Source: Bacilli bacterium (GTDB lineage Bacteria; Bacillota_I; Bacilli_A; RFN20; CAG-826). Taken from it: DNA of 63,655 nucleotides. The stretch covers positions 1 to 63,655 of the forward strand of contig JALCDB010000009.1 in NCBI GenBank assembly GCA_022641095.1, given 5' to 3'. Below are positions 1 through 63,655 of this stretch, piece after piece; positions within the stretch are counted from its first letter, which is position 1, and each line of letters opens with the position of its first letter. The notes beneath the pieces were generated by a model. It saw only the letters and a program-made list of their open reading frames with translations, did no database searches and had not been told where the DNA came from. The translations under genes were made by a program, and so were the position numbers.

Positions 1-686
1 CAAACGGCGACGAAGGGCAGAGGGACGGCGATGAAGGTCATCAACCACACCTTCGGCTTGAAAGAGAACGTCATCCATACCAGCATGCCGGAGAGCGACG
101 CGCACAGAAGCACGACCAAAACGCACAAAGCCCCCGACCGCCTAACGGTATCGGAGTTCTTCGCCTTTATGGTTATCCCTTTTTCTTTCAGATAGGCCCT
201 ATAAGCGCGCCCGAACGCTTCGTAATTGTCCATGAAGCAGCCGCAGATCGCGCATATCCTTCTATCGTTGGATCTTTTTCTGACAACCAGCTCGCACGAC
301 GCCCGGTAGGAGCTTTCCTCCACCGTGACGTCGACGAAACGATACTCCCTCTTAACCCTCAACGAGTTCCTGAAGACGAAGCCGTCGGGTTTGATGACGA
401 TTTCCCAGTTGAAGTAAAACAGAACAAACGAAACACCGAAAAGCGTGAAAAAAGCAAAAATAATCGCACAAGGAAACTGATCGAACTGGAAGAAGACGAT
501 CCAAATCTGAAACGCAAGAAACTCCATAATAAGCACAACGCCCAGCCAAAGCCAAATACGCGACTGGCGAAGCACGTTGGTTCCGTTTAACGGCTTGAAA
601 CGGACATACCTTCGGAATAGCCACCAAAAAAGCGAGGAGACAAGAACGGTGGTTGGAACGACCAAAAAGGAAGATATGTTTTTCAT
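1..686 (-). CDS. Membrane protein with internal soluble domain, 3' end off the window (partial)
   Basis: The reading frame is open from an ATG at 686 to the left edge, about 228 codons, with no stop seen. The protein starts with a hydrophobic segment ending in WW near residue 20, has two further membrane segments at about residues 42-62 and 70-88, a soluble stretch of about 85 residues (starting EIVIKPDGF, containing a CAICGC pair of cysteines), and then two more hydrophobic segments at the truncated end. The soluble part between membrane helices has the beta-rich look of small PH-like membrane proteins, but I do not recognise the family. It lies directly downstream of the giant Rhs gene, behind a terminator, and appears to have its own -10 box. 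By position it could be an immunity or accessory protein of the Rhs system. That is inference only. Confidence 0.7.
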   Translation of the reverse strand, partial: MKNISSFLVVPTTVLVSSLFWWLFRRYVRFKPLNGTNVLRQSRIWLWLGVVLIMEFLAFQIWIVFFQFDQFPCAIIFAFFTLFGVSFVLFYFNWEIVIKPDGFVFRNSLRVKREYRFVDVTVEESSYRASCELVVRKRSNDRRICAICGCFMDNYEAFGRAYRAYLKEKGITIKAKNSDTVRRSGALCVLVVLLCASLSGMLVWMTFSFKPKVWLMTFIAVPLPFVAV

Positions 687-694
687 TTTGTTTT

Positions 695-700
695 ATTGTA
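695..700 (-). promoter_or_regulatory. -10 box (TACAAT, extended TG) for the partial membrane gene
   Basis: On the minus strand TACAAT is preceded by TGA, an extended -10, and ends eight bases before the ATG at 686. There is no Shine-Dalgarno sequence in the short gap, so the transcript would be leaderless or nearly so. The -35 position overlaps the T-tract of the Rhs terminator and is poor. Confidence 0.4.
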
Positions 701-715
701 TCACTGCTGTTTTCG

Positions 716-753
716 AAAAAAGGAACGTCCTGCCAAAATGGAAAGGACGTTCC
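716..753 (-). terminator. Intrinsic terminator after the Rhs gene
   Basis: A perfect 9-bp stem (GGAACGTCC at 722-730 with GGACGTTCC at 745-753) is followed, on the minus strand, by a run of six T. It lies about 50 bases past the Rhs stop and separates it from the downstream membrane gene. Confidence 0.85.
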
Positions 754-805
754 ATATCGCATTCAAAGCAAAAGATAGTTACTAATGTAAAAATTTGCGT
801 CTACC

Positions 806-3800
806 TTATATATCTCCCCATACGGAAGCCTTAATAGTTAGCCCCGCCCCACTCAACAGGCAATTAACAATAAAGTTTGGCCCGGCATCATGCAAAATGC
901 TTTTCAGCAAACTGATTACTGTTTTATGTAGTTTATTCGTAAAGATTTTGGTAAGGCCTTTTACCCAACTTCCGTTTCCCTCCGAAATTCCTTCAATAGT
1001 GGACTTACACGATTTCGCCAAACCACAAAGGGATTCTTGGCCTTTTGAATAACTGAATGCGCCAAAAGCACAGCCAAGGCCTAAGTTCAAAGCCGCACCT
1101 GCCAAATCGAAAGGTCTATCAGCCACCCAGTCAGAAGCGGCGCTTGAAACGAAACCGATGATCCCGTTTCCAATAATCATGGCGCCCATTCCTAAACCTG
1201 CAGAACCTAGAGCCCCTCCTACCGCTCCAAAAAGAGTATCAGTGGCTACTTGCCAACCATCAATTTTCCCGCTTGATGCGAGTTGACTAATTGCCGAAAC
1301 GACCCCATTTGACGCAGCACCTAATGCCGCACCAGTTAGAATTACTGTAGCGAGTCCTGGTGCTACAACAATCATTGCACTTACAGCGATAGCGCAGGCG
1401 AGCCCGATAAGAACCACTTTTGCGAACTTGCACCAATCCCAGCTTCCGTCAGGATCGTAACCTTCAATCGGGCTGTCGCCGCAATAAGAATAAAGGTTTA
1501 TTTTGGTAAGTGAGTTCTGATCTATCTTCGCCATACCATCGGCGTTGATAAACCTACGCAAGGTCGGATCGTAGTATCGCGACTTCAGATAGTAGAATCC
1601 CGTTTCCTCATCATAGAAATACCCTTTGTACAGAAACGGGTTGAACTCGGCGACGTCGCATGAGACAAGAATCGTCTTTTGTGGAACGCCCCAAGCGTCG
1701 TATTTGTACTTCACGACATAATTGCCGGTTTTGTCAATAAGACCGAGGATCCTGCCTTCGATATCCTTGACATAGAAGTATTCGTTTTCACCTGAGGTAA
1801 CCCCCAAAACCAATCCGTTAGGGTCATACGTAAAGTCCAACCGAACGGCCTTGCTTGGGGTTCTCTCGGTCATGGAAACGACATTCGTCCCCTCCAAAAC
1901 AAACGAGCATGTGTTAGACCCAGATGATTTAAGAACGCGAATCCCGTTTTCGTCGTAAGAATAATGAATACCGTCACCAACGCTCACGAGTCTTCTCGCA
2001 GACCAGCAAAGGTTCCTTTCAACGCCCTTGATGGTCATCGAGGTCGGATTTCCTTTATAATTGCCATCGTAGGAGAATCTTCTCAAAACGGCATCAGAAG
2101 ACGAGTCAACGACACGCAACAGCCGGTCCTTGACGACGCTGTCGTATTCATACCTGAGGCTTTGGGCGATCTCGCTTCCGATCTTCTTGACGGATGAAAG
2201 GATATTCCCGTTAAGGTCATAGGAATAAGAGGTCGATCCTCCGTCTCCGTCACTATCCTCGGTAAGCCTGCCAAGTTGGTCATAGGAGAATTCGCGTCTA
2301 GCCCCTTTTTCATCGGTGATGGAGACAGGGTTGCTTTCGGCATCGTAAGCATAGGCGAACGTCTCGTTGCCTAGAATCGTCTCTTTGGCGACCCTTAGTT
2401 TGTCGTAATCGTACTTCGTCTCGAATTCTTTTCCGAAAGCGGAGATCTTTTTTCCGGAAACCCTTCCGAGCGAGTCGATAATATCGCGGTTTATGATGGG
2501 TGCGCCTTCCGAGACGATCAAATCCGTCTTCGTTTTCGCGAGCTTCTCCTTAGCAAAGGCAAGCATCTCGACCGTTCCGTTTAGATAATCGGTCGCCCCT
2601 TTCTTGGAAACGCCAACGTATGTTCTGGCTCCCGTCAAATCGATTGTGAAGGCGAAGAAGCGCTCATTGCCGTCGATCCCGATGGATAATCCCGTGGAAT
2701 CATAAGCTATAACCAAAGTATGCCAAACGTTTGCCGGCACTTTGCCCCCAAATACGGTGTAACTGTCGCCGATTTTCATGTAGCATTGGTTGTTTATGAC
2801 GTAAACACCTAAAGCTTCATCGCCGGACTTCCAGAAAGCCAATAGGCACCTTTCTCCCAGGCCGTCACCGTCAAGTTTGAAACGAATCGTCGTTGTTCCC
2901 TGATGGCCAAGCGGCAAATCGTAGGCCAGACATTGTTTTTGCCCGGGATCGAGGTTTCTCACAGCGGAGTAGCTTCCGTATACGTGACGGCCGGTCTCCT
3001 TATCAAACTTGAAAATTCGGGCTTTTTCGACTTTGCAGTTAGGGGCGGTCGCGATGATTTCAGAAGGCCTGATTCCATCCGCTGATTCCAAACTCCCGTT
3101 TAGCGATATGACGTCAAATCCGCTATAAATCGACTGACTATAGTAAATGACGCCTTTGGAACGTTGCACCGGTTTTTCAGAAACCAAGTATCTTTTCCCT
3201 TCGCTATAGATAACTGCGTTCTTTTCGTCGGTGAAGTCTTTTATCCCTCCCGAGATCATCGCGATTTCAAAAGGCATTTTCAGAACGTTAATGTCCTGGA
3301 ACGCCCCACTGTCTGAGCTGGATGAGGAAGCGCGAATGTATTGACGCGAAACTATAATCCGATTGATGTCAAAAACGCTCTCATCAATTTGGCAGGTCGC
3401 CGCCTTCGCTCCGTTAACCGAAACGTAAACTTGGTTAGTGTTTCGTTCAAAACCATGCTCGATTAGAATGGCCACATAATTCCACTGCCCAAGAAGCAAC
3501 TTTCCGCTAATCAGTTTCGGGGAAGAGGATCCACTAGAGGCATAGCAAACCCTTCCCGTGGAATCGACATAGAGGTCAGACAACAAATCGCTGTTGACAT
3601 CAGTGAAGTACCTTTCGAAAGACAAGAGGTTTTCCTTGTCGCCGAATTCGCCTGATGGCTTTATCCAAAGGCCGAAACTTTTCCGCCAACGGAAGACCGT
3701 CTTCCATGAATCGAGGCGAAAAGGCGTCCCTCCCACATACCCGCTCGTTCTATTGCGGTTAAAAGTCGAGAGGTCATAGTAAATGAAATCAAAGCGGTCT

Positions 3801-6800
3801 CCGAAAGAGAAAACCGGCATAGACAAAACGGGATCCGTAACGACGCTTACGGTACTCATGACGGCTTTAGCCCCAAAATTACCGGAGCAAGACTCGCCGC
3901 CTAGCACCATTTCATCGCCGAAAGCGTTGGAAAGTCGGCTGAAATAGCCTTCTTTCGTGTATTCGTTGGCCTCGTAGTCTTGAATGAAGTCAACGGATCT
4001 CTTCTTTCCGCCGATTAGATATGCCTTCTTCTGAATACCGCCAAGATTGTCGTAAGAAAGCGAAATCTCGCCTTCCTTGCTTACTATCCTTGTCAGCTTT
4101 CCTTTCTTGTTGTAATCAAAGGATTTCGTCAAGTTATTGACGATATCAACCGATTTGGAAACCAGCCCGTTCTCGTTATATTCGAACTTAACGACGCCAC
4201 TGCCGTTCAAACTAACCGAAACGAGTTGGTCACGCTCATCGTACACAAAAGCGAAAATGTCGCCGGAATCGCCATACCGCTTACTTGTAACGAGGCCCTT
4301 GTCGATCGAACCGGCCATAAGACCATAAGTAAAAACGCTAACGGTCTCATCGTTCGCTTTGATGGAGAGAAGCCTGCCCGAATTATCATAAACGAACTTG
4401 TATTCTGTCCCGTTTTTGCTAGTGATTGTTTTAACAAGCCCACTTGCCTCTTCGTAAGCCATTGTGTTCTCGTGGATCCGCCCATCGGCCACCGATTTAA
4501 TCGAAAGCAGTTTGGACAAATCTTCGTATGAATATAAAGTCGCGATGCTTCCGCCAGCCTTAGTCTCTCTGGTGAGGCGGTTTAAGTAATCGTATGTTTT
4601 TGATATAACGTTCCCGTGCTCATCGGTCGAAGATAGAGGGTTCCCGCCGGCATCGTAAGATGTTTCGCGAACGATCGACTCGCCAGACGAACTATGCAAA
4701 GAGGTCTTTGTAACGTTCCCATCGGAGTCGTAATCAAAAGCCATTTCGTTACCGTTTAGATCTTTGACAGTCCGCAACTTACCATTGTTATACACATATC
4801 GAAAGCAGTTTCCATCCTGTGACAAGACTTCAGTCGGCATGTCGTTCTCGTATTTCATTTCGAGGCTCGACCCAGACGAATCCATCGCTTGAGTAATGTT
4901 CCCTCGTTGATCGTAATCGTAGTATTTGCCGAAAGAATCACGAGAAAGTTGGAAACAATCGAAATAGGCTTCGTTCGTTCCGTCGAATTCAACGCCGACT
5001 TCGATGGAAGTATAGGGGTAATCCGCTATGACGCTGCGAACGAGCATTTGCCAACTCGCAAGGTTTCTTTCGAAATCAAAATCGTATCGTTTGGCTTCTT
5101 GGCCATCGTAATTGAGTTTCAGATAAGCTCTGAAAACATTGCTCGTGGTGGCAAGCGACTTTGCAAAAACGCTGAAAACCAACTCCTCGCCAGCGTTGCC
5201 TGAGGCCATTATCGTTTTGAACATCTTGCGAATGAGGAAGGCTTTTCCGGCCCGGGTGATCAAATGCGGAGGAGCGGAAAATTTCATTACTTTTTCGTCA
5301 AGAGCCGGCGAGTGTTCATCTGAATTGAGAATGTAGGAAAAGCCGTCTTCCGAAAGAAGGTTATGGAAGGACCACCCCTTTGGAAGGGTTCCGTCAGCAA
5401 ACTCCAAATTGCCGTTTTCAATCAGGTTATAACGGGTTATTTCGTTCAATGACCCCAACTGGAAGTCATCAAAGCACGCCTCGCATGTGCCCGAAACCCC
5501 TATTGAAACCGAAACGGACAGTGAACAGGCATCGAATGGCAGAGAGATTTTATCTGTGGAAAAAGCCGTCCATTCGCCATCATCGGACGGAGCTGAGTAT
5601 TCCTTTTCCAACGAGTGTGGAACCAATATGGTTTTTTTACGAACCAAACCGCCAACTCCGGTCCCTGGCATATCAATGGTTTTCGTTTCGTTGTAGTTCA
5701 CGTCAACCTTGACGGAAACGGCCGCTCCAGCCTGAGAAGAAACTATTTTCAAAAAACCTTTAAGAGAATAATCGCCAAGCAGTTTAGGCGAAACGACGGA
5801 TTGAGAGATGGTCGTCGTTTGGGCTTCAGTGCCCACAACCCTAAGACACTTCCCACCATGAACACCACCATCGATGGCTTCCGCGATCCCAGGACCGCTT
5901 TTTTGCCAACCCAAGGAACCGTCTTGGAAAAGATCGTCGTTTTCAAAACTATGGTTTTCAAGATAATTTCTTGAAGTCAGTTGCGGATCGGATTGACCTT
6001 TTGCGCCTTTTGAGGCGCCGTCCTCCAGTTCGTCATAGTTAAAGGAAACCGTCTTTCCGTCATCATCCATGATCGTTCGGATACGGCCATATTTATCGAA
6101 ATAATAGTAAACTGACTTATTTTCAAAGTCTGTGACTTTCGTGAAATCGTAATGGTATGAATAGGAAGTCAGGTATTGAGGCTGATTCGATGAATTCTTG
6201 AGCGAGGCCGTGGAAATTCTTCCACGGCTGTCCTTGCTGTATTCAAGGCTGTTTCCGGAAACGGTCTCGCAAACTTTGGAAATGAAATCGCCAACGAAAG
6301 TGAATTCAATTTCTTTCAACTTCTTCGATGAGTCGGTGTCGTAAAGAGAAATCAGCATCGAAAAATCGCCAGGATACGATATTTCAATGGACTTTTTCTC
6401 TTTGGCAAACAACATCTCAGACACAAGATCGCCAGAATATCTAATGTCAATTTCGGATCCTGAGAAATTGGCTATTTTTGATGGTTTTATGACATTGGAA
6501 GTGATTGCGTTCCAGGTGAACGAAATTAAATGATTGTCTTTGTCTCTCGCGCTTTCTATCTGCGTTTTCCCACCACAAATCAAAAAACCGATTCCGTTGC
6601 CGGATTTATCATATAGTTGAATTGTGTTGCCACCATAGTTCCCGCTTGTTGAAAGATAAAAATATGAACAGTCCGTGGAAGCGTAATAAAGCGACCCACC
6701 ACCGTTTTTGTGCGTGATTCCATAATCGGAGTAACTGAATCCCTTCGCGTTGCGATCAATGAATTTGTAGAAGACTTTTTTGCCGGTGTAATCCTCCAAA

Positions 6801-7591
6801 ACATATCCTCCATTGCTTGACGTTTTTAGAGAATACTGGAAACTGGCCGCAAATCCGTGCTTGAACAAAACACTGGGAAATCGTCTATCTGGGCTTTGGC
6901 AAAGGGAAACGGAGATAGGCATTTTTGAGTCAGGCGTAGAAAAAAGATTCACTAAATTGAAAACTTTCCCAGAGTTGAGGGCGATATATCCCTTCTCGCC
7001 CTCACAAACACTGTGCTCATCGAACTTCAGCATCGGATCCAAACCGCTAAGATTCGCAATTGCCGCCGAACACATCTGAGGTGAATTGGGATCATCGGCA
7101 AGCGTTTTCGGATCAGCCAACACAAAAGAACCGGGTTCATAATCGTTCCCAATCGCAAAAACGAAGGACTGATTTCCGGCCAAATTTTCATTAACGAGTT
7201 TCGTGATGTCAAAAGTTGATGCCTTGATTGATGGCGAACCATCATCTTCGTCTCCTGGTTCGACAACCTCATCTTCTGGGGACGACGAAACACTTGAAGC
7301 GAGCGAAGAAGGCGAACTGTTGATGTTGCTATTCGAAACACTGAAGAGCCTAAATGCCGTACTGTTTTTCACGCCTTTGTAAAAAATACGGAAAGCCATA
7401 TGACCAATCTTCTCTTCAGAGGTCAGCCCAGTCATGGAGAGTTTGACCAGAAGAATACAGTTTTTGTCAACGTTTCCATAATAATTATTAGTTAGACTCG
7501 CGGAAGTCCACTGTCCATCGGATTTACGTAGTAATCTCGAAGAGACGTTTATCGTAGCGAAACCAGCCTTGTTGCTTATGAATTTAATCAT
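806..7591 (-). CDS. Giant Rhs/YD-repeat protein with hydrophobic variable C-terminus
   Basis: The protein has 2261 residues. Residues 1-210 look like a DNRLRE-type domain. YD repeats begin near 480. Two stretches near 560 and 730 begin like carbohydrate-binding modules (N-x-S/N-x-E ... GW). A large YD block spans about 890-1195, LamG/concanavalin-like domains lie near 1297-1415 and 1560-1680, and a second YD block spans 1704-2037. The Rhs-associated core closes with the RYYDPTLRRFINADG signature and a DPDG near 2050, the position at which Rhs proteins are usually auto-cleaved. The last ~210 residues are Gly/Ala-rich and strongly hydrophobic; I cannot match them to a known toxin. There is no signal peptide. 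A strong Shine-Dalgarno (AAGGAGG) fixes the start at 7591. It is the last gene of the holin operon, 13 bases after the previous gene. Confidence 0.93.
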   Translation of the reverse strand: MIKFISNKAGFATINVSSRLLRKSDGQWTSASLTNNYYGNVDKNCILLVKLSMTGLTSEEKIGHMAFRIFYKGVKNSTAFRLFSVSNSNINSSPSSLASSVSSSPEDEVVEPGDEDDGSPSIKASTFDITKLVNENLAGNQSFVFAIGNDYEPGSFVLADPKTLADDPNSPQMCSAAIANLSGLDPMLKFDEHSVCEGEKGYIALNSGKVFNLVNLFSTPDSKMPISVSLCQSPDRRFPSVLFKHGFAASFQYSLKTSSNGGYVLEDYTGKKVFYKFIDRNAKGFSYSDYGITHKNGGGSLYYASTDCSYFYLSTSGNYGGNTIQLYDKSGNGIGFLICGGKTQIESARDKDNHLISFTWNAITSNVIKPSKIANFSGSEIDIRYSGDLVSEMLFAKEKKSIEISYPGDFSMLISLYDTDSSKKLKEIEFTFVGDFISKVCETVSGNSLEYSKDSRGRISTASLKNSSNQPQYLTSYSYHYDFTKVTDFENKSVYYYFDKYGRIRTIMDDDGKTVSFNYDELEDGASKGAKGQSDPQLTSRNYLENHSFENDDLFQDGSLGWQKSGPGIAEAIDGGVHGGKCLRVVGTEAQTTTISQSVVSPKLLGDYSLKGFLKIVSSQAGAAVSVKVDVNYNETKTIDMPGTGVGGLVRKKTILVPHSLEKEYSAPSDDGEWTAFSTDKISLPFDACSLSVSVSIGVSGTCEACFDDFQLGSLNEITRYNLIENGNLEFADGTLPKGWSFHNLLSEDGFSYILNSDEHSPALDEKVMKFSAPPHLITRAGKAFLIRKMFKTIMASGNAGEELVFSVFAKSLATTSNVFRAYLKLNYDGQEAKRYDFDFERNLASWQMLVRSVIADYPYTSIEVGVEFDGTNEAYFDCFQLSRDSFGKYYDYDQRGNITQAMDSSGSSLEMKYENDMPTEVLSQDGNCFRYVYNNGKLRTVKDLNGNEMAFDYDSDGNVTKTSLHSSSGESIVRETSYDAGGNPLSSTDEHGNVISKTYDYLNRLTRETKAGGSIATLYSYEDLSKLLSIKSVADGRIHENTMAYEEASGLVKTITSKNGTEYKFVYDNSGRLLSIKANDETVSVFTYGLMAGSIDKGLVTSKRYGDSGDIFAFVYDERDQLVSVSLNGSGVVKFEYNENGLVSKSVDIVNNLTKSFDYNKKGKLTRIVSKEGEISLSYDNLGGIQKKAYLIGGKKRSVDFIQDYEANEYTKEGYFSRLSNAFGDEMVLGGESCSGNFGAKAVMSTVSVVTDPVLSMPVFSFGDRFDFIYYDLSTFNRNRTSGYVGGTPFRLDSWKTVFRWRKSFGLWIKPSGEFGDKENLLSFERYFTDVNSDLLSDLYVDSTGRVCYASSGSSSPKLISGKLLLGQWNYVAILIEHGFERNTNQVYVSVNGAKAATCQIDESVFDINRIIVSRQYIRASSSSSDSGAFQDINVLKMPFEIAMISGGIKDFTDEKNAVIYSEGKRYLVSEKPVQRSKGVIYYSQSIYSGFDVISLNGSLESADGIRPSEIIATAPNCKVEKARIFKFDKETGRHVYGSYSAVRNLDPGQKQCLAYDLPLGHQGTTTIRFKLDGDGLGERCLLAFWKSGDEALGVYVINNQCYMKIGDSYTVFGGKVPANVWHTLVIAYDSTGLSIGIDGNERFFAFTIDLTGARTYVGVSKKGATDYLNGTVEMLAFAKEKLAKTKTDLIVSEGAPIINRDIIDSLGRVSGKKISAFGKEFETKYDYDKLRVAKETILGNETFAYAYDAESNPVSITDEKGARREFSYDQLGRLTEDSDGDGGSTSYSYDLNGNILSSVKKIGSEIAQSLRYEYDSVVKDRLLRVVDSSSDAVLRRFSYDGNYKGNPTSMTIKGVERNLCWSARRLVSVGDGIHYSYDENGIRVLKSSGSNTCSFVLEGTNVVSMTERTPSKAVRLDFTYDPNGLVLGVTSGENEYFYVKDIEGRILGLIDKTGNYVVKYKYDAWGVPQKTILVSCDVAEFNPFLYKGYFYDEETGFYYLKSRYYDPTLRRFINADGMAKIDQNSLTKINLYSYCGDSPIEGYDPDGSWDWCKFAKVVLIGLACAIAVSAMIVVAPGLATVILTGAALGAASNGVVSAISQLASSGKIDGWQVATDTLFGAVGGALGSAGLGMGAMIIGNGIIGFVSSAASDWVADRPFDLAGAALNLGLGCAFGAFSYSKGQESLCGLAKSCKSTIEGISEGNGSWVKGLTKIFTNKLHKTVISLLKSILHDAGPNFIVNCLLSGAGLTIKASVWGDI

Positions 7592-7604
7592 TGTTATTTC
7601 CTCC

Positions 7605-8474
7605 TTAAATCAAAGCAATCGAATTTTCCATCTCGGATATGTCTAGATTTCTTAGCGCGTTTGTGAAGTCAATCACATCCGCCCTCGTCCCAAGAAGAGT
7701 CGAAAGAAATCCAATTAACTTGTTTTTCTTCTCCTGCCTTTCGAGCGGGATTTCTGAAGGATCGAATTGCACCAAGAAGTCAACATCGCTTTGCTTGGTG
7801 ACAACGCCTTTGGCAACGGAGCCATAAAGCAGCAGTTTTCGCACAGCGAATTTCGACTCAAGAATCGGAATCTTTGGCTTAATGGCGGATATGATGCCTG
7901 CGATGCCTTCTGGGGCGCATCTCATCGAACCGCCCTCGTCTGATGGCTCCTTCATTTGAGAAAAGAGATACATCAACTTGTTCTCTTTATTGGCATTGAC
8001 ACAATCCATGTATATTCCGTGGACAGATCCACGAGGAATCATTTGGTGCAATCCTCTTTTCAAGAGAATCATGTTCGAGACCGAAAAGGCGAACTCGATT
8101 TTTCTCGTAGGCACCTTTTTAAGCACACAAATATGAACCTTCATGGCAACGTAGTGCGGGTCTTCGTCTTTGTGGAGATAATATTCTTCGCATATGGCTT
8201 CAGCCGACTCTTTGCTAAGGGTCAACCCAGATAGCAAAAAATAGATCCGCTCAAGCAAAACCGTGTCAAAAGGCTGAAACACATTCGAGAGCGCAAAAGA
8301 GTAGGAATCGGCCAATTTTTTGGCCTCGACCTCTTCGCCGGAAAGTGCTTCAACCTCGTCGAGTGAGATCAGTTTATAACGCTCATGCGGAAGGGAGCCC
8401 CCGCAAAGTTTGGAGACAAACTCCACGAAACGATAGAACCCTTTTGTCCCAACGACGTTCTCAACGATCATCAT
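7605..8474 (-). CDS. Degenerate Fic-like domain fused to nucleotidyltransferase, copy 2
   Basis: The protein has 289 residues. The C-terminal third is a minimal nucleotidyltransferase (MNT/Pol-beta fold): GSVAKG, then SDVDFLV at about residues 217-235, and a later ADVID that would supply the third acidic position, so the active site looks intact. The N-terminal ~190 residues have the layout of a Fic domain, including a segment resembling the helix after the Fic active loop (LLKRGLHQMIP). However, the catalytic HxFx(D/E)GNGR loop is replaced by KKVPTRKIEFAF at about 117-128, so AMP transfer by the Fic part is not expected. It overlaps the preceding paralogue by 14 bases and is 13 bases from the Rhs gene, so translation is probably coupled. 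The start could be 8474 or the adjacent ATG at 8471. The Fic assignment is inferred from pattern, not a search. Confidence 0.75.
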   Translation of the reverse strand: MMIVENVVGTKGFYRFVEFVSKLCGGSLPHERYKLISLDEVEALSGEEVEAKKLADSYSFALSNVFQPFDTVLLERIYFLLSGLTLSKESAEAICEEYYLHKDEDPHYVAMKVHICVLKKVPTRKIEFAFSVSNMILLKRGLHQMIPRGSVHGIYMDCVNANKENKLMYLFSQMKEPSDEGGSMRCAPEGIAGIISAIKPKIPILESKFAVRKLLLYGSVAKGVVTKQSDVDFLVQFDPSEIPLERQEKKNKLIGFLSTLLGTRADVIDFTNALRNLDISEMENSIALI

Positions 8475-9324
8475 AAATGAGCTTCCTTTCTTTCTTTATC
8501 GCCTCAACGCTGCCAAACCAAACACCGCCATCGAGATGTATATCCGCCGGTCGATCAAAGCGTTTGCCGAAGAAAGAGGCCATTGCCTTGATGTCAGGGT
8601 TCCAATTTGGCTGCCCCCCGCCAACAAAAAGATCGACATCGCTGAACTCCGTGCCCTTGTCCTTAGCAAAAGAACCGAAAAGCCAAACTACGGCTATCCC
8701 AAACTTCTCCTTTGCTTCCTTTTTTAAAATAAGGATTGTTTTGATAATTTTTTCTTTTGAGGTTTTCCGATATCTTGCGATGTATTTTTGGGAATTGTCG
8801 CTCGTAACCGATAGCATCCGATGCATTGAATCAATGGCCGTCCCTTTCTTTGACAATTCAGCAAGAAAGAGAACATACGATCTTTGAAAAACCATTGGCA
8901 CATATCCGCCGCCTGCAAGCGTCGCGTCAAAAAGAAACACCGCCATTTCGAATGAATAATCCTTGAAGATATCGCTCGCCAAAACCTCTCGAAGAAGCCA
9001 AGTTGCAGCATAAGTTGGGTCCTTTTGGTTAACGATTGGAAATATCTTTGAGATGCAACTAATGGTTTGAGCGTCCGCTTCCAACGCAAGGCTGTTCGCG
9101 CAAGCAAGCAAGGAGGGTTCATTGATTCCTGATTGAAGAAGGATTCTATAGGTTCTGATCAATTTCTCGAATTCACGCCCTTGAGTGGTCGCTGCTGAAC
9201 CGCAACCATCAAAAATTGCTTTTAGCTCGCTATAATCTTTCCCGAATTTCGTTTCACGGCTAATGAAAAAAACGACTTGGAAATCAATTCTTGGATTGTA
9301 GTTCTCTTTGTGCTTAATAAACAT
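8461..9324 (-). CDS. Degenerate Fic-like domain fused to nucleotidyltransferase, copy 1
   Basis: The protein has 287 residues from the ATG at 9324, chosen because AAAGGAGT sits just upstream; an ATG eleven codons earlier has no ribosome site. The architecture and length match the next gene. The C-terminal nucleotidyltransferase has LFGSFAK followed by SDVDLFV at about 215-232 and an ADIHLD further on. The N-terminal part follows the Fic pattern (GGGYVPMVFQRSYVLFL resembles the Fic segment GYPPI...R..Y), but the HxFx(D/E)GNGR loop has become DIFKDYSFEMA at about 118-128. The two genes look like an old tandem duplication that kept the transferase site and lost the Fic site. MNT domains often act as antitoxins that AMPylate a partner, so a role in controlling the Rhs protein or protecting the producer is conceivable but unproven. 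Confidence 0.75.
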   Translation of the reverse strand: MFIKHKENYNPRIDFQVVFFISRETKFGKDYSELKAIFDGCGSAATTQGREFEKLIRTYRILLQSGINEPSLLACANSLALEADAQTISCISKIFPIVNQKDPTYAATWLLREVLASDIFKDYSFEMAVFLFDATLAGGGYVPMVFQRSYVLFLAELSKKGTAIDSMHRMLSVTSDNSQKYIARYRKTSKEKIIKTILILKKEAKEKFGIAVVWLFGSFAKDKGTEFSDVDLFVGGGQPNWNPDIKAMASFFGKRFDRPADIHLDGGVWFGSVEAIKKERKLIYDDR

Positions 9325-9397
9325 TTCCCTGACTCCTTTGGCAAGAACGAATCGCATTGGAAAGCGCTCTAAAATATGAAATCTTGAATTGAGTCGT

Positions 9398-9694
9398 CTA
9401 ATTTCCGTCCTTTTTCGTTTTCTTCCCGAACAGTTGCTTAATCATCTGGTTGCCACCGGTCGAACCAGCGCCGCTGATTAGACCGATTTCCAAGGCAACC
9501 CAAACGTTTGATGCTGAGGGAATCGACTCTGGCACGGTCAAAAACATCGTGACGGCAATGAGTCCGCCAAAAGCGGATGTCAAAACAGGAATGATTTTGA
9601 AGGCCTGGTCTTTCTTTTTCCGAAAAGCGGTTTTGTAGATTTCGGCAAAAATATAGCAACATATAACAATCACTGGCACTGAAGCGTATTCCAT
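9398..9694 (-). CDS. Holin (phage Hol44/holin-5-like family)
   Basis: A 98-residue protein with a short N-terminal helix, a basic turn (FRKKKDQ), a second helix near 33-53, and a third near 66-85 containing the SGAGSTGGNQMIKQLFG ending typical of this holin family, then a basic tail. Holins form membrane pores that release endolysins or, in clostridial toxin loci, large proteins without signal peptides. There is no endolysin, phage structural gene or integrase next to it. Instead it is the first gene of an operon ending in the leaderless Rhs protein, which suggests use in protein release. The start is supported by AAGGA upstream of the ATG at 9694. The stop lies about 75 bases before the next start. 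Confidence 0.85.
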   Translation of the reverse strand: MEYASVPVIVICCYIFAEIYKTAFRKKKDQAFKIIPVLTSAFGGLIAVTMFLTVPESIPSASNVWVALEIGLISGAGSTGGNQMIKQLFGKKTKKDGN

Positions 9695-9822
9695 GACTTG
9701 GTTCCTTCTTTCTGAGTCAAGCGGCTCTTTTGCTTTTGCAATTCGTTAAAATGGCGTTTCGGCTTGTCTATAAGACGTTTTGCCGAGGCTTCCAAAAGCG
9801 AAGCGATTCGTACCCCTCAAAG

Positions 9823-9861
9823 GTTTGGTGGTCGACACACGCTTTTCACAACCAAAAACGG
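9823..9861 (-). promoter_or_regulatory. Two-block promoter of the holin-Rhs operon, same motif as at the sigma gene
   Basis: On the minus strand GGTTGTGAAAA (9853-9843) is followed after exactly 13 bases by ACCAAAC (9829-9823), with CCGTTTTT just upstream. The identical pair with identical spacing precedes the sigma gene at 10561-10601. This is the form expected of -35/-10 elements read by a dedicated sigma factor. The remaining 128 bases to the holin ATG would be an untranslated leader; I see no strong structure in it. The rest of the gap up to 10010 contains no gene. Confidence 0.75.
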
Positions 9862-10010
9862 AAGTGTTTTTTCGTCTAATTGCCACAAAATAAAACAAAT
9901 GGTTTTTTCATAACCGCGCTTTTAAGAATTCTGGATCTACGCTAAATGAAGATTTAAATAAGGGGCCCGTGTTTAAAGACAAAGTCGATGATTTTTTGCA
10001 GAATCCAGTA

Positions 10011-10038
10011 TCAAAAAAGCCCTCTAAAAGAAGGCTTT
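10011..10038 (-). terminator. Terminator-like hairpin overlapping the sigma gene's stop codon
   Basis: AAAGCC/GGCTTT arms (10033-10038 and 10016-10021), plus partial inner pairing, run into a T-run on the minus strand. The T-run itself encodes the last Leu-Phe and the TGA. Termination at this site would cut the mRNA at the stop codon and insulate the sigma gene from the holin operon. Confidence 0.65.
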
Positions 10039-10541
10039 GTTTTTCTTATTTCTTTTCTCATCTTTTTCAAGGCACGGACTTTGACTTTTGATATGGCCTG
10101 CTGACTCATGCCTCGTTCTCTGGCTATTTCACTGACTTTCTTCCCATTAAAGAAGCAATCGATGATAACCGTTCTTTCATAATCGCTTAGCGACGATACA
10201 AGGTTCCAAACCTCTTCATGCCCTAAACAAGGTGTTTCTTCCGTTTCTTCTGCCGCAAAAGTTTCCTCCATGCTCTCGCCGTCCTCTCCGCCCGTCTCAA
10301 TAGATAACGTTTCTTTAAGACGAATTTTGGCTGAAAGTCCATTGCATTTTGTGCTTAGCACCTTTTCTACGTATGCGGTTTTGTTTATTTTTGCCTTTGC
10401 GATTATCGAATAAAAGTTTTTAACCAAGAAAGAGAGTAAATCATCTATGACTTCAGATCTAATGTCGCGCCCTATTCTTTTGCTAATCGTCTTTGTGATA
10501 TAAAAATAGCACTCTTCAAACGAGACATCATCACCGTTCAT
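10011..10541 (-). CDS. Sigma-70 family sigma factor, small (TcdR/ECF-like layout)
   Basis: A 176-residue protein. The C-terminal part is a clear sigma region 4: LSDYERTVIIDCFF near 118-131, followed by the helix-turn-helix SEIARERGMSQQAISKVKVRALKKM. The N-terminal ~75 residues are helical and would be region 2, but are divergent. Residues ~85-110 form an acidic linker. The size fits ECF or group-5 (TcdR/UviA type) sigma factors. The gene heads the Rhs island and carries the same promoter motif as the holin operon, so it probably activates both. It has GGAGGG before the ATG. Its last codons lie inside a terminator-like hairpin. Confidence 0.85.
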   Translation of the reverse strand: MNGDDVSFEECYFYITKTISKRIGRDIRSEVIDDLLSFLVKNFYSIIAKAKINKTAYVEKVLSTKCNGLSAKIRLKETLSIETGGEDGESMEETFAAEETEETPCLGHEEVWNLVSSLSDYERTVIIDCFFNGKKVSEIARERGMSQQAISKVKVRALKKMRKEIRKTKPSFRGLF

Positions 10542-10560
10542 TGCTCGGCCCCCTCCACCC

Positions 10561-10601
10561 GTTTGGTACTTGAAAACCCTTTTTCACAACCAGAAAAACG
10601 G
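10561..10601 (-). promoter_or_regulatory. Two-block promoter of the sigma gene (probable autoregulation)
   Basis: On the minus strand CCGTTTTT, then GGTTGTGAAAA (10591-10581), 13 bases, then ACCAAAC (10567-10561). The downstream block ends 19 bases before the sigma ATG, giving a leader of roughly a dozen bases that still contains GGAGGG. Blocks and spacing match the holin operon promoter exactly, while the 13-base spacers differ in sequence. Confidence 0.75.
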
Positions 10602-10735
10602 TGTCATTCGATTCAACAACAACGTAAATGTCTTTGATCACGTGTGTCTGGATGCCAAACAAAACAACCACCCTATCAGAAGAAGACTTTTTTCATTCTT
10701 TTTATGTCCTGAGAAATAATGAGATGAGGAGTGCC

Positions 10736-10764
10736 AAAAAACACAAACGCCTTAAGGGGCGTTT
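10736..10764 (-). terminator. Possible terminator in the gene-free stretch
   Basis: AAACGCC (10745-10751) pairs with GGCGTTT (10758-10764), with a six-base loop. On the minus strand the hairpin is followed by GTGTTTTT. No gene ends next to it, so it either ends the long lipoprotein transcript or an unannotated RNA. Confidence 0.5.
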
Positions 10765-10831
10765 TGACAATTAAGACATTTCATCTATTAGTTTATTTCC
10801 GCTAATTTAATTAACCATTTTGCCATAGCAT

Positions 10832-10894
10832 TTATGTTCGAAAAAACCAAGTAAATAGGACAAAACAAGGCATTATGCATTTTATCGAACATAA
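10832..10894. repeat. Perfect 10-bp inverted repeat with 43-base spacer
   Basis: TTATGTTCGA at 10832-10841 is the exact reverse complement of TCGAACATAA at 10885-10894. The spacer is AT-rich. It could be a long hairpin in an RNA or the ends of a small vanished element. Function unknown. Confidence 0.5.
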
Positions 10895-11702
10895 GTAAAA
10901 CAACATGCAAAGGACGCCAATTCGGAACGGCCGCAAAAATTGACGAATTCCTCAAAAGCGGTTTTTCATTTAATTCTCTCTATTTGCAATATTTGCGTTT
11001 TTAAATAAACGCGAAAAACAATTTCCAGGCAATAAACCATAACAAGCAAAACGCAAACAGGAACTCAACAACCGAAATCGAAAAACAACAATATTGATGC
11101 TTTGAATTGGTTTTGTAAGTGGTTTGCATTCCACGGAACCGAATAAACTCAATCGCGTTTTGAATCGGTTGTTGATACCTTGAAGCAACGCTTGTTTGCT
11201 ATCGATGGCTGATAAAAAAGCATTCGCATTGATTGTTTCCTTTCGCGAATAAAGTCCTCTCATCGCAAACTTATGTTCTTAAAAATAGAATTATCCTTAT
11301 GTTTTTGAAATTATGCTTTCCAAAACGCGTATAAATCTCGGCTGCCAAGATTCGTGAGTGACCAATGTGTACATGAACAATCTGAAAATAAGTCTCTTTG
11401 TCAAAAGGCCAAGTAACAAAAATATGGCGAATCCAATAAGACGTCACTGATTTTTCTTTAAAACAGATTTCGTTTTTGAACTTTTCATAAAGCTTTTCTA
11501 TAGCCCAAGCCGTTAAGGGGGAAATTATGTCGATTTAAAAGCAAAATCCGGAAGAAACCCCGAAAACGCAACCGTATTTCAAGAACCGCAAGGAATTTGT
11601 CAGCAAAAGCATCATGGGCCAAGAGCCACGGCGCGGTCATTGAAATTTAAACGCTTTTAAAAACAAGCAAGGGCGCCATCACATATAAAATCAAGAAACC
11701 GA

Positions 11703-13628
11703 TTAGGCGGCGTTTCCGATAAACTGCGTTATGATATCGCCCGTAATAGAGTCCTTGTTCGCGACGAAGACATCGATGAGAGTGTTGTAATCCGCTCTGA
11801 TTTTCGTAAGGTACGATGACGATAAAGTCACCGAAGAGTTTATTCCGCTCACGGACTTCATGTCGCTGCTGAAATCGCTGTAATTGGTGTCTTTGTCGTT
11901 GTCGTCTTGGATGAACATCATCGGAATGTCCGTCTCGTATTCGCAAAGGTCCTCGTCTTGATAGCCATACCAGTACTGCTTACGGAGTTCGATGTCGTAT
12001 TTGCGGCTTGTTTTTATGCCTAATTTCGTGTTGTAGGCCGGAGTGAAGACGGACGATGATCCGTTTACGTAAACGTCGTTCGGGTTGAAACTCGAGTCGG
12101 TCCCGTCGCCGCTGCTAGCCAAAACTTTCGTTGAGGCGATCCCGGAAATGTCGTTGAGGTTGAACCAAAGGGTGTTGTACGTCAGCGTCGTCACGCTCTT
12201 GATCATTTCGCGAATTTTGTATCCGCGAAGCTTCCCATCGCTCACGGAGTAAAGCTCATTGATGTAGCCGGAGAAGCCGATGATGCCAGAGGCTTTGTTG
12301 CCGACGACGCTTGCGTAAGCATCGCCGATATAGAAATCGGCGCAACTGGGCACAAGGTCTTTGCCTTTCAGCTGAACGAACTCGTATATGTGGCCGTCGA
12401 CTTCTCCGGTCTCGGAATCGCGGGTCACGGAGAACGTGGCCTTTCGACTTCCGGCCTCGACGCCGTACTCAAGCGCGAATTCGTAAGAGTTGTCGCCAAT
12501 AACGTATTTCAAAGCGTTCGTGTCGGTAAGATTGATGCGCACGCTTTTCTCGTTTTTGGCAACGTCGAAGACCATGTCGATCTGCGGCTTGACCTCCCCG
12601 AAGAAGGGAAGGTTCCAGCCAGTCGTCATCGTAAGCGTGTAAGAGAGAACGCCGTCAGCGAAACGAAGCGAAGCCGAGTAGTTCTTGTCGCTGTCGGCAA
12701 TCGAATGGTCGGCCGTGTCGCTCACGTTTGAATCAAGATAATTGTTGAAGACGGCGACGCTGGCGGTCGTGGCGGTTTCGCATAAGCCCAGAACCGCATA
12801 GAACCTCTCCGACTGGATGATGTTATGGATGACCATGTTCCACTGCTCGCCATAGCCTCCGTAATGAATGGAAGAGACGCCGACGAACGATGAGAAGTCA
12901 TAAGTCACGTCGGCTTCGGACACGATCTTTGAGGAATTGGTCGGCCTCATGGAATCGGGAATGTAACTGAATGGGTCTTGGCCCAAAGCGCCGACAAGAG
13001 TCGAAAGGTAGGCTTTAATATCCACCTTTTCGTTATAGGCGGCGTAAAAAGTGGCGTTGCCAAGAATCGTGTACGGCCACGACACGGTTTCCGTCAACTC
13101 GGCATCCTCGGCCCATCCGATGAAACGATATCCGTCTTTGAGCGGGTCATCGGGCTTTTCGATTTGGCTCCCGTAATCGGCCTTGATCGGAGAGACCTCG
13201 CTGCCGCCGTTGGTAAGGAAGGTTATCGTATATTGCTGTTTCGTTTCCTCGATGACGGCATAATAACTGGCATCGCCCGAAACGGCCGGAAGAGACGGCA
13301 GAACGTCGCCATTGAGGGAAGCGGACCACCCCAAAAAGGTATAGTCCCATTCCTGTGTGTCCGCTTTGGAATAAGCATAAGCGGGGACTTCTCCTTCTTC
13401 GTAAGATTCCTTCGTCAGCAAAACGCCCGCTTCGTCGTAAAAAGAAATCTGATAACTCGTCACGACGGATGAGAAAGAATCGCTCCCTTGCTCGCTTTCG
13501 GATTCGCTGAGGGGAGTCGCCGAATTGGACCCGCCCCCATCGCTACTCGCCACCGGGAGAGTCGTTCCGCCGCATGATGTCAACGCCAACGCCGCCCCCA
13601 TACAACCAAATAGAATAGCTTTTTTCAT
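11703..13628 (-). CDS. Lipoprotein with InlB-type repeats, function unknown
   Basis: The protein has 641 residues from the ATG at 13628, chosen because AAAGGAAAGG precedes it and because it begins a lipoprotein signal (MKK, hydrophobic stretch, LTSC lipobox, Cys-19). An in-frame upstream start would bury the signal. After a Ser/Gly-rich linker, two Listeria-Bacteroides-type repeats follow: about residues 58-130 and 130-198, the second ending RFIGWAEDAEL...ATFYAAYNE. The remaining ~440 residues are beta-rich and not recognised. It would be anchored on the outer face of the membrane. It lies 63 bases downstream of a membrane-anchored XRE regulator in the same direction and is probably co-transcribed with it. 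Confidence 0.8.
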   Translation of the reverse strand: MKKAILFGCMGAALALTSCGGTTLPVASSDGGGSNSATPLSESESEQGSDSFSSVVTSYQISFYDEAGVLLTKESYEEGEVPAYAYSKADTQEWDYTFLGWSASLNGDVLPSLPAVSGDASYYAVIEETKQQYTITFLTNGGSEVSPIKADYGSQIEKPDDPLKDGYRFIGWAEDAELTETVSWPYTILGNATFYAAYNEKVDIKAYLSTLVGALGQDPFSYIPDSMRPTNSSKIVSEADVTYDFSSFVGVSSIHYGGYGEQWNMVIHNIIQSERFYAVLGLCETATTASVAVFNNYLDSNVSDTADHSIADSDKNYSASLRFADGVLSYTLTMTTGWNLPFFGEVKPQIDMVFDVAKNEKSVRINLTDTNALKYVIGDNSYEFALEYGVEAGSRKATFSVTRDSETGEVDGHIYEFVQLKGKDLVPSCADFYIGDAYASVVGNKASGIIGFSGYINELYSVSDGKLRGYKIREMIKSVTTLTYNTLWFNLNDISGIASTKVLASSGDGTDSSFNPNDVYVNGSSSVFTPAYNTKLGIKTSRKYDIELRKQYWYGYQDEDLCEYETDIPMMFIQDDNDKDTNYSDFSSDMKSVSGINSSVTLSSSYLTKIRADYNTLIDVFVANKDSITGDIITQFIGNAA

Positions 13629-13691
13629 CTTCGCCTTTCCTTTCTGCCGTTTTGATTCGGCCAAAATCCTGATTGTGACGTCGTCCATATC

Positions 13692-14612
13692 TCAAGCCTC
13701 CCTTGGCTTCCCGTGCCTTGCCACTGCGTAAAATGGGAAGGAGAACATCGCGAGGACGCCGCCAACCGCGACAGCCAAAGACAAGGCAAAGAGGGCAAAG
13801 AGGGCCCCTAATATCCAAAAGAGGATTTTCATGATGATCAGAAACGCGACCCCATCAAGATCAAAGCTGAAGATAATACCCGGAAACTTCACGAAACCGA
13901 TTTGGATGATCTCCAAAAAAACGTCCTGAATATAGGTCGGCTCAATAAGGCAATAGACAAGCGAGAAAAACAAATACCCCACTGCGACGGAGGAGGCAAC
14001 GAAAATCCACATCATCCCAACATCGCTGTCCTTATAGAGGAACGCGCCCGTCAAAATCGTTATGAGGATAGCAGCCACGCATGAAGCGATGCCCCATCCA
14101 AAGGCGACCGGATTGTGGATTGCCGGCTTTTTCTCCGTCGGTTTTCCTTTAAGAACGTCGCTGTCTTTCTTTTCGGCGGGCTCGTCGGCGCCGTTTGGGG
14201 AAAGGGCGACCCGGTGGCGATCCTCGCCATCGTTATGAGGCTCGTCCCCATCGGGTGTCTCGACACGCTCATGATCGTCTTCGCTAAGGGGGGTGCCACA
14301 ACTTCCCTCACGCCCGCAAACGCCGTCCACGACCGTTACGGACGATTCCTTTTGGCTTGGCTTTTCTAAGATTTCAACAGGCTCGGAAGGGAGCGGCGGT
14401 TCAGGCGGCAAAGTCAAATCCTTGGAAACCAACTCATCGATGCTGACGTGGAAGGTTTCGGACAAAGAACGAAGGATGTCGAGTCCAGGCTCAACTTGCC
14501 CGTTCTCGTAGCGGCTGACCGCTTGCGGAGTCAAATGAAGGATATCCGCAAGGTCTTTTTGCGTCATTTTCCCTTTAGTCCGCAAATATGAAATGTTTTT
14601 GCCAACGCTCAT
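13692..14612 (-). CDS. XRE-family regulator with C-terminal membrane segments
   Basis: The protein has 306 residues from the ATG at 14612, which follows GCAGGAGAAAAA. Residues 1-65 are a Cro/CI-type helix-turn-helix (NISYLRTKGKMTQKDLADIL, then TPQAVSRYENGQ). Residues ~70-165 are a low-complexity charged linker. The C-terminal ~130 residues contain four hydrophobic segments, so DNA binding is tethered to the membrane. Such one-component regulators may sense an envelope signal. A long inverted repeat lies just upstream, a natural site for self-control. The downstream neighbour is the lipoprotein gene. Confidence 0.85.
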   Translation of the reverse strand: MSVGKNISYLRTKGKMTQKDLADILHLTPQAVSRYENGQVEPGLDILRSLSETFHVSIDELVSKDLTLPPEPPLPSEPVEILEKPSQKESSVTVVDGVCGREGSCGTPLSEDDHERVETPDGDEPHNDGEDRHRVALSPNGADEPAEKKDSDVLKGKPTEKKPAIHNPVAFGWGIASCVAAILITILTGAFLYKDSDVGMMWIFVASSVAVGYLFFSLVYCLIEPTYIQDVFLEIIQIGFVKFPGIIFSFDLDGVAFLIIMKILFWILGALFALFALSLAVAVGGVLAMFSFPFYAVARHGKPREA

Positions 14613-14641
14613 TTTTTCTCCTGCTTCCAATTCTCTTCCAC

Positions 14642-14680
14642 GAGCGAACAAAGAGAAAACAACTCTTTGTTAACTCGCTC
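14642..14680. promoter_or_regulatory. Long interrupted inverted repeat upstream of the XRE gene
   Basis: AACAAAGAG (14647-14655) pairs with CTCTTTGTT (14663-14671) around a seven-base loop. An outer GAGCG/CGCTC pair (14642-14646 and 14676-14680) extends it across a four-base bulge. It sits about 30 bases before the XRE start codon and may be the operator or a leader hairpin. The rest of the gap to 15104 is AT-rich with no gene seen. Confidence 0.5.
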
Positions 14681-15104
14681 AACAAAACGTTGAATTGAAG
14701 CCCCCTCTCAGTTTTTTCCGCCAAATAAAACGGCTTTTTCTCTACGCAATTGATTAAAAACCGCAAAAAACGAAGTATCAACATATTCTTTAAAAAACAT
14801 CCATTTTTTATAGTGATATGAGAGAACGCTTTAACGGTTTTGCAAATTCCGTGGAATTCGTTTTTCGGAAAAGCGGAACCCAAAAGGCGGCAAAACGTTT
14901 TTCTGCACCCGTCGTCTCCGCCAAAACAACGAAGGCTTTCGCTTATCCTTCCCTTTCTCCTAAACCCATGTCTGCCGCTGATATGACACATTCACTTTGC
15001 CGTTTCCGCTATCAATCAAAAACGTCGTCGCCCCCCGTTTCAAATGTTTATCAACTCAAATGGGCAGGAATGGCGAAAGAGCGGCAGGTAAACCGCCCAA
15101 CGAT

Positions 15105-15139
15105 GAAAAACAAAGAGCCCCTCCTACAACTGGAGAGGC
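15105..15139 (-). terminator. Intrinsic terminator after the M13 peptidase gene
   Basis: On the minus strand GCCTCTCC and GGAGGGGC form the stem (15139-15117) with a seven-base loop, followed by a T-rich tail. It lies just past the peptidase stop at 15162. Confidence 0.8.
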
Positions 15140-15161
15140 ATCTTTATCGGAAAACGTGGTT

Positions 15162-17072
15162 TTACCAAAGGTCGACGCGGCTCTCGGGGGCAAGATACAT
15201 CTTGTCGGTCGGCTTCACGTCGAAGGTCCTGTACCACTCCGCGAAATTGCGCGGTTGCATATTCGCGCGAAGCTCGGCCGGGGAATGGACGTCGATCGAA
15301 AGGAGAAGCTGCTGATACTGCGGGCGGGCTTTTTGGCACCAGATGCGCCCCCAATTGAGGAAGTATTCCCTATAGTCGGCATCCTTGAGGCGGCTCATCA
15401 TGTCGAGCGTGACCGCCATGCCGCCGTTATCGGCGATGTTCTCGCTCACGACGAAGGCGCCGTTCATCTTGCCGCCGGCGAAAGGAATGCCGTCGAATTC
15501 CTTCACCATGGCCTCGGTCTTTGCCTGAAAGGACTTGAAGTCCTCCGGCGTCCACCAATTGCTGAGGTTGCCGTTCTCGTCGCACTGGGCCCCGTTGTTG
15601 TCGAAGGCGTGGCTGATTTCGTGGCCGATGACGGAACCGATGCCGCCAAGGTTCTCGCTGCGGGTCTGCTTAAGCGAATAGAAAGGGGCCTGCAGGATCG
15701 CGGCCGGGAAGGTGATGTCGTTCTTCATCGGGTCATAGCAGGCGTTCACCAGATGACCCGGCATGACCCATTCGGAACGGTCGACGTCCTTATAGAGCTT
15801 TTCGAAGGCGTCGAGGTTCTTCTGACGGGAAATCGCGCACATGGCCTCGTAAAAGGAGTCGTTTTCGTCCACCGTCAGCTTATCGTAAAGCGGCTGGCAT
15901 TTGTCGGGGTAGCCCATCTTGATGACGATCTTGCTCAGTTTCAGGATCGCCTTCTCTTTCGTGGCGGGGGAAAGGAAGTCGTTCCTAGCCATCCGGCTCT
16001 CATAGGTGGCGATGATTTCCTCGACGATCTTCACGACGTCTTTCTTGGCCTCCTCGCCGAAGTAGGCGCGGCCATAGTAAAGGCCGACCGGCTCACTGAA
16101 TGCGCTCCCGGCGTTCCGATACGCCTGCTTTTCGATCGAGGCGTCCACCGCTTGCCCGGAAATCGTGCGGCTATAGGTGTTGGCGATGGTTCGGAGCTCC
16201 TCGCTAAGGAAAGAGCAGCCGCTCATGAGGGTCTTAAGATAAGCCCAATGCTTGTACATCGGGAAGTTTTTCTCGTTGAAAAGGGTCGAAAAGCCTTTGA
16301 GGAATCGGGGCTCGTAGACGATGACCTCGTCCGGGATTTTCCCGAAGACGTTGCTCAGAAGGTTGCCAAAATCAAGCGGCTTAAGGGCCGCGATGGCTTC
16401 CTCGCTTTTCATCGGGTTATAGCATTTCGTGTATTCGCTCCACTCCTGTTGGCTCTTGACCAAAGTGGCCACGATGGCATCGAAAGCCAAAGCGTCGTCG
16501 ACGTATTGTTTGTGCTTCTCGAGGGGAAGGGGGGTGAACGAGAGCAACTTCATGAATTCGGCGGTGAGCACGCCTATGAGAGCGTCTTTTTGGGCCTTCA
16601 GTTGCGGGGCGCCGTAATACGTGGTATCCGGCAACAAGGTGCGGGGGCCGACGAGGATGCACGCGTGATGAAGCGTGTCCTTCATGTTGGTGTCGACGCC
16701 AAGCTGAAAGGGGAGCGGATCGTCATCGATGACAAAGGCGGGCAGTTTGGCGTTCATGTCGGCGATGTCGCGAAGGGCGTCGATCTTGGCCAACTCCGGA
16801 AGGAGCGGCTTAATGCCTTCGGCGTTCCGCCTAGCGACGTCGCGGCCTTTCTTAAAGAGGGCGATGGCCTTTTCCATGTACGCATCGGGAATGGCTTTGT
16901 CGCCTTCCGCCATAGCTTTGAAGTCGCCCATCATGGTCTTTTCGACGCCGATGGCCAAATCGCTGAATCCGCCGCAGCATGGCAGATCGTCGGGGATTTT
17001 GGCCGTGGCCAGCCACTCATCATTCACCGCGTGGTACAAGTCGTCTTGAACGCGAACAGTTTTCTTTTCCAT
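15162..17072 (-). CDS. pepO: M13-family zinc metallopeptidase (PepO-like endopeptidase)
   Basis: The protein has 636 residues from the ATG at 17072; AGAGGT lies nine bases upstream, while the ATG seven codons earlier has its only AGGA immediately adjacent. The catalytic signature is VIGHEISHAFDNNGAQ near residue 482 (HExxH). The third ligand region is ENIADNGGM near 544, and a conserved C-terminal tail follows (RVDLW). Length fits bacterial PepO, which cleaves oligopeptides. There is no signal peptide, so it acts in the cytoplasm unless exported by an unusual route. It is monocistronic, divergent from the GltD-like gene and followed by its own terminator. Confidence 0.92.
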   Translation of the reverse strand: MEKKTVRVQDDLYHAVNDEWLATAKIPDDLPCCGGFSDLAIGVEKTMMGDFKAMAEGDKAIPDAYMEKAIALFKKGRDVARRNAEGIKPLLPELAKIDALRDIADMNAKLPAFVIDDDPLPFQLGVDTNMKDTLHHACILVGPRTLLPDTTYYGAPQLKAQKDALIGVLTAEFMKLLSFTPLPLEKHKQYVDDALAFDAIVATLVKSQQEWSEYTKCYNPMKSEEAIAALKPLDFGNLLSNVFGKIPDEVIVYEPRFLKGFSTLFNEKNFPMYKHWAYLKTLMSGCSFLSEELRTIANTYSRTISGQAVDASIEKQAYRNAGSAFSEPVGLYYGRAYFGEEAKKDVVKIVEEIIATYESRMARNDFLSPATKEKAILKLSKIVIKMGYPDKCQPLYDKLTVDENDSFYEAMCAISRQKNLDAFEKLYKDVDRSEWVMPGHLVNACYDPMKNDITFPAAILQAPFYSLKQTRSENLGGIGSVIGHEISHAFDNNGAQCDENGNLSNWWTPEDFKSFQAKTEAMVKEFDGIPFAGGKMNGAFVVSENIADNGGMAVTLDMMSRLKDADYREYFLNWGRIWCQKARPQYQQLLLSIDVHSPAELRANMQPRNFAEWYRTFDVKPTDKMYLAPESRVDLW

Positions 17073-17270
17073 TTTCAGATACCTCTTTGCCATGTCCTAG
17101 TATGGATTAGTCGGCCTTCACTTTCGAGACTTTTTCTTTTTATAGAAAAAGATCGCTTCGGAAATACCTTGCTTCTTGCTCGCGCATTGGACGAAAATAA
17201 GAACGTTAAGGACGAAATGGCCAAGCGAAAAAAACGCTTTTTCGGACCTAACGGGACAGGAGAACGCGAA

Positions 17271-20180
17271 ATGTCAGAAATCAACAAGAAGTACGTCTCG
17301 AAGTACTACGGGGAAAAGAACCCCGACAAAGAGATTCTTAAGTTGGCCAAAAAGATCACGGACATCGTCCCGCATCACCTTTTGGGCCTCAAGAGCACGG
17401 ACCCCGAATACTGGGGGCTCCGGGAAACTATCACCCATGAGATGGCGGTCGTTCTGAACAAAATGAAACTCCGCAAATTCTATACGCTCGACGAGCTTCT
17501 CAAGCTGAATCCGGATTATGAAGCCAAGGCCCTCAACGATCTTTACGAGCAGATGGCGGTAATCGGCATCATCGAATTCGACTATGGGGACCGCTACAGC
17601 CACGACGCCCCGCTCGACGATCTTCCGAAGATCAAACGCTACCGCATCTCCTTTTTCGTCCCCGGCTCAGCCGAACTCTTCAACTCCACCACAGAGCGCA
17701 TCGACAAGAATCCAGTGGTCGCCCCTTTCTTTGAGCGGATGACCTTCATGCCGCTTGCCGGAATCACGCAAATGATTCCCCCGGGAGGAGATGGCATCGG
17801 CATGCACGTCATCCCGGTCGAGAAAGCGATCCCGATGGAACAGAAATCCGTCGATCTGGAGCATATCTCCTACTGGATGAGGAAATATAAGGGCCACATC
17901 GCGGCCGGCCTTTGCAGCTGCCGCTATTCGCGCCAAAAAATGGATGAGGGCTGCATCGACGACCCGCACGATTGGTGCATCCAGATGGGCGACATGGCCG
18001 ACTACGCGGTCGAAACGGGCCGCGCCCATTACATCACGCCCAAAAAGGCTCTCGACATCCTTCAGAAAGCCGAGGACAACGGCTTCGTCCACCAAATCAC
18101 CAACATCGACGGATCGGAGCACATCTTCGACATCTGCAACTGCGACGTGAAAATCTGCAACGCCCTCAGGACGTCCATGCTCTTCAACACCCCGAACCTC
18201 AGCAAATCCGCCTATACCGCCAAAGTCACGCCGGAAAACTGCGTGGCTTGCGGCCTGTGCGTCGAATCGTGCCCGGCCGGAGCCGTCAAACTCGGCCAAA
18301 AACTCTGCCACAAAGACGGAAAGCCGGCCGAATACCCCCAGGCCCCGCTCCCCGACAACAACAAGTGGGGCAAATACGCCTGGGACGAGAATTACCGCGA
18401 CACCATGCGCCTAAGCGACACTTATGAGTCCGGGAGCGCCCCTTGCAAAGCAGCTTGCCCGGCCCACGTCCCGGTCCAGGGGTATCTTAAGCTCGCCCAT
18501 CAGGGCAAATACCAGGAAGCCCTCGCTTTGATCAAGAAGGAGAATCCCTTCCCAGCCGTTTGCGGGCGCGTTTGCAACAAGCGTTGCGAGGAGGCCTGCA
18601 CCCGAGGGACCATCGACCACGCCGTCAACATCGACGGGGTCAAGAGGTTCGTCGCGGACTTCGACCTCAACTCCAAGACCCGTTACGTCCCAAAGAAGGC
18701 AATCCCTTCCCTCATGGGCGGCTTCAAAGAGAAGATCGCCATCGTCGGCGCCGGCCCGGCCGGGCTTTCCGCCGCCTACTACTTAGCCCTTCAGGGCTTC
18801 AAGCCGACCGTCTTCGAAAAGAACGGGAAGCCGGGCGGCATGATGATGTACGGCATCCCAAGCTTCAAACTCGAAAAGGACGTCCTCGAAGCCGAAATCG
18901 ACGTCATCAAATCCTTGGGCGTCGACATCCAGTGCGGGGTCGAGGTCGGCAAGGACGTGACGATCCCCCAACTTAAGAAGAAGGGGTACAAGGCCTTCTA
19001 CGTCGCGATCGGGTGCCAAGGGGGCCGGCGGCCCAACGTCCCGAACGATAATGCCAAGAACACCGCCATCGCGGTCGACTATCTGCTGCATTCCTACGAA
19101 CATCAAAATGAGAAGTTCACCGGCGACGTGGTCGTCATCGGCGGCGGCAACGTCGCGGTCGACTGCGCCAAGACCGCCAAGAGGCTCGGCGGGAAAAACG
19201 TCGGCATGTACTGCCTCGAGAGCGCCGAAACCATGCCCGCCAGCGGAGAGGAAGTCGCCGAAACCCTCGCCGAAGGCATCGCCATCTCCAATCAATGGGG
19301 GCCAAAAGAGGTTCTTGTGGACAAAGACGGCAAAGTCACGGGCATCATCCTCAAGAAATGCACGCGCACCATCGACCCGGCCACGAAGAGGTTCTCCCCG
19401 CTTTACGACGAGGCGGTCACCAAGACCGTCAAATGCGACCAGATCGTCTTCGCGATCGGCCAAGCCATCGAATGGGGCCATCTCCTCGACGGCAGCAAAG
19501 TCACCTTCTGGCACGGCAATTACCCGATCGCCGACAAACTCACCTATCAGACGGCCGACCCCGACATTTTCGTCGGCGGCGACGTTTTCACGGGACCGAA
19601 GTTCGTGATAGACGCCATCGCGGCCGGGCACTTCGTCGCGGACAGTTTGGCCCGCCACGCCCGTCCGGGCGCCGAAGCCACCGTCGGCCTCAGCCGCCAC
19701 GTCTTCACCCCGCTCGACAAAGACGACATCTCCTATCCCTCCTACGACGACATCGGACGTCAGGAAGCCCCCGTCGACAAGGCGATCGAGGAAGCCAAAA
19801 CGTTCCGCGACGTCCGCAAGGACCTGACGGAAGGGCAAGTCAAGAAAGAGACCGGCCGCTGCCTTGGCTGCGGCGCCTCGGTCGTCGACCCCCATAAGTG
19901 CATCGGCTGCGGGATCTGCACGACCCGCTGCCAATTCGACGCCATTCACCTCGTTCGCGACATGCCGGAGAACACCGACATGCGGAAAGGGGAGGACAAG
20001 GTCAAAGGGATGCTCCCCTACGTTATCAAGAGAAGCGTCCGCATTCTGGCGCACTCAGGCAGCAAAGAGGCCAAAGAGCTTCGCAAAAAACGTCGGGATT
20101 ACGCGAAAACCCACAAAGTCGACGCGAAAGAGAAGCCCTACACCGGCAACGCGGTCGATAACGGCGTCAAGCATGCATGA
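17271..20180 (+). CDS. Iron-sulfur flavoprotein oxidoreductase, GltD-like with N- and C-terminal Fe-S modules
   Basis: The protein has 969 residues, starting at the ATG at 17271 because ACAGGAG precedes it; the frame is open further upstream only as antisense of the peptidase. Residues 1-110 resemble a winged-helix fold. Cysteine clusters follow near 205-235 (CSCRYSRQKMDEGC) and near 290 (CNCDVKIC). A ferredoxin-like 4Fe-4S motif CVACGLCVESC lies near 323. Then comes a GltD/NfnB-type core with CKAACPAHVPVQ, CGRVCNKRCEEAC, an FAD site IAIVGAGPAGLSAAYYL near 490 and an NAD(P) site VVIGGGNVAVDCA near 620. A second ferredoxin motif, CIGCGICTTRC, is near 875. It should move electrons between NAD(P)H and an iron-sulfur partner. 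It overlaps hypA by eight bases. It is not an ordinary GltD, since no glutamate synthase large subunit is present here. Confidence 0.85.
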   Translation: MSEINKKYVSKYYGEKNPDKEILKLAKKITDIVPHHLLGLKSTDPEYWGLRETITHEMAVVLNKMKLRKFYTLDELLKLNPDYEAKALNDLYEQMAVIGIIEFDYGDRYSHDAPLDDLPKIKRYRISFFVPGSAELFNSTTERIDKNPVVAPFFERMTFMPLAGITQMIPPGGDGIGMHVIPVEKAIPMEQKSVDLEHISYWMRKYKGHIAAGLCSCRYSRQKMDEGCIDDPHDWCIQMGDMADYAVETGRAHYITPKKALDILQKAEDNGFVHQITNIDGSEHIFDICNCDVKICNALRTSMLFNTPNLSKSAYTAKVTPENCVACGLCVESCPAGAVKLGQKLCHKDGKPAEYPQAPLPDNNKWGKYAWDENYRDTMRLSDTYESGSAPCKAACPAHVPVQGYLKLAHQGKYQEALALIKKENPFPAVCGRVCNKRCEEACTRGTIDHAVNIDGVKRFVADFDLNSKTRYVPKKAIPSLMGGFKEKIAIVGAGPAGLSAAYYLALQGFKPTVFEKNGKPGGMMMYGIPSFKLEKDVLEAEIDVIKSLGVDIQCGVEVGKDVTIPQLKKKGYKAFYVAIGCQGGRRPNVPNDNAKNTAIAVDYLLHSYEHQNEKFTGDVVVIGGGNVAVDCAKTAKRLGGKNVGMYCLESAETMPASGEEVAETLAEGIAISNQWGPKEVLVDKDGKVTGIILKKCTRTIDPATKRFSPLYDEAVTKTVKCDQIVFAIGQAIEWGHLLDGSKVTFWHGNYPIADKLTYQTADPDIFVGGDVFTGPKFVIDAIAAGHFVADSLARHARPGAEATVGLSRHVFTPLDKDDISYPSYDDIGRQEAPVDKAIEEAKTFRDVRKDLTEGQVKKETGRCLGCGASVVDPHKCIGCGICTTRCQFDAIHLVRDMPENTDMRKGEDKVKGMLPYVIKRSVRILAHSGSKEAKELRKKRRDYAKTHKVDAKEKPYTGNAVDNGVKHA

Positions 20181-20517
20181 GCTTGGCATCGTCTTCTACG
20201 TCATCGATCAAGTTGAGGCTCTGGCGAAGAAGAACCACGCGAAGAAAGTCGTTGGCCTCACCATCGAAATCGGCGAGGTCTCCAGCGTGATCCCTTCCTA
20301 CTTCAAGGAATGCTACGACTGGGCCATCAAAAAGACCGATCACATGAAGGAGTGCGAACTCACCATGGTGATCGTCAAGGGAATCTCGTACTGCCAAAAG
20401 TGCAAGAAGACCTATGGCACGGTGGAGCACGGCCGCAAATGCCCCTACTGCGGGAGCGACGACACGTACCTATTGACCGGCAGCGACGTCAGCATCCGCG
20501 ACATCAAAGTCACCTAA
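20173..20517 (+). CDS. hypA: HypA-like nickel/zinc metallochaperone
   Basis: A 114-residue protein starting MHELGIV, with His-2 at the nickel-binding position of HypA, and a zinc ribbon of two CxxC pairs (CQKCKK and CPYCGS). HypA delivers nickel to [NiFe]-hydrogenase, with HypB. No hydrogenase subunit or other hyp gene is in the window. The ATG overlaps the end of the flavoprotein gene, so translation is coupled and the two proteins probably serve one pathway. The middle part is divergent from textbook HypA, so another metal target cannot be excluded. Confidence 0.85.
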   Translation: MHELGIVFYVIDQVEALAKKNHAKKVVGLTIEIGEVSSVIPSYFKECYDWAIKKTDHMKECELTMVIVKGISYCQKCKKTYGTVEHGRKCPYCGSDDTYLLTGSDVSIRDIKVT

Positions 20518-20522
20518 GCCTT

Positions 20523-20555
20523 AGCCCCGCTTCAATGCGGGGCTTTTGTTTTTCT
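20523..20555 (+). terminator. Intrinsic terminator after hypA
   Basis: AGCCCCGC and GCGGGGCT form a perfect 8-bp stem with a six-base loop, followed by TTTGTTTTT. It separates hypA from the convergent ABC operon. Confidence 0.93.
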
Positions 20556-20583
20556 AAACGAAATCCGGCGCGATCGGAAACGG

Positions 20584-21267
20584 CTAGCGTCCGGAAGTTT
20601 TCTCCGAAAGGACTCCGTCTTCGATTTCACAGACCCGGTCGCACAAATCGAGAAAACGCTCGTCATGGGTGACCATGATGGTCAGTTTGTTTTCGCGCTT
20701 GGTCTCGGAGCGGAGGAGTTCCATGACTTCCCGACTCTTCAGGCGGTCGAGCGAAGCGGTCGGCTCATCCGCCAAAACGAGGGACGGGTCAGGGTAAAGG
20801 GCCTTCATGATCGCGGCCCGCTGCCTCTCGCCCCCGGAGAGCTGATTCGGGAGTTTGCGAAGCAGTTTCTCGACCCCCAGGCGCTTGGAAAGCTCAGCGA
20901 TCCGCGCTTCGTCATGGGGGCGCTTCCGAAGGCGGTCGTACAGGCGGAGTTGCTCGGCGACAGTGAGGAAAGGGACGAGGCTTGAGCTTTGAAGGATGAA
21001 GCCGATCTTCTCGAAACGGATCCGGGAACGGCTTTTCGCCTCGAGCCGGCTATAAGGGGACCCTCCGAGGAGAATCTCCCCGGTCGTCGGTTTCTGAAGG
21101 CCCCCGAGAATCGTGAGAAAAGTCGATTTCCCGCTTCCGGAAGGGCCGATGACGGCGACGAACTCGCCCGGAAAGCCAGCGAAAGAGGTCTCCCTCAAAG
21201 CGTGGACGACCTCCTCTTTCTGAAGGAAGTCCTTCGTGATTCTTTTGGCTTCGATAAGGGGTTCCAT
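20584..21267 (-). CDS. ABC transporter ATP-binding protein (MacB/LolD type)
   Basis: A 227-residue ATPase with Walker A GPSGSGKST near residue 40, the signature LSGGERQRAA near 142, Walker B LVLADEPTAS and a switch His in MVTHDE. The family pairs with FtsX-like permeases and exports lipids, peptides or lipoproteins, or works as a mechanotransmission pump. The permease gene ends seven bases upstream, so the two form one transporter. They are transcribed from the promoter in front of the glutathione peroxidase gene. Confidence 0.93.
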   Translation of the reverse strand: MEPLIEAKRITKDFLQKEEVVHALRETSFAGFPGEFVAVIGPSGSGKSTFLTILGGLQKPTTGEILLGGSPYSRLEAKSRSRIRFEKIGFILQSSSLVPFLTVAEQLRLYDRLRKRPHDEARIAELSKRLGVEKLLRKLPNQLSGGERQRAAIMKALYPDPSLVLADEPTASLDRLKSREVMELLRSETKRENKLTIMVTHDERFLDLCDRVCEIEDGVLSEKTSGR

Positions 21268-21274
21268 AACGCTC

Positions 21275-22315
21275 CTATATGGCCTTGACCGGGTCGATCC
21301 TCAGGACCGCTTTCACTGAAAAGAGGGCCCCCACGAGCGAAAAGAGAACGAAGGCCCCGCCGATCGCCAAATTGAACCAAAGGTTATAGGCGAAAGGAAG
21401 CTTGTCGCCCAAAAACGCGACGGAAAGGGCGGTGAGCCCAAAACCAAGAAGGCAGCCGGGAACGATCAAAAGAAGGGTTTGCGAAAGGACGGAACGGGCC
21501 AAATAGCCGCTGGAGACGCCTTGGGCTTTCAGCACGCCGAACAGGCTCGTCTTCTGCAACGTGAGAACGTACATGAAAACCCCGAGGATGAAAGAGGCGA
21601 TGGCAATCAAAAAGGAAATCATGAGCGAGAAAGTGGCGACCTGAGCCCCATAGCCGGGAAGGGAATTGTAGTATTCGTCCACCGAATACGCCTTCAAGGA
21701 GGAGGGCACGGACAAGGAAGGGCCCTTCGTGGCGATGCCCGAGGAAAGAAGGGAATCAGCGTCGGAGAAACGGATCTGCCGCCACGAGGATAGATCCATA
21801 TACAAAAGCGGCAGGGTCTGGTAAGTGGCTTTCTCGGCGAAGGCTTTGATGGTGAGCGTCTTTGAAAAGCCGACCAAGGACACGGAGGAGCCGACCTCAT
21901 AGCCGTCTTTGGATAGCGAGGAATCGGCGACGACCTCCCATTGCCCTAGGGAAGGCGCTCCGATCCCCTCCCACAGGAAAGTGCCGCTTTCCTGACCGAG
22001 CAGATAGACGTCCGTCTTGCTCGTCTCGCTTTGCTTGGCGACGGCCGGAAGAAGGCCAAAGCGAGCCTTTTCCTCCGCCTGGAGTTCCTCAAAAGCGGAA
22101 TCGGGGAGAAAGGACATCATCGCGTTGTCGTTGGAATCGCTCGTGAGAACGATGTCGTCGGCGTTCCATTTGGAAATACCGTTGGTGTAACTCGAGGCGA
22201 GGCCATAGGCGAGGCCCATCAGGAAATAGACGAGATAGCTGATGAGGACCATGACGATGACCACAAGCGCGAACCGCCCCTTGCCGCGGGCTATTTCCTT
22301 CCACGCCAAGAACAT
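21275..22315 (-). CDS. FtsX-like ABC transporter permease
   Basis: A 346-residue protein with one N-terminal membrane segment (about 15-40), an extracytoplasmic domain of about 190 residues, and three C-terminal membrane segments near 233-255, 275-300 and 312-335, the MacB/FtsX topology. The C-terminal half has the usual FGVLKAQGVSSGYL coupling region. Its ATG overlaps the TGA of the peroxidase gene (TGATG). The substrate is unknown. Confidence 0.88.
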   Translation of the reverse strand: MFLAWKEIARGKGRFALVVIVMVLISYLVYFLMGLAYGLASSYTNGISKWNADDIVLTSDSNDNAMMSFLPDSAFEELQAEEKARFGLLPAVAKQSETSKTDVYLLGQESGTFLWEGIGAPSLGQWEVVADSSLSKDGYEVGSSVSLVGFSKTLTIKAFAEKATYQTLPLLYMDLSSWRQIRFSDADSLLSSGIATKGPSLSVPSSLKAYSVDEYYNSLPGYGAQVATFSLMISFLIAIASFILGVFMYVLTLQKTSLFGVLKAQGVSSGYLARSVLSQTLLLIVPGCLLGFGLTALSVAFLGDKLPFAYNLWFNLAIGGAFVLFSLVGALFSVKAVLRIDPVKAI

Positions 22316-22800
22316 CAGTGGGCCTCCTTAAGGAGTTTTTCGACGTCCTTGGCGATCCGCTCCGGCTTGACGGAAGGGGAATAGCGTTTGCGGACCTTTC
22401 CTTTGCGGTCGATCAGGAATTTCGTGAAGTTCCATTTTATCCGCGAGCCGAAAAAGCCATGTCGCGCTTTCTTGAGGTAGGTATAAAGAAGCGATTCGTC
22501 AGGACCGTTGACGTCGATCTTCTCGAAGCGCGGGAAGCTCGTCTTGTAATGCTCGTCGCAGAATTCGTTGATTTCCCGGATGGTTCCGGGAGCCTGATTG
22601 AGGAACTGGGAGCAGGGGAAATCCAAAATCTCGAAACCCGAGCCGCGAAAACGCTCATAGAGCGCCTGCAGGCCTTTGTACTGGGGGGTGAAAATGCATT
22701 TTGTCGCCGAATTGACGATCAAAAGGACCTTGCCGGAATAAAGGGACAGCGAAATCTTTTCGTCGTGGTCGGTCTCGACTGAAATGCCATAGATGCCCAT
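22315..22800 (-). CDS. Glutathione peroxidase family protein
   Basis: A 161-residue thioredoxin-fold peroxidase. The peroxidatic Cys is in NSATKCIFTPQY, followed by the conserved FPCSQF (second Cys) and IKWNFTKFLID with the active-site Trp/Asn. Bacterial members usually take electrons from thioredoxin and reduce hydroperoxides. It is the first gene of an operon with an ABC exporter, joined by TGATG overlap, which hints that the exporter deals with oxidised or stress-linked substrates. Confidence 0.9.
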   Translation of the reverse strand: MGIYGISVETDHDEKISLSLYSGKVLLIVNSATKCIFTPQYKGLQALYERFRGSGFEILDFPCSQFLNQAPGTIREINEFCDEHYKTSFPRFEKIDVNGPDESLLYTYLKKARHGFFGSRIKWNFTKFLIDRKGKVRKRYSPSVKPERIAKDVEKLLKEAH

Positions 22801-22827
22801 TTGCGGCCTATCCTTTTATTTGCCTCC

Positions 22828-22833
22828 ATTATA
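22828..22833 (-). promoter_or_regulatory. Extended -10 promoter of the peroxidase-ABC operon
   Basis: On the minus strand TGGTATAAT forms an extended -10, about 27 bases before the ATG, with AAAGGA between. No good -35 is seen, consistent with an extended -10 promoter. Confidence 0.6.
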
Positions 22834-22875
22834 CCAAAATCGGAAGAGGAAGCCAGTTTGGCGTCGCGAGAGGGC

Positions 22876-25326
22876 TCAGATGAAGAGGGTCGTGGCGGCG
22901 TTTTGGCATTCCGCGAGGTAGGTGGCCACCCCAACGTAATCGACGCCCTCGATCAGCTCCTCTTTCTTGATCCCCATGATATCCATCGACATCGTGCAGG
23001 CTAGGAATCGGACCCCGGCCTTCTGGGCGTTGGCGAGCTGTTCCTCAAGGGCCGGAACGTTTTTGTCCTTCATGACCCCGCGCATCATCTTCGAGCCCAT
23101 GCCGCCCATGTTCATCTTCGAAAGCTTGAATTTCCGGGCGCCTTTGGGCATCATCCACCCGAACATCCGCTCAATGAACGATTTCTTTACGCGAGGGGCT
23201 TTGGGTTTGCGCAGGAGGTTCAGGCCCCAGAAAGTGCAGAACACCGTGGCCGGCTTGCCAAGGGCCCGCGTCCCTTGGGCGATGATCATGGCGGCCAAAG
23301 CCTTGTCCATGTCCCCGCTGAAGAGGACGATGGTGGTCCCTCCATTGTTAGGAACGCCCGGCTTGGCCGCGACGAGGCCCGGACCCTTCTCCACCACCGC
23401 CACGATCTTCCCGTCTTTGCTCTCATTGGAAAGGACCTTGTTCCCAGTGGTCTGGGCCCAAAGGCCGATGTCGGATGAAAATCCGCAGTCGGAGGCGACG
23501 ATCCTCATCCTTTGCCCGGGGGAGAGCTTCTCGGAAGCCTTCGAAGCCTCCACGATGGGGCCGGGGCATTGCAGCCCCGTCGCGTCGATTTCGATGACGT
23601 TGTCGCTTTTTCGTTCCGCCATGGCTTTAGCCTCCTTTTCGCCGGTTTCTTCCGGCTTGACGAAATGAAGCGCTTTGTAAAGCCGCATCCCGCCTTCGAC
23701 GTTATAGACGTTCGTATAGCCGAGGTTGAGGGCGATTCTGATCCACTGATAGGCGGTCAAGCCGACGTTGCAGTAGACGACGATTTTCGCCTTCTTGTCC
23801 TTTGGCAGTTTGGCAAGGTTCCCCCGCAAAGACGCGAAGGGAAGGCTGAGGGCCCCGTCAAGATGCTCGAGGGAATACTCCATCGGGGTCCTGGCGTCGA
23901 CGAGGAGCGCCCCTTCTTTTTCTTTGCCCACCGCCGAGAGGGGGATTTGGCCGAACTTCTTCTCCATGAGGTTGGAGGCCACGTAGCCGGCGATGTTCAC
24001 GATATCCTTCGCCATCCCGTAAGGCGGGGCGTAGGATAGCTCCAAATCGACCAAATCCCGAACTTTGAGCCCGGCGTGAATGGAAGTGGCGATGACGTCG
24101 ATCCGTTTGTCGACGCCGTCATGGCCGACCGCCTGGGCGCCCAAAATGAGCCCATCGTTCGGATTGAACACGACTTTGAGGGTGAGCAAGGAGGCGCCGG
24201 GGTAATACCCGGCGTGCTGGTTCCGCTCGATCATGACGGACTGATGGGGGAGGCCTTTCCTTTCGCACAGGGCCTCGCTATAGCCCGTGGAAGCCCCGGT
24301 CTGGTCGAAAACCTTGAGGACGGAGGTCCCGATGGACCCCTTATAGGTATAAGGAAGGCCGTTGATGACGTCGGCCACTAACCGCGCCTGTCTGTTCGCG
24401 GGGCCGGCCAAGGCGATGTGCGTGAGGCTCCCGTCGATGGGATCCCTTACCGCGGCCACGTCTCCGACGGCATAGACATCGGGGTTGGGTTTCCCGCTCT
24501 TCGAATCGAACGTTTCCATTCTTTCGTTCGTGACGAGGTAGCCCTCGGGCGTAAGTTTCATCCCCGCCTCTTTGCCCAAACGGCTCTCCGGGGCGACGCC
24601 GATGGAAAGAACGACGATATCGGCCCGTATCCTCTCGCCGTCGCCCAAAACGGCGGTATGCCCCTTATCCTCGAATTTCGACACGGAAACGCCCGTCTTT
24701 AACTTCACCCCATGGGAAACGAGCTCATTCTCCAAGAAGCGGGCCATCTCCGGATCGAAGGGCGGAAGGATTTGGCTTTTGCCTTCGACGAGAGCCACGG
24801 AGAGGCCCCTTTCGATGAAATTCTCGGCGATCTCCACGCCAACGAAACCGCCTCCGACGACCAAAGCCGTCTTCGCTCCTTTTTCGAGGGCGGAGTGGAT
24901 GGCGTCGACGTCCTCCATGTTCCGCAAATAGAAAACGTTGTCGGCCTCCTTCAGGCCCTCGAAAGGGATTTTGCGGGGCGAGGCCCCGGTCGAAATGATC
25001 AGTTTGTCATAGCTCTCGTCGTAACTCTCCCCGGTCGAAAGGTTCTTCACGCGCACCGATTTCCTAATGGGGTCGATGGAAGTCGTTTCCGAATGGATCC
25101 TGACATCCAGGTTGAATTTGGCGCGAAGCGATTCGGGCGTCTCCTGAAGCAGGCGCGCCCGATCTTTGATCACGCCGCCTAGATAATAGGGAAGGCCGCA
25201 GTTGGCGAAGGACACGTAGCCGCTCCGCTCCAAGACGATGATGCGGTCCTTTTCGGAGAGCCGCCGCAGTCTGGTCGCGGCCGTCGCCCCGCCGGCGACC
25301 CCGCCGATGATAATGATTTTCCTCAT
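22876..25326 (-). CDS. CoA-disulfide reductase/rhodanese/TusA/DsrE four-domain persulfide enzyme
   Basis: The protein has 816 residues, starting at the ATG at 25326 (GGAGGT upstream) rather than an in-frame GTG. Residues 1-310 are a flavin disulfide reductase with GGVAGGATAATRLRRL and the CoA-type single active Cys in FANCGLPY. The dimerisation domain follows to ~445. A rhodanese domain at ~455-550 has its Cys in YCNVGLTA. A TusA domain at ~585-655 has CPGPI. A DsrE-like domain at ~685-816 has the multi-methionine region usual for this group. Together these handle reduction and relay of CoA or protein persulfides and polysulfide sulfur in the cytoplasm. The gene is divergent from a DUF134-NifX regulator across a palindromic site. 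Confidence 0.92.
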   Translation of the reverse strand: MRKIIIIGGVAGGATAATRLRRLSEKDRIIVLERSGYVSFANCGLPYYLGGVIKDRARLLQETPESLRAKFNLDVRIHSETTSIDPIRKSVRVKNLSTGESYDESYDKLIISTGASPRKIPFEGLKEADNVFYLRNMEDVDAIHSALEKGAKTALVVGGGFVGVEIAENFIERGLSVALVEGKSQILPPFDPEMARFLENELVSHGVKLKTGVSVSKFEDKGHTAVLGDGERIRADIVVLSIGVAPESRLGKEAGMKLTPEGYLVTNERMETFDSKSGKPNPDVYAVGDVAAVRDPIDGSLTHIALAGPANRQARLVADVINGLPYTYKGSIGTSVLKVFDQTGASTGYSEALCERKGLPHQSVMIERNQHAGYYPGASLLTLKVVFNPNDGLILGAQAVGHDGVDKRIDVIATSIHAGLKVRDLVDLELSYAPPYGMAKDIVNIAGYVASNLMEKKFGQIPLSAVGKEKEGALLVDARTPMEYSLEHLDGALSLPFASLRGNLAKLPKDKKAKIVVYCNVGLTAYQWIRIALNLGYTNVYNVEGGMRLYKALHFVKPEETGEKEAKAMAERKSDNVIEIDATGLQCPGPIVEASKASEKLSPGQRMRIVASDCGFSSDIGLWAQTTGNKVLSNESKDGKIVAVVEKGPGLVAAKPGVPNNGGTTIVLFSGDMDKALAAMIIAQGTRALGKPATVFCTFWGLNLLRKPKAPRVKKSFIERMFGWMMPKGARKFKLSKMNMGGMGSKMMRGVMKDKNVPALEEQLANAQKAGVRFLACTMSMDIMGIKKEELIEGVDYVGVATYLAECQNAATTLFI

Positions 25327-25354
25327 GAAAATAACCTCCGTTGCTTTCACCGAT

Positions 25355-25383
25355 AGATTAAGTCATTTATTGACATATGTCAA
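25355..25383 (-). promoter_or_regulatory. Promoter with palindromic operator between CoADR and DUF134 genes
   Basis: The perfect 14-bp palindrome TTGACATATGTCAA (25370-25383) supplies the -35 TTGACA on the minus strand, with a 17-base spacer and TAATCT as -10 (25360-25355). The palindrome has the form of sites bound by CRP/FNR-superfamily regulators (TTGAC-N4-GTCAA). On the plus strand TATACT at 25387-25392 could be the -10 of the divergent gene. Confidence 0.65.
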
Positions 25384-25403
25384 AAATATACTAAGATGGT
25401 TCC

Positions 25404-26090
25404 ATGCCGAGGCCAAAGAAAAACCGATTCGTGATCGAAGAACCCCGCTTCCGCTGTTTTGGCTCAAAAGGGCGCTGCGGAGCCTCCTGCGTCGAGATGA
25501 GCGTCGACGAATACGAGACGATCCTCCTTTTGGATGGAAAGGGCCTCTCGCAAGAGGAAACCGCCTTCCGGATGGGGGTCTCCCGGACCACCGTCACCGC
25601 CATTTACCACTCAGCCAGAAGGAAAATAGCCGACTTCCTCGTCCATGGCAAAAGGCTCTCCATCGCGGGAGGATGCTACTCCGTCGTGGACGGAATCACG
25701 AAAACCGGGATCGGCGACCTCGGGAAAGGAAAAAAGAACAATATGAGAATCGCAGTCAGTTTCGATGACGGGAAGGTCTTCCAGCATTTCGGGCAGACCG
25801 CCTCCTTCAAGCTCTACGAAATCGAGAAAGGCGCGGTCGTCTCCTCAAGCGTCGAATCGACGAACGGCGTCAACCACCACGAACTGATCCAATGGCTGCG
25901 CGATAAGGGCGTCAACACCCTCATCTGCGGAGGGATCGGCGGCGGGGCCATCCGGCTCTTAAAGGAAAGCGGGATCGCGTGCATGGCCGGAGTCGAAGGG
26001 TCGGCTGACGAAGCCGTCGCCAAACTCCTTAAAGACGAGTTGGAGTGCGTGTGTGAGCCGACGTGCCATTGCCACGACGAAAAACGCTGA
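25404..26090 (+). CDS. DUF134 DNA-binding domain fused to NifX/NifB-type cofactor-binding domain
   Basis: A 228-residue protein. Residues 1-95 are DUF134, starting MPRPKK, with a Cys-containing segment and a helix-turn-helix (LSQEETAFRMGVSRTTVTAIY). Residues ~113-215 are a dinitrogenase iron-molybdenum cofactor-type domain (MRIAVSFDDGKVFQHFGQT, later TLICGGIGGGA). The tail is Cys/His-rich (CVCEPTCHCHDE). NifX-like domains bind metal-sulfur clusters and DUF134 is a DNA-binding fold, so this could sense iron-sulfur or sulfur status and control the divergent persulfide enzyme. The ATG follows a weak ribosome site only a few bases past the likely transcription start. Confidence 0.88.
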   Translation: MPRPKKNRFVIEEPRFRCFGSKGRCGASCVEMSVDEYETILLLDGKGLSQEETAFRMGVSRTTVTAIYHSARRKIADFLVHGKRLSIAGGCYSVVDGITKTGIGDLGKGKKNNMRIAVSFDDGKVFQHFGQTASFKLYEIEKGAVVSSSVESTNGVNHHELIQWLRDKGVNTLICGGIGGGAIRLLKESGIACMAGVEGSADEAVAKLLKDELECVCEPTCHCHDEKR

Positions 26091-26101
26091 ACGAGGGCGA
26101 C

Positions 26102-26135
26102 AAAGCTATTTGGGTCACACCAAGTAGCTTTTTCT
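26102..26135 (+). terminator. Intrinsic terminator of the DUF134-NifX gene
   Basis: AAAGCTA and TAGCTTT arms with additional TTGG/CCAA pairing are followed by a T-rich tail. The hairpin overlaps the stop codon and last codons of the convergent phosphatase gene (stop at 26115). Confidence 0.75.
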
Positions 26136-26906
26136 TAGCTTTTCGACATCGACTTTGAGCTCGTTTTCCAAATAGGCGTCAAGGCCGCCGAAGGATTCAT
26201 CGATCGCTTTCAGGGCTTCGCCGATGTAATCTTCCCGGACCGAAAAAAGGTCCTCAACGATGCCGACGGCCTCCTTCTTTTTGCCGAAAGGGGCCTTCAG
26301 AAAAGCGTATGGCTCCAGTTCTCTCTTCCGGATATTCATCGCGACGGCGGAATAAAGGTAGTCGAAGAGACAGTCCTTTAAAGATACCCCGAGGGCGTAT
26401 TCGAGGAAGAAGGCGGCGAGACCGGCGCGATCTTTACCCTGCGAGCAATGCCAATAGGCTTTCGAGGCGGGCTTCTCCATGATGATGCGGAAAAAGCCCC
26501 GGTAGGCGAGGCGGGTGGATTCTTTCTCGATCAAGGCCCGATAAAAACGTTTCATGTACTTTGACCCGTCGACTTTGCCCGTGAGCATGCAAAGGAGATT
26601 GTCCTCGTTGGAAGCCCGCTTCGATGAAGCCAAGGCGGGCCTTTCGAGGGAAAGGGGGCTCATTTTGTGGTAGGTCGCGGAGGCGAGCCTCTGGTCGGGG
26701 CGGCTTTTTATTTCCTGCGGGTCGCGGAAATCGAAAACGTTGTCAAAATGGAATGACTCCAAAACCCGCTTGTCCCGAGGCGCGATGTCATTCAGTTGCC
26801 TGCCTCTCACGAGGCAGCCTTTCTTAATGTGACGGCCATCCGCGCCCACAAGATAAGCGATATCGCGAATGTTCCTTTTTCGATTGATGACGATGACCTT
26901 TTCCAT
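26115..26906 (-). CDS. Tyrosine/serine protein phosphatase (Y_phosphatase3 type)
   Basis: A 263-residue protein. The P-loop HCSQGKDRAG near residue 150 is the signature of the dual-specificity phosphatase group (HCxxGKDRTG). An aspartate-containing FDFRDPQEI near 60 matches the conserved FRDL region. These enzymes remove phosphate from Tyr/Ser proteins or phosphoinositides. The ATG follows GGGGAG. It is monocistronic and converges on the DUF134-NifX gene, with 3' ends overlapping a shared hairpin. Confidence 0.85.
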   Translation of the reverse strand: MEKVIVINRKRNIRDIAYLVGADGRHIKKGCLVRGRQLNDIAPRDKRVLESFHFDNVFDFRDPQEIKSRPDQRLASATYHKMSPLSLERPALASSKRASNEDNLLCMLTGKVDGSKYMKRFYRALIEKESTRLAYRGFFRIIMEKPASKAYWHCSQGKDRAGLAAFFLEYALGVSLKDCLFDYLYSAVAMNIRKRELEPYAFLKAPFGKKKEAVGIVEDLFSVREDYIGEALKAIDESFGGLDAYLENELKVDVEKLRKSYLV

Positions 26907-27039
26907 ACCCGCTCCCCGATCTTTTAGCGCAGCCCATCCCTATGAAGCCCTTCCGTTAGGACCTGCCCATTATAAAGCATCCGCGCGAGGGGTTTCTCTT
27001 TATTCTCTTAGAAAAGAAAGACATCTCTCTTTTCCGCTA

Positions 27040-27067
27040 TTGCGGAAAGCCAAAAAGGAACTATATT
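27040..27067 (+). promoter_or_regulatory. Promoter of the 25-codon microgene
   Basis: TTGCGG (27040-27045), a 16-base spacer, then TATATT (27062-27067). Transcription would start near 27074, about 28 bases before the small ORF. Confidence 0.5.
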
Positions 27068-27101
27068 GTCCGTGCGTTCAAAAAAGACGCGGAGGCATCC
27101 G

Positions 27102-27179
27102 ATGCACAAAAACAAAAAGACCCAAGCCCCGGCTCAAAAACCGACCGCCCCGGCCAACGGAAACACGCAAGGCAAGTAA
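27102..27179 (+). CDS. Possible 25-residue small protein
   Basis: The ORF runs ATG to TAA and encodes MHKNKKTQ followed by a Pro/Ala/Thr/Gln-rich stretch ending NGNTQGK. GGAGG lies six bases before the ATG, a promoter-like pair sits upstream, and a clean intrinsic terminator follows at 27236-27266, so this is a complete small transcription unit in an otherwise empty 410-base gap. The peptide is basic at the N-terminus, has no hydrophobic segment and would be soluble and disordered. No family recognised. The alternative is an RNA whose ORF is incidental. Confidence 0.5.
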   Translation: MHKNKKTQAPAQKPTAPANGNTQGK

Positions 27180-27235
27180 CAAAGCCCGCTTTCCGGTCCC
27201 GCAATAGGGATTCAGCGTCCATGTGACGGAAAGAG

Positions 27236-27266
27236 AGGCCCTCGACTTAACGGCGAGGGCCTTTTA
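27236..27266 (+). terminator. Intrinsic terminator after the microgene
   Basis: AGGCCCTCG and CGAGGGCCT form a perfect 9-bp stem with a nine-base loop, followed by TTTAA. It lies 57 bases after the small ORF and well before the helicase gene. Confidence 0.85.
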
Positions 27267-27364
27267 ATATCCATTAAGGGCCGAAGCCGCGTTGCGATCG
27301 CGGCGGTTCGCGCGATTTGCTTCGCTTCTCGGCGACATTTGTGCTATGCTTCTTTGCCCTAAAA

Positions 27365-29119
27365 ATGAAAATCACAGACCTGCCCCTTCCCGAACAACTG
27401 ACAAAAGCCGTTCTGAAGATGGGCTATAACGAATTCACCGCCGTCCAGGAAGAGACCCTTCCTGCGCTTTTGGCGGGCCAAGACGTCCTTGCCGAAGCCC
27501 CGACCGGAACCGGCAAGACCGCGGCCTACTCCCTTCCGATGCTCGCCTCCATCCACTCAAACGATCTCATCGAAGGGCTCATCGTCTGCCCCACCCGCGA
27601 ACTCGCGATCCAAGTCATCTCGGAAATATCCAAATACGCCAAATACCTTCCATCCGTCAAGTCCGTGACCATATATGGTGGCCAAAGCGTCGCTACCCAA
27701 CTTTCCCGTTTGCGCGCGAAGCCGCAGATCGTGGTCGGGACGCCTGGTCGCCTCAACGACCTCTTGGAGCGCGGAGCGCTCAACTTCTCGAACGTCCATT
27801 ACCTTGTCCTCGACGAATGCGATGAAATGCTGGAGATGGGCTTTATAAAGGACGTGAACAAAATCATCGAGAGAGTGACTTCGCCTCATCAAACGGCCCT
27901 TTTCTCCGCGACGATTTCGCCCGAAATCAGAAAAATCGCTGGCCGCTACCTCAAGAGCGGGGCCAAGGAAGTATCGATCAAGCGAACCCCCAATCAAGAT
28001 AACCAGATCGCCCAAAAATACGTTCTCGTTCGAGAAGAAAAGAAAAAAGAAGCCATCGTAACGCTTATCAATTCGTTATCTTTCTCGAGAGCCTTCGTGT
28101 TCTGCCGAACAAAACACAAAGTCATGCAAATTGAGAAAATTCTCGCTAAGATGACTTCGCATGCGATCACCTCGCTTCAAGGCAACATGAGTCAGAACAA
28201 ACGCGACCGTGCCATGAAAAGTTTCCGCAATTACGAAAGCGACGTCATGGTGGCGACCGACATCGCCGCCCGCGGAATCGATGTCAGCGATGTGGATCTC
28301 GTGGTGAATTACGATATTCCCGAAGAAGACGAATTCTATCTCCACCGCATCGGAAGGACGGGCCGCGTGGACAAATCAGGAGTTTCCTACACGTTCATAA
28401 ACCAAACCCAAAAAAGGGTGGTTAAGAAATACGAAGGAATGACCCACTGCGTCATCGAAGAATGCAAACTCAACGGAGGCACTGCCATGAAAAACTATTT
28501 GGAATCGCTGGACGGAGAGCTGAAAAACGATTTGACCGAAGAAAAAAAGGCGATTGAGGAGGCCTGCGAGACCCTTTCGAAAAAGGAGGGCAAGACCATC
28601 CTCCCGCTCGATTTGGCGGCCATTCTTTTAAAAGACAAAATGAATGTCGCTCAGAAGTCTTCCGAAGACCGATGCCCAACCCACTATCAACGCTCAGAAA
28701 AACATACGTCGGCCGTCGAGCGCAACAAGGAGAAGAAAAGATTCGTGACCGATCCCGATAACCAACGTTTCTTCATCAACGTCGGCTATGAGGACGGGGC
28801 TAACGACGAGAGCATCAAACGCTTCGTCATGAAATACGCCAAAGACGTAGAGGAAGATGATTTCGCCGATGTCTATGTCCGGGGCACTTTCTCCTTTTTC
28901 GAACTTCCAAAAGATCTTTCGAAATCCGTCATCGACAAAATCGAGGGAACGAATTACGGGACGAAGCTGATGCATGTCGAAAAAACGGACAGGGATCAGC
29001 AGAATCCGAAAAAATCCAAGCAAAGCAAGCCGAAAGCGAGCCATTCAGACGCCCGACAGCGGCACAAATCCGACGGGGGTTTCGGCGGTTTTCGCAAGGG
29101 CGGAAAAAGACGCTATTAA
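27365..29119 (+). CDS. DEAD-box RNA helicase with DbpA-type RNA-binding domain
   Basis: The protein has 584 residues from the ATG at 27365, chosen because MKITDLPL begins the conserved Q-motif region; the frame extends 16 codons further without a ribosome site. Motif I is APTGTGKT near residue 48. Motif II is DECD near 150 rather than DEAD. Motif III is SAT near 180, and motif VI HRIGRTGR near 327. Residues ~460-550 look like the DbpA/CsdA C-terminal RNA-binding domain (FFINVGYEDGANDESIKRFV). The end is a basic Gly/Lys/Arg tail. It probably remodels rRNA or mRNA during ribosome assembly or cold. The -10 like TATGCT lies only 14 bases before the start and no Shine-Dalgarno site is seen. Confidence 0.93.
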   Translation: MKITDLPLPEQLTKAVLKMGYNEFTAVQEETLPALLAGQDVLAEAPTGTGKTAAYSLPMLASIHSNDLIEGLIVCPTRELAIQVISEISKYAKYLPSVKSVTIYGGQSVATQLSRLRAKPQIVVGTPGRLNDLLERGALNFSNVHYLVLDECDEMLEMGFIKDVNKIIERVTSPHQTALFSATISPEIRKIAGRYLKSGAKEVSIKRTPNQDNQIAQKYVLVREEKKKEAIVTLINSLSFSRAFVFCRTKHKVMQIEKILAKMTSHAITSLQGNMSQNKRDRAMKSFRNYESDVMVATDIAARGIDVSDVDLVVNYDIPEEDEFYLHRIGRTGRVDKSGVSYTFINQTQKRVVKKYEGMTHCVIEECKLNGGTAMKNYLESLDGELKNDLTEEKKAIEEACETLSKKEGKTILPLDLAAILLKDKMNVAQKSSEDRCPTHYQRSEKHTSAVERNKEKKRFVTDPDNQRFFINVGYEDGANDESIKRFVMKYAKDVEEDDFADVYVRGTFSFFELPKDLSKSVIDKIEGTNYGTKLMHVEKTDRDQQNPKKSKQSKPKASHSDARQRHKSDGGFGGFRKGGKRRY

Positions 29120-29509
29120 GCTCTTGCCTTGCTAATTGCCGGAAAAGGCTCCCGCGGAATTCCGCGAAGCCGACATTCCCGGCCCCGAAGACGACGTTTC
29201 TGTTTCGCGACGGCCCCAATCGACAAAGACGAATGCCGATCATCTTTTTTATGCAAAGGCAGGGATAACCCAACCGGAAGTTCCGGTTTTTCCCGTCGCG
29301 CCGCGGCGATGGCTTCGCGTTCGGCGCGGAGGGGAGGCCCGGTTCGGGCAAAATCGTTTTGAACCCATTCGACCCAATGTGGCGAGTTGAGCCCGCCTCG
29401 AATGCAGGCGCATCCGTTTTACGGACGTTTCTTGCCACAAAATGTCACAAATGAGACTTTTTGATTTCAAATTGGAGCGATTTTGGCATAATAAACTCGA
29501 GGTCATCAT
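29120..29509. other. 390-base gap between helicase and CvpA-like genes
   Basis: No gene is supported. It contains a 14-bp palindrome CGCGGAATTCCGCG at 29153-29166 and a small terminator-like hairpin (AACCGG, AAGTT loop, CCGGTT, then TTT) at 29272-29292, which may end the helicase mRNA. The right end carries TGG-CATAAT (29484-29492), a likely extended -10 for the next gene. Confidence 0.5.
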
Positions 29510-30070
29510 ATGATTCAACTGGTAAGCACAACTTTCAACGGCAGCGACTGGGGCGTTCTGGGCGTCCTTGTCCTCTTTCTTCTCTTCGGCCTGATTTTCG
29601 GCGCGACCAAAATCGGCGCCAAAATAATCCTTTACGTCGTCAGCGCTTTCTTGTCCATTTTCGTCGCCAACATCGCCCTTCCTTATTTGACCCCTTTGGA
29701 CTGGTACCAAAACGTCATATCGGTGTTGGGCAACGCCACGCTGGTAAATTGGATCGCCACGATTATCGTCGGCATCGTCGCTTTCGGGATCATCTTCGGC
29801 CTTCTTTCCCTTATCGTCAATCCGCTCATCAAAGCGCTTGGAAAAGCCAAGGTCCTCACACGCGTCCTAGGGCTTTTCCTCGGCGCAGCCGATTGGGCGA
29901 TCCTCGTCATCGTCGTTTCGTTCCTTCTTGTGGCCCTCACGGGATGGCTCGGCGCCAACTCCCCCGATTGGCTCACGACCGCTAACGATTACGTGGCCTC
30001 TTCAACCATAGCCGGCAAACTGGTCGAACTTTACGAGAAAGTCCTCCCGGCCTTGGGCATTACGGCATAA
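29510..30070 (+). CDS. CvpA-like membrane protein
   Basis: A 186-residue protein with four predicted membrane helices, near residues 15-33, 37-58, 80-105 and 120-145, separated by short loops, then a soluble amphipathic C-terminal tail. The pattern matches the CvpA family, found near cell-wall and DNA-repair genes in Bacillota and linked to peptidoglycan or envelope integrity. The ATG follows GAGGT. It is monocistronic and ends in a strong terminator. Confidence 0.7.
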   Translation: MIQLVSTTFNGSDWGVLGVLVLFLLFGLIFGATKIGAKIILYVVSAFLSIFVANIALPYLTPLDWYQNVISVLGNATLVNWIATIIVGIVAFGIIFGLLSLIVNPLIKALGKAKVLTRVLGLFLGAADWAILVIVVSFLLVALTGWLGANSPDWLTTANDYVASSTIAGKLVELYEKVLPALGITA

Positions 30071-30078
30071 AGAATAAG

Positions 30079-30112
30079 AAAACGCAAGGTTCGGCGCCTT
30101 GCGTTTTCTTTT
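30079..30112. terminator. Bidirectional intrinsic terminator
   Basis: AAAACGCAAGG and CCTTGCGTTTT form an 11-bp stem with a seven-base loop, followed by CTTTTT on the plus strand. It serves the CvpA-like gene and probably also the convergent permease gene, whose stop is at 30113. Confidence 0.9.
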
Positions 30113-31225
30113 TCATTTCAGTTCGGAACTCAGGGCGAAGTCGCCTTTCTTTATCCATCCGATTTTCCGGAACAACAAATCGAGGAGCCATGTCAGGAGA
30201 ATCGGGGCGGCCACGCAGACGCCGAGGATCTCGCCGATCGCGACAGGATCGTAGCCCATGACGTCGAAAGTGTTGATGAGGCCGACGAGGCCCGAGGTCC
30301 CCATGCCCGCCCCCACGGAATCGCTCGCGAACCCAAAGAGAAGGGCGAACGGCCCCAAAACGGCGGACACGATGATGGTGGGCAGCCATAAGATCGGTTT
30401 CCTGACGATATTCTTGAATTGCAGCATCGAGGTTCCGATCCCGACGGCGAGGACGCTGCCCCATTTGTTGTCATGGGCCGTATGAACCGCGAAGCCGACC
30501 ATTTGGGTGCAGCAGCCGATGAGGGCCGCTCCCGCGGCCAAAGGGACCGAGCCGATGTTAATCGCGACGCAAATGGCGACCGAACTGATCGGCGCGGTAA
30601 GGGCCATGCCGACCAGAACCGACACGATGAGGCACATGATAAACGGGATGACCTCGAAACTGAGTTTGATGAGCAGACCGATGCCCACGGTGACGTAATG
30701 GACCCAATAGGAAAGCAAATAGGTGAAGGCCACGGAAAAGAAAAGGGCTAAGAGAGGGATCAGAATCAAATCGACCGGGGTCCTGCGGCGATGAAGCCCT
30801 TTAAGGGCCGCATAGGCGATAAGCGAGGAAACGTAGCAGCAAAGAGGGTCCGTGACCACGATGATGCCGTGATCGAACCAATCGAAAGCGAGGTTGCCCA
30901 AGGCCCCCGCGGCCATGACGGAAACCATTTCGACGCCGGAAAGTTTGAGGGACAAAGCGACGCCAAGGCCGATTCCGGCGCCCATCAGGCCTTTGATGAG
31001 TTTCGCGACCTCGTCGATTGATTCGCATCCCGGAATTTTGGCGAAAAGGGCGATGATGGTGCCGATGATGAGGGTGCCGAACAAGCCGATCGCCATACCG
31101 TTTGTCGTCGTGGCGAAGAAGTCGCGGGCCGCGATGAGCTTGCCTTTAGGGGATTTCCCATACGCGGGCGCTCTCGTCGCGACCGGTTCGTTTCCGACGG
31201 ATTTGCGGCTTTCCTTTTTTCCCAT
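30113..31225 (-). CDS. PTS EIIC-like membrane permease (PTS_EIIC_2 family)
   Basis: The protein has 370 residues from the ATG at 31225, preceded by GGGAGG; an in-frame TTG two codons earlier is unlikely. After a ~35-residue charged N-terminus there are about ten membrane segments. Family hallmarks are visible: NGMAIGLFGTLIIGTI, LTAPISSVAICVA, GCCTQMVGFAVHTAHDN, GTSMLQFKNI and GAGMGTSGLVGLI. No EIIA/EIIB, HPr or sugar enzyme gene is adjacent, so its substrate and even its phosphotransfer coupling are unknown. The family is often found alone. Confidence 0.88.
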   Translation of the reverse strand: MGKKESRKSVGNEPVATRAPAYGKSPKGKLIAARDFFATTTNGMAIGLFGTLIIGTIIALFAKIPGCESIDEVAKLIKGLMGAGIGLGVALSLKLSGVEMVSVMAAGALGNLAFDWFDHGIIVVTDPLCCYVSSLIAYAALKGLHRRRTPVDLILIPLLALFFSVAFTYLLSYWVHYVTVGIGLLIKLSFEVIPFIMCLIVSVLVGMALTAPISSVAICVAINIGSVPLAAGAALIGCCTQMVGFAVHTAHDNKWGSVLAVGIGTSMLQFKNIVRKPILWLPTIIVSAVLGPFALLFGFASDSVGAGMGTSGLVGLINTFDVMGYDPVAIGEILGVCVAAPILLTWLLDLLFRKIGWIKKGDFALSSELK

Positions 31226-31283
31226 AGGCAACCTCCCGTTGTCCGATGAGAAAGTATAGGTTCAGCGTAAACTTATCTTCAAC

Positions 31284-31305
31284 GAAAAAAACGCCGCCAA
31301 CGGCG
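31284..31305 (-). terminator. Intrinsic terminator after the CdhC-like gene
   Basis: On the minus strand CGCCG, a four-base loop and CGGCG are followed by seven T. It lies 10 bases past the stop at 31315 and insulates the downstream permease gene. Confidence 0.85.
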
Positions 31306-31314
31306 ACAATAAGA

Positions 31315-32028
31315 TCAGAGGCCTTTCTTGAGGCGGGACAAATGGGTTTCCCGCAAACCGGGAACGGCCTCGCAAAGGGCCCTTTGGGGGCAAGACCCGC
31401 AATCGGCTTCCTTCTTCCCGCCAAGGAACACCATGGCGTCCAGCGTCTTGTCGGCCAAGACGGCCTGCCGCTTGGCTTCGGCGTAATCGAAGGTTGGCAA
31501 CGTCACGAAAACCACCGCCACCTTATCGACGTCGGAATTGGTCTTGAAGAGATTGACGTAATCGTCGCCGAGAGCCTCAAAGCTGAGGCGAGCGAAGGCG
31601 CCGCCGCGCCTAAACGCGATGGTTTCCTGTTTCTCGAATTTCGACTCATTCACCATGATCCCTTCCATCATGAGGCCGCTTTCCATATCTTTTATGGCTT
31701 TAATCCTTTCGAAGGCCGCCGGTTTGGCATAAGAGAAAAAGTTCCTGAGTTTCACGAAAACGATGCGGGCGAAGGAGGTCTGCGGCCCGAGCGAAGTCAG
31801 ATCGTCCCCGAGCAAATACACCCCTTCCGGCAGAATCGTCTCCCGGCAGGCGTAGAAAGCGGAAACCCCGAAAGATGGCTCTTGCCCCAGGACGAAAGCC
31901 GTGTCCTCAGGCATAAGGAGAGGAGGATTGTCCGCTAGGCGAACCGCTCTCCATTTGTTAAAAGGGAAAAACGCGGCTCCCTGGAGCGAGGAAACGAAAC
32001 GCTTTGCAAGTTCACCGAGAGGTTCCAT
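31315..32028 (-). CDS. Uncharacterised protein, possibly small CdhC-like (acetyl-CoA synthase beta-like) relative
   Basis: A 237-residue protein. Segments such as RLADNPPLLMPEDTAFVLG, FARIVF and DYVNLFK followed by VVFVT recall the short CO-dehydrogenase/acetyl-CoA-synthase-beta-like proteins annotated in anaerobic Bacillota, but this is from memory of the pattern and the catalytic A-cluster cysteines of true CdhC are not evident. The C-terminus has a compact cysteine cluster (DCGSCPQRALC) that could bind a metal or Fe-S centre. It is monocistronic and divergent from the M32 peptidase gene. Confidence 0.4.
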   Translation of the reverse strand: MEPLGELAKRFVSSLQGAAFFPFNKWRAVRLADNPPLLMPEDTAFVLGQEPSFGVSAFYACRETILPEGVYLLGDDLTSLGPQTSFARIVFVKLRNFFSYAKPAAFERIKAIKDMESGLMMEGIMVNESKFEKQETIAFRRGGAFARLSFEALGDDYVNLFKTNSDVDKVAVVFVTLPTFDYAEAKRQAVLADKTLDAMVFLGGKKEADCGSCPQRALCEAVPGLRETHLSRLKKGL

Positions 32029-32157
32029 TTGGCGATATATCAGGTTAATTCTAATGCTTTCCTCCCGTTTGTCTAACCAAAAGGGATCGCGAAACCGCTC
32101 TCCGCTTTATCTTTCCCGCGATTATGGCATCATAATCGAGGTGAAAGGATCGTTAAC

Positions 32158-33645
32158 ATGAACCATTGCTTAGCATTCAAGAAGCTCCTGCCTTATCTGG
32201 AGAAGGAACGGCGCCTCAAGCACACGAACGCCATTCTTTACTATGACATCGCGACGCTTTGCCCCGAGAAAGCCCTCGGCGACGAAGCCAACCTCCTCGA
32301 CTATTATTCCACCCAGATGGCGGAGATATGCCAAAACGAGGAATATGCCCGCCTTGTCAAGGAGGGGTTAAACGATCTTAGCGCCTCCCCCATGGAAAAA
32401 CGCCTTTTCCGCATGCTTTTCAACGAAGTCGAACTCCTTGGGAAAATGCCGCTGGAGGATTATATGAAATACCAATCCGCCATCAGCGCATCCAACGAGA
32501 TGTGGCGGAAATATCGCCCCGCCGATGATTTTGGGAGTTGGCTCCCTTATTGGCAGAAACTGATCGATCTGTCGCGCCATGTGGCGGATTTGGAGCGCAA
32601 GCCTGGCATGAAGACCCGCTATGACGCCTGCCTCGACAGCTATGAGCCAGGCGAGACCGAAGAGTACCTTGACGCGATTTTCCTCCCGCTCAAAAAGCGG
32701 CTGATCGAATTGCTTGCCATAGCCAAAAAGAAACAGAAGGCCTATGCTTTGCCCCCGATCAAAAGGTACCCCGTTTCCAAGCAAAAGGAACTCTCTTACC
32801 GCATGCTCTCCATCATCGGTTACGACCTCAAAGGCGGCTGCCTCATGGAAAGCGCCCATCCTTTCAGCAACGACGATTTCCGCCACGACGCCCGCCTGAC
32901 CACCAAATTCCTCGTCGAGGATTGGCGCAGCAACGTCTTCACGTGCCTGCACGAAGGGGGCCACTGCCTGGAATTCCAGAACAAGCCGCGGGAGATGTAC
33001 GACAATTACGTCGAATCGGCGGCCACCGCGGCCATCTGCGAAACCCACAGCCGTTTCTATGAGAACATCGTCGGACGGAGCGAGGAGTTCGCGCCCTTCT
33101 TAAAAAAGGTGGCCGCGGAAACCCTCGATCCCGAGATCGCGGGAATCGACGACCTTGCCTTCTACCGCCTCATCAACAAAATAGAGCCATGGCTCATCCG
33201 CTGCGAAGCCGACGAACTCTCCTATTGCCTCCATATCGTCATCCGTTATGAGATCGAGCGCGACCTCATCAACGGGAAAATCGAAGGCAAGGACGTGCCC
33301 GCCATCTGGAAGAGGAAATATCGCGAATATCTCGGCGTCGAGGTCCCTAATGACAAAGACGGCTGCATGCAGGACACCCATTGGTCGGAAGCCTTATGGG
33401 GATACTTCCCTTCTTATGCCTTGGGCAACATCTACGGCGCCATGATCGCCGAGAGGATGGAGAAGGACATCGGTTTCAGGGAATGCCTGCGGAAAGGCGA
33501 GTTCGCGACAATCCTCAAATGGTTCGCGGATAACGATTTCCGTTACGACTGGATGGAGCCGGGAGACTGGATCAGAAAGGTGACGGGCTCCCCGCTGACA
33601 TCGGAGCCCTATATCCGTTACCTCACCGCGAAGTTTGGGGAGTGA
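32158..33645 (+). CDS. M32 family metallocarboxypeptidase
   Basis: A 495-residue protein with the M32 zinc site CLHEGGHCLEF near residue 265 (HExxH) and the third-ligand helix ESAATAAICETHSRFYEN about 30 residues on. Other family segments are HPFSNDDFRHDARLTT and NKIEPWLIRCEADELSY. Length fits the family. It removes C-terminal residues from peptides in the cytoplasm. AAAGGA precedes the ATG and a CATAAT -10-like box lies near 32130. It is the first of three peptidase or aldolase genes in the stretch and is followed at 78 bases by the aldolase gene. Confidence 0.92.
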   Translation: MNHCLAFKKLLPYLEKERRLKHTNAILYYDIATLCPEKALGDEANLLDYYSTQMAEICQNEEYARLVKEGLNDLSASPMEKRLFRMLFNEVELLGKMPLEDYMKYQSAISASNEMWRKYRPADDFGSWLPYWQKLIDLSRHVADLERKPGMKTRYDACLDSYEPGETEEYLDAIFLPLKKRLIELLAIAKKKQKAYALPPIKRYPVSKQKELSYRMLSIIGYDLKGGCLMESAHPFSNDDFRHDARLTTKFLVEDWRSNVFTCLHEGGHCLEFQNKPREMYDNYVESAATAAICETHSRFYENIVGRSEEFAPFLKKVAAETLDPEIAGIDDLAFYRLINKIEPWLIRCEADELSYCLHIVIRYEIERDLINGKIEGKDVPAIWKRKYREYLGVEVPNDKDGCMQDTHWSEALWGYFPSYALGNIYGAMIAERMEKDIGFRECLRKGEFATILKWFADNDFRYDWMEPGDWIRKVTGSPLTSEPYIRYLTAKFGE

Positions 33646-33655
33646 GCCCCGAAAT

Positions 33656-33672
33656 CTCTTACTATGTAAGAG
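33656..33672. promoter_or_regulatory. Inverted repeat upstream of the aldolase gene
   Basis: CTCTTAC-TAT-GTAAGAG is a perfect 7-bp inverted repeat with a three-base centre, 11 bases after the M32 stop and about 50 bases before the aldolase ATG, just upstream of TAGAAT (33686-33691), a possible -10. It could be an operator. Confidence 0.4.
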
Positions 33673-33723
33673 GAAGGAAGATGCGATAGAATATCACCGA
33701 AAGGAAATAGATAAATTTCAATT

Positions 33724-34611
33724 ATGTCAGCCAAACAATTAGAGAAGATGCATTCTGGCAAGGGCTTCATCGCCGCTCTCGACCAGTCCGGCGGCAGTAC
33801 CCCGAAGGCCCTTGCCCTTTATGGCATCAAGGAAAACGCTTGGAGCAACGAGGAAGAAATGTTCGACCTCGTCCATCAGATGAGGACCCGCATCGTCACC
33901 AACAAGGAATTCAACGGGGATCGCATCCTCGGCGCCATCCTCTTCAAGGCGACGATGGAACGCAAGATCGAGGGAATCCCCTCAGCCCAATACCTGTGGG
34001 AGAAGAAAAGCGTCGTCCCGTTCTTGAAAATCGATAACGGCCTCGCCGAGGAAGAAGGCGGCGTCCGCCTCATGAAGCCGATGCCGACCCTCGACACCCT
34101 GCTTAGCAGAGGCGAGACTTTCGGGATCTTCGGCACCAAGGAGCGTTCGGTCATCAACAAAGCGACCGAAGAGGGCATCCGCAAAGTCGTCGATCAGCAG
34201 TTTGAGGTGGCCATGAAGGTCATCGCGCACCACATGGTTCCTATCATCGAGCCGGAGGTCACCATCACGATCGCCGACAAGAAGGAAGCCGAAGCCATCC
34301 TCAAGAAAGAGCTCATCGCCCACGCGAAGAGACTCGCCCCGGAGCAGAAAGTCATGTTCAAGCTTTCCCTTCCGACCGTCGACGGCTTCTACGACGAACT
34401 CAACGACCTCCCCTGCTGCGTCCGCGTCGTCGCCCTGAGCGGCGGCTACTCGCAAAAGGAAGCCAATGAGATCCTCGCCCGCAACCACGGGATGATCGCC
34501 TCGTTCAGCCGCGCCCTCTCCGAAGGGCTCACCGCCCAGATGAGCGACGAGGAATTCACCGAGAAACTCGGCGCCTCGATCAAATCCATCTACGAAGCCT
34601 CTATCAAATAA
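33724..34611 (+). CDS. fda: Class I fructose-bisphosphate aldolase
   Basis: A 295-residue protein of the short class I aldolase type found in Bacillota and Staphylococcus. Recognisable segments are GKGFIAALDQSGGSTPKAL at the N-terminus, VVPFLKIDNGL, and EPEVTI, with the Schiff-base lysine expected in VMFKLSLPT near residue 213. It splits fructose 1,6-bisphosphate in glycolysis without needing metal. The nearest good ribosome site (AAAGGA) is unusually far, about 17 bases, before the ATG. A strong terminator follows. Confidence 0.93.
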   Translation: MSAKQLEKMHSGKGFIAALDQSGGSTPKALALYGIKENAWSNEEEMFDLVHQMRTRIVTNKEFNGDRILGAILFKATMERKIEGIPSAQYLWEKKSVVPFLKIDNGLAEEEGGVRLMKPMPTLDTLLSRGETFGIFGTKERSVINKATEEGIRKVVDQQFEVAMKVIAHHMVPIIEPEVTITIADKKEAEAILKKELIAHAKRLAPEQKVMFKLSLPTVDGFYDELNDLPCCVRVVALSGGYSQKEANEILARNHGMIASFSRALSEGLTAQMSDEEFTEKLGASIKSIYEASIK

Positions 34612-34626
34612 GGGCCTTCAAAAACA

Positions 34627-34657
34627 AAGCCCACGGCAATTCACCGTGGGCTTTTTT
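34627..34657 (+). terminator. Intrinsic terminator after fda
   Basis: AAGCCCACGG and CCGTGGGCTT form a perfect 10-bp stem with a seven-base loop and a TTTTTT tail. Confidence 0.95.
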
Positions 34658-34706
34658 ATTCTGAAGGCGAAAGGCGCGGTTCGCCACTCTTTACCAAGCG
34701 GTAACG

Positions 34707-34749
34707 AAAAAGCGATTACATATTACCTCGGGGTAATTTCGCTTTTTTA
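34707..34749. terminator. Second, bidirectional terminator between fda and pepF
   Basis: AAAAAGCGATTAC pairs with GTAATTTCGCTTTTT with one bulged base. The tail has T-runs on both strands, so it probably ends pepF transcription from the right and backs up the fda terminator. The rest of the gap to 34843 contains no gene. Confidence 0.7.
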
Positions 34750-34843
34750 TCCCTTGAAAAAGAGTTATTGTGCCCAGTTAGAAAGCGCCAAGTTCCCCCG
34801 ACATTGGGGTAGCGGGCCAACCGGGCGCTTCCTAGCCAGCTGA

Positions 34844-36556
34844 CTAAAACCGCTCGGCGTGATAGCCTGCCAAGACTTTCGTCAACGGTCGGATGGTCTT
34901 CTTAAGAACCCCCGGTTCAAAGGGGTTCTTGAGGCCATCTTTCGTTATTAGGGTGATGAACGGATACTTGCCGCCCATCTTGCAAAGCTTGAGGTAGCGT
35001 TTCCAGGCCCTCTCATGGTTCTTGCGATCCAAATTGAAGAACTCAAAGGCCAAAACCTGAGCCAAAGTGTAGTCGATGTAATAGAACGGACTCTCAAAAA
35101 TGTGGCCTTGGGTGATCCACCGCGGAACCGCCTGAGCCTCAGGGCAGCCTTCCTTGGCCTTCGCCTTGTAAGGCGTGTATTTGTTCTCGAGAGCGGCCCA
35201 TTCCTCATCCCGTTCGGCGTTCGTGGCCTCCGGATGGGCGTAAACCCAATGCTGAAACTCGTCGACCGTGGCCCCATAAGGCAGGAACTCGATCGATTCG
35301 GCGAGGTGCTTGTAGCGGTACTTGTCGGGCTCATCGAAGAAAAGGCTCATCCACGGCTCGGCGAAGAACTCCATTGACATCGAATCGATCTCGCAACTTT
35401 CCATCGTCGGCGAACGATACTCGGGGACTTTGATGTTCCGGGCCATATAGGCTTGGAAACAATGGCCGAATTCGTGGGTCAAAACGTCCACGTCGCCCGA
35501 AGTTCCGTTGAAGTTCGAGAAGATGATCGGGCATTTGTGGACCGGGAAGTAAGTCATGTAGCCCCCGCTTTGCTTGCCGGGTTTAGCCTCCAAAAAGAAG
35601 AGGTGATGGTCAGCCATGAAATTGAAGAAATAATCGGTGTCGGGGCTAAGTTCTTTGTACATCTTTTTGGCGTGGGCCACTTTCTCCTCGGTCGAGCCAA
35701 GGGGAATCGGGTTGCCGCTTTTGAAAGCGAAGGGCAAGTCATAAATCTTAGGGGTGCGAATTTCGGTCCTTTTGGCCTGCTCGCGCATAAGCTTGTTGGC
35801 CAGAGGGGTCACCACTTCCGCGATCTGATCGCGATAGCCCTTTACCATCTCCGGCGTGTAGTCGAAGCGGTTCATGTGGATGTAGGCTAAATCGGTATAG
35901 CTCTTATAGCCGAGTTTTTTCGCCATGGCGTCGCGAATCTTGACGAGTTTGGCGAAGATATCTTCCAATTCGTCCTTACGCGTCATCAGATAGGAGTAAT
36001 AGGCTTTCGAGGCCTCCTTGCGGGTTGTTCGATCGCTGTCCTGCATGAACTTGCCCATCTGGGGCAGATTATAGGTCTTGCCCCGAAACTCCACTTTGCA
36101 GGAGGCGATGGCCGCTCCGTACTGCATGGTGAGTTTGTTTTCCTCGGTCATCTCGGGGATGATTTTCTCGTCGAAGCCTTTGAGCTGGTATTCGTACATC
36201 GTGAAAATGAACGTGCCAAGTTTTTTCTCCAAATACGAACGGAAAGGGCTCTTCAGCACGTCTTTCGTGAACTCGACCGAGGCGGCGTTTAATAGCGGCA
36301 GCCCCTCGTTAAGGACGTTCATGCCCTTTTCGTAGGTTTTGTTCGTGGTGTCGAGGGAATAGAGCACCTGAACATGGGTGCAATCGTCAGCCATTTTATC
36401 CCCGAAACGCTCTATTTTCTTGAAGGCCGAGAAGGCCTCCTGCGGCGTCTTCGCGGCGTTGAACTCCGCGCGCAAAACGCCGATCTTCCTGATCGATCCT
36501 TTGATAGAGGGGACCTTATAAGGCCAATCCTCGAAATTCGCCAATTCTTTTTTCAT
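34844..36556 (-). CDS. pepF: Oligoendopeptidase F-like M3 metallopeptidase
   Basis: The protein has 570 residues from the ATG at 36556, preceded by AAAAGGAG; the longer open frame is overlap with the upstream gene. The M3 zinc site is VLTHEFGHCFQAY near residue 358, with EIDSMSMEFFAEPWM after it as the third-ligand segment. It cleaves short peptides in the cytoplasm. It starts inside the stop of the winged-helix gene (ATGA, 4-base overlap), so the two are translationally coupled. Confidence 0.92.
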   Translation of the reverse strand: MKKELANFEDWPYKVPSIKGSIRKIGVLRAEFNAAKTPQEAFSAFKKIERFGDKMADDCTHVQVLYSLDTTNKTYEKGMNVLNEGLPLLNAASVEFTKDVLKSPFRSYLEKKLGTFIFTMYEYQLKGFDEKIIPEMTEENKLTMQYGAAIASCKVEFRGKTYNLPQMGKFMQDSDRTTRKEASKAYYSYLMTRKDELEDIFAKLVKIRDAMAKKLGYKSYTDLAYIHMNRFDYTPEMVKGYRDQIAEVVTPLANKLMREQAKRTEIRTPKIYDLPFAFKSGNPIPLGSTEEKVAHAKKMYKELSPDTDYFFNFMADHHLFFLEAKPGKQSGGYMTYFPVHKCPIIFSNFNGTSGDVDVLTHEFGHCFQAYMARNIKVPEYRSPTMESCEIDSMSMEFFAEPWMSLFFDEPDKYRYKHLAESIEFLPYGATVDEFQHWVYAHPEATNAERDEEWAALENKYTPYKAKAKEGCPEAQAVPRWITQGHIFESPFYYIDYTLAQVLAFEFFNLDRKNHERAWKRYLKLCKMGGKYPFITLITKDGLKNPFEPGVLKKTIRPLTKVLAGYHAERF

Positions 36557-36945
36557 TCTTTTTTCTCCTTTTCCAAATGAATGATGGTGCGGGCCGAAGC
36601 CTGAGGCAACGGCTTCTTCCTCAGCCTCACCGTGGCGGCGAGAGCCCGACCCGCTTCGGTGAGACGGAGGAAATAATCGTTCTCCGACGCCACCCAAACG
36701 TTTCTGAGGCATCCTTTCCGCACGAGCTGAGTAAGGCGCCCTTTAACCTTTTTCTTGCTTAAAGAGGGCCAATATCCATAGCAGGCAAGATCCTTAAAGG
36801 GACGGTTTTCCATGTCGGCAAGGCCGACGAAGATCTTGCTGAGTCCCTCCGAAGAACCGAAAAAGCCTTTTTCCTCAAGAAGGGAAACGGCACTAAGGGT
36901 CTTGCGCTGGGCCAATCCCAGCTTCGGGAAAGCGTCTTTAGCCAT
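36553..36945 (-). CDS. Winged-helix protein resembling RQC-minor family
   Basis: A 130-residue basic protein. The middle (YGYWPSLSKKKVKGRLTQLV, then YFLRLTEAGRAL) looks like a winged-helix domain of the RQC-minor type known as a stand-alone DNA-binding protein or helicase appendix. It overlaps pepF by four bases. It could regulate the operon or act on DNA; nothing in the sequence decides. There is no Shine-Dalgarno site and a TATAAT box lies 11 bases before the ATG. Confidence 0.6.
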   Translation of the reverse strand: MAKDAFPKLGLAQRKTLSAVSLLEEKGFFGSSEGLSKIFVGLADMENRPFKDLACYGYWPSLSKKKVKGRLTQLVRKGCLRNVWVASENDYFLRLTEAGRALAATVRLRKKPLPQASARTIIHLEKEKKE

Positions 36946-36956
36946 GGAGCGCCATT

Positions 36957-36962
36957 ATTATA
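36957..36962 (-). promoter_or_regulatory. -10 box for the winged-helix-pepF operon
   Basis: TATAAT on the minus strand, ending 11 bases before the ATG at 36945, which predicts a leader of about five bases and no ribosome site. No convincing -35 is seen. Confidence 0.5.
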
Positions 36963-37064
36963 TGGAGAACGCGGATGAAGTCACGAAAAAACGGAAATTC
37001 GATCGCAATCGGGCGTTTTCGTGGAATGGAATGGCGCTTTTTACCGATTTGAGGATCGCTTCGC

Positions 37065-37093
37065 TTGTCAATGGGCGCGCCCGAACCTAGAAT
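37065..37093 (+). promoter_or_regulatory. Promoter of the nifU-like gene
   Basis: TTGTCA (37065-37070), a 17-base spacer and TAGAAT (37088-37093). The spacer contains the palindrome GGGCGCGCCC, and the -10 sits inside the inverted repeat CCTAG-AATAA-CTAGG (37086-37100). The ATG is only 12 bases past the -10, so the leader is about five bases. Confidence 0.65.
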
Positions 37094-37105
37094 AACTAGG
37101 CAACC

Positions 37106-37423
37106 ATGACCGAAACCAAAGACCAACAAATCGAACACGTCCTCGACAAAGTCCGCCCTTTCTTGCAACGGGACGGGGGCGACGTCGTCTATATCGGCTT
37201 CAAGGACGGCGTCGTTTACCTCCGCATGATGGGGGCCTGCGAAGGCTGTATTTATATGGATAACGACATTACTGCCGGCGTTGAGATCATCCTGATGGAA
37301 GAGGTCCCCGGCATCATTCGCGTCGACGCTTCGGGCGAGGTCCCTCAGGACATTCTCGACGCTTACACGGAGCGCGAAAGGCAAAAAGCCGCCAAAGAGA
37401 ACGTTAGCGAAGACAAGAAATAG
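37106..37423 (+). CDS. NifU-type Fe-S cluster scaffold (Nfu domain)
   Basis: A 105-residue protein whose first 75 residues are an Nfu domain: VRPFLQRDGGDVVYIGF, then the cluster-binding pair in GACEGCIYMDNDI (CxxC). Residues 76-105 are a charged helical tail. It assembles or carries 4Fe-4S clusters to target enzymes, of which this window has many (MiaB, Nth, the GltD-like flavoprotein). Monocistronic, with a terminator behind it. Confidence 0.92.
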   Translation: MTETKDQQIEHVLDKVRPFLQRDGGDVVYIGFKDGVVYLRMMGACEGCIYMDNDITAGVEIILMEEVPGIIRVDASGEVPQDILDAYTERERQKAAKENVSEDKK

Positions 37424-37447
37424 AAAGATCGGCCCTTTCCCAAAATA

Positions 37448-37479
37448 AACGCCACCCAATAATCGCGGCGTTTTCTTTT
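37448..37479 (+). terminator. Intrinsic terminator after the nifU-like gene
   Basis: AACGCC and GGCGTT form a short stem followed by TTTCTTTTA. It lies between this gene and the convergent small membrane-protein gene. Confidence 0.65.
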
Positions 37480-37487
37480 AGGACGAA

Positions 37488-37733
37488 TCAGTCGATCCAG
37501 TCCTCCCAAAGGAAGATTCGGTTCGCGAAGATAGTGTCAACAATGTCCATGATCCAAGTGAGAACCCCAAGGCCGAAAAAGCAAAGAATGTCCAAAACGA
37601 TGGGTATTGTCTTTTTGTTTTCCACGTCATAAACGATTCGGGCGACGACGAAAACGAGGTCAAGGAACGGTATGATCGCCAAAACGACTTTGACGATATG
37701 CGGAAGCTCATCGATCGATTTCTTGAAATTCAT
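37488..37733 (-). CDS. Small membrane protein, function unknown
   Basis: An 81-residue protein from the ATG at 37733, with AAAGGA upstream; the longer open frame lacks a start signal. It has two hydrophobic segments (about 14-34 and 45-65) and an acidic/aromatic C-terminus (FLWEDWID). A TATAAT lies at 37762-37767 on the same strand. No family recognised. Confidence 0.65.
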   Translation of the reverse strand: MNFKKSIDELPHIVKVVLAIIPFLDLVFVVARIVYDVENKKTIPIVLDILCFFGLGVLTWIMDIVDTIFANRIFLWEDWID

Positions 37734-37803
37734 TTGTTTTTGACTTCCTTTTACCAAAGGTATTATAAAAGGAACAAAGTTACATTTGTATCTTCTTTTG
37801 CGA

Positions 37804-38583
37804 TCAGAAAAGCAAATTCGAGCGCTTGTTCGCGAGCATATAGCCATCGCGGTTATAGACGTCGTCACGGTTAAAGGCGTATTCGGTGCCGTCCGGTTTC
37901 TCGATCACGCCGCCCGCCTCCTTCAGGATGATGGTGCCGGCGGCGATGTCCCATTCCTTGGTGGAGGGGCTCATGCGATAGGAAACCTCGGCCTTTCCTT
38001 CGGCGATCGCGCAAAATTTAAGAGCCGCGCCAAGTTTTTCGACGTGGGTGATTCTGTCCTTGTGCTGGCGGATGAGGGCCTCTTCCGCCTCAGTGAAAAA
38101 GGAGATGCTGCGCAGGGCGGTCAAATTGCCATCCTTCGAGGAAACGTGGATGCGAACCGGTTCCTTGCCATCCTCAAAACGGAAAGCGCCTTGGCCTTTG
38201 ATGGCGAAATAAAGGACGTGCCTGACCGGAATGTTGATGACGCCCACCACCGCCTCGTGCTTAAAAGACAACGCGATATTGGTGCAGAATTGGCCGTTAC
38301 GCGAAACGAATTCCTTCGTTCCGTCGACGGGATCGACGATAAACACGAAATCGTTGCCGAGACGGGCTTTGTCGTCTTTGCTCTCCTCGGTCAGAAACGC
38401 ATATCGAGGGAAAGCCTTCCCCAACTCCTGACGGATCAGGGAATCGGCTCCCTTGTCGGCGGCGGTAACGGGGGAATCGTCGCTTTTGATCTCAACGGCG
38501 AACGGCTTGGCGTAAACGCCCATGATGACTTTTTCCGCGTCTTGGGCAGCCTTGATCATCGCGGCTAGTTCTTTCTCGTACAT
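37804..38583 (-). CDS. cysQ: CysQ-like 3'(2'),5'-bisphosphate nucleotidase / inositol-phosphatase fold
   Basis: A 259-residue protein with the metal-binding motifs of the Li-sensitive phosphatase superfamily: DSPVTAADKGAD near 34-45, EESK near 67, FIVDPVDGTKEF near 84-95, and WDIAAGTIILKEAGG near 205-219. Spacing and the KEF after DGT fit CysQ, which hydrolyses pAp from sulfate assimilation or CoA transfer, more than inositol monophosphatase. GGGAGG precedes the ATG at 38583. Monocistronic. Confidence 0.88.
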   Translation of the reverse strand: MYEKELAAMIKAAQDAEKVIMGVYAKPFAVEIKSDDSPVTAADKGADSLIRQELGKAFPRYAFLTEESKDDKARLGNDFVFIVDPVDGTKEFVSRNGQFCTNIALSFKHEAVVGVINIPVRHVLYFAIKGQGAFRFEDGKEPVRIHVSSKDGNLTALRSISFFTEAEEALIRQHKDRITHVEKLGAALKFCAIAEGKAEVSYRMSPSTKEWDIAAGTIILKEAGGVIEKPDGTEYAFNRDDVYNRDGYMLANKRSNLLF

Positions 38584-38844
38584 ATTCTCCCTCCCTCAGG
38601 AAATCGTTACATCATAGACCTCGCGAAACGGAAAATCACCTAAATATTCCACGAAACGAGGCAACAATCAAAGACGAAACCTCTCAAAAAAAGGAAAGAT
38701 CAACTGACGCTTCCACCCTAAAAATCAGAGCTTCAGCGAGAGGCGCCGGCTCGAGGCAACCCGCTTTCGGCGAAACTCGTCTCGAGATTCTATCGCGGAA
38801 ACAAGATGAAAAAAACGCGAAAAGAAGCAAATGTCCCAAAAATT

Positions 38845-38874
38845 TCCTCGTCTAATGACGAGAAGCATATAATG
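38845..38874 (+). promoter_or_regulatory. Promoter with inverted repeat before the flavin oxidoreductase gene
   Basis: TATAAT at 38869-38874 is preceded by CTCGTC-TAAT-GACGAG (38848-38863), a perfect 6-bp inverted repeat filling the spacer, where a repressor could block the promoter. The rest of the gap from 38584 holds no gene; a CTCGAG...CTCGAG hairpin-capable stretch lies at 38750-38786. Confidence 0.5.
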
Positions 38875-38919
38875 AAAAAGCCAAGCAGTTTGTCTTTATC
38901 GAAAGGAGATTTTGCAACT

Positions 38920-40311
38920 ATGGCAAAACTAGACGAGAGAATCTGCATCATCGGCGGTGGCCCGGCTGGCGTCACGGCCGCTATGTATCTCGAGAAAAAG
39001 GGATACAAAAACTATGTCATCTACGAAAAGGACGATCGCGTCGGCGGCAAATGCTGGTCGCCGAAATTCCCAGTCGATGGCGACGAAAAGAACAAGCGTA
39101 CCATCGAGATGGGCGCAATCATGGGCGCCAAAACCTACTGGGCCGTCAACGAAGCCGAGATTTTCGGCGGAACGACCCACGACGGACCAGAAATGGCCCG
39201 TATCTACAAAAACAACGAAGGAAAAGAAGTCTTCCCTTTCGATTTGAAGAAGGACTTCTCCTTCAAAAAGCTATTCGGCCTTCTTAAACTCAAGAAATCC
39301 GTCAAGAGACTGGCGAAGCTCATGGAGACCAAATACGCCGGCTACGACGTGAATGGCCACCGCGGGGTCGCGGACGGCAAATACGAAGGCCTGTCAAAAC
39401 TGTCTGAGAACCACATGCAACACGTGGAAGGCACGAACCCGAACCTTAAGGATCTGGCCCTTCCGTTCACCGAATTCTGCAAATTGAATAAAATCGAACC
39501 GGTCATGAGGATCTGGATCGCCCCGTTCACCAGTTTCGGCTATGGCTTCTTTGACGAAGTTCCAGCCGCTTACGTCATGAAATACCTTGACGTGGCCACC
39601 ACGCTAGAATTCGTCAACATGAGGCTTTGGACTTGGAAGGACGGCACTCAGGCCATTTGGGAAGGGGTCAACAACCACCTTCTTCACAAAGCCAACCTCA
39701 ACAGCGAGGTGACGAAGGTCGTCCGCAAAGGCGGCAAGGTCACCGTCACGGTCAACGGAAAAGAGGAAGTCTTCGACAAGCTTATCGTCACCATTCCGCT
39801 CGACTGGTTCACCAAAATCGCGGACGCCCGCAAGGAGGAGAAAGACCTCTTTGGGAAGATCATCCACGAGAAATACATCTCGATGGCCAACTGGATCGAA
39901 AAAGGGAAATGCCCGCATATCTCGGCTTACTTCTTCGATAACATGGTTCCGTCGCGTCGTGGCCACATGATGGTTTATTACCACCGCTGGTGCGACGTTA
40001 AGGATCAGCTCATCATCACCTACACCCTTCGCAACCACCAAGGCGACAAGGACGTGAGTTATGATTACGCCCGCAAGACCACGCTTGATGACATGGCCCT
40101 TTGCGATTGCCCGGTTTCCAAAGTCGAACTCGAGGAGGAGAGTTACTACTGCCCCCACCTCAGCCCTGCCGATTACGCCGCCGGCTGGTATGACAAAGTG
40201 GACGCCATGCAAGGCAAGGACAACACCTACTATGCCGGCGAAGTCATGGCTTTCGGCGACATGGAAGAAACCTGCGAGGCCTCGCGCGACCTCATCGGAC
40301 GCTTCTTCTAA
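38920..40311 (+). CDS. FAD-dependent oxidoreductase, flavin amine oxidase-like
   Basis: The protein has 463 residues from the ATG at 38920, after AAAGGAG; an ATG at 38806 in frame would add 38 basic residues but lies upstream of the likely promoter. The N-terminus is a Rossmann FAD site (ICIIGGGPAGVTAAMYL), followed by VIYEKDDRVGGKCWS, the second flavin motif of amine-oxidase/phytoene-desaturase type proteins. The C-terminus has YYAGEVMAFGDME resembling the final FAD contact. The substrate cannot be told. Monocistronic. Confidence 0.82.
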   Translation: MAKLDERICIIGGGPAGVTAAMYLEKKGYKNYVIYEKDDRVGGKCWSPKFPVDGDEKNKRTIEMGAIMGAKTYWAVNEAEIFGGTTHDGPEMARIYKNNEGKEVFPFDLKKDFSFKKLFGLLKLKKSVKRLAKLMETKYAGYDVNGHRGVADGKYEGLSKLSENHMQHVEGTNPNLKDLALPFTEFCKLNKIEPVMRIWIAPFTSFGYGFFDEVPAAYVMKYLDVATTLEFVNMRLWTWKDGTQAIWEGVNNHLLHKANLNSEVTKVVRKGGKVTVTVNGKEEVFDKLIVTIPLDWFTKIADARKEEKDLFGKIIHEKYISMANWIEKGKCPHISAYFFDNMVPSRRGHMMVYYHRWCDVKDQLIITYTLRNHQGDKDVSYDYARKTTLDDMALCDCPVSKVELEEESYYCPHLSPADYAAGWYDKVDAMQGKDNTYYAGEVMAFGDMEETCEASRDLIGRFF

Positions 40312-40328
40312 ACGATTTAGCCTTACGA

Positions 40329-40366
40329 AGGCCCAAGCAAGAAACTTGGGCCTTTTTCTTTTTTTC
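40329..40366 (+). terminator. Intrinsic terminator after the flavin oxidoreductase gene
   Basis: AGGCCCAAG and CTTGGGCCT form a perfect 9-bp stem, with a long T-rich tail. TATAAT at 40371-40376, right behind it, is probably the -10 of the next gene. Confidence 0.93.
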
Positions 40367-40391
40367 CCTTTATAATCGGATGGAAAGAAGT

Positions 40392-41057
40392 ATGAACGAA
40401 AGCCAAAAAATCGAAGAATTCTGGGATAACGCGTTCAAAGGCGTCGCGCCGATGAAGTTGACTCACGAAGACGTGAAGATGGGCGAGCCCTTTGAAAACT
40501 GGATCGGCGAATACGGTCCCTCGGCCCAAAAGATCGTGGACTTCGGTTGCGGGGAAGGCTCGCTTCTGCTCGATGCGGCGTTCATCTGCCCCACTTCGAT
40601 TTGCTTAGGACTCGACGCTTCGAGGAACGCGATCGCCTTTGCCGAAGGCTCCGCCAAAAAAAGCGGGCTGAAGAACATTTCCTTCAAAGTCGGCCGAATC
40701 GAGGCTTTGCGTTCTCTGCCCTCCGAAAGCGTCGGCCTCTTCATTTGCAGCAACTTCCTCGACGTCATTCCGCTCGAGAACGTTTTGGAATACGTCTTTG
40801 AGATCGAGCGTCTCCTTGAGAAAGACGGCCATTTGATTCTCAAAGTCAATTTCCTTATCGACGAAGGGATCCGCAAACGGATCGGCGGCGTGATAAACGA
40901 AAAAGGCGAAATCCGTATCGGTGGGGTTTTCCGAAGCAACAACCGCCCGGACGAAGCCTGGATCAAGGCCTTTAAGGGTCTCTCCTTCATGAAGCGCGCC
41001 GATTTCCGAAGGCTTCCGAAAGGCCCTTACGACCGCCTTTTCCTGTTCCGAAAATAG
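40392..41057 (+). CDS. Class I SAM-dependent methyltransferase
   Basis: The protein has 221 residues from the ATG at 40392; the in-frame ATG at 40380 is only four bases after TATAAT and would probably lie upstream of the transcript start. Motif I is IVDFGCGEGSLL near residue 48, an acidic LGLDAS follows, and motif IV is the FICSNFLDVI stretch, the Methyltransf_11/25 pattern. The substrate is unknown. Monocistronic. Confidence 0.82.
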   Translation: MNESQKIEEFWDNAFKGVAPMKLTHEDVKMGEPFENWIGEYGPSAQKIVDFGCGEGSLLLDAAFICPTSICLGLDASRNAIAFAEGSAKKSGLKNISFKVGRIEALRSLPSESVGLFICSNFLDVIPLENVLEYVFEIERLLEKDGHLILKVNFLIDEGIRKRIGGVINEKGEIRIGGVFRSNNRPDEAWIKAFKGLSFMKRADFRRLPKGPYDRLFLFRK

Positions 41058-41070
41058 ATGACCGCCAACA

Positions 41071-41106
41071 AAAAGCGCGGGAAACGAAATCCCGCGCTTT
41101 TCCGTT
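41071..41106. terminator. Bidirectional intrinsic terminator
   Basis: AAAAGCGCGGG and CCCGCGCTTTT form an 11-bp stem with a nine-base loop. It lies between the methyltransferase and the convergent rpoE operon and has T-runs on both strands. Confidence 0.88.
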
Positions 41107-41126
41107 TTTCCCCAAACGAAGGAAGC

Positions 41127-41549
41127 TCAGTCGTTCTTGATGCCGAGGTCTTCCGGATTGATCGCTTCCGGTTTGGGCTCTTCGGATTCTTCCGCCTCAT
41201 CGCCTGAAACCGCTTTGCCTTCGACGGCGGCGTTGTATTCCTTTTCGTCGGCCTGGTCATCCGCGTCATCGTCGCTCGTCTCGACGTCGCTATAGACATC
41301 GTTGACATCGATATGGACTTTCTCGTAAGTATGGTTGGCCCGTAAATCCCACATCCCGTCGGGAAGGGCCACAAAATGCCCATCAAGGCTGATATCGGTG
41401 TAAAAACGACCGATATGCTCCTTCTTTTCCTCATCGCTCATCTCAAGGTCTTTGGTGATGGTTTCGTAGAGATTCTTAAAAGAAACGGGTCCTTTCGCTT
41501 TGCTGATTTCCTCGTAGGCGACCTCAAGCAGACTTTTGGTGTTCAACAT
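41127..41549 (-). CDS. rpoE: RNA polymerase delta subunit
   Basis: The protein has 140 residues from the ATG at 41549, after AAAAGGAG. Residues 1-85 are the HARE-HTH domain (LLEVAYEEISKAKGPVSF, then FYTDISLDGHFVALPDGMWDLR). The rest is a strongly acidic disordered tail. Delta speeds RNA polymerase recycling and is restricted to Bacillota. It is the last gene of the ychF-ispF-argS operon, 14 bases behind argS. Confidence 0.93.
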   Translation of the reverse strand: MLNTKSLLEVAYEEISKAKGPVSFKNLYETITKDLEMSDEEKKEHIGRFYTDISLDGHFVALPDGMWDLRANHTYEKVHIDVNDVYSDVETSDDDADDQADEKEYNAAVEGKAVSGDEAEESEEPKPEAINPEDLGIKND

Positions 41550-41563
41550 GGTTTTTCTCCTTT

Positions 41564-43192
41564 TCACATTTTGTCCGGAGCGCTGACGCCGATGATGGCG
41601 AGAGCGTTCTCAAGAACGATCATTGTGGCCTTCACGAGGCCGAGGCGGGCGCTGGTCGCTTTCGGATCGGCGACGTCGATGATTTTGGTAGAAGCGTAGT
41701 ACTCGTGCACGGATTGGGCTAACTCGTGGATGTAACCAGCCACCTTATAGGGGGCCCGGGCAAGAGCCGCAGCCTCTATCATACTAGGAAAATCGCTCAA
41801 GTGTTTGAGAATTTGGGCCTCGCCTTCGCCCTTGAGGAAAAGGCCGCTTTCGTCGATAGGGAAATTCTTCCCCATTTGGAGAAGGGAATGGCATCGGGCA
41901 TGGGCATATTGGGCGTAATAGACCGGATTCTCTTTTGACTTCGAGAGAGCCAAGTCAAGGTTAAAGTCAAGGTGCGTGTTGCCGCTTCGTTCGACGAAGA
42001 AGTAGCGGACGGCATCGGCCCCCACTTCCTCGACAAGCTCGCGATGGGTGATGGCTTTGCCGGTCCGCTTCGACATTTTGACCTCTTCGCCGCCCTTATA
42101 GACGCGAACGATTTGGTAAATCTCAATCTCGAGGGCATCCTTTTTGTAACCTTCCATCATGAGGGCGCTTTTCATGCGGTTGATATAACCATGATGATCG
42201 GCCCCCAAAAGGTCGACGGCCAAATCGAAACCGCGCTTCATCTTGTCGTAGTGATAGCAGATGTCCGGCATGAAATACGTGTAACTGCCATCGGCTTTGA
42301 TGATCGGTCGGTCCTTGTCGTCAAGGAAAGAGGTCGTCCGCAGATAGGTCGCCCCGTCCTTTTTATAAACGTAACCTTTCTTGTCGAGCTCGGCGATCGT
42401 GTCCTCGATCGTGGTGCCTTTGCGGATATCCGATTCATAGGAGAATCTGTCGAAGCGGACGTTGAAATCCGCCATGTCCTTCTTGATTTTGGCGAGTTCG
42501 CTATCGATGCCGAAACGAACGAAAAAACCTTTTGATTCATCATTGTCGACAAGGTATTTGTCACCGTATTTCCCTTTGATGGACTTCGCGATGCCGACGA
42601 GGTCGAGGCCGTGATAATCGTCGTCCCCTAGCGATAAGGGCTCGCCAAAGAGCTCGTGGTAACGGGCCCGGATGGATTTGCCCAGATGCCGAACTTGATT
42701 GCCGCAGTCGTTGACGTAATACTCGCGGGTCACCTCATATCCGGCGAAAGCGTACAAGTTGCAGATGGCATCGCCGAGGGCCGCGCCTCTGGTGTGGCCC
42801 AAATGAAGGTCCCCCGTTGGGTTGGCGGAAACGAATTCGACGTCGATTTTTTTGTTTTTGGCGTCTCCGCGGCCAAAATCCCTACCTTCTTTGATGATCG
42901 TCGAAACGACGCTGCCCAAAGAAACGCTCTTAAGGAAAAAGTTGATGAAGCCCGGACCGGCCACTTCGCTTTTCTCGATGATGGGGGAAACGATGGCATC
43001 TTTGATGGCCTTCGCCAAATCAAGGGGCTTCAAGCCAAGTTTGCGCGCGCTTCGGAGCGCGACGTTCGTCGCATAGTCCCCATGCGATGGGTCCTTGGTG
43101 CTCTCGATGACGACGTCTCTCTCATCCAAAGCCAAGCCGACCTTATCGCCAGCCTCGAGAATGGCTTCTCTCAATCGTTCCTCGTTTGTCAT
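41564..43192 (-). CDS. argS: Arginyl-tRNA synthetase
   Basis: A 542-residue class I synthetase. The N-terminal tRNA-binding domain includes DPSHGDYATNVAL. The HIGH-like motif is HLGHTRG near residue 133 after FVSANPTG. KMSKRTGKAI is near 375, and the C-terminal DALR-type anticodon-binding helix bundle ends at 542. It charges tRNA-Arg. Its start overlaps the ispF stop by four bases (ATGA). Confidence 0.96.
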   Translation of the reverse strand: MTNEERLREAILEAGDKVGLALDERDVVIESTKDPSHGDYATNVALRSARKLGLKPLDLAKAIKDAIVSPIIEKSEVAGPGFINFFLKSVSLGSVVSTIIKEGRDFGRGDAKNKKIDVEFVSANPTGDLHLGHTRGAALGDAICNLYAFAGYEVTREYYVNDCGNQVRHLGKSIRARYHELFGEPLSLGDDDYHGLDLVGIAKSIKGKYGDKYLVDNDESKGFFVRFGIDSELAKIKKDMADFNVRFDRFSYESDIRKGTTIEDTIAELDKKGYVYKKDGATYLRTTSFLDDKDRPIIKADGSYTYFMPDICYHYDKMKRGFDLAVDLLGADHHGYINRMKSALMMEGYKKDALEIEIYQIVRVYKGGEEVKMSKRTGKAITHRELVEEVGADAVRYFFVERSGNTHLDFNLDLALSKSKENPVYYAQYAHARCHSLLQMGKNFPIDESGLFLKGEGEAQILKHLSDFPSMIEAAALARAPYKVAGYIHELAQSVHEYYASTKIIDVADPKATSARLGLVKATMIVLENALAIIGVSAPDKM

Positions 43193-43674
43193 TGCGCTTT
43201 CTCCACCAAAACGACGGCCACGGCTTTCACGGCCTCGCCTTTTCCAATCGCATCAAGTCCCTCGTTGGTTCCGGCTTTGACCGAAACCGCGCCGAGCGAA
43301 ACGCCAAGGAGATTTGCGAGATTACTTCTCATCGCGGCCTTATAAGAGGCCACGTTCGGCCTCTCAAGTTGAATCACGACGTCGATGTTCGTGACCCGGT
43401 AACCGTTTTCGCCAACGAGATTCACCGCCTTTTTGACGATAAGGGCGCTGTCGAGACCAACTGTTTTCTTATCGGAGGGAGGAAAAAGCTCGCCAATGTC
43501 GCCAAGAGCCAAAGAGCCAAGCAAGGCATCGGCCACGGCATGGTAAACCACGTCGCCGTCGCTATGGGCCAAAGCGGTTTTCCCAAAGGGGATCCGGACG
43601 CCAGCCAAGAGAAGATGATCGCCTTCGATGAGGCGATGGATATCCTCGCCGTATCCTATCCGGTAATCGCTCAT
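43189..43674 (-). CDS. ispF: 2-C-methyl-D-erythritol 2,4-cyclodiphosphate synthase
   Basis: A 161-residue protein with the IspF zinc/substrate motifs YGEDIHRL at the N-terminus, LAHSDGDVVYHAVADALLG, GDIGELFPPSD and the C-terminal KAGTNEGLDAIGKGEAV. It catalyses the fifth step of the non-mevalonate isoprenoid pathway. The usual motif G-x-D-x-H reads GEDIH here, keeping D and H. It overlaps both neighbours by four bases. Confidence 0.95.
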   Translation of the reverse strand: MSDYRIGYGEDIHRLIEGDHLLLAGVRIPFGKTALAHSDGDVVYHAVADALLGSLALGDIGELFPPSDKKTVGLDSALIVKKAVNLVGENGYRVTNIDVVIQLERPNVASYKAAMRSNLANLLGVSLGAVSVKAGTNEGLDAIGKGEAVKAVAVVLVEKAQ

Positions 43675-44786
43675 ACGTTGAATTTGAAGAAGACGACGTC
43701 GCCGTCCCTCATCAAATAGTCCTTTCCTTCGCTGCGGAGTTTGCCCGCTTCTTTGACGGCGGCCTCGCTTCCGAGGGCCTCCAAATCCTTGAAATCGTAG
43801 ACTTCGGCTTTGATGAAGCCGCGCTGGAAATCGCTATGGATGATGCCGGCGCACTCCGGGGCGGTCATGCCGTTGCGGAACGTCCAAGCCCGGCATTCGT
43901 CTTTCCCGCAAGTGAGGAAAGTCGAGAGATTGAGCAATTTGTAAGAAGCCTTGACCAGTTTGTCAAGGCCGCTTTCCTTGCAGCCGATGCTCTCGAGAAA
44001 CTCCTTGCGGTCACTTTGGGAAGGCATCTGGGAAATCTCATATTCGATCTCGCAGCTAAGCGGGATGCACTGGGCGCGCTCGCTTTCGGCGATGGACTTC
44101 ACGGACTGGTAATACGCGCAGTCGGCAAGATTGACATAGTCGCTGTCGGCCACGTTGGCGACATAGAGAATGGGTTTCGTGGTAAGCAAAAAGAAGTTCT
44201 TCTTGGCGTAATCCATTTGCTCCTGAGTGAGCCCTTTGACAAGACGCGCCGGAATCCCCTGCTCAAGAACGCCCTTGAGGGCGGAAAGAATCGGCATTTC
44301 GTACTGAGCGGTTTTGTCATGGGCCACGCGGGAGCGGATGTCCTGCTTTCCGATGCGGTTATTGACGGAATCGAGGTCGGACATCGAAAGCTCAAGATTG
44401 ATGACGTCGATGTCGGCTTTCGGATCGACGGGCTCTTCGTTGTAGCGAAGAACCTGGGAGTTGTCGAAACAGCGGACGACCTCAACGATCGCGTCGCATT
44501 CGCGAATGGCGGCCAAGAACTGATTGCCCAGCCCCTCGCCTTTGCTCGCGCCTTTGACGAGGCCGGCGATATCGTAGAAATCGAAGGTCGCGTTGATTTT
44601 GCGAAGCGGATGGAACATATCGGCCAGATAATCGAGCCTCTCATCGGGCACCATGACGACGCCGGTGTTGGGGTTGATGGTGGCGAAAGGGTAATTCTCC
44701 GCCAACGCGTGGGAATTCGTAATCGCGTTGAAAAGGGTGCTCTTCCCAACATTAGGCAATCCGACGATACCGGCTTTTAATGACAT
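43671..44786 (-). CDS. ychF: Redox-regulated ATPase YchF (Obg family)
   Basis: A 371-residue P-loop protein with GLPNVGKSTLFNAIT at the N-terminus, FYDIAGLVKGASKGEGLGNQFL as switch II, and a C-terminal TGS-like domain ending DYLMRDGDVVFFKFNV. YchF binds ribosomes and hydrolyses ATP. It is the first gene of the ychF-ispF-argS-rpoE operon, with a promoter at 44805-44837. Confidence 0.96.
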   Translation of the reverse strand: MSLKAGIVGLPNVGKSTLFNAITNSHALAENYPFATINPNTGVVMVPDERLDYLADMFHPLRKINATFDFYDIAGLVKGASKGEGLGNQFLAAIRECDAIVEVVRCFDNSQVLRYNEEPVDPKADIDVINLELSMSDLDSVNNRIGKQDIRSRVAHDKTAQYEMPILSALKGVLEQGIPARLVKGLTQEQMDYAKKNFFLLTTKPILYVANVADSDYVNLADCAYYQSVKSIAESERAQCIPLSCEIEYEISQMPSQSDRKEFLESIGCKESGLDKLVKASYKLLNLSTFLTCGKDECRAWTFRNGMTAPECAGIIHSDFQRGFIKAEVYDFKDLEALGSEAAVKEAGKLRSEGKDYLMRDGDVVFFKFNV

Positions 44787-44804
44787 TCCGCTTCCTTCTC
44801 GCTT

Positions 44805-44837
44805 AGAGATTATATCTCTACGCCTTTATCAATGAAA
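44805..44837 (-). promoter_or_regulatory. Promoter of the ychF operon with palindromic -10
   Basis: On the minus strand TTTCAT, a 17-base spacer and TATAAT (44814-44809). The -10 is the centre of the palindrome AGAGATTATATCTCT (44805-44819). A similar palindrome with the same GATTATATC core surrounds the -10 of the gpsB-like gene. Confidence 0.7.
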
Positions 44838-44840
44838 GAC

Positions 44841-44870
44841 AAGAAAAGCCCCACCGCAACGATGAGGCTT
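44841..44870 (-). terminator. Intrinsic terminator after the cold-shock gene
   Basis: AAGCCTCA and TGGGGCTT arms, with one mismatch, are followed by TTCTTGTC on the minus strand. It lies 25 bases past the csp stop. Confidence 0.65.
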
Positions 44871-44894
44871 GAAGCGACTTCTTAACTAGTTAAG

Positions 44895-45095
44895 TTAGTC
44901 GATTTTCTTGATGTTCGAAGCGCGCGGACCACGTTCAGATTGCTGAACGTCAAATTCTACATGCTCGCCTGGTTCGGCGGTCTTGTAGCTATCCATGATC
45001 AAGGCACTGTAATGGAAGAAGTAGTCAACGTTATCTTCACCGTGAATGAAGCCGTAACCCTTCTCCTTGTTGAACATTTTAATTGTTCCCTTCAT
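44895..45095 (-). CDS. Cold-shock protein (CspA family)
   Basis: A 66-residue OB-fold protein with the RNP motifs KGYGFI and VDYFFHYSA, a single-strand nucleic-acid chaperone. TAGGAG lies six bases before the ATG. The ~135-base region upstream (to 45231) contains an extended -10-like TGCTATCAT and would give a leader of about 65 bases, which is common for cold-inducible csp mRNAs. Confidence 0.95.
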   Translation of the reverse strand: MKGTIKMFNKEKGYGFIHGEDNVDYFFHYSALIMDSYKTAEPGEHVEFDVQQSERGPRASNIKKID

Positions 45096-45231
45096 GAGAC
45101 TCCTAACCTTCCTAGTTCGTTAATATTGTTTAACCAACTGAGCGATATGATAGCACCTATAGACGAAATGCGTTAACAAAAAATGCGAAAAAAGAGAAGG
45201 AGAACCATTAGGAAAAGAAATAAAAAGAAAT

Positions 45232-48018
45232 CTAGCGGCCGTCGCGACGGAAATCGTGACGGAAAACGAAGAGGCTAGTGGCCGTTTGCAGAAGCGTGAG
45301 GGAGAGGGTGGCCGAGAGAAAAACCGCCCCAAGAGGCCAAAAGTCGAAAACGAAGGGATCGGCGACCGAAAAACTGTTCTTAATGAGTCGGTCCACGCCG
45401 AATTCCAAGAGAACCAGAAGCCCCGTCGCAATCAAGCAAGAGGAGGCTAGATGCAGCAAAACGGTAGCCCCGAAAGCGTTCGCGATATCCTTTTTCGAAA
45501 GCCCCATTTGAAAAAAGATGCGCCCTTCCCTCCGGTTCTCGGCGACCGTGAGAACGACCACGACCAAAAGAAGAAGGAACGAAAGGGCTAGGCAAACCCC
45601 CATTCCCCCATAAAGAGCCAAGTCAACATAGGAAACGGTCGCCGAAACGGATCGACTCACTCGAGAGGAAGGGTCGCAGAAAAGGCAATCGGGGTATTTT
45701 TCCCCAAGTTTTCCAATGGCTCTGGAAGCATCGACGCCGCTTTTTTCGAAGAGAATGGCTTGCCTCGGGAGCAAGGAAAACGAAGACATTCCAAGAACAT
45801 CCGAAAAGAAATCCAAAGCCCACGAATCGACCACGCCGAGCCGCTCTCCCCCCTCATCGGAAATCCCCACCACCTTCAACTCCGCGGTGCCATAAGTCCG
45901 ACTCACTCTCGTCGAGGTGATCGACGAGGCGATTTCCCCAGCCGCGAAAACGGAATCGGGGTGGCCAAGACGATCGTCCAGCTTTTCGCTGAGCGTGACT
46001 TCCAATAGGGATGTGGGTCTCCGCCCCGACAAAAGGGGCGATCCAGAGGCGATCGTCAGGCGTGTCGCGGCCGGCTTAAGATATGAGCCCATAACCGTTT
46101 CGGCGGGCATCTCGACGTCCAACGCGCTTTCTTCGACGCTTTGCTCGCTTCGCGAATCAACCACTTGATCGATAGCCTCTTTCGAGGAGGAAACGTAAAA
46201 CGGATGCGCAAACCCCATCATGAGGGATTCCGGGAACGCCAAATAAGAGCCGGAGGCCCCATAGACGAAACCACGAAAATAACCGGAGGCGACCACTGCC
46301 TTCACCGTCGAATCGGCCAAGGGATCCCTGTCGGTCAGAAAAACGTAATAGCGTTTCAAGTCCGTCGTGGTCGCGCCGAGAAACAAACTCGGCGCATACT
46401 CTCGCCGGGCAACGTCGAAAACGTAGCCGGAAAGATCTTCGCGCGAACGAACGAAATCGCGGAAGGCCAATGGGGACCCTTTCCGGTGAACGTAAAAGAT
46501 CTTTCGCAAAATCCAAGGCGCCGAATCGTCTATGACCAAAGAAGAGGGAAACCTCATCTTCGTCTCCAAAAGATAAGCGTTCCAAAGGTGCCCCGTCTGA
46601 TAAATGCGCGGGCGAGGCGATGACGTTACCGCCCGCACGAGAAGAATCTGCTCATCGCGATAGCCCCATGAATCGTTTTCCAACGCATAGACAAGCGGAA
46701 CGTCGTGATTCGCGACGTATTCCCCTAACGATTCGTAGTTACGAAGAATGCTGAACCTGAGGCAAAGGGCCACCATCGTGTCATAGGGCAACCCTAACGC
46801 TATTTCGTCTTCCTCCATGAAAGCGGGCCGCTCCGGAAAGAAGGCGTTATCCGAATCCTCCAGCCACAAATAATCGACCGCGGTGCGAATCCCCATATCC
46901 TGGATGACGAATTTGTGCCCTTGGATGGGAATGAAGGCCTCATGGAGGTCAGGGAAGAAGCCCTCGAAATCCGCCAGATAGGCCACCCCGTATCCATCCG
47001 CATGCGTTGGGTGCCTTCTCGCAATCGCCTGAACTTGCGTTTCGTCGGCGGGAGTCGCCGAAAAGGGGCCAGATGACCCTTTGGACGATTCCATCACCAT
47101 CGATCCGCTGCCGACCAAAGACGAAAAGACTCGCGAAATCTCCGCACCCAAATCACGGGAAACGAAAAGCGACAAGCCCAACGACAAAAGGGAAAAGGAA
47201 ATGACGAAGCGGCTTATCGCCGTCCGCCGCTTCTTCGCCTTGTTGAGACGAAACCCGTGCCTAATCCATGTCCAAATGGGAACTGAGGCCGCTTCTCTCA
47301 GATTCGCGTTTCGGGGAATGGCGAAGCCCTCTTTTTTATCCGGCGCCTTCCTCTTGCCTTCCTCGAAGAGCCGTCCGGAATCTAGACGCAGGATCCGGTC
47401 CGCGTGGCGGGCGATTCTCTTTTCCTCATGGCTCACCAAAATGACGAGCCGCTTTTGGGCGAGGGAAGAGAGCAAAGCGAAAATCTTTTCGGCATTGGCC
47501 CCGTCGAGAGCCCCCGTCGGTTCGTCGCACAAAAGAATCTCCGCCTCGTTGATCAAGGATCTGGCGATGGCCACGCGTTGCTTCTCTCCCCCGGAGAGAG
47601 TGTTGGCTTTTTGAAGGGCCTTCCCGCCGATATCAAGCGAATCGAGAAGACACTGGGCCTTCCGCTTCAAGAAATCCGGTCGGTCCTCACTGATGGCTTC
47701 CAAAGGCAGCAAGACGTTTTCAAGGCCATTCTCAAGCTCGAGCAAATCATAGTTCTGCCTTATGTAGCCGATGCGCCTCAGCCGAAAGGCGCGCCGATCT
47801 TCCTCGCTCATTTCCTTCAGCGAATGGCCAAGGACCATGACGCTTCCTTCATAATCGACATCGATTCCGGCGATGATGTCAAGAAGCGTGCTCTTGCCGC
47901 TTCCGGAATCGCCGACGATGGCGACAAGGCCTTTCGAAGGGAAGGCGCAATTCACCTTTTCATACAGGCTTCGCTCCCCGTACCGCTTGGAGAGGTTCCT
48001 CAGCGAAACCGCGATCAT
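45232..48018 (-). CDS. ABC transporter, fused ATPase-permease with large extracytoplasmic domain (partner A)
   Basis: A 928-residue protein. Residues 1-225 are a MacB-type ATPase (GDSGSGKSTLLDII, LSGGEKQRVAIA, LLCDEPTGALD). Membrane segments lie near 270-290 and, at the C-terminal end, near 795-825, 845-870 and 885-910. In between is an extracytoplasmic domain of about 500 residues, unusually large. This is the BceAB/MacB FtsX-like fold with the ATPase fused in front. It overlaps the next ABC gene by four bases, so the two probably form a heterodimer. Substrate unknown; the related groups export or detoxify peptides. Confidence 0.9.
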   Translation of the reverse strand: MIAVSLRNLSKRYGERSLYEKVNCAFPSKGLVAIVGDSGSGKSTLLDIIAGIDVDYEGSVMVLGHSLKEMSEEDRRAFRLRRIGYIRQNYDLLELENGLENVLLPLEAISEDRPDFLKRKAQCLLDSLDIGGKALQKANTLSGGEKQRVAIARSLINEAEILLCDEPTGALDGANAEKIFALLSSLAQKRLVILVSHEEKRIARHADRILRLDSGRLFEEGKRKAPDKKEGFAIPRNANLREAASVPIWTWIRHGFRLNKAKKRRTAISRFVISFSLLSLGLSLFVSRDLGAEISRVFSSLVGSGSMVMESSKGSSGPFSATPADETQVQAIARRHPTHADGYGVAYLADFEGFFPDLHEAFIPIQGHKFVIQDMGIRTAVDYLWLEDSDNAFFPERPAFMEEDEIALGLPYDTMVALCLRFSILRNYESLGEYVANHDVPLVYALENDSWGYRDEQILLVRAVTSSPRPRIYQTGHLWNAYLLETKMRFPSSLVIDDSAPWILRKIFYVHRKGSPLAFRDFVRSREDLSGYVFDVARREYAPSLFLGATTTDLKRYYVFLTDRDPLADSTVKAVVASGYFRGFVYGASGSYLAFPESLMMGFAHPFYVSSSKEAIDQVVDSRSEQSVEESALDVEMPAETVMGSYLKPAATRLTIASGSPLLSGRRPTSLLEVTLSEKLDDRLGHPDSVFAAGEIASSITSTRVSRTYGTAELKVVGISDEGGERLGVVDSWALDFFSDVLGMSSFSLLPRQAILFEKSGVDASRAIGKLGEKYPDCLFCDPSSRVSRSVSATVSYVDLALYGGMGVCLALSFLLLLVVVVLTVAENRREGRIFFQMGLSKKDIANAFGATVLLHLASSCLIATGLLVLLEFGVDRLIKNSFSVADPFVFDFWPLGAVFLSATLSLTLLQTATSLFVFRHDFRRDGR

Positions 48019-50090
48019 TCGTCTCTCAGGCTTTCCGCGATCGGCAGCCGTTTAGCCGCCAAAAGGGGAAACCAAACCCCCAAAAACGTCAACGCCACGG
48101 CCAGGAAAACCAGCGCAAAGACAACGAGAAACGGAATCCCAAAAACGACACCGCAAGATAGTGACAGGAGGTTTTCCATGCCCGTTTTGGCCTCTAAAAA
48201 CGGATTGATGATCCGCTCCAAAACGGGGAAAAAGGCCAAAGCGAAGACAGAGGCGCTTAAACTCACGAACAAACATTCGGAATCGTAAATCGAGGCCACT
48301 TCGCTCGAATGGGCCCCTAGCGAACGGAGGATCGCCGATTCTTTCCGGCTCATAATGACGGTCGAATAGGCGATCGCCCCAATGATAAAGATCACGGCCA
48401 GCCCTTCGATGACCAAAAACGGAATCATCGAATCGTCGATGGCGGATCTTAAGGAGGAAAATCCTTTCTCGACTTCATAGACCGCGTTCGCGATCTGGCA
48501 GGAGGACCCGTCCGCCTCAAGTCGATCCTGAACGCGGCGAAGGCCGTCGGCGTCCGCGTCGCTATGGGCAAAGCACAGAAACGAATAGCGGGCGTAAGCC
48601 TCGTCGCCGAGAGCCTCGTCGACGAGATCGTCAACGCTGAGTTCCCGCCCCGAGGCCTCGCTGATTTCCGGAAGAGGGAAACGGCGGAAAAAAGAACGGG
48701 CCGCCGGATACGAATAATAAATCCGAGGGGCGTTTAGAAACGAGAATTCCTTGACCACCCCCGCCACTCGAAACGAATAGGCGAACGTGAGATCCTCATT
48801 GGCCCCATAAGCCGCCAAGGAAACCTCATGGGCGAGGGTGATCGTCCTCCCAACGATGGAAAAGGAAAACAGATTGGCCAACTCCTCATTGACCACGCAA
48901 GTCGAGAAATCGTTGCTTGGGGAAGGGCGGCCGGCGACGACCATTTCCCGCCCCAGTTCGTCGAGGGTGATGTCGAAAACGGGATTTATCGACACGGGAT
49001 CATGAGTCTCCCCATCAACGCAAAAGGAAGAATACGAGGGAAGGAAAAACGAATAGTCGTTCTCGATGGAGACGGAGGGCATCTCCGCGAAGATATCGTT
49101 TGCCTTTTCGCGGTCAGGACGTTCGCTCTTGGTAAGCTTAAGGGGGGAGCCCGGTATGGCATAAGCGTATTTTTCGCTAAGGGAGCATTGGTAATAAAGA
49201 AGGCTCTTCCGCTTTTCTTTTTTTAGCGAGTTTTGGCTGCCGTAGACGAAGGAAAGGGACAGGAGAACGGAGGTGAAACCAATGGTTTCGGAGACGAAAG
49301 ACAAAAGGTTCTTGCCGGCGTTTTTCCCAAAATCGGCCTTTAAAAGCGCCTTCTTCCATCGTCCCGAATGGCTTCGTTTCGCCTTTGGGGACGCCTGAGG
49401 GGTCTTGGCGAGGAAGGCCGATCCCGTATCCGCCTTGAGGCATCCGTCGGCCAAAGTCAAAACGCGATCCCCGTAACGAGCGATCAAACGCTCGTTATGA
49501 CTCACGAGGACAACTAAGCGGGACCCTCCGATTTTCGATAAAGCCTCCATGACCAGCGATTCGTTCTTTTTGTCCAAGGCCCCGGTCGGCTCGTCGGCGA
49601 AGAGCGCGAGCGGCTCGCCGATGAGGGAACGCATGAGAGCCACCCTTTGCTTCTCGCCCCCAGAAAGGACCCCCGCTTTTTTCGATGCCAAAGCCTCCAT
49701 CTTGAAGCGGGAGAAAAGGGCATTGGCCTTCTTTTTCGCCTCACCGCTCTTCGCCCCCCGGATAAGAAGGGGCAGCATCACGTTATAGAGAGCGGTTTGC
49801 CCTTCCAAAAGGTTGAAATGCTGGAAAAGGAAGCCGAACCTTTCGTTGCGCAGATCCGCCGAATTCCTTTCGCCCATTCGCCCAAGGTCGATCCCGTTGA
49901 AGAAAACGGACCCTTCGCTCGGTCGTTCCAAAGAAGCCAAGATGTTGAGGAGGGTGCTTTTGCCGGATCCGCTTTCGCCGCGGATGGCGACGAGCCCGCG
50001 ATCGGGCAAAACGAAACCGACATGCCGCAAAGCCCACTTCTCTCCGGCCGCCGAAACGTATTTCTTCCCAATGTCTTTAGCGATGAACAA
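48015..50090 (-). CDS. ABC transporter, fused ATPase-permease (partner B)
   Basis: A 691-residue protein with Walker A GESGSGKSTLLNIL, signature LSGGEKQRVALM and Walker B ALFADEPTGALD, then an FtsX-like permease: membrane segments near 265-285, 580-605, 625-655 and 655-680. The only start in frame is TTG at 50090, preceded by GGAAGGG. That ribosome site lies inside the 3' arm of a terminator-like hairpin. It is downstream of fhs-DUF951 and coupled to partner A. Confidence 0.88.
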   Translation of the reverse strand: MFIAKDIGKKYVSAAGEKWALRHVGFVLPDRGLVAIRGESGSGKSTLLNILASLERPSEGSVFFNGIDLGRMGERNSADLRNERFGFLFQHFNLLEGQTALYNVMLPLLIRGAKSGEAKKKANALFSRFKMEALASKKAGVLSGGEKQRVALMRSLIGEPLALFADEPTGALDKKNESLVMEALSKIGGSRLVVLVSHNERLIARYGDRVLTLADGCLKADTGSAFLAKTPQASPKAKRSHSGRWKKALLKADFGKNAGKNLLSFVSETIGFTSVLLSLSFVYGSQNSLKKEKRKSLLYYQCSLSEKYAYAIPGSPLKLTKSERPDREKANDIFAEMPSVSIENDYSFFLPSYSSFCVDGETHDPVSINPVFDITLDELGREMVVAGRPSPSNDFSTCVVNEELANLFSFSIVGRTITLAHEVSLAAYGANEDLTFAYSFRVAGVVKEFSFLNAPRIYYSYPAARSFFRRFPLPEISEASGRELSVDDLVDEALGDEAYARYSFLCFAHSDADADGLRRVQDRLEADGSSCQIANAVYEVEKGFSSLRSAIDDSMIPFLVIEGLAVIFIIGAIAYSTVIMSRKESAILRSLGAHSSEVASIYDSECLFVSLSASVFALAFFPVLERIINPFLEAKTGMENLLSLSCGVVFGIPFLVVFALVFLAVALTFLGVWFPLLAAKRLPIAESLRDE

Positions 50091-50122
50091 GAAAAGGCCC
50101 TTCCACTAATGGATAGGGCCTT
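50091..50122 (-). terminator. Terminator-like hairpin overlapping the ABC gene's ribosome site
   Basis: On the minus strand AAGGCCC(T)ATCC pairs with GGA(A)GGGCCTT, followed by TTCTTG. It comes five bases after the DUF951 stop and includes the likely Shine-Dalgarno sequence of the TTG-started ABC gene, so it could terminate the fhs operon or control ABC translation. Confidence 0.6.
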
Positions 50123-50126
50123 CGTT

Positions 50127-50360
50127 TCATTTCGGACCCAAAACCCGCAAGGGTCCTTCGTGATGGGCCACGACTCGCTTCAGTTTGTGGTTGAAGGCGT
50201 CACGATCGATCATCAAGACATTCCCGCAGCCAAGGCAACGAATCTTGATATCCGCCCCAAGCCGCACGATCTGAAATCGCTTGGAACGGCTCGAGCATGG
50301 ATGGGGCCGCTTCATCTCCACCTCATCGAAGAGCGCGTAAACGGGGACGGCCCCTACCAT
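50127..50360 (-). CDS. DUF951 (YyzM-like) zinc-ribbon-like small protein
   Basis: A 77-residue protein. Residues 13-68 match the DUF951 pattern: VEMKRPHPCSSRSKRFQIVR, then GADIKIRCLGCGNVLMIDR, with Cys residues placed to bind zinc. It is widespread in Bacillota, near ychF or DNA-replication genes, with unknown function. The ATG overlaps the end of fhs by seven bases. Confidence 0.88.
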   Translation of the reverse strand: MVGAVPVYALFDEVEMKRPHPCSSRSKRFQIVRLGADIKIRCLGCGNVLMIDRDAFNHKLKRVVAHHEGPLRVLGPK

Positions 50361-51970
50361 GGCTTATCCTCCATTTTCACGGCTGAAGGGAGTTTCGGAA
50401 GGCCGGGCATGGTCATGATGGCGCCGGTAAGAGGAACCACGAAATTCGCCCCAGCCGAGAGATTAGCCTCACGAATGGTGACGGTGAATCCGCGCGGGGC
50501 ACCCAAAACCTTCGGGTTGTCGGTCAGCGATTGCGGGGTCTTGGCCATGCAAATGTAGGCATCGCCGAACCCCATCTTCTCGTAAAGGGCCAACTGCTCA
50601 TCCGCTTTGGGCTCATAAACGACGTCGCCCGCGCGATAAATCTCTTTGCAAATGGTCTCGATTTTCCGTTTAAGGGGCGATTTAAGGTCGTAAATCGGGT
50701 GATAATCGCTTTGAACGTTAGCCAGCATGAACTGAACTTTTCTGGCCAGATCCTCCGCCCCTTCCCCGCCTTTGGCGAAACCGTCGAGGAACGAGTATTC
50801 GTAATGATGCTCGTCGCACCACTTCTCAATGTAGGCGATTTCCTTTTCGCTGTCGCTCGCGAAATGGTTGATGGCGACGATGACCGGAACGCCGTATTTC
50901 TTGACGTTCTCAAGGTGCGTTTCAAGATTCGGCATGCCTTTGGCAAGGGCGTCGAGGTTCTCGCTCGCAAGGTCTTCGAACGGTAACCCCCCATGCATCT
51001 TAAGGGCGCGGATAGTGGCGACCATAACGGCCAAATCGCAGTGCATTGCCCCTTCGCGGCAAGCGATGTCAAGGAACTTCTCGGCGCCGAGATCGGCGGC
51101 GAAACCCGCTTCCGTGACGACGATCGGGGCGAGTTTAAGAGCCATCTTGGTCGCGATCAGGCTATTGCACCCATGGGCGATGTTGGCGAAGGGACCCCCA
51201 TGGATAAAAACGGGGTTGTTTTCCAACGTCTGAACGAGGTTCGGCTTAAGGGCCTCCTTCATGAGTTTCATGATCGCGTGAGTAAGACGGAGATCCTTGA
51301 TGGTAAGCGGCTTCCCATCGAGGTCATAAGCCACGATGATTTTCTCAAGGCGCGCGAGGAAATCCTCATCGTCTCTAGCTAGGCACATGATGGCCATCAT
51401 CTCGCTCGCGACGGTGATGATGAAGCCGTCTTGGCGCGCGAGTCCGTTCTTGGCGCCTTGGGCGACCGTGATCTCGCGAAGGGCTCGGTCATTCATGTCC
51501 ATCGCCCGTTTCCAAACGATGCGATCGGGATCGATGCGAAGAGGGTTCCCTTGATAGATCGAGTTGTCGATGACGGCGGAAACGAGGTTGATGCTGCTCG
51601 TGAGCGCATGCATGTCGCCCGTGAAATGCAGATTTATGTCCTCGGATGGAGCCACGGAGGCCAACCCGCCTCCTGTAGCGCCGCCTTTGATGCCAAAGAC
51701 CGGGCCTAGGGCCGGCTCGCGAAGGCATAAGAGCGCTTTTTGGCCGATTTTCCCAAAGCCTTCGGCCAAAGCGATGGATGTCGTGGTTTTCCCTTCGCCC
51801 GCCTTCGTCGGCGTGATGGCGGTCACCAAAACGAGCTTCCCATCGTTTCTGTTTTTGAGCTTTTCGTTGATTTTCGTGTCGATCTTGGCCTTGTAGAAGC
51901 CGTATGGTTCCACATATTCGCCAGGAATTCCCGCCTCGCGGGCGATCTCGCCGATTTTTAAAAGTGACAT
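50354..51970 (-). CDS. fhs: Formate-tetrahydrofolate ligase
   Basis: A 538-residue enzyme with the ATP-binding TPTKAGEGKTTTSIALAEG near residue 55, ALGPVFGIKGGATGGG and DINLHFTGDMHA, all family signatures. It makes 10-formyl-tetrahydrofolate from formate, feeding purine synthesis and one-carbon metabolism. AGGAGG lies before the ATG at 51970. It heads a short operon with DUF951. Length is slightly below the 555-560 usual in Bacillota. Confidence 0.96.
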   Translation of the reverse strand: MSLLKIGEIAREAGIPGEYVEPYGFYKAKIDTKINEKLKNRNDGKLVLVTAITPTKAGEGKTTTSIALAEGFGKIGQKALLCLREPALGPVFGIKGGATGGGLASVAPSEDINLHFTGDMHALTSSINLVSAVIDNSIYQGNPLRIDPDRIVWKRAMDMNDRALREITVAQGAKNGLARQDGFIITVASEMMAIMCLARDDEDFLARLEKIIVAYDLDGKPLTIKDLRLTHAIMKLMKEALKPNLVQTLENNPVFIHGGPFANIAHGCNSLIATKMALKLAPIVVTEAGFAADLGAEKFLDIACREGAMHCDLAVMVATIRALKMHGGLPFEDLASENLDALAKGMPNLETHLENVKKYGVPVIVAINHFASDSEKEIAYIEKWCDEHHYEYSFLDGFAKGGEGAEDLARKVQFMLANVQSDYHPIYDLKSPLKRKIETICKEIYRAGDVVYEPKADEQLALYEKMGFGDAYICMAKTPQSLTDNPKVLGAPRGFTVTIREANLSAGANFVVPLTGAIMTMPGLPKLPSAVKMEDKPW

Positions 51971-52028
51971 TAAATGACTCCTCCTGATTTCTCGTTCCTA
52001 AAATATACTAGATAGGATATTACGCGCA

Positions 52029-52712
52029 TCAACGCTTTTCTAGGAAATCTATGACCCGGCTCGCCATGGCGAGGCCGGCGCTTGAAGGGACCATCATGAG
52101 CGAAGACGGCTTGGCGCCTTTATTAATGGGCGCTTCCGTCGAAAAAACGACGAGGACGGCCGACAAATCGATTTTTTCGTCCCTCAGGACTTTCCGAAGC
52201 TTTTTGGCCAAAGGATCGCCTTGGGTTTTCTCAAGGCTGGTAACGATGACTTTCGTGGCGTCGATGCGGTTTCCCATCCCCAAGGAAACGATCAGGGGAA
52301 TGGCGCGAGATTTCGCGTATTCGATCAGGGCCGCTTTCGCGCCGATATCGTCCAAACAGTCAAGCAGATAATCGCACGAGGAGTAATCGTGGCTGAGCAA
52401 GGAATCGGCGGACACGGTATAGGATTCGGGAATGACTTTGACGTCTTCGCGAATCGAGAGGACGCGCTTTTGGGCGACTTCGGCTTTGTTGCATCCGACG
52501 TCTCGCCTCGAAAAAAGGATCTGCCGATTGAGGTTAGTTTCGTCGACGACGTCGCAATCGATTGCGTAAAGCGTCCCAATCCCGGCGCGGGAAAGGGCTT
52601 CGAACGCGGTCCCCCCGACCCCGCCCAACCCAAAAACGGCAACCGTGGCTTGGTGAAGTTTCCTAACCCCATCGGAACCCAAAAGCAAAGCGGTTCGCTC
52701 ATCGATGCCCAT
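52029..52712 (-). CDS. tcdA: tRNA threonylcarbamoyladenosine dehydratase (ThiF/E1-like)
   Basis: A 227-residue E1-like protein with the nucleotide site VAVFGLGGVGGTAFEAL, then DCDVVDETNLNRQ. It activates the carboxyl group of t6A37 in tRNA to form cyclic ct6A. The start overlaps the end of miaA by 14 bases, so it belongs to the tRNA-modification operon miaB-miaA-tcdA. Confidence 0.9.
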   Translation of the reverse strand: MGIDERTALLLGSDGVRKLHQATVAVFGLGGVGGTAFEALSRAGIGTLYAIDCDVVDETNLNRQILFSRRDVGCNKAEVAQKRVLSIREDVKVIPESYTVSADSLLSHDYSSCDYLLDCLDDIGAKAALIEYAKSRAIPLIVSLGMGNRIDATKVIVTSLEKTQGDPLAKKLRKVLRDEKIDLSAVLVVFSTEAPINKGAKPSSLMMVPSSAGLAMASRVIDFLEKR

Positions 52713-53574
52713 ACTTATCCGTTATCTCCCCTAGCGAGGAGACGTAGGTCAGATCGAATTGATGACGAAACCAAGTTTCCTGCTCTTTGACGTAGTGGCG
52801 GGTATTCCGTTTGATGGAGGCCTTGACCTCTTCCAAAGTGGCTCTGCCGTCGATGTAAGGGAAAAATTCCTTGACCCCAATCGCTTTGAACGCATGGACG
52901 GCGCGACCGTACTTCCTCACAAGCGGGATCGTTTCCTCCGCGAGGCCGGCGGCGAACATCGCCTCGACCCTTTTCTCCACGAGAGGATACAATTCGTCGC
53001 GGTCCTTGAATAGAGCGAAGAACATCGCCTCGAAAACCGGGGCATGGCTTTGCCGGGCGATGAGGGCGGTTTTGCTCTCCCCGGCGGCAAGGCAAATGGC
53101 GATCGCCCGAAGGGTCCGCCGGGTGTTTTGGTAAGGTATTTTCGAAGCCTCAGCGGGGTCAAGTTCAGCCAATTTGGCGTGCAAATCCTCGGCGGAAAGC
53201 GATTCGAAAGGGGTCATATCCGCCTTTGAGGCATCCACCGAGAAATCATAGTCGAAGAGAGCGGAGCGGATATAGAGACCGCTCCCGCCGACGAGAATCG
53301 GCGTCTTCCCGCGGGATAAGATCCCTTTTATCGCTTTGCGGCAGTCCTTTTGATAACGGGCGATGTCGTAGTTCTCCTCAAGCGGCACGAAATCGTAGAG
53401 ATGGTGCGGAACTTGGGCCTTGAGCTCTTCCGAGGGGGCGGCGGTCGCTATATGAATCCCTTCGTAAACCTGAAAGGCGTCGGCGTTGACGATTTCCCCG
53501 TCGATGGACTTGGCGAGACGAACGGCCAATTCGCTTTTGCCGCTGCCCGTCGGCCCCGTCAAAACGATCGTCAT
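52699..53574 (-). CDS. miaA: tRNA dimethylallyltransferase
   Basis: A 291-residue protein with P-loop GPTGSGKSELAV at the N-terminus, the conserved VNADAFQVYEG (usually SDS-Q-Y), GGSGLY, and the C-terminal RNTRHYVKEQETWFR motif that contacts tRNA. It prenylates A37 of UNN-reading tRNAs, providing the substrate for MiaB encoded directly upstream. ATGA overlap with miaB. Confidence 0.95.
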   Translation of the reverse strand: MTIVLTGPTGSGKSELAVRLAKSIDGEIVNADAFQVYEGIHIATAAPSEELKAQVPHHLYDFVPLEENYDIARYQKDCRKAIKGILSRGKTPILVGGSGLYIRSALFDYDFSVDASKADMTPFESLSAEDLHAKLAELDPAEASKIPYQNTRRTLRAIAICLAAGESKTALIARQSHAPVFEAMFFALFKDRDELYPLVEKRVEAMFAAGLAEETIPLVRKYGRAVHAFKAIGVKEFFPYIDGRATLEEVKASIKRNTRHYVKEQETWFRHQFDLTYVSSLGEITDKYGHR

Positions 53575-55313
53575 TTTAGGCTGTCCCTCACCTGCAGAAG
53601 GATATCCCCCACCGCTCCTTGCAAAGCGGCGCGATTGGCCAAAAGCGGATGGTTCTTGATTTTCCTAAGCAACCCTTCATACGTCTTTTTCGCGGCTTCG
53701 TATTCCTCGCGCCGCCCCATCGATAAGGCCATGGCCTTTTTGGCGGAGACGAAATCCTCGCCGAGTTTTTTGATTTCCGGATCGCGGCGAACCGCTTCGT
53801 CAAGACGAAGATATTCCTTCGCCAGTGGATCGCGCCTCAGCAAATAAGCGACATCCTCGGCTTTGTGGACGATCGGATCGCCGATCATTTCCCCAATGAG
53901 GCTATAGGTGTGGGATTCCTTGATTTTGACCGGAACCTCCGCGCCTTTAAGGTAAAGCGGACCTTTGAAGTTGACCAATTTGCCATTGGGGGCGTAACCC
54001 GAAAGGACCGAAGGGTCTTTTTTGCTGGGGCCGTCGACCAAGACGGAATAGGTTTCTCCGACCATGGAAAGGGAGTGCTTCGACGTGGTTTCCTCGACGA
54101 CTTGGGAAAGGCGGAGGAACCTTGCATGCTTCTCCTCGGCGCTCACTCCGTCTTTGATGGCGGCGGCCGGGGTTCCTCGGCGCGGCGAATAGATGAACAT
54201 GAAAGCGGAGGAATAGGAAACCTCATGGCATAAACTCAGCGTATCCTCGAATTCGTCGGCGGTTTCGTTAGGGAAACCAACGATGAGATCGGTCGTGAGG
54301 GCAATGGAGGGGATTTTCGCCCTGATGCGCCTCACCAGGTCAAGATATCCTTCCCTCGTGTAGCGGCGGCCCATGCGCTTCAGACAGCTGTCGCTGCCGG
54401 ACTGAACCGGAAGGTGAAGCCATTTGTCGATATTGGGGTGACGGGCCATGACGTCGATCATCGCATCGGTGAACTGGCTCGGGTAAGAGGTTAGGAAACG
54501 GATGTGCGGAATGTCAAGGCCAGCCACTTGCTCGAGCAAAGAGGCGAAAGTGGTCCCGTCCTTAAGGTCAAGGCCGTACGAATTGACGTTTTGGCCCAAA
54601 AGGGTGACTTGTTTGAAACCGCGTTCGGCCAAATCCTCGCATTCCTTAAGAATGGCCTCGGGACGGCGGCTCCGTTCCCGACCTCGCGTATAAGGAACGA
54701 TGCAATATGTGCAGAATTTGTCGCACCCGTAAGAAATGTTCACGAACGCCTTGTAGCCATCGAGGCGGACGGAAGGCATCCCCTCGACTATTTCCCCGGG
54801 GAAGCTTTTCACGTCGACGAGCCGTTTCCGCGAAACGATGACCTCATTTAGAAGCGAAAGGATATCGCTCACGTTGTGGGTTCCGAAAACGAGGGAAAGA
54901 TAAGGGTACGTTTTCGTGAGCTTCTCCGCCACGCCTTCCTCTTGCATCATGCAGCCGCAAACGGCGAGGATGAAGGAGGGGTTCCTGTCGGCGTTGGCTT
55001 TGAAAACCCCGATTTGGCCATAAACCTTGTCTTCCGCGTTTTCCCTGACGGCGCAGGTGTTGATGATCGCCAAATCGGCCTCGGATTCGTTTTCGGTTCT
55101 CGAAAAACCGGCCGACTCAAGGTATCCCGCCATGATCTCTTCGTCGCGGATGTTGGCTTGGCAACCATAAGTGCGAATGAAGAAGCGACGGCCTTTCGCA
55201 TATGAGCTGATTTCGGCGGGGACTTTTTTTCCGCCCTCGAAAAGCAAAGGCCCATCAACCCGATTGCGGGCTTTGCTCATATCGGGCAAGGAACGGTACA
55301 CGCATTTTATCAT
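53571..55313 (-). CDS. miaB: tRNA methylthiotransferase MiaB fused to a YlbF/YmcA-like C-terminal domain
   Basis: A 580-residue protein, about 100 longer than usual. Residues ~42-160 are the UPF0004 domain (FIRTYGCQANIRDEE with the first Cys, INTCAVRENAEDK, VCGCMMQ). The radical-SAM CxxxCxxC is CDKFCTYCIVPYTRGRERSR near 197. A TRAM domain ends near 477. Residues ~482-580 are extra: a helical segment (AYLLRRDPLAKEYLRLDEAV, then FVSAKKAMALSMG) that fits the YlbF/YmcA (RicA/RicF) family. MiaB thiolates i6A37 in tRNA. In Bacillus, ymcA is the gene right after miaB and its product works with RNase Y, encoded two genes away here. The start overlaps the ymdB stop (ATGA). Confidence 0.9.
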   Translation of the reverse strand: MIKCVYRSLPDMSKARNRVDGPLLFEGGKKVPAEISSYAKGRRFFIRTYGCQANIRDEEIMAGYLESAGFSRTENESEADLAIINTCAVRENAEDKVYGQIGVFKANADRNPSFILAVCGCMMQEEGVAEKLTKTYPYLSLVFGTHNVSDILSLLNEVIVSRKRLVDVKSFPGEIVEGMPSVRLDGYKAFVNISYGCDKFCTYCIVPYTRGRERSRRPEAILKECEDLAERGFKQVTLLGQNVNSYGLDLKDGTTFASLLEQVAGLDIPHIRFLTSYPSQFTDAMIDVMARHPNIDKWLHLPVQSGSDSCLKRMGRRYTREGYLDLVRRIRAKIPSIALTTDLIVGFPNETADEFEDTLSLCHEVSYSSAFMFIYSPRRGTPAAAIKDGVSAEEKHARFLRLSQVVEETTSKHSLSMVGETYSVLVDGPSKKDPSVLSGYAPNGKLVNFKGPLYLKGAEVPVKIKESHTYSLIGEMIGDPIVHKAEDVAYLLRRDPLAKEYLRLDEAVRRDPEIKKLGEDFVSAKKAMALSMGRREEYEAAKKTYEGLLRKIKNHPLLANRAALQGAVGDILLQVRDSLK

Positions 55314-56095
55314 CGCTTATTCTCCAGTAAATTGACGGTTCGGATCGAAGTGGCCCGATAGGTCGAATCATCGATGTCGATGATGACGGCGTTCACCATG
55401 GGCTGCGCGTCATCGTCGATTTCGAAAATACCTTTTTGGCCATAGACGACTTTATTGATGACGGAATGCTTCTCGAAGCCGATGACCCCGTCGGCGGCCC
55501 CGCACATGCCGACGTCGCTGATGTAGGCCGTCCCGCCTTCGAGGATGCGAGCATCGTTGGTCTGAACGTGGGTGTGGGTTCCGACGACCGCGCTGACGCG
55601 ACCATCGATAAGGTAGGCGAACACTTCCTTCTCGCTCGTGCTGTCGGCATGGAAGTCGACGATATGGATGCATGGGTCGATTTCGGATAGCAGTTTCTCC
55701 ATCGCTTCGTTGGGCGAGCTCACGGTTTCTTTCATGAAAGCCTGGCCCATCACGTTCGTGACCCTGATTTCGACCCCATCCACGTCATAGGAGACGCTTC
55801 CAAGGCCATGGTGGCAATCAATCAGGTTAAGCGGCCTGACGAGATGCTCGGCCTCGTCGATGTATTCATCGATAACCGGTTTGGAATGCCAATGGTTGCC
55901 CAGCGTCAGGCAATCGACCCCATAGGAAACGAGTTGGTGGTAGTGGCCTTCGTTGAGCCCTTTCCCATGCGTCGCGTTCTCGCCGTTGGCTATCACGAAA
56001 TCGACCCCCTTCGACCGGACCAAAGACGGCAAAGAGGCCTTGATGGCCTCCCTGCCGATCTTGCCGACGATATCCCCATAGAAGAGAATCCGCAT
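55310..56095 (-). CDS. ymdB: YmdB family metallophosphoesterase
   Basis: The protein has 261 residues from the ATG at 56095 (an in-frame TTG is two codons earlier). Metal-binding motifs are YGDIVGKIGRE, IANGENATHGKGL, TLGNHWHS and VGTHTHVQT. In Bacillus YmdB hydrolyses 2',3'-cyclic nucleotides and affects RNase Y-dependent mRNA decay and biofilm choice. It lies 11 bases after rny, the same neighbourhood as in Bacillus. No Shine-Dalgarno site is obvious, suggesting re-initiation from rny. Confidence 0.93.
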   Translation of the reverse strand: MRILFYGDIVGKIGREAIKASLPSLVRSKGVDFVIANGENATHGKGLNEGHYHQLVSYGVDCLTLGNHWHSKPVIDEYIDEAEHLVRPLNLIDCHHGLGSVSYDVDGVEIRVTNVMGQAFMKETVSSPNEAMEKLLSEIDPCIHIVDFHADSTSEKEVFAYLIDGRVSAVVGTHTHVQTNDARILEGGTAYISDVGMCGAADGVIGFEKHSVINKVVYGQKGIFEIDDDAQPMVNAVIIDIDDSTYRATSIRTVNLLENKR

Positions 56096-56106
56096 AGGCA
56101 AAGACG

Positions 56107-57693
56107 CTATTTCGCCGTTTCGACCGCGCGGTATTCACGGATGACCGAAACCTTGATTTGGCCCGGATAAGTCATTTCGCTTTCGATTTTTTCGCGCATC
56201 TTGACGGCCATCTGAACGGCCTGGTCGTCGCTGATGCGCTCGGGGATCACCATAACGCGGATCTCGCGGCCGGCCTGCATGGCGTAAGCCTGCTGGACCC
56301 CGTCGAACGTCTTCGCGATGTCTTCGAGCTGGGTGATGCGCTTGACGTAATTTTCCATCGTCTCGCTGCGGGCGCCCGGACGGGCGGCGCTGAGGGTGTC
56401 GGCCGCCGCGACGAGATGGGCGATGACGTATTTCGCCGGCACGTCGCCATGATGCGATTCGATCGAGTTGATGACGACGTCGGGCTCGCCGTATTTCCGG
56501 GCGAGATCGGCGCCAAGCTGAACATGGGAGCCTTCCTGCTCGAAGTCCACGGCTTTTCCGATGTCGTGAAGAAGGCCGGCGCGCTTGGCCAAATTCTGGT
56601 CAAGGCCAAGCTCGGCCGCCATCATGCCGGTAAGGCTGGCGACTTCCATCGAATGCTGAAGGGCGTTCTGCCCATAGGAGGTACGGTACTTCAGGCGTCC
56701 AAGACAACCGCAAAGCTCCTTGCTGATTTTCGGCAGGCCGAGTTTGAAGGCGGCGTCTTCGCCGACTTTTTGGGTCTCGGTTTGCACGTCGCGCTTGAAT
56801 TTGGCGGCGATTTCCTCGATGCGACCCGGCTGAATGCGGCCGTCTTTGACCAAATACTCCATGGTGCGGCGGGCGATTTCGCGCCGAATCGGATCGAAGC
56901 AGCTAATAGTGATGACTTCCGGGGTGTCGTCGATGACGAGATCGACGCCGAGAGTCTGTTCGAGAACGCGGATGTTGCGGCCTTCGCGCCCGATGATGCG
57001 ACCCTTGAGTTCGTCGGTCGGAAGGGCGATGACGGCGACGTTACGCTCAGTCGTGACTTCTTGGGCGTAACGATCGCAGGCCAAACCTAACAGATCGGTG
57101 GCCTTGGCCTGGGCGGTCTCCTCGGCTTCGTCCTCTTGGTTTTTGATGTAAGCGGCGATTTCGGCGGACATCTTGCTTTCGATGCGAGCCATGATTTCGG
57201 CGTGGGCTTCCTTCACGGACATGCCGCTCACCTTCTCGAGTTCGACGATGATGCCATCGATCTTGGAATCGAGTTCGGCCTGCTTTTTGTCGCAAGAAGC
57301 CATTTGGTTCTTCAAATCGTCGTTTTTCGCGTCAAGCGCGTTTTCCTTTTGAAGAAGGGCGTTGTCGCGGGCGTCGATGGTTTGTTCCCGCAGGTCAAGT
57401 TTAGCTTGCTCGCCCTGGATTTCGGATTTCATCTGACGGATTTCGTTCTGGGCATTCTGCTTGGATTCGAAGGCCGCCTGCTTGGCGTCGATCTCCGCGT
57501 TCTTGGCGATGCGCTCGGCTTTGATTTCGGCATCGCGCAGGATCTGTTTGGCCTGCTTGTTCGCGCTGCTCCTCTTGAAAGAAGGAATCAGTTTGAAAAC
57601 GACGATCGTGGCGATAACGCCAAGAGCCAAAGCTCCCACGACGATCCCGACCCAGCCCTCAGTGGAGAGAGCCACGACATTGGTGATAGGCAT
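56107..57693 (-). CDS. rny: Ribonuclease Y
   Basis: The protein has 528 residues from the ATG at 57693, after AAAGGAG. A single N-terminal membrane helix (about 12-32) anchors it. Residues ~40-210 are a coiled coil rich in Ala, Lys, Glu and Gln. A KH domain (VIALPTDELKGRIIGREGRNIR) is near 220, and the HD catalytic domain has GLLHDIGKAVDFE near 365. It is the membrane-bound endonuclease that starts mRNA decay in Bacillota. Confidence 0.96.
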   Translation of the reverse strand: MPITNVVALSTEGWVGIVVGALALGVIATIVVFKLIPSFKRSSANKQAKQILRDAEIKAERIAKNAEIDAKQAAFESKQNAQNEIRQMKSEIQGEQAKLDLREQTIDARDNALLQKENALDAKNDDLKNQMASCDKKQAELDSKIDGIIVELEKVSGMSVKEAHAEIMARIESKMSAEIAAYIKNQEDEAEETAQAKATDLLGLACDRYAQEVTTERNVAVIALPTDELKGRIIGREGRNIRVLEQTLGVDLVIDDTPEVITISCFDPIRREIARRTMEYLVKDGRIQPGRIEEIAAKFKRDVQTETQKVGEDAAFKLGLPKISKELCGCLGRLKYRTSYGQNALQHSMEVASLTGMMAAELGLDQNLAKRAGLLHDIGKAVDFEQEGSHVQLGADLARKYGEPDVVINSIESHHGDVPAKYVIAHLVAAADTLSAARPGARSETMENYVKRITQLEDIAKTFDGVQQAYAMQAGREIRVMVIPERISDDQAVQMAVKMREKIESEMTYPGQIKVSVIREYRAVETAK

Positions 57694-57941
57694 TTTGGAT
57701 GCACTCCTTTTTAAAGAACCAAAAAAGTACATTACGCCCAATAGACTGAAAATTATTGACTTCGTATTTTCTATAGCAAGCCTTACGGCCAATTACGAGG
57801 ACCCAATGCAAATCTATGGGTGGTAAGTACCTGAAGGTACGGTTTAATTCTAGCAAGGTCGAAGAAAAAGCGCTACGAATAAAAGCGAACGTGGAGCGAT
57901 AAGGGCTTCATAGCTGATTTTTTGGGGTCAAACGGCCAAGG
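57694..57941. promoter_or_regulatory. rny leader and promoter region with palindrome
   Basis: About 250 bases without a gene between the recA terminator and rny. It contains the 14-bp palindrome GTACCT-GA-AGGTAC at 57827-57840 and AT-rich -10-like sequences (CTATAGAAAA near 57771). A long untranslated leader of rny is likely. Confidence 0.4.
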
Positions 57942-57978
57942 GCAAAGAAAACAAACCACGGTCGCCCAACCGTGGTTT
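57942..57978 (-). terminator. Intrinsic terminator after recA
   Basis: AAACCACGGT and ACCGTGGTTT form a perfect 10-bp stem with a six-base loop, followed by GTTTTCTTTG on the minus strand. Confidence 0.9.
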
Positions 57979-58005
57979 GCGTTCGTCAAAACGGTTTTCG
58001 CCAAG

Positions 58006-59055
58006 CTATTTCTTGGTCTGCTCGACCTTCTTCCCGTCGCTCTTTTTGGCTTCTTCTGGATCGCCTTTGAGCTTTTTGCGAACTTTCCCTTCGATATCGT
58101 TTTCGACATCGGAATGATTCCGCAAGTATTCCTTCGTGGCCTCGCGACCATTGCCGATCTTTTCGCCGCTGATCTCATACCAGTTCCCGGTTTTCTGAAT
58201 GAAGCCATATTCCACGCCGAGATCGAGGATTTCCCCCTCCTTGGAGATGCCTTTGCCATATATGACGTCCACGATAGCGGTCTTGAAGGGGGGCGCGACC
58301 TTATTCTTCACGACCTTGATCTTGACGCTATTGCCGATTATGTCGCTGCCGTTTTTGATCGCCTCGGCGCGGCGCAGATCCAAACGAATCGTGGCATAGA
58401 ACTTCAAAGCCCGTCCGCCCGTAGTGACCTCGGGGTTCCCATAAACGATGCCGACTTTCTCGCGAAGCTGGTTGATGAAGACGATCAAACATCCGGTTTT
58501 GTCGAGGATGGCCGCGAGTTTGCGCATGGCCTTCGACATCAGGCGAGCCTGCAAGCCGACTTGGTTGTCGCCCATGACGCCATCGAGTTCGGCTTGGGGG
58601 ACAAGGGCCGCCACCGAGTCGACGACGATAATATCAATGGCCCCGCTCTGAGCGAGCATCTCGACGATTTCGAGAGCCTGTTCGCCGCTGTCGGGTTGCG
58701 AAAGGATAAGCTCATCGATGTTCACGCCGAGATTGGCGGCGTAATCCGGATCAATGGAATGTTCGGCGTCGACATAGGCGGCGCGGCCGCCTTTTTTTTG
58801 GCATTCGGCGACGGCATGAAGCGCCAAAGTCGTCTTGCCGGAGCTTTCAGGTCCGTAGATTTCCACGATACGGCCTTTCGGATAGCCTCCCACCCCAAGG
58901 GCATGGTCCAATAGAAGCGATCCGCTTGGAATGACGTCTACGTCGACGCGGGCATGATCGCCCAAACGCATCACGCTGCCCTTGCCATACGTCTTCTCGA
59001 TGGCTTTGAGGGCATCTTCCAATGCTTCGTCTCTCTTTGTTGTATCAGCAGCCAT
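58006..59055 (-). CDS. recA: Recombinase RecA
   Basis: A 349-residue protein with Walker [14 protein letters not shown] near residue 70, the MAW-like [14 protein letters not shown] and loop L2 near 195-210, and the acidic/basic disordered C-terminus. It forms filaments on single-stranded DNA for recombination and repair. GAGGAGG precedes the ATG. No LexA or Cheo-type box is obvious in the 53 bases upstream. It follows cinA as in other Bacilli. Confidence 0.98.
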
Positions 59056-59108
59056 AATGTGCCTCCTCTATAAATTAGTGGCGTTTGGCCAATTCGTACC
59101 GAAACAAA

Positions 59109-59579
59109 TTACAAAAGCGCGTCAAGTTCCTCAAGCGCTTTGTCAACGCATTGCTGGCGAATGAGGTTGCGCGGACCCTTGAAATGAAGGGCGTAACGAT
59201 AAACGCGGTCGCCGCCAAAAGCGATGGCCATATAGACGTCCCCTACTTTAGCCGAACCAACTTCGGCGGTCGGTCCGGCGTTGCCGGTGAAGGACACGCA
59301 CACGTCGACGAAGAGATTGCGGACGCCCCCAAGGGCCATTTCCTCAGCCACTTGCTCCGAGACGACCCCATAACTCTCTATGCTCTCCTCGAGGACGTCC
59401 GCCAAATGGACTTTCTCGCTATTGTCGTAGGTGACGAGAGCGCCTTTAAAAACTTTGCTGGCGCCCGGGACTTCGCAAATCGTCGAGGCGAAAAGACCAC
59501 CGGTCAGACTCTCGACGGAACCTAGGCTCAAGCCTTTCCCTGCCATCTTCTTGATAACGCGCTTAGCGGGACTGTCCAT
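59109..59579 (-). CDS. Nicotinamide-nucleotide amidohydrolase (stand-alone CinA C-domain, PncC)
   Basis: The protein has 156 residues from the ATG at 59579, which follows AAGGAGG and overlaps the pgsA stop (TAATG). It matches only the C-terminal CinA domain (SVESLTGGLFASTICEVPGASKVFKGALVTY, then SFTGNAGP). The N-terminal molybdopterin-like half of full CinA is absent. The enzyme deamidates NMN, recycling it for NAD synthesis. Confidence 0.92.
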   Translation of the reverse strand: MDSPAKRVIKKMAGKGLSLGSVESLTGGLFASTICEVPGASKVFKGALVTYDNSEKVHLADVLEESIESYGVVSEQVAEEMALGGVRNLFVDVCVSFTGNAGPTAEVGSAKVGDVYMAIAFGGDRVYRYALHFKGPRNLIRQQCVDKALEELDALL

Positions 59580-60202
59580 TATTCGGCCTCCTTGAAAACA
59601 TCGCGGTTCTGAACGAGGTAAACGACGCCGCTGATGAGCGAAGCGAGCGTAGCGACGAATATGAAGACATACGACAGGCGGCCGAGGCCCCAAGAAGCGT
59701 CGAAATAGGAGAAAGGCCAATCGTTGAGGAAGAAAAGCGGGATGGCGACCATCTGACACACGGTCTTGATCTTGCCGAAGACATTGGCGGATAGCACCTT
59801 CCCTTTGCCCGCCGCGATGAAACGGAGACTGTCGACCACCAAATCACGGACGATCATGAGGACGGTGCAATAAACGGGGACAAGAATGTTGTCGGGAGCG
59901 AAAAAGGCGGGAACCGTGAGGACGATAAGAGATGAGTCGACGAGAAGCTTGTCCGCGACCGGGTCAAGAAATTTCCCCAAATCGGTAACCTGATGCCATT
60001 TGCGGGCCAGCGTCCCATCGATTTTGTCGGTCACGGCGGCCGCGACGAAAATCCAAAAGCAAACGAAGTAAACGAGGCTTATTTGGGTCCCGGGAAGGAA
60101 AGCGATCGGGAAATCCGGTATGAAGGAAACCACGAAAAGCCCAATCAGCATGAGACTGATTAGGACGATTCGCGAAACGGTTATCTTGGTTGGGATGTTC
60201 AT
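59579..60202 (-). CDS. pgsA: CDP-diacylglycerol-glycerol-3-phosphate 3-phosphatidyltransferase
   Basis: A 207-residue membrane protein with the CDP-alcohol transferase motif DGTLARKWHQVTDLGKFLDP followed by VADK, and about five membrane helices. It makes phosphatidylglycerol-phosphate. It begins only about 18 bases after the RNase P RNA, with no ribosome site or promoter visible, so it probably shares a transcript with rnpB. Confidence 0.94.
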   Translation of the reverse strand: MNIPTKITVSRIVLISLMLIGLFVVSFIPDFPIAFLPGTQISLVYFVCFWIFVAAAVTDKIDGTLARKWHQVTDLGKFLDPVADKLLVDSSLIVLTVPAFFAPDNILVPVYCTVLMIVRDLVVDSLRFIAAGKGKVLSANVFGKIKTVCQMVAIPLFFLNDWPFSYFDASWGLGRLSYVFIFVATLASLISGVVYLVQNRDVFKEAE

Positions 60203-60220
60203 AACGCTTTGAATGAGTTT

Positions 60221-60545
60221 CCGGTCCGATAAGCCATGTTCTGTCGAGGGCGACGATTAATCTCAGCTTTCGCTGGAGAGGTTGCCTTCGGTTAGGCTTC
60301 CTCTCTTCCCCTACCAAATTTGGGTTTCTCGCTTGTGGGGTTTACCGCGTTTCACCTTGCCATCGCTGGCAAGCTCGTCTCTGTGGCACCTTAGGGACTC
60401 CGATCCGCGAGGGACCCTCATCCGCCGTTACGCGCTCCCGCGTACCCAAGCTTATTTTTTCGCTTGGCGCAATCACTACGGTCATCACAGACCGTGCGAG
60501 CATGGACTTTCCTCTACCCTTACGGGCAGCGGTCGCCTGGACCGG
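60221..60545 (-). ncRNA. rnpB: RNase P RNA
   Basis: The minus strand contains GAGGAAAGTCCATGC (60515-60501) near the 5' end and ACAGAACATGGCTTATCG near the 3' end, the two most conserved parts of bacterial RNase P RNA, plus the GGTAAACCCC core. The P1 helix is CCGGTCC (60545-60539) with GGACCGG (60227-60221). Mature ends may extend a few bases. It is the catalytic RNA that trims tRNA 5' leaders. It lies between gpsB and pgsA, directly abutting the gpsB stop codon. Confidence 0.95.
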
Positions 60546-60547
60546 AA

Positions 60548-60967
60548 TCAATTCCTGATCTTTCGCTTCAGATTGTTGGGATCGTAACCTTCGCTGTTGA
60601 GGAAGTCCTCAAGGACGCGAATCCGCTGAATGTACTGCATGTTCTCCGCGGTGGGGCGGTCTCCGGGCCTGATTCCCTGAAGGCGACTCCTCATGGAGGC
60701 GTTGTCGATTTCCAGCTGTTTGTTCTTCTCCCATAAGCCTTTGGCGTCGGCCATGGCTTTTCCCTCGCTCTCTTTGAGGGGGGCGATGGAAGCTTGAAGC
60801 GATTCGATATTGGCCGTCATCTCCTTTTCGATTTCGGAGAAAGCGACGTAATCCTTGATAATCTGATCCAAGAACGCGTCGACTTGCTCAGGGTTATAAC
60901 CCTTCACGTCGGGCGTGAATTTCTTATCGAGGATTTTTTTGACGCTTAATTCGATTTTGTCATTCAT
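60548..60967 (-). CDS. gpsB: GpsB/DivIVA-family cell-division protein
   Basis: The protein has 139 residues from the ATG at 60967; the longer frame reaches back across the promoter. The start of the domain (IELSVKKILDKKFTPDVKGY, then VDAFLDQIIKDY) is the DivIVA/GpsB membrane-binding signature, followed by a coiled coil at ~40-95. The short C-terminal segment (MQYIQRIRVLEDFL) may form the trimerisation region. It coordinates wall synthesis with division. The TGA at 60548 is three bases from the RNase P P1 helix, the gpsB-rnpB order also seen in Bacillus. Confidence 0.88.
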   Translation of the reverse strand: MNDKIELSVKKILDKKFTPDVKGYNPEQVDAFLDQIIKDYVAFSEIEKEMTANIESLQASIAPLKESEGKAMADAKGLWEKNKQLEIDNASMRSRLQGIRPGDRPTAENMQYIQRIRVLEDFLNSEGYDPNNLKRKIRN

Positions 60968-60978
60968 ATGACGGTAGA

Positions 60979-60995
60979 CTTCGATTATATCGAAG
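60979..60995. promoter_or_regulatory. Palindrome over the gpsB -10 in the divergent gpsB-exonuclease region
   Basis: CTTCGAT-TAT-ATCGAAG is a perfect 7-bp inverted repeat with a three-base centre. On the minus strand it contains TATAAT (60989-60984), 16 bases before the gpsB ATG. The core GATTATATC is shared with the ychF promoter palindrome. It could be an operator or a symmetric promoter serving both directions. Confidence 0.55.
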
Positions 60996-61011
60996 ATAAG
61001 GATTTTCTTCA

Positions 61012-61791
61012 ATGGAAGAGGAACTCATTTCCGTCAAAACGAACGAAGGTGGTAGAATTGCCTCGATGAAAGCCTTGCGGAAAGCGATCAAAGACAAACG
61101 TGTTCTCGTTTTCGTGGACCTCGAAGGCACCCAACTAAGCCATGAGATGATCGAAATCGGGGCCTACACGGCTTTCCTCGACGACAATCTCCGGATCAGG
61201 AAACGCGACAAAGGGTTCTACACCTACGTAAAAGCCACCCATCCAATCGGACGCATCGTCGAAAAAATGACAGGCATCACCGAGAAAACCCTGAAAACGA
61301 AAGGAATCAGTTTCCCCGCGGCGATGACGCTTTTTCAAAAATACCTCAAAAAGAACGGCAAGAATTGCATTTTCGTCACTTTCGGCAATTTCGATCTCAA
61401 AATCATCGAGGCCAGCGTCTATTGCTCTGGCGACGCGAGCAAGGAATTCGCCCGCCACATCCATAAGAACTACCTCGATTTCTCGACCTTCCTCGCCACT
61501 TACATCCGAGACGACAACAACAATCCCTATTCCCTGACTAACTACCTGAAGGTATTCGGCGTTCCTTTCGAGGGGCAGGCCCATGACGCCAAAGTGGACG
61601 CCCTTAACCTGATGGACCTCTATGAGGCTTTCCTCGATCATCCCGACATCGTTCAGCGGGAATACGAGAAAACCCTATGTTTGACTCGCCATTTGCCAAA
61701 GCCAATCGCGGCGGTCTTAAGAAAACTAAACGACGGCGAAGCCGTGACTCCCATAATCTGGGAAAACGCCATCAAGGATTCCTTGCAATGA
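61012..61791 (+). CDS. DnaQ-like 3'-5' exonuclease (DEDDh family)
   Basis: A 259-residue protein. Exo I is VFVDLEGTQ near residue 34 (D and E), a middle D lies in FGNFDLKII near 122, and Exo III is AHDAKVDALNL near 195 (H and D). It is related to exonuclease/KapD-like proteins acting on RNA or DNA ends. AAGGA precedes the ATG. It overlaps recU by four bases (ATGA), so both likely act on nucleic acids in one unit. Confidence 0.88.
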   Translation: MEEELISVKTNEGGRIASMKALRKAIKDKRVLVFVDLEGTQLSHEMIEIGAYTAFLDDNLRIRKRDKGFYTYVKATHPIGRIVEKMTGITEKTLKTKGISFPAAMTLFQKYLKKNGKNCIFVTFGNFDLKIIEASVYCSGDASKEFARHIHKNYLDFSTFLATYIRDDNNNPYSLTNYLKVFGVPFEGQAHDAKVDALNLMDLYEAFLDHPDIVQREYEKTLCLTRHLPKPIAAVLRKLNDGEAVTPIIWENAIKDSLQ

Positions 61792-62369
61792 CCCCTTGCT
61801 ATCCCGATGGGCGGAAATTCGTGCCCGCGGAAAAACGCGCCAAAAGGAAAATCCCAAGCGCGGCCAACCGCGGGATGGGGTTTGAAAAAGACATTAACGA
61901 CACGAACGGATATTACCTGGAAAAAGGTTTGGCGCTCATCTATAAGCGCCCCACCCCGATTAATATCGTAAAAGTCGATTACGCGCACGGGGCCAAAATC
62001 ACCCAAGCTTACTTCGAGGCCCAAAGCACGACCGACTATAATGGCGTCTATAAAGGCCATTACCTTGACTTCGAGGCCAAATCCACCCGGAGCAAGACCT
62101 CCTTTCCGCTAGGCAACATCGCCCCTCAGCAAGTGAGACATCTCCGAAACGTCCAAAAAAACGGGGGTATCGCCTTCTTCATTATCAACTGGTACGCCCA
62201 TGGCGAAACCTATATCCTTGATGCCTCCTATGTCTGCGACTTCTATGAATGCAAACCCCGCAAATCGATCCCGTACCGCGATTGCCAAAAGAACGGCCAT
62301 CTCGTCAAAGAAGGGTATCGACCCCGTTATGATTACTTGCCTTTGGTCGAGAGGTTTTTCTTGAAATAA
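61788..62369 (+). CDS. recU: Holliday junction resolvase RecU
   Basis: A 193-residue protein starting at the ATG at 61788 within the exonuclease stop. Signatures are NRGMGFEKDINDTNGYYLEKGLA in segments, TPINIVKVDYAHG, and the catalytic block STTDYNGVYKGHYLDFEAK, then TSFPLGNIAPQQVRHL. RecU cuts Holliday junctions and is confined to Bacillota. In Bacillus recU lies near nth and dnaD as here, though with ponA next to it. Its last 37 bases overlap the 3' end of the convergent nth gene. Confidence 0.95.
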   Translation: MTPCYPDGRKFVPAEKRAKRKIPSAANRGMGFEKDINDTNGYYLEKGLALIYKRPTPINIVKVDYAHGAKITQAYFEAQSTTDYNGVYKGHYLDFEAKSTRSKTSFPLGNIAPQQVRHLRNVQKNGGIAFFIINWYAHGETYILDASYVCDFYECKPRKSIPYRDCQKNGHLVKEGYRPRYDYLPLVERFFLK

Positions 62370-62977
62370 GGACAAACGCCCAAAAGCCCGCATTCGTGGC
62401 AAACGGGGTTTTTAGCATGGCAAACGGCACGGCCGAATTCGACAAACGCGTGATGGAGATAAATCCATTCGCCTTGCGGAAAAACCCTTTCAAGCTTTTC
62501 CTCGATACGACCGGGATCGGTTCCGATTTTGGCATAGCCAAGACGCGAAGCCACGCGGGAGACGTGCGTGTCGACGGGGATGGCGGGAACGCCTTTCGTC
62601 TCAATCAAATAAACGCCCGCTGTCTTTTTGCCCACTCCCGGAAGACTCATCAAAAGAGAGCGGTCTTGAGGAATCGTCCCCCCAAAAGTCCCCTGAATCG
62701 CTTTGCTGAGAGCGATGAGGTTCTTGGCTTTGGAACGGTAAAGGCCCAGAGGGTGGATGTCGCTTTCGACCTTTTCCAAAGGAGCCCCCGCCAACGCCGC
62801 GGGCGTCGGGAAGTCCGAAAAGAGCCGCGGCGTGACCCGGTTGACCGATCTGTCAGTCGTCTGAGCGCTCATAACGATAGCGCAAAGGCATTCGAAATCG
62901 TTATGGAAAACCAGGGCGCATTTGGCCTCAGGAAACCGGCTTTTCAGATACGATAGGACGACCTCACTTGGAGCCAC
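62333..62977 (-). CDS. nth: Endonuclease III (DNA glycosylase/AP lyase)
   Basis: The protein has 214 residues from a GTG at 62977, inside the last codons of dnaD; the further-upstream open frame is dnaD read out of frame. The HhH motif with catalytic Lys is LPGVGKKTAGVYL near 115, the catalytic Asp is in VDTHVSRVASRL near 138, and the 4Fe-4S loop is CHAKNPVCHECGLLGVC (C-x6-C-x2-C-x5-C). It removes oxidised pyrimidines. It is translationally coupled to dnaD, the usual dnaD-nth pair of Bacilli. Confidence 0.94.
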   Translation of the reverse strand: MAPSEVVLSYLKSRFPEAKCALVFHNDFECLCAIVMSAQTTDRSVNRVTPRLFSDFPTPAALAGAPLEKVESDIHPLGLYRSKAKNLIALSKAIQGTFGGTIPQDRSLLMSLPGVGKKTAGVYLIETKGVPAIPVDTHVSRVASRLGYAKIGTDPGRIEEKLERVFPQGEWIYLHHAFVEFGRAVCHAKNPVCHECGLLGVCPYFKKNLSTKGK

Positions 62978-63632
62978 CGCTGCCGGCACCCCACATTTTC
63001 TTGGCCAGATCCAATGTCTTTTCGATGTCTTTGTCCCAGGTTGCGGTAACTCCGGAAGCCCCTTCTTTCGCCACGTCGGAAGCAACCCGTTTGTCCCGAA
63101 GGCACTTGTCGACGAAACGAAGGTTCTTTTTGTTTTGGGCCAAGGAATCCAAAAGGGCGTTCTCGATCTCCTCGTCCTGGTAACCGCTGTCGAGCCATTC
63201 GCCGATCGCCTGATTCTCAAGAGGGGAAAGGGTGCGGTTCAGTTTGCTTTCGAAGAAGGCGATCAACTTCGAAATCCGATCGTTCCGCTCTTGGCTCATG
63301 AGGTTGGCCTGATTGCGTTCCAAACTCTTTTGGAAAGTCTGGTAAACCTTCTCTTTGAGGGTATCCAAAGAGGTTCGCATCTTGCCCGAAGAAGCGTCAT
63401 AGAGCAAATATCCTTTGTTCACGAGCGAAACCATCAGTTTGTCGATTTTCTCAGGCTTGAACGTCATTTTCATCGAAAGGCCATCGGCGGTCACGAACGT
63501 GTTCCCTTGCTCAAGAAGGTGGTCGATTGAAAGAATGACCGCAAGTTCGTCTTCGTTTAAGCCCATCCGTTTATACGAGTCGATGAGGACGTAACGGAAA
63601 TCCACCGCCGACATCAATGCGCTTTTGGTCAT
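62964..63632 (-). CDS. dnaD: DnaD-like replication initiation protein
   Basis: A 222-residue protein. Residues ~1-90 are a winged-helix N-domain (NEDELAVILSIDHLL). Residues ~120-195 are the DnaD/DnaB C-terminal domain (FESKLNRTLSPLENQAIGEWL, YxxxI-like ending VDKCLRDK). It remodels DNA during helicase loading at replication start or restart. On the minus strand TAAAAT ends six bases before the ATG and no Shine-Dalgarno site is present, so the mRNA is likely leaderless. Confidence 0.92.
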   Translation of the reverse strand: MTKSALMSAVDFRYVLIDSYKRMGLNEDELAVILSIDHLLEQGNTFVTADGLSMKMTFKPEKIDKLMVSLVNKGYLLYDASSGKMRTSLDTLKEKVYQTFQKSLERNQANLMSQERNDRISKLIAFFESKLNRTLSPLENQAIGEWLDSGYQDEEIENALLDSLAQNKKNLRFVDKCLRDKRVASDVAKEGASGVTATWDKDIEKTLDLAKKMWGAGSGGSK

Positions 63633-63655
63633 AGGGCTATTTTACACTAGAAAGG

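Follow-up and report, generated by a model that had tools for sequence, protein, structure and literature searches.

TcdR, the sigma factor of the Clostridioides difficile PaLoc, activates its own expression. The PaLoc holds a sigma factor, a holin and giant signal-less toxins in one locus, as set out in sections of a review (PMC9527704). In Yersinia entomophaga, Type 10 secretion releases by lysis a Tc toxin having an RHS2/YenC subunit, according to parts of PMC10847048. How Rhs-type toxins exit Gram-positive or wall-less cells without Type VI secretion is poorly understood, and bacterial teneurin-like relatives are described, in portions of PMC13018210, as being without obvious delivery machinery.

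Here we analyse a gene set near one end of the window, by which we mean the whole stretch of 63,655 nucleotides, and we judge it likely, from sequence, to be a sigma-switched toxin-release module. If this is true, a private sigma switch, a holin and an Rhs cargo in one compact module would provide an answer to how Rhs proteins exit, and the idea of holin release would reach polymorphic toxins of gut bacteria, beyond large clostridial and Tc toxins. Among the matches listed for the open-licence PMC literature exclusive of preprints, compared by titles and abstract starts, no sigma-holin-Rhs module was described.

The set lies on contig C9 of a 1.59-Mb host genome (G000, 88.8% complete), which carries a second module of similar kind on contig C10 (locus L062). 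The first-pass annotation had claimed five same-strand genes in AT-richer DNA than the flanks with no phage genes nearby, and all of this is borne out: five ORFs lie on the minus strand at 806-10541, where G+C is 0.453 (45%) against 0.542 (54%) over 12001-63655, beyond 12 kb, and a profile scan recognised no phage gene in the two adjacent genes (11703-14651). The window holds no tRNA, and Rfam matched nothing in 1-15000, so no attachment site is suggested. PADLOC, run on the two nucleotidyltransferases (NTases) and the sigma protein, gave weak or candidate models only. The features are as follows.

1..686, minus strand: incomplete ORF, cut by the contig start (228 aa or more), with a hydrophobic product; candidate for an immunity or accessory role (weak DUF6560 match)
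806..7591, minus strand: Rhs/YD-repeat protein, 2261 aa, with a hydrophobic C-terminal tip and no obvious signal peptide (PF05593, TIGR03696)
7605..8474, minus strand: pseudo-Fic/MNT nucleotidyltransferase B, 289 aa (PF01909, E 1.4e-11)
8461..9357, minus strand: pseudo-Fic/MNT nucleotidyltransferase A, 298 aa (PF01909, E 1.7e-8)
9398..9694, minus strand: holin of the Hol44 family, 98 aa (PF16079, phrog_1129)
9823..9853, minus strand: second copy of the promoter-like element, preceding the holin-NTase-NTase-Rhs operon (exact motif match)
10011..10541, minus strand: small regulator resembling sigma-70, 176 aa, with a clear region 4 and an uncertain region 2 (PF04545)
10016..10038, minus strand: hairpin with a T-run behind it, at the sigma gene's 3' end; putative terminator between two transcripts (folding energy)
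10561..10591, minus strand: first copy of the promoter-like element, preceding the sigma gene (exact motif match)

The regulator had been called a small sigma factor, and this description stands in part. Region 4 is well matched (PF04545, 36.4 bits against a cut-off of 24.1), whereas region 2 has no separate Pfam family match, and the general model TIGR02937 falls under its cut-off (37.6 bits, E 1.6e-9, residues 14-164; cut-off 42.9), as does the SigBFG model (E 3.8e-10). Activation of its own and the toxin promoter, as expected of group 5 sigma factors (TcdR/BotR/UviA), would fit the shared upstream element given below. The BotR model TIGR03209, the one model of that group among the matches listed, scored 18.2 bits, far under its cut-off of 138.35. 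The sigma protein had six matches in the phage collection, with E values from 0.08 to 6e-3.

A two-box element, GGTTGTGAAAA-N13-ACCAAAC, is identical upstream of the sigma gene and of the holin operon, and the two upstream stretches, compared over their full length, resemble each other more than in any of 200 shuffles. The shuffle expectation for the duplicated element in the window is 0.04, for a pattern written from both sites after they had been seen. The 1.59-Mb host genome has two exact matches and no third. At the same two positions, a relative (G005) carries a different element, while L098 has a third motif in duplicate, each with no further copy in its genome; because the patterns derive from both sites, the searches in G000, G005 and L098 show only the absence of others. 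A significant shared upstream element was present in only 4 of 22 loci tested, a set that includes the near-copies L062 and L078, and none was found in the other 18; the host's second module (L062) has no significant one. For L076, one of the four, the genome-wide pattern gave a single copy because it disallowed a one-base length difference. The hairpin at 10016-10038 has a folding energy of -12 kcal/mol (z -2.86), a stability reached by one shuffle in 200, and is not listed by a pattern scan. Overall, the element shared by the two upstream regions supports a predicted self-switch by the sigma factor.

The claim of a holin without an endolysin also holds: the protein exceeds the Hol44 gathering cut-off (PF16079, 41.2 bits versus 29.2) and matches phrog_1129 (holin; E 4.8e-10), and no endolysin domain occurs in the window module genes. 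The XhlA-like gene of relatives is missing here, with no ORF of more than 50 aa wholly within 9695-10010. The window holin is 56% identical to that of L035/G005. We rejected a prophage lysis cassette as its setting because the best-matching genome loci are Rhs-linked and matches in the phage collection are 29-35% identical; far from belonging consistently to such cassettes, its close relatives mostly adjoin Rhs. In a tree built from few columns and weak at its main split, Rhs-linked holins group apart from phage and other holins, with 4 label changes where shuffled labels give 19.6, and none of 500 shuffles went so low.

Across genome contigs, 45 loci have relatives of this holin, and Rhs lies downstream on the same strand in 25 of them; holin homologues are thus not consistently found apart from Rhs genes. 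One further locus has Rhs pieces, 3 are cut by contig ends and 14 are without Rhs, while an alpha/beta-hydrolase takes the place of Rhs in 2 of the 45. In the 25 loci, holin and Rhs are separated by NTases (11), by a Mur ligase and its companion genes (9) or by nothing (5); none has both. A sigma-profile match falls within the module in 15 of 31 module-type loci, so that elsewhere the regulator would be of another kind or unrecognised. Genomes from three families of the taxonomic order (L035, L058, L060, L061) keep the gene arrangement sigma, XhlA-like, holin, NTase(s), Rhs. A chance neighbourhood is rejected by the repeated holin-Rhs pairing together with the clustering of the holin tree, and the gene set is a recurrent module. 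Related sets in other gut bacteria suggest a dedicated way to release such toxins. Most long Rhs frames of the order stand outside such modules: among 60 of at least 1400 aa, 7 adjoin this holin family (G000:C9, G005, G112, G198, G230, G231, G259), and 48 others, in a neighbour check that left out G070:C33, G000:C6 and G260:C2, yielded a weak holin-profile match in 2 and an NTase match in 7.

Viral contigs gave no confirmed relative when searched with the window holin or NTase B alone; a holin alignment found 14 loci and an XhlA alignment 20. Among four of these neighbourhoods (L113, L125, L126, L127), the first two are module-like, in contigs called viral. The other two are prophage-like contigs in which tail-type genes occur together with genes resembling XhlA and an NTase, as would be expected if the regulator, XhlA and holin were a phage late-gene remnant, that is, lysis genes left beside Rhs by accident. 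This is very improbable in our view: the holin and XhlA do match phage families, but Rhs co-occurs repeatedly across families, reading frames are intact, and the shared upstream elements are private to the module in the host, G005 and L098.

Neighbouring genes at some loci would fit a different trigger. ABC-3C conflict genes (MC2 and CTD6 over cut-off) lie divergently upstream in 4 of the 31 module-type loci (L068, L069, L074, L083), and L086 has one partial ABC-3C match. The module might then serve mainly as abortive defence, in which a conflict prompts the holin to kill the infected cell, with the release of Rhs as a side benefit. We consider this unlikely, as no ABC-3C was found in 26 of the 31 loci (by similarity to L074, and by Pfam in four loci) or among the two scanned neighbours of the window module, whose other side is the contig end.

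The favoured reading, sigma-switched toxin release, takes the Rhs protein as its cargo. Its size of 2261 residues is confirmed, as are its YD repeats (PF05593, E 6.1e-39, 132.1 bits against a cut-off of 22) and Rhs-associated core (TIGR03696, 61.4 bits against 32.5). The reported lack of a signal peptide agrees with an N-terminus without a strong hydrophobic stretch (KD 1.17 versus 1.91 for a window lipoprotein), by a simple hydropathy test rather than a signal-peptide predictor. A T6SS-type Rhs effector was rejected on the absence of any PAAR match (PF05488) in the host genome (G000, 88.8% complete). Beyond Rhs, the ORF at 1-686 matches DUF6560 at E 7.7e-4 and 20.1 bits, under the cut-off of 27.8; by inspection, the Rhs gene of several relatives is followed by one for a small membrane-type protein, and extra Rhs-match fragments follow the main gene in L070, L071 and L098. 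The downstream membrane-type protein would be the likely immunity for the Rhs tip.

The two proteins described as Fic-like/nucleotidyltransferase fusions keep that architecture in AlphaFold models (pLDDT 83.7 for NTase B and 79.1 for NTase A), which indicate an N-terminal Fic fold joined to an MNT-type domain, more weakly for A. Foldseek matched B to C. difficile Fic (4x2c, E 1.4e-4) and the MntA-HepT complex (7bxo, E 8.2e-3), and A to eukaryotic Fic (4u0z, E 1.9e-3) and HEPN-MNT (8xeh, E 7.9e-3), with no match for A reaching E 0.001. PF01909 is C-terminal in both, and the residues GS...SD.D plus a third Asp are invariant in alignments of 11 (B) and 10 (A) sequences. The description is thus right, but the Fic catalytic motif, HPFxxGNGR, is absent from both. 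A genuine Fic upstream in L091 carries the motif (PF02661, E 1.4e-18) and matches the first NTase B profile weakly and the larger one not at all, so it is the fold search that relates the NTases to Fic. The curated MntA model NF047752 gave the two NTases 35.7 and 23.2 bits, below its cut-off of 60. Against phages, NTase B had two matches only (24.7% and 41.3% identity, E 0.2 and 6e-3). If the module reading is true, these fusion proteins gain a context for testing their role.

The host of the window, a gut bacterium, is probably without a cell wall. Neither the PBP transpeptidase (PF00905) nor FtsW/RodA (PF01098) was found in G000, G259, G112 and G198, genomes that are 88.8, 79, 77 and 94% complete; PBPs are present in 5 of 9 host genomes checked. 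With neither found in the host genome, a holin alone could lyse the cell. In PBP-bearing relatives no endolysin was recognised in the part of the module ORF lists scanned, and a scan of ten further genes from relatives gave no classical endolysin family. One of these ten, lying 4 kb upstream of the L075 holin, encodes a papain-like amidase domain (C92) whose target is unknown. This lack of endolysin, in the window module as in the genes scanned in those relatives, would also suit a non-lytic export, with the holin (plus XhlA in relatives) as a regulated channel for folded Rhs and the cell surviving; holin-mediated non-lytic secretion is argued for TcdE and TpeE in parts of the review PMC9527704. 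We regard such export as possible though doubtful, since an open holin in a wall-less cell should be lethal, and the Tc toxin of Y. entomophaga, with its RHS2/YenC subunit, is reported to be released by lysis in sections of PMC10847048.

We propose sigma-switched lytic release, as follows. The sigma factor would activate its own promoter and that of the holin-NTase-NTase-Rhs operon via the shared, module-private element, and a switched-on cell would make the signal-less Rhs toxin in its cytoplasm together with the holin. The probable substrate of the two NTases would be the toxin or a self target, to which they might add nucleotides as MntA does, and they could thereby keep the toxin harmless or mature it before release. 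The holin, judging from its family, would open the membrane, and in a seemingly peptidoglycan-free host this should suffice for the cell to lyse and for Rhs to be set free on its neighbours. A broader generalisation, to which we give even chances, is a modular, holin-based toxin release in Bacillota and Mycoplasmatota gut bacteria, wall-less ones included. In such a system the holin core, often joined by XhlA, would stay fixed, while three parts could be swapped: the trigger (a self-activating sigma factor, an ABC-3C conflict sensor, possibly peptide quorum sensing), the enzyme slot (pseudo-Fic/MNT or Mur ligase) and the cargo (Rhs or a lipase-like hydrolase). It would amount to lysis-dependent secretion without an endolysin.

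The first-pass annotation had reasoned that the locus applies TcdR/TcdE-like logic to an Rhs cargo, and holin-Rhs co-occurrence and the shared upstream element support this genomically. Like the C. difficile PaLoc, the window module has a dedicated sigma factor, a holin and a giant signal-less toxin in one locus. The cargo is Rhs rather than a large clostridial toxin, the holin is Hol44/PF16079, and pseudo-Fic/MNT proteins are extra; PaLoc-type loci hold an endolysin or a fragment of one (PMC9527704, in part), whereas none was recognised here, and membership of the sigma protein in the TcdR family is unsupported, the BotR model being far under cut-off. UviA/UviB with the bacteriocin Bcn5 of Clostridium perfringens likewise combines a sigma factor, a holin and an antibacterial cargo without a Sec signal, but UviB is a BhlA-family holin in a locus with an amidase endolysin (both points from sections of PMC9527704), while the window module has another holin, no recognised endolysin and an Rhs cargo. 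The NTases resemble the MntA antitoxin in the MNT fold of their C-terminus, where Asp residues of catalytic type are conserved, and Fic AMPylation proteins in their N-terminal Fic fold (structure search); they differ from both in uniting the two folds in one protein, with the Fic motif lost, upstream of Rhs in a putative release operon. Type 10 secretion also couples phage-type lysis genes, by transcription, to a toxin complex with an RHS-type subunit; in the window module the coupling seen is genomic only. In Y. entomophaga it employs a Gram-negative holin/endolysin/spanin cassette under RoeA (parts of PMC10847048), whereas the window module has a holin without endolysin or spanin and is predicted to be sigma-switched. 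Read from its genes, the module is a variant on the logic of TcdR/TcdE and of Type 10 secretion.

The first-pass annotation had proposed five same-strand genes, encoding a sigma factor, a holin, two nucleotidyltransferase fusions and a 2261-residue Rhs protein, within an AT-richer island. All five were found, on the minus strand, and G+C is 0.453 across 806-10541 compared with 0.542 across 12001-63655, where single-kilobase values run from 0.479 to 0.623. The window is the entire contig C9 of the host genome (1.59 Mb, 88.8% complete). Its relevant features are as follows.

10011-10541, minus strand, sigma-like gene
9398-9694, minus strand, holin of the Hol44 family
8461-9357, minus strand, nucleotidyltransferase fusion (A)
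7605-8474, minus strand, nucleotidyltransferase fusion (B)
806-7591, minus strand, Rhs protein of 2261 aa
1-686, minus strand, ORF running off the contig start, next after Rhs, with a membrane-protein look and a DUF6560 match below cut-off (E 7.7e-4); a candidate immunity protein

We searched a profile of two holins against 279 genomes of the host's order at E <= 1e-4. Matches occurred in 12 genomes at 13 places; the host genome accounts for two of these, on C9 and C10, and nine places carry Rhs or Rhs pieces (the window and the relatives' loci L062, L035, L034, L058, L059, L060, L061 and L063). Among the others, L057 has a hydrolase, L064 and L065 are prophage-like by inspection, and the place in genome G119 was left unclassed. 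Three loci found through the nucleotidyltransferase (L031, L032 and L033) have this gene and Rhs without the Hol44-family holin. The second host module (L062:1-2868, on C10) is cut by the contig start within Rhs, and contig C6 opens with a long Rhs frame that may hold the rest.

A wider scan, with a nine-sequence holin alignment against genome_contigs (84,980 species), gave 45 confirmed loci, which were classed by local profiles. Conserved co-occurrence in genome neighbourhoods, proposed as a check at first pass, was borne out for holin and Rhs: in 25 of the 45, a same-strand Rhs gene lies downstream of the holin (phmmer E <= 1e-5). The loci are not independent, because eight were re-found (L067 is L035, L069 is L057, L074 is L061, L077 is L059, L078 is L060, L082 is L058, L090 is L034 and L101 is L063) and three genomes contribute two each (L073/L084, L087/L089, L068/L091). 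In L077 a piece of Rhs lies upstream, and a nucleotidyltransferase followed by a short ORF lies downstream; L079, L086 and L091 are truncated by contig ends; and L069 and L076 carry an alpha/beta-hydrolase in place of Rhs, while L068 has both. The remaining 14 lack Rhs (L081, L088, L095-L097, L099, L102-L108 and L110), and tail or recombinase genes occur in some of those examined. Between holin and Rhs, the 25 loci hold a nucleotidyltransferase type (11), a Mur-ligase type (9) or nothing (5). An XhlA-like profile matches in 21 of the 31 module-type loci and the sigma profile in 15; in others the upstream gene is a different kind of regulator or went unrecognised. The module is real and recurrent.

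Several module loci carry other genes. In L084:11330-12694 and eight other loci, the slot held elsewhere by the fusions is occupied by a small companion protein and a Mur ligase, recognised by PF08245 in L084 (E 3.1e-20) and by similarity in the others. L077:2059-9955 contains, between holin and nucleotidyltransferase, an AMP-binding ligase, a carrier-sized protein and a BtrH_N protein, a biosynthetic insert that is unexplained. Lipase-like alpha/beta-hydrolase genes (weak Pfam matches) lie with lipoprotein-like ORFs within L068:6368-7606, L069:6801-8066 and L076:10278-11474; these hydrolases may be alternative cargo.

The reverse comparison limits the claim. Among 273 genomes of the order, 68 have Rhs core matches, and only 7 of 60 open Rhs frames of at least 1400 aa adjoin the holin. 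Forty-eight others were fetched, 7 of which begin too close to a contig edge for judging; the 48 gave a nucleotidyltransferase match in 7 and weak holin-profile and sigma matches in 2 each, and 6 have a small membrane protein, possibly a holin, near Rhs. Of the last five, L031 and L033 have the nucleotidyltransferase without the holin and three fell outside the comparison. Rhs therefore stands mostly outside the module, and our claim concerns the module, not Rhs in general.

A tree was built from 59 of the 60 holins (L110 was too short). On it the Rhs-module label changes 4 times, against 19.6 when shuffled (0 of 500 shuffles as low). One half has 30 module holins in 33 rows and the other 24 phage or other holins in 26; the split itself is weak (72/82), with few columns and unsettled bootstrap. 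The exceptions are L090 and L092, placed among the phage holins, and L081, L088 and L113, a viral contig, placed in the module half; the viral label of L113 tells little, because its sigma, holin and 1419-aa Rhs genes are those of L101. L125:443-7756, on a contig called viral, combines a holin and a protein of 1826 aa with an XhlA-like gene (66% identical) and a small gene resembling a regulator, and looks like another module. Two prophage-like contigs (L126:6096-7095, L127:7319-8318) place a nucleotidyltransferase-like gene directly 5' of an XhlA-like gene, with tail-type genes; the L127 gene has a weak PHROG nucleotidyltransferase match only (E 0.0057). Such contigs are a possible source of module parts.

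By reading the sequence we spotted a two-box element, GGTTGTGAAAA-N13-ACCAAAC, upstream of both the sigma gene and the holin operon. The host genome, as assembled, has two mismatch-free copies, both at the module; the next best has three mismatches. Shuffling predicts 0.04 copies in the window, a figure to be read with the pattern's derivation from the sites themselves in mind. The sigma gene ends in a hairpin and T-run (-12 kcal/mol, z -2.86). When the two upstream regions of 22 loci were compared for a common 36-base stretch against 200 shuffles, four were significant (window 0, L067 1, L076 0 and L098 0 shuffles as good) and 18 were not, the host's second module included. Patterns from the repeats of L067 (genome G005) and L098 had zero further copies in their genomes; that of L076 matched one of its two copies, which differ in length by one base. 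In the four significant loci the shared elements point to co-regulation, and lineage-specific motifs at the same two places would be expected from sigma factor/promoter co-evolution.

Other triggers may act upstream. Genes of the ABC-3C conflict system, recognised by Pfam as MC2 and CTD6 over cut-off and adjoined by an AAA-type gene, lie divergently at L068:2159-5385, L069:4416-5850, L074:5411-8706 and L083:1945-3466, and L086 has a single partial match; they are a possible trigger. At L073:8070-9653 and L084:8071-9643, a short ORF resembling a signal peptide and a regulator-like protein of ~370 aa lie 5' of XhlA-holin. By inspection this looks like peptide quorum sensing; Pfam, run on L073, gave no support over cut-off.

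The fusions had been called Fic-like/nucleotidyltransferase proteins, and both parts stand at the level of fold. Foldseek of AlphaFold models (mean pLDDT 83.7 for B, 79.1 for A) against PDB placed Fic proteins first, 4x2c for B (E 1.4e-4) and 4u0z for A (E 1.9e-3, none reaching 0.001), and matched the C-terminal part to MntA/MNT structures at E ~0.008 and above. The Fic motif HPFxxGNGR is absent from both. All 11 B-type and all 10 A-type sequences compared share GS, SD.D and a third Asp without change. We describe the products of the middle genes as pseudo-Fic/MNT fusions whose nucleotidyltransferase half is probably active.

PBP transpeptidase (PF00905) and FtsW/RodA (PF01098) were not found in the host genome, G259, G112 or G198 (88.8, 79, 77 and 94% complete), and true absence is likely, not certain. 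Both are present in G005, G231, G237 and G238, and G230 has PBPs only. Lysis of a cell that has no wall should need no more than a holin. In walled relatives, no endolysin was recognised in the module ORF lists, in which some of the genes were scanned; in L075, a gene for a papain-like amidase (C92) lies ~4 kb upstream of the holin.

Judging function from its genes, we consider it probable that the module serves to release an Rhs toxin through a holin under the control of a sigma switch, with lytic release more likely than non-lytic in this wall-less-looking host. No description of a sigma-holin-Rhs module was among the matches listed for open-licence PMC titles and abstract starts. Bacterial teneurin-like proteins are stated to be without obvious delivery machinery (PMC13018210). 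In published systems, a lysis cassette coupled to Tc toxin in transcription brings about its release (PMC10847048), and large clostridial toxin and Bcn5 loci combine a sigma factor and a holin with an endolysin or endolysin fragment (PMC9527704).
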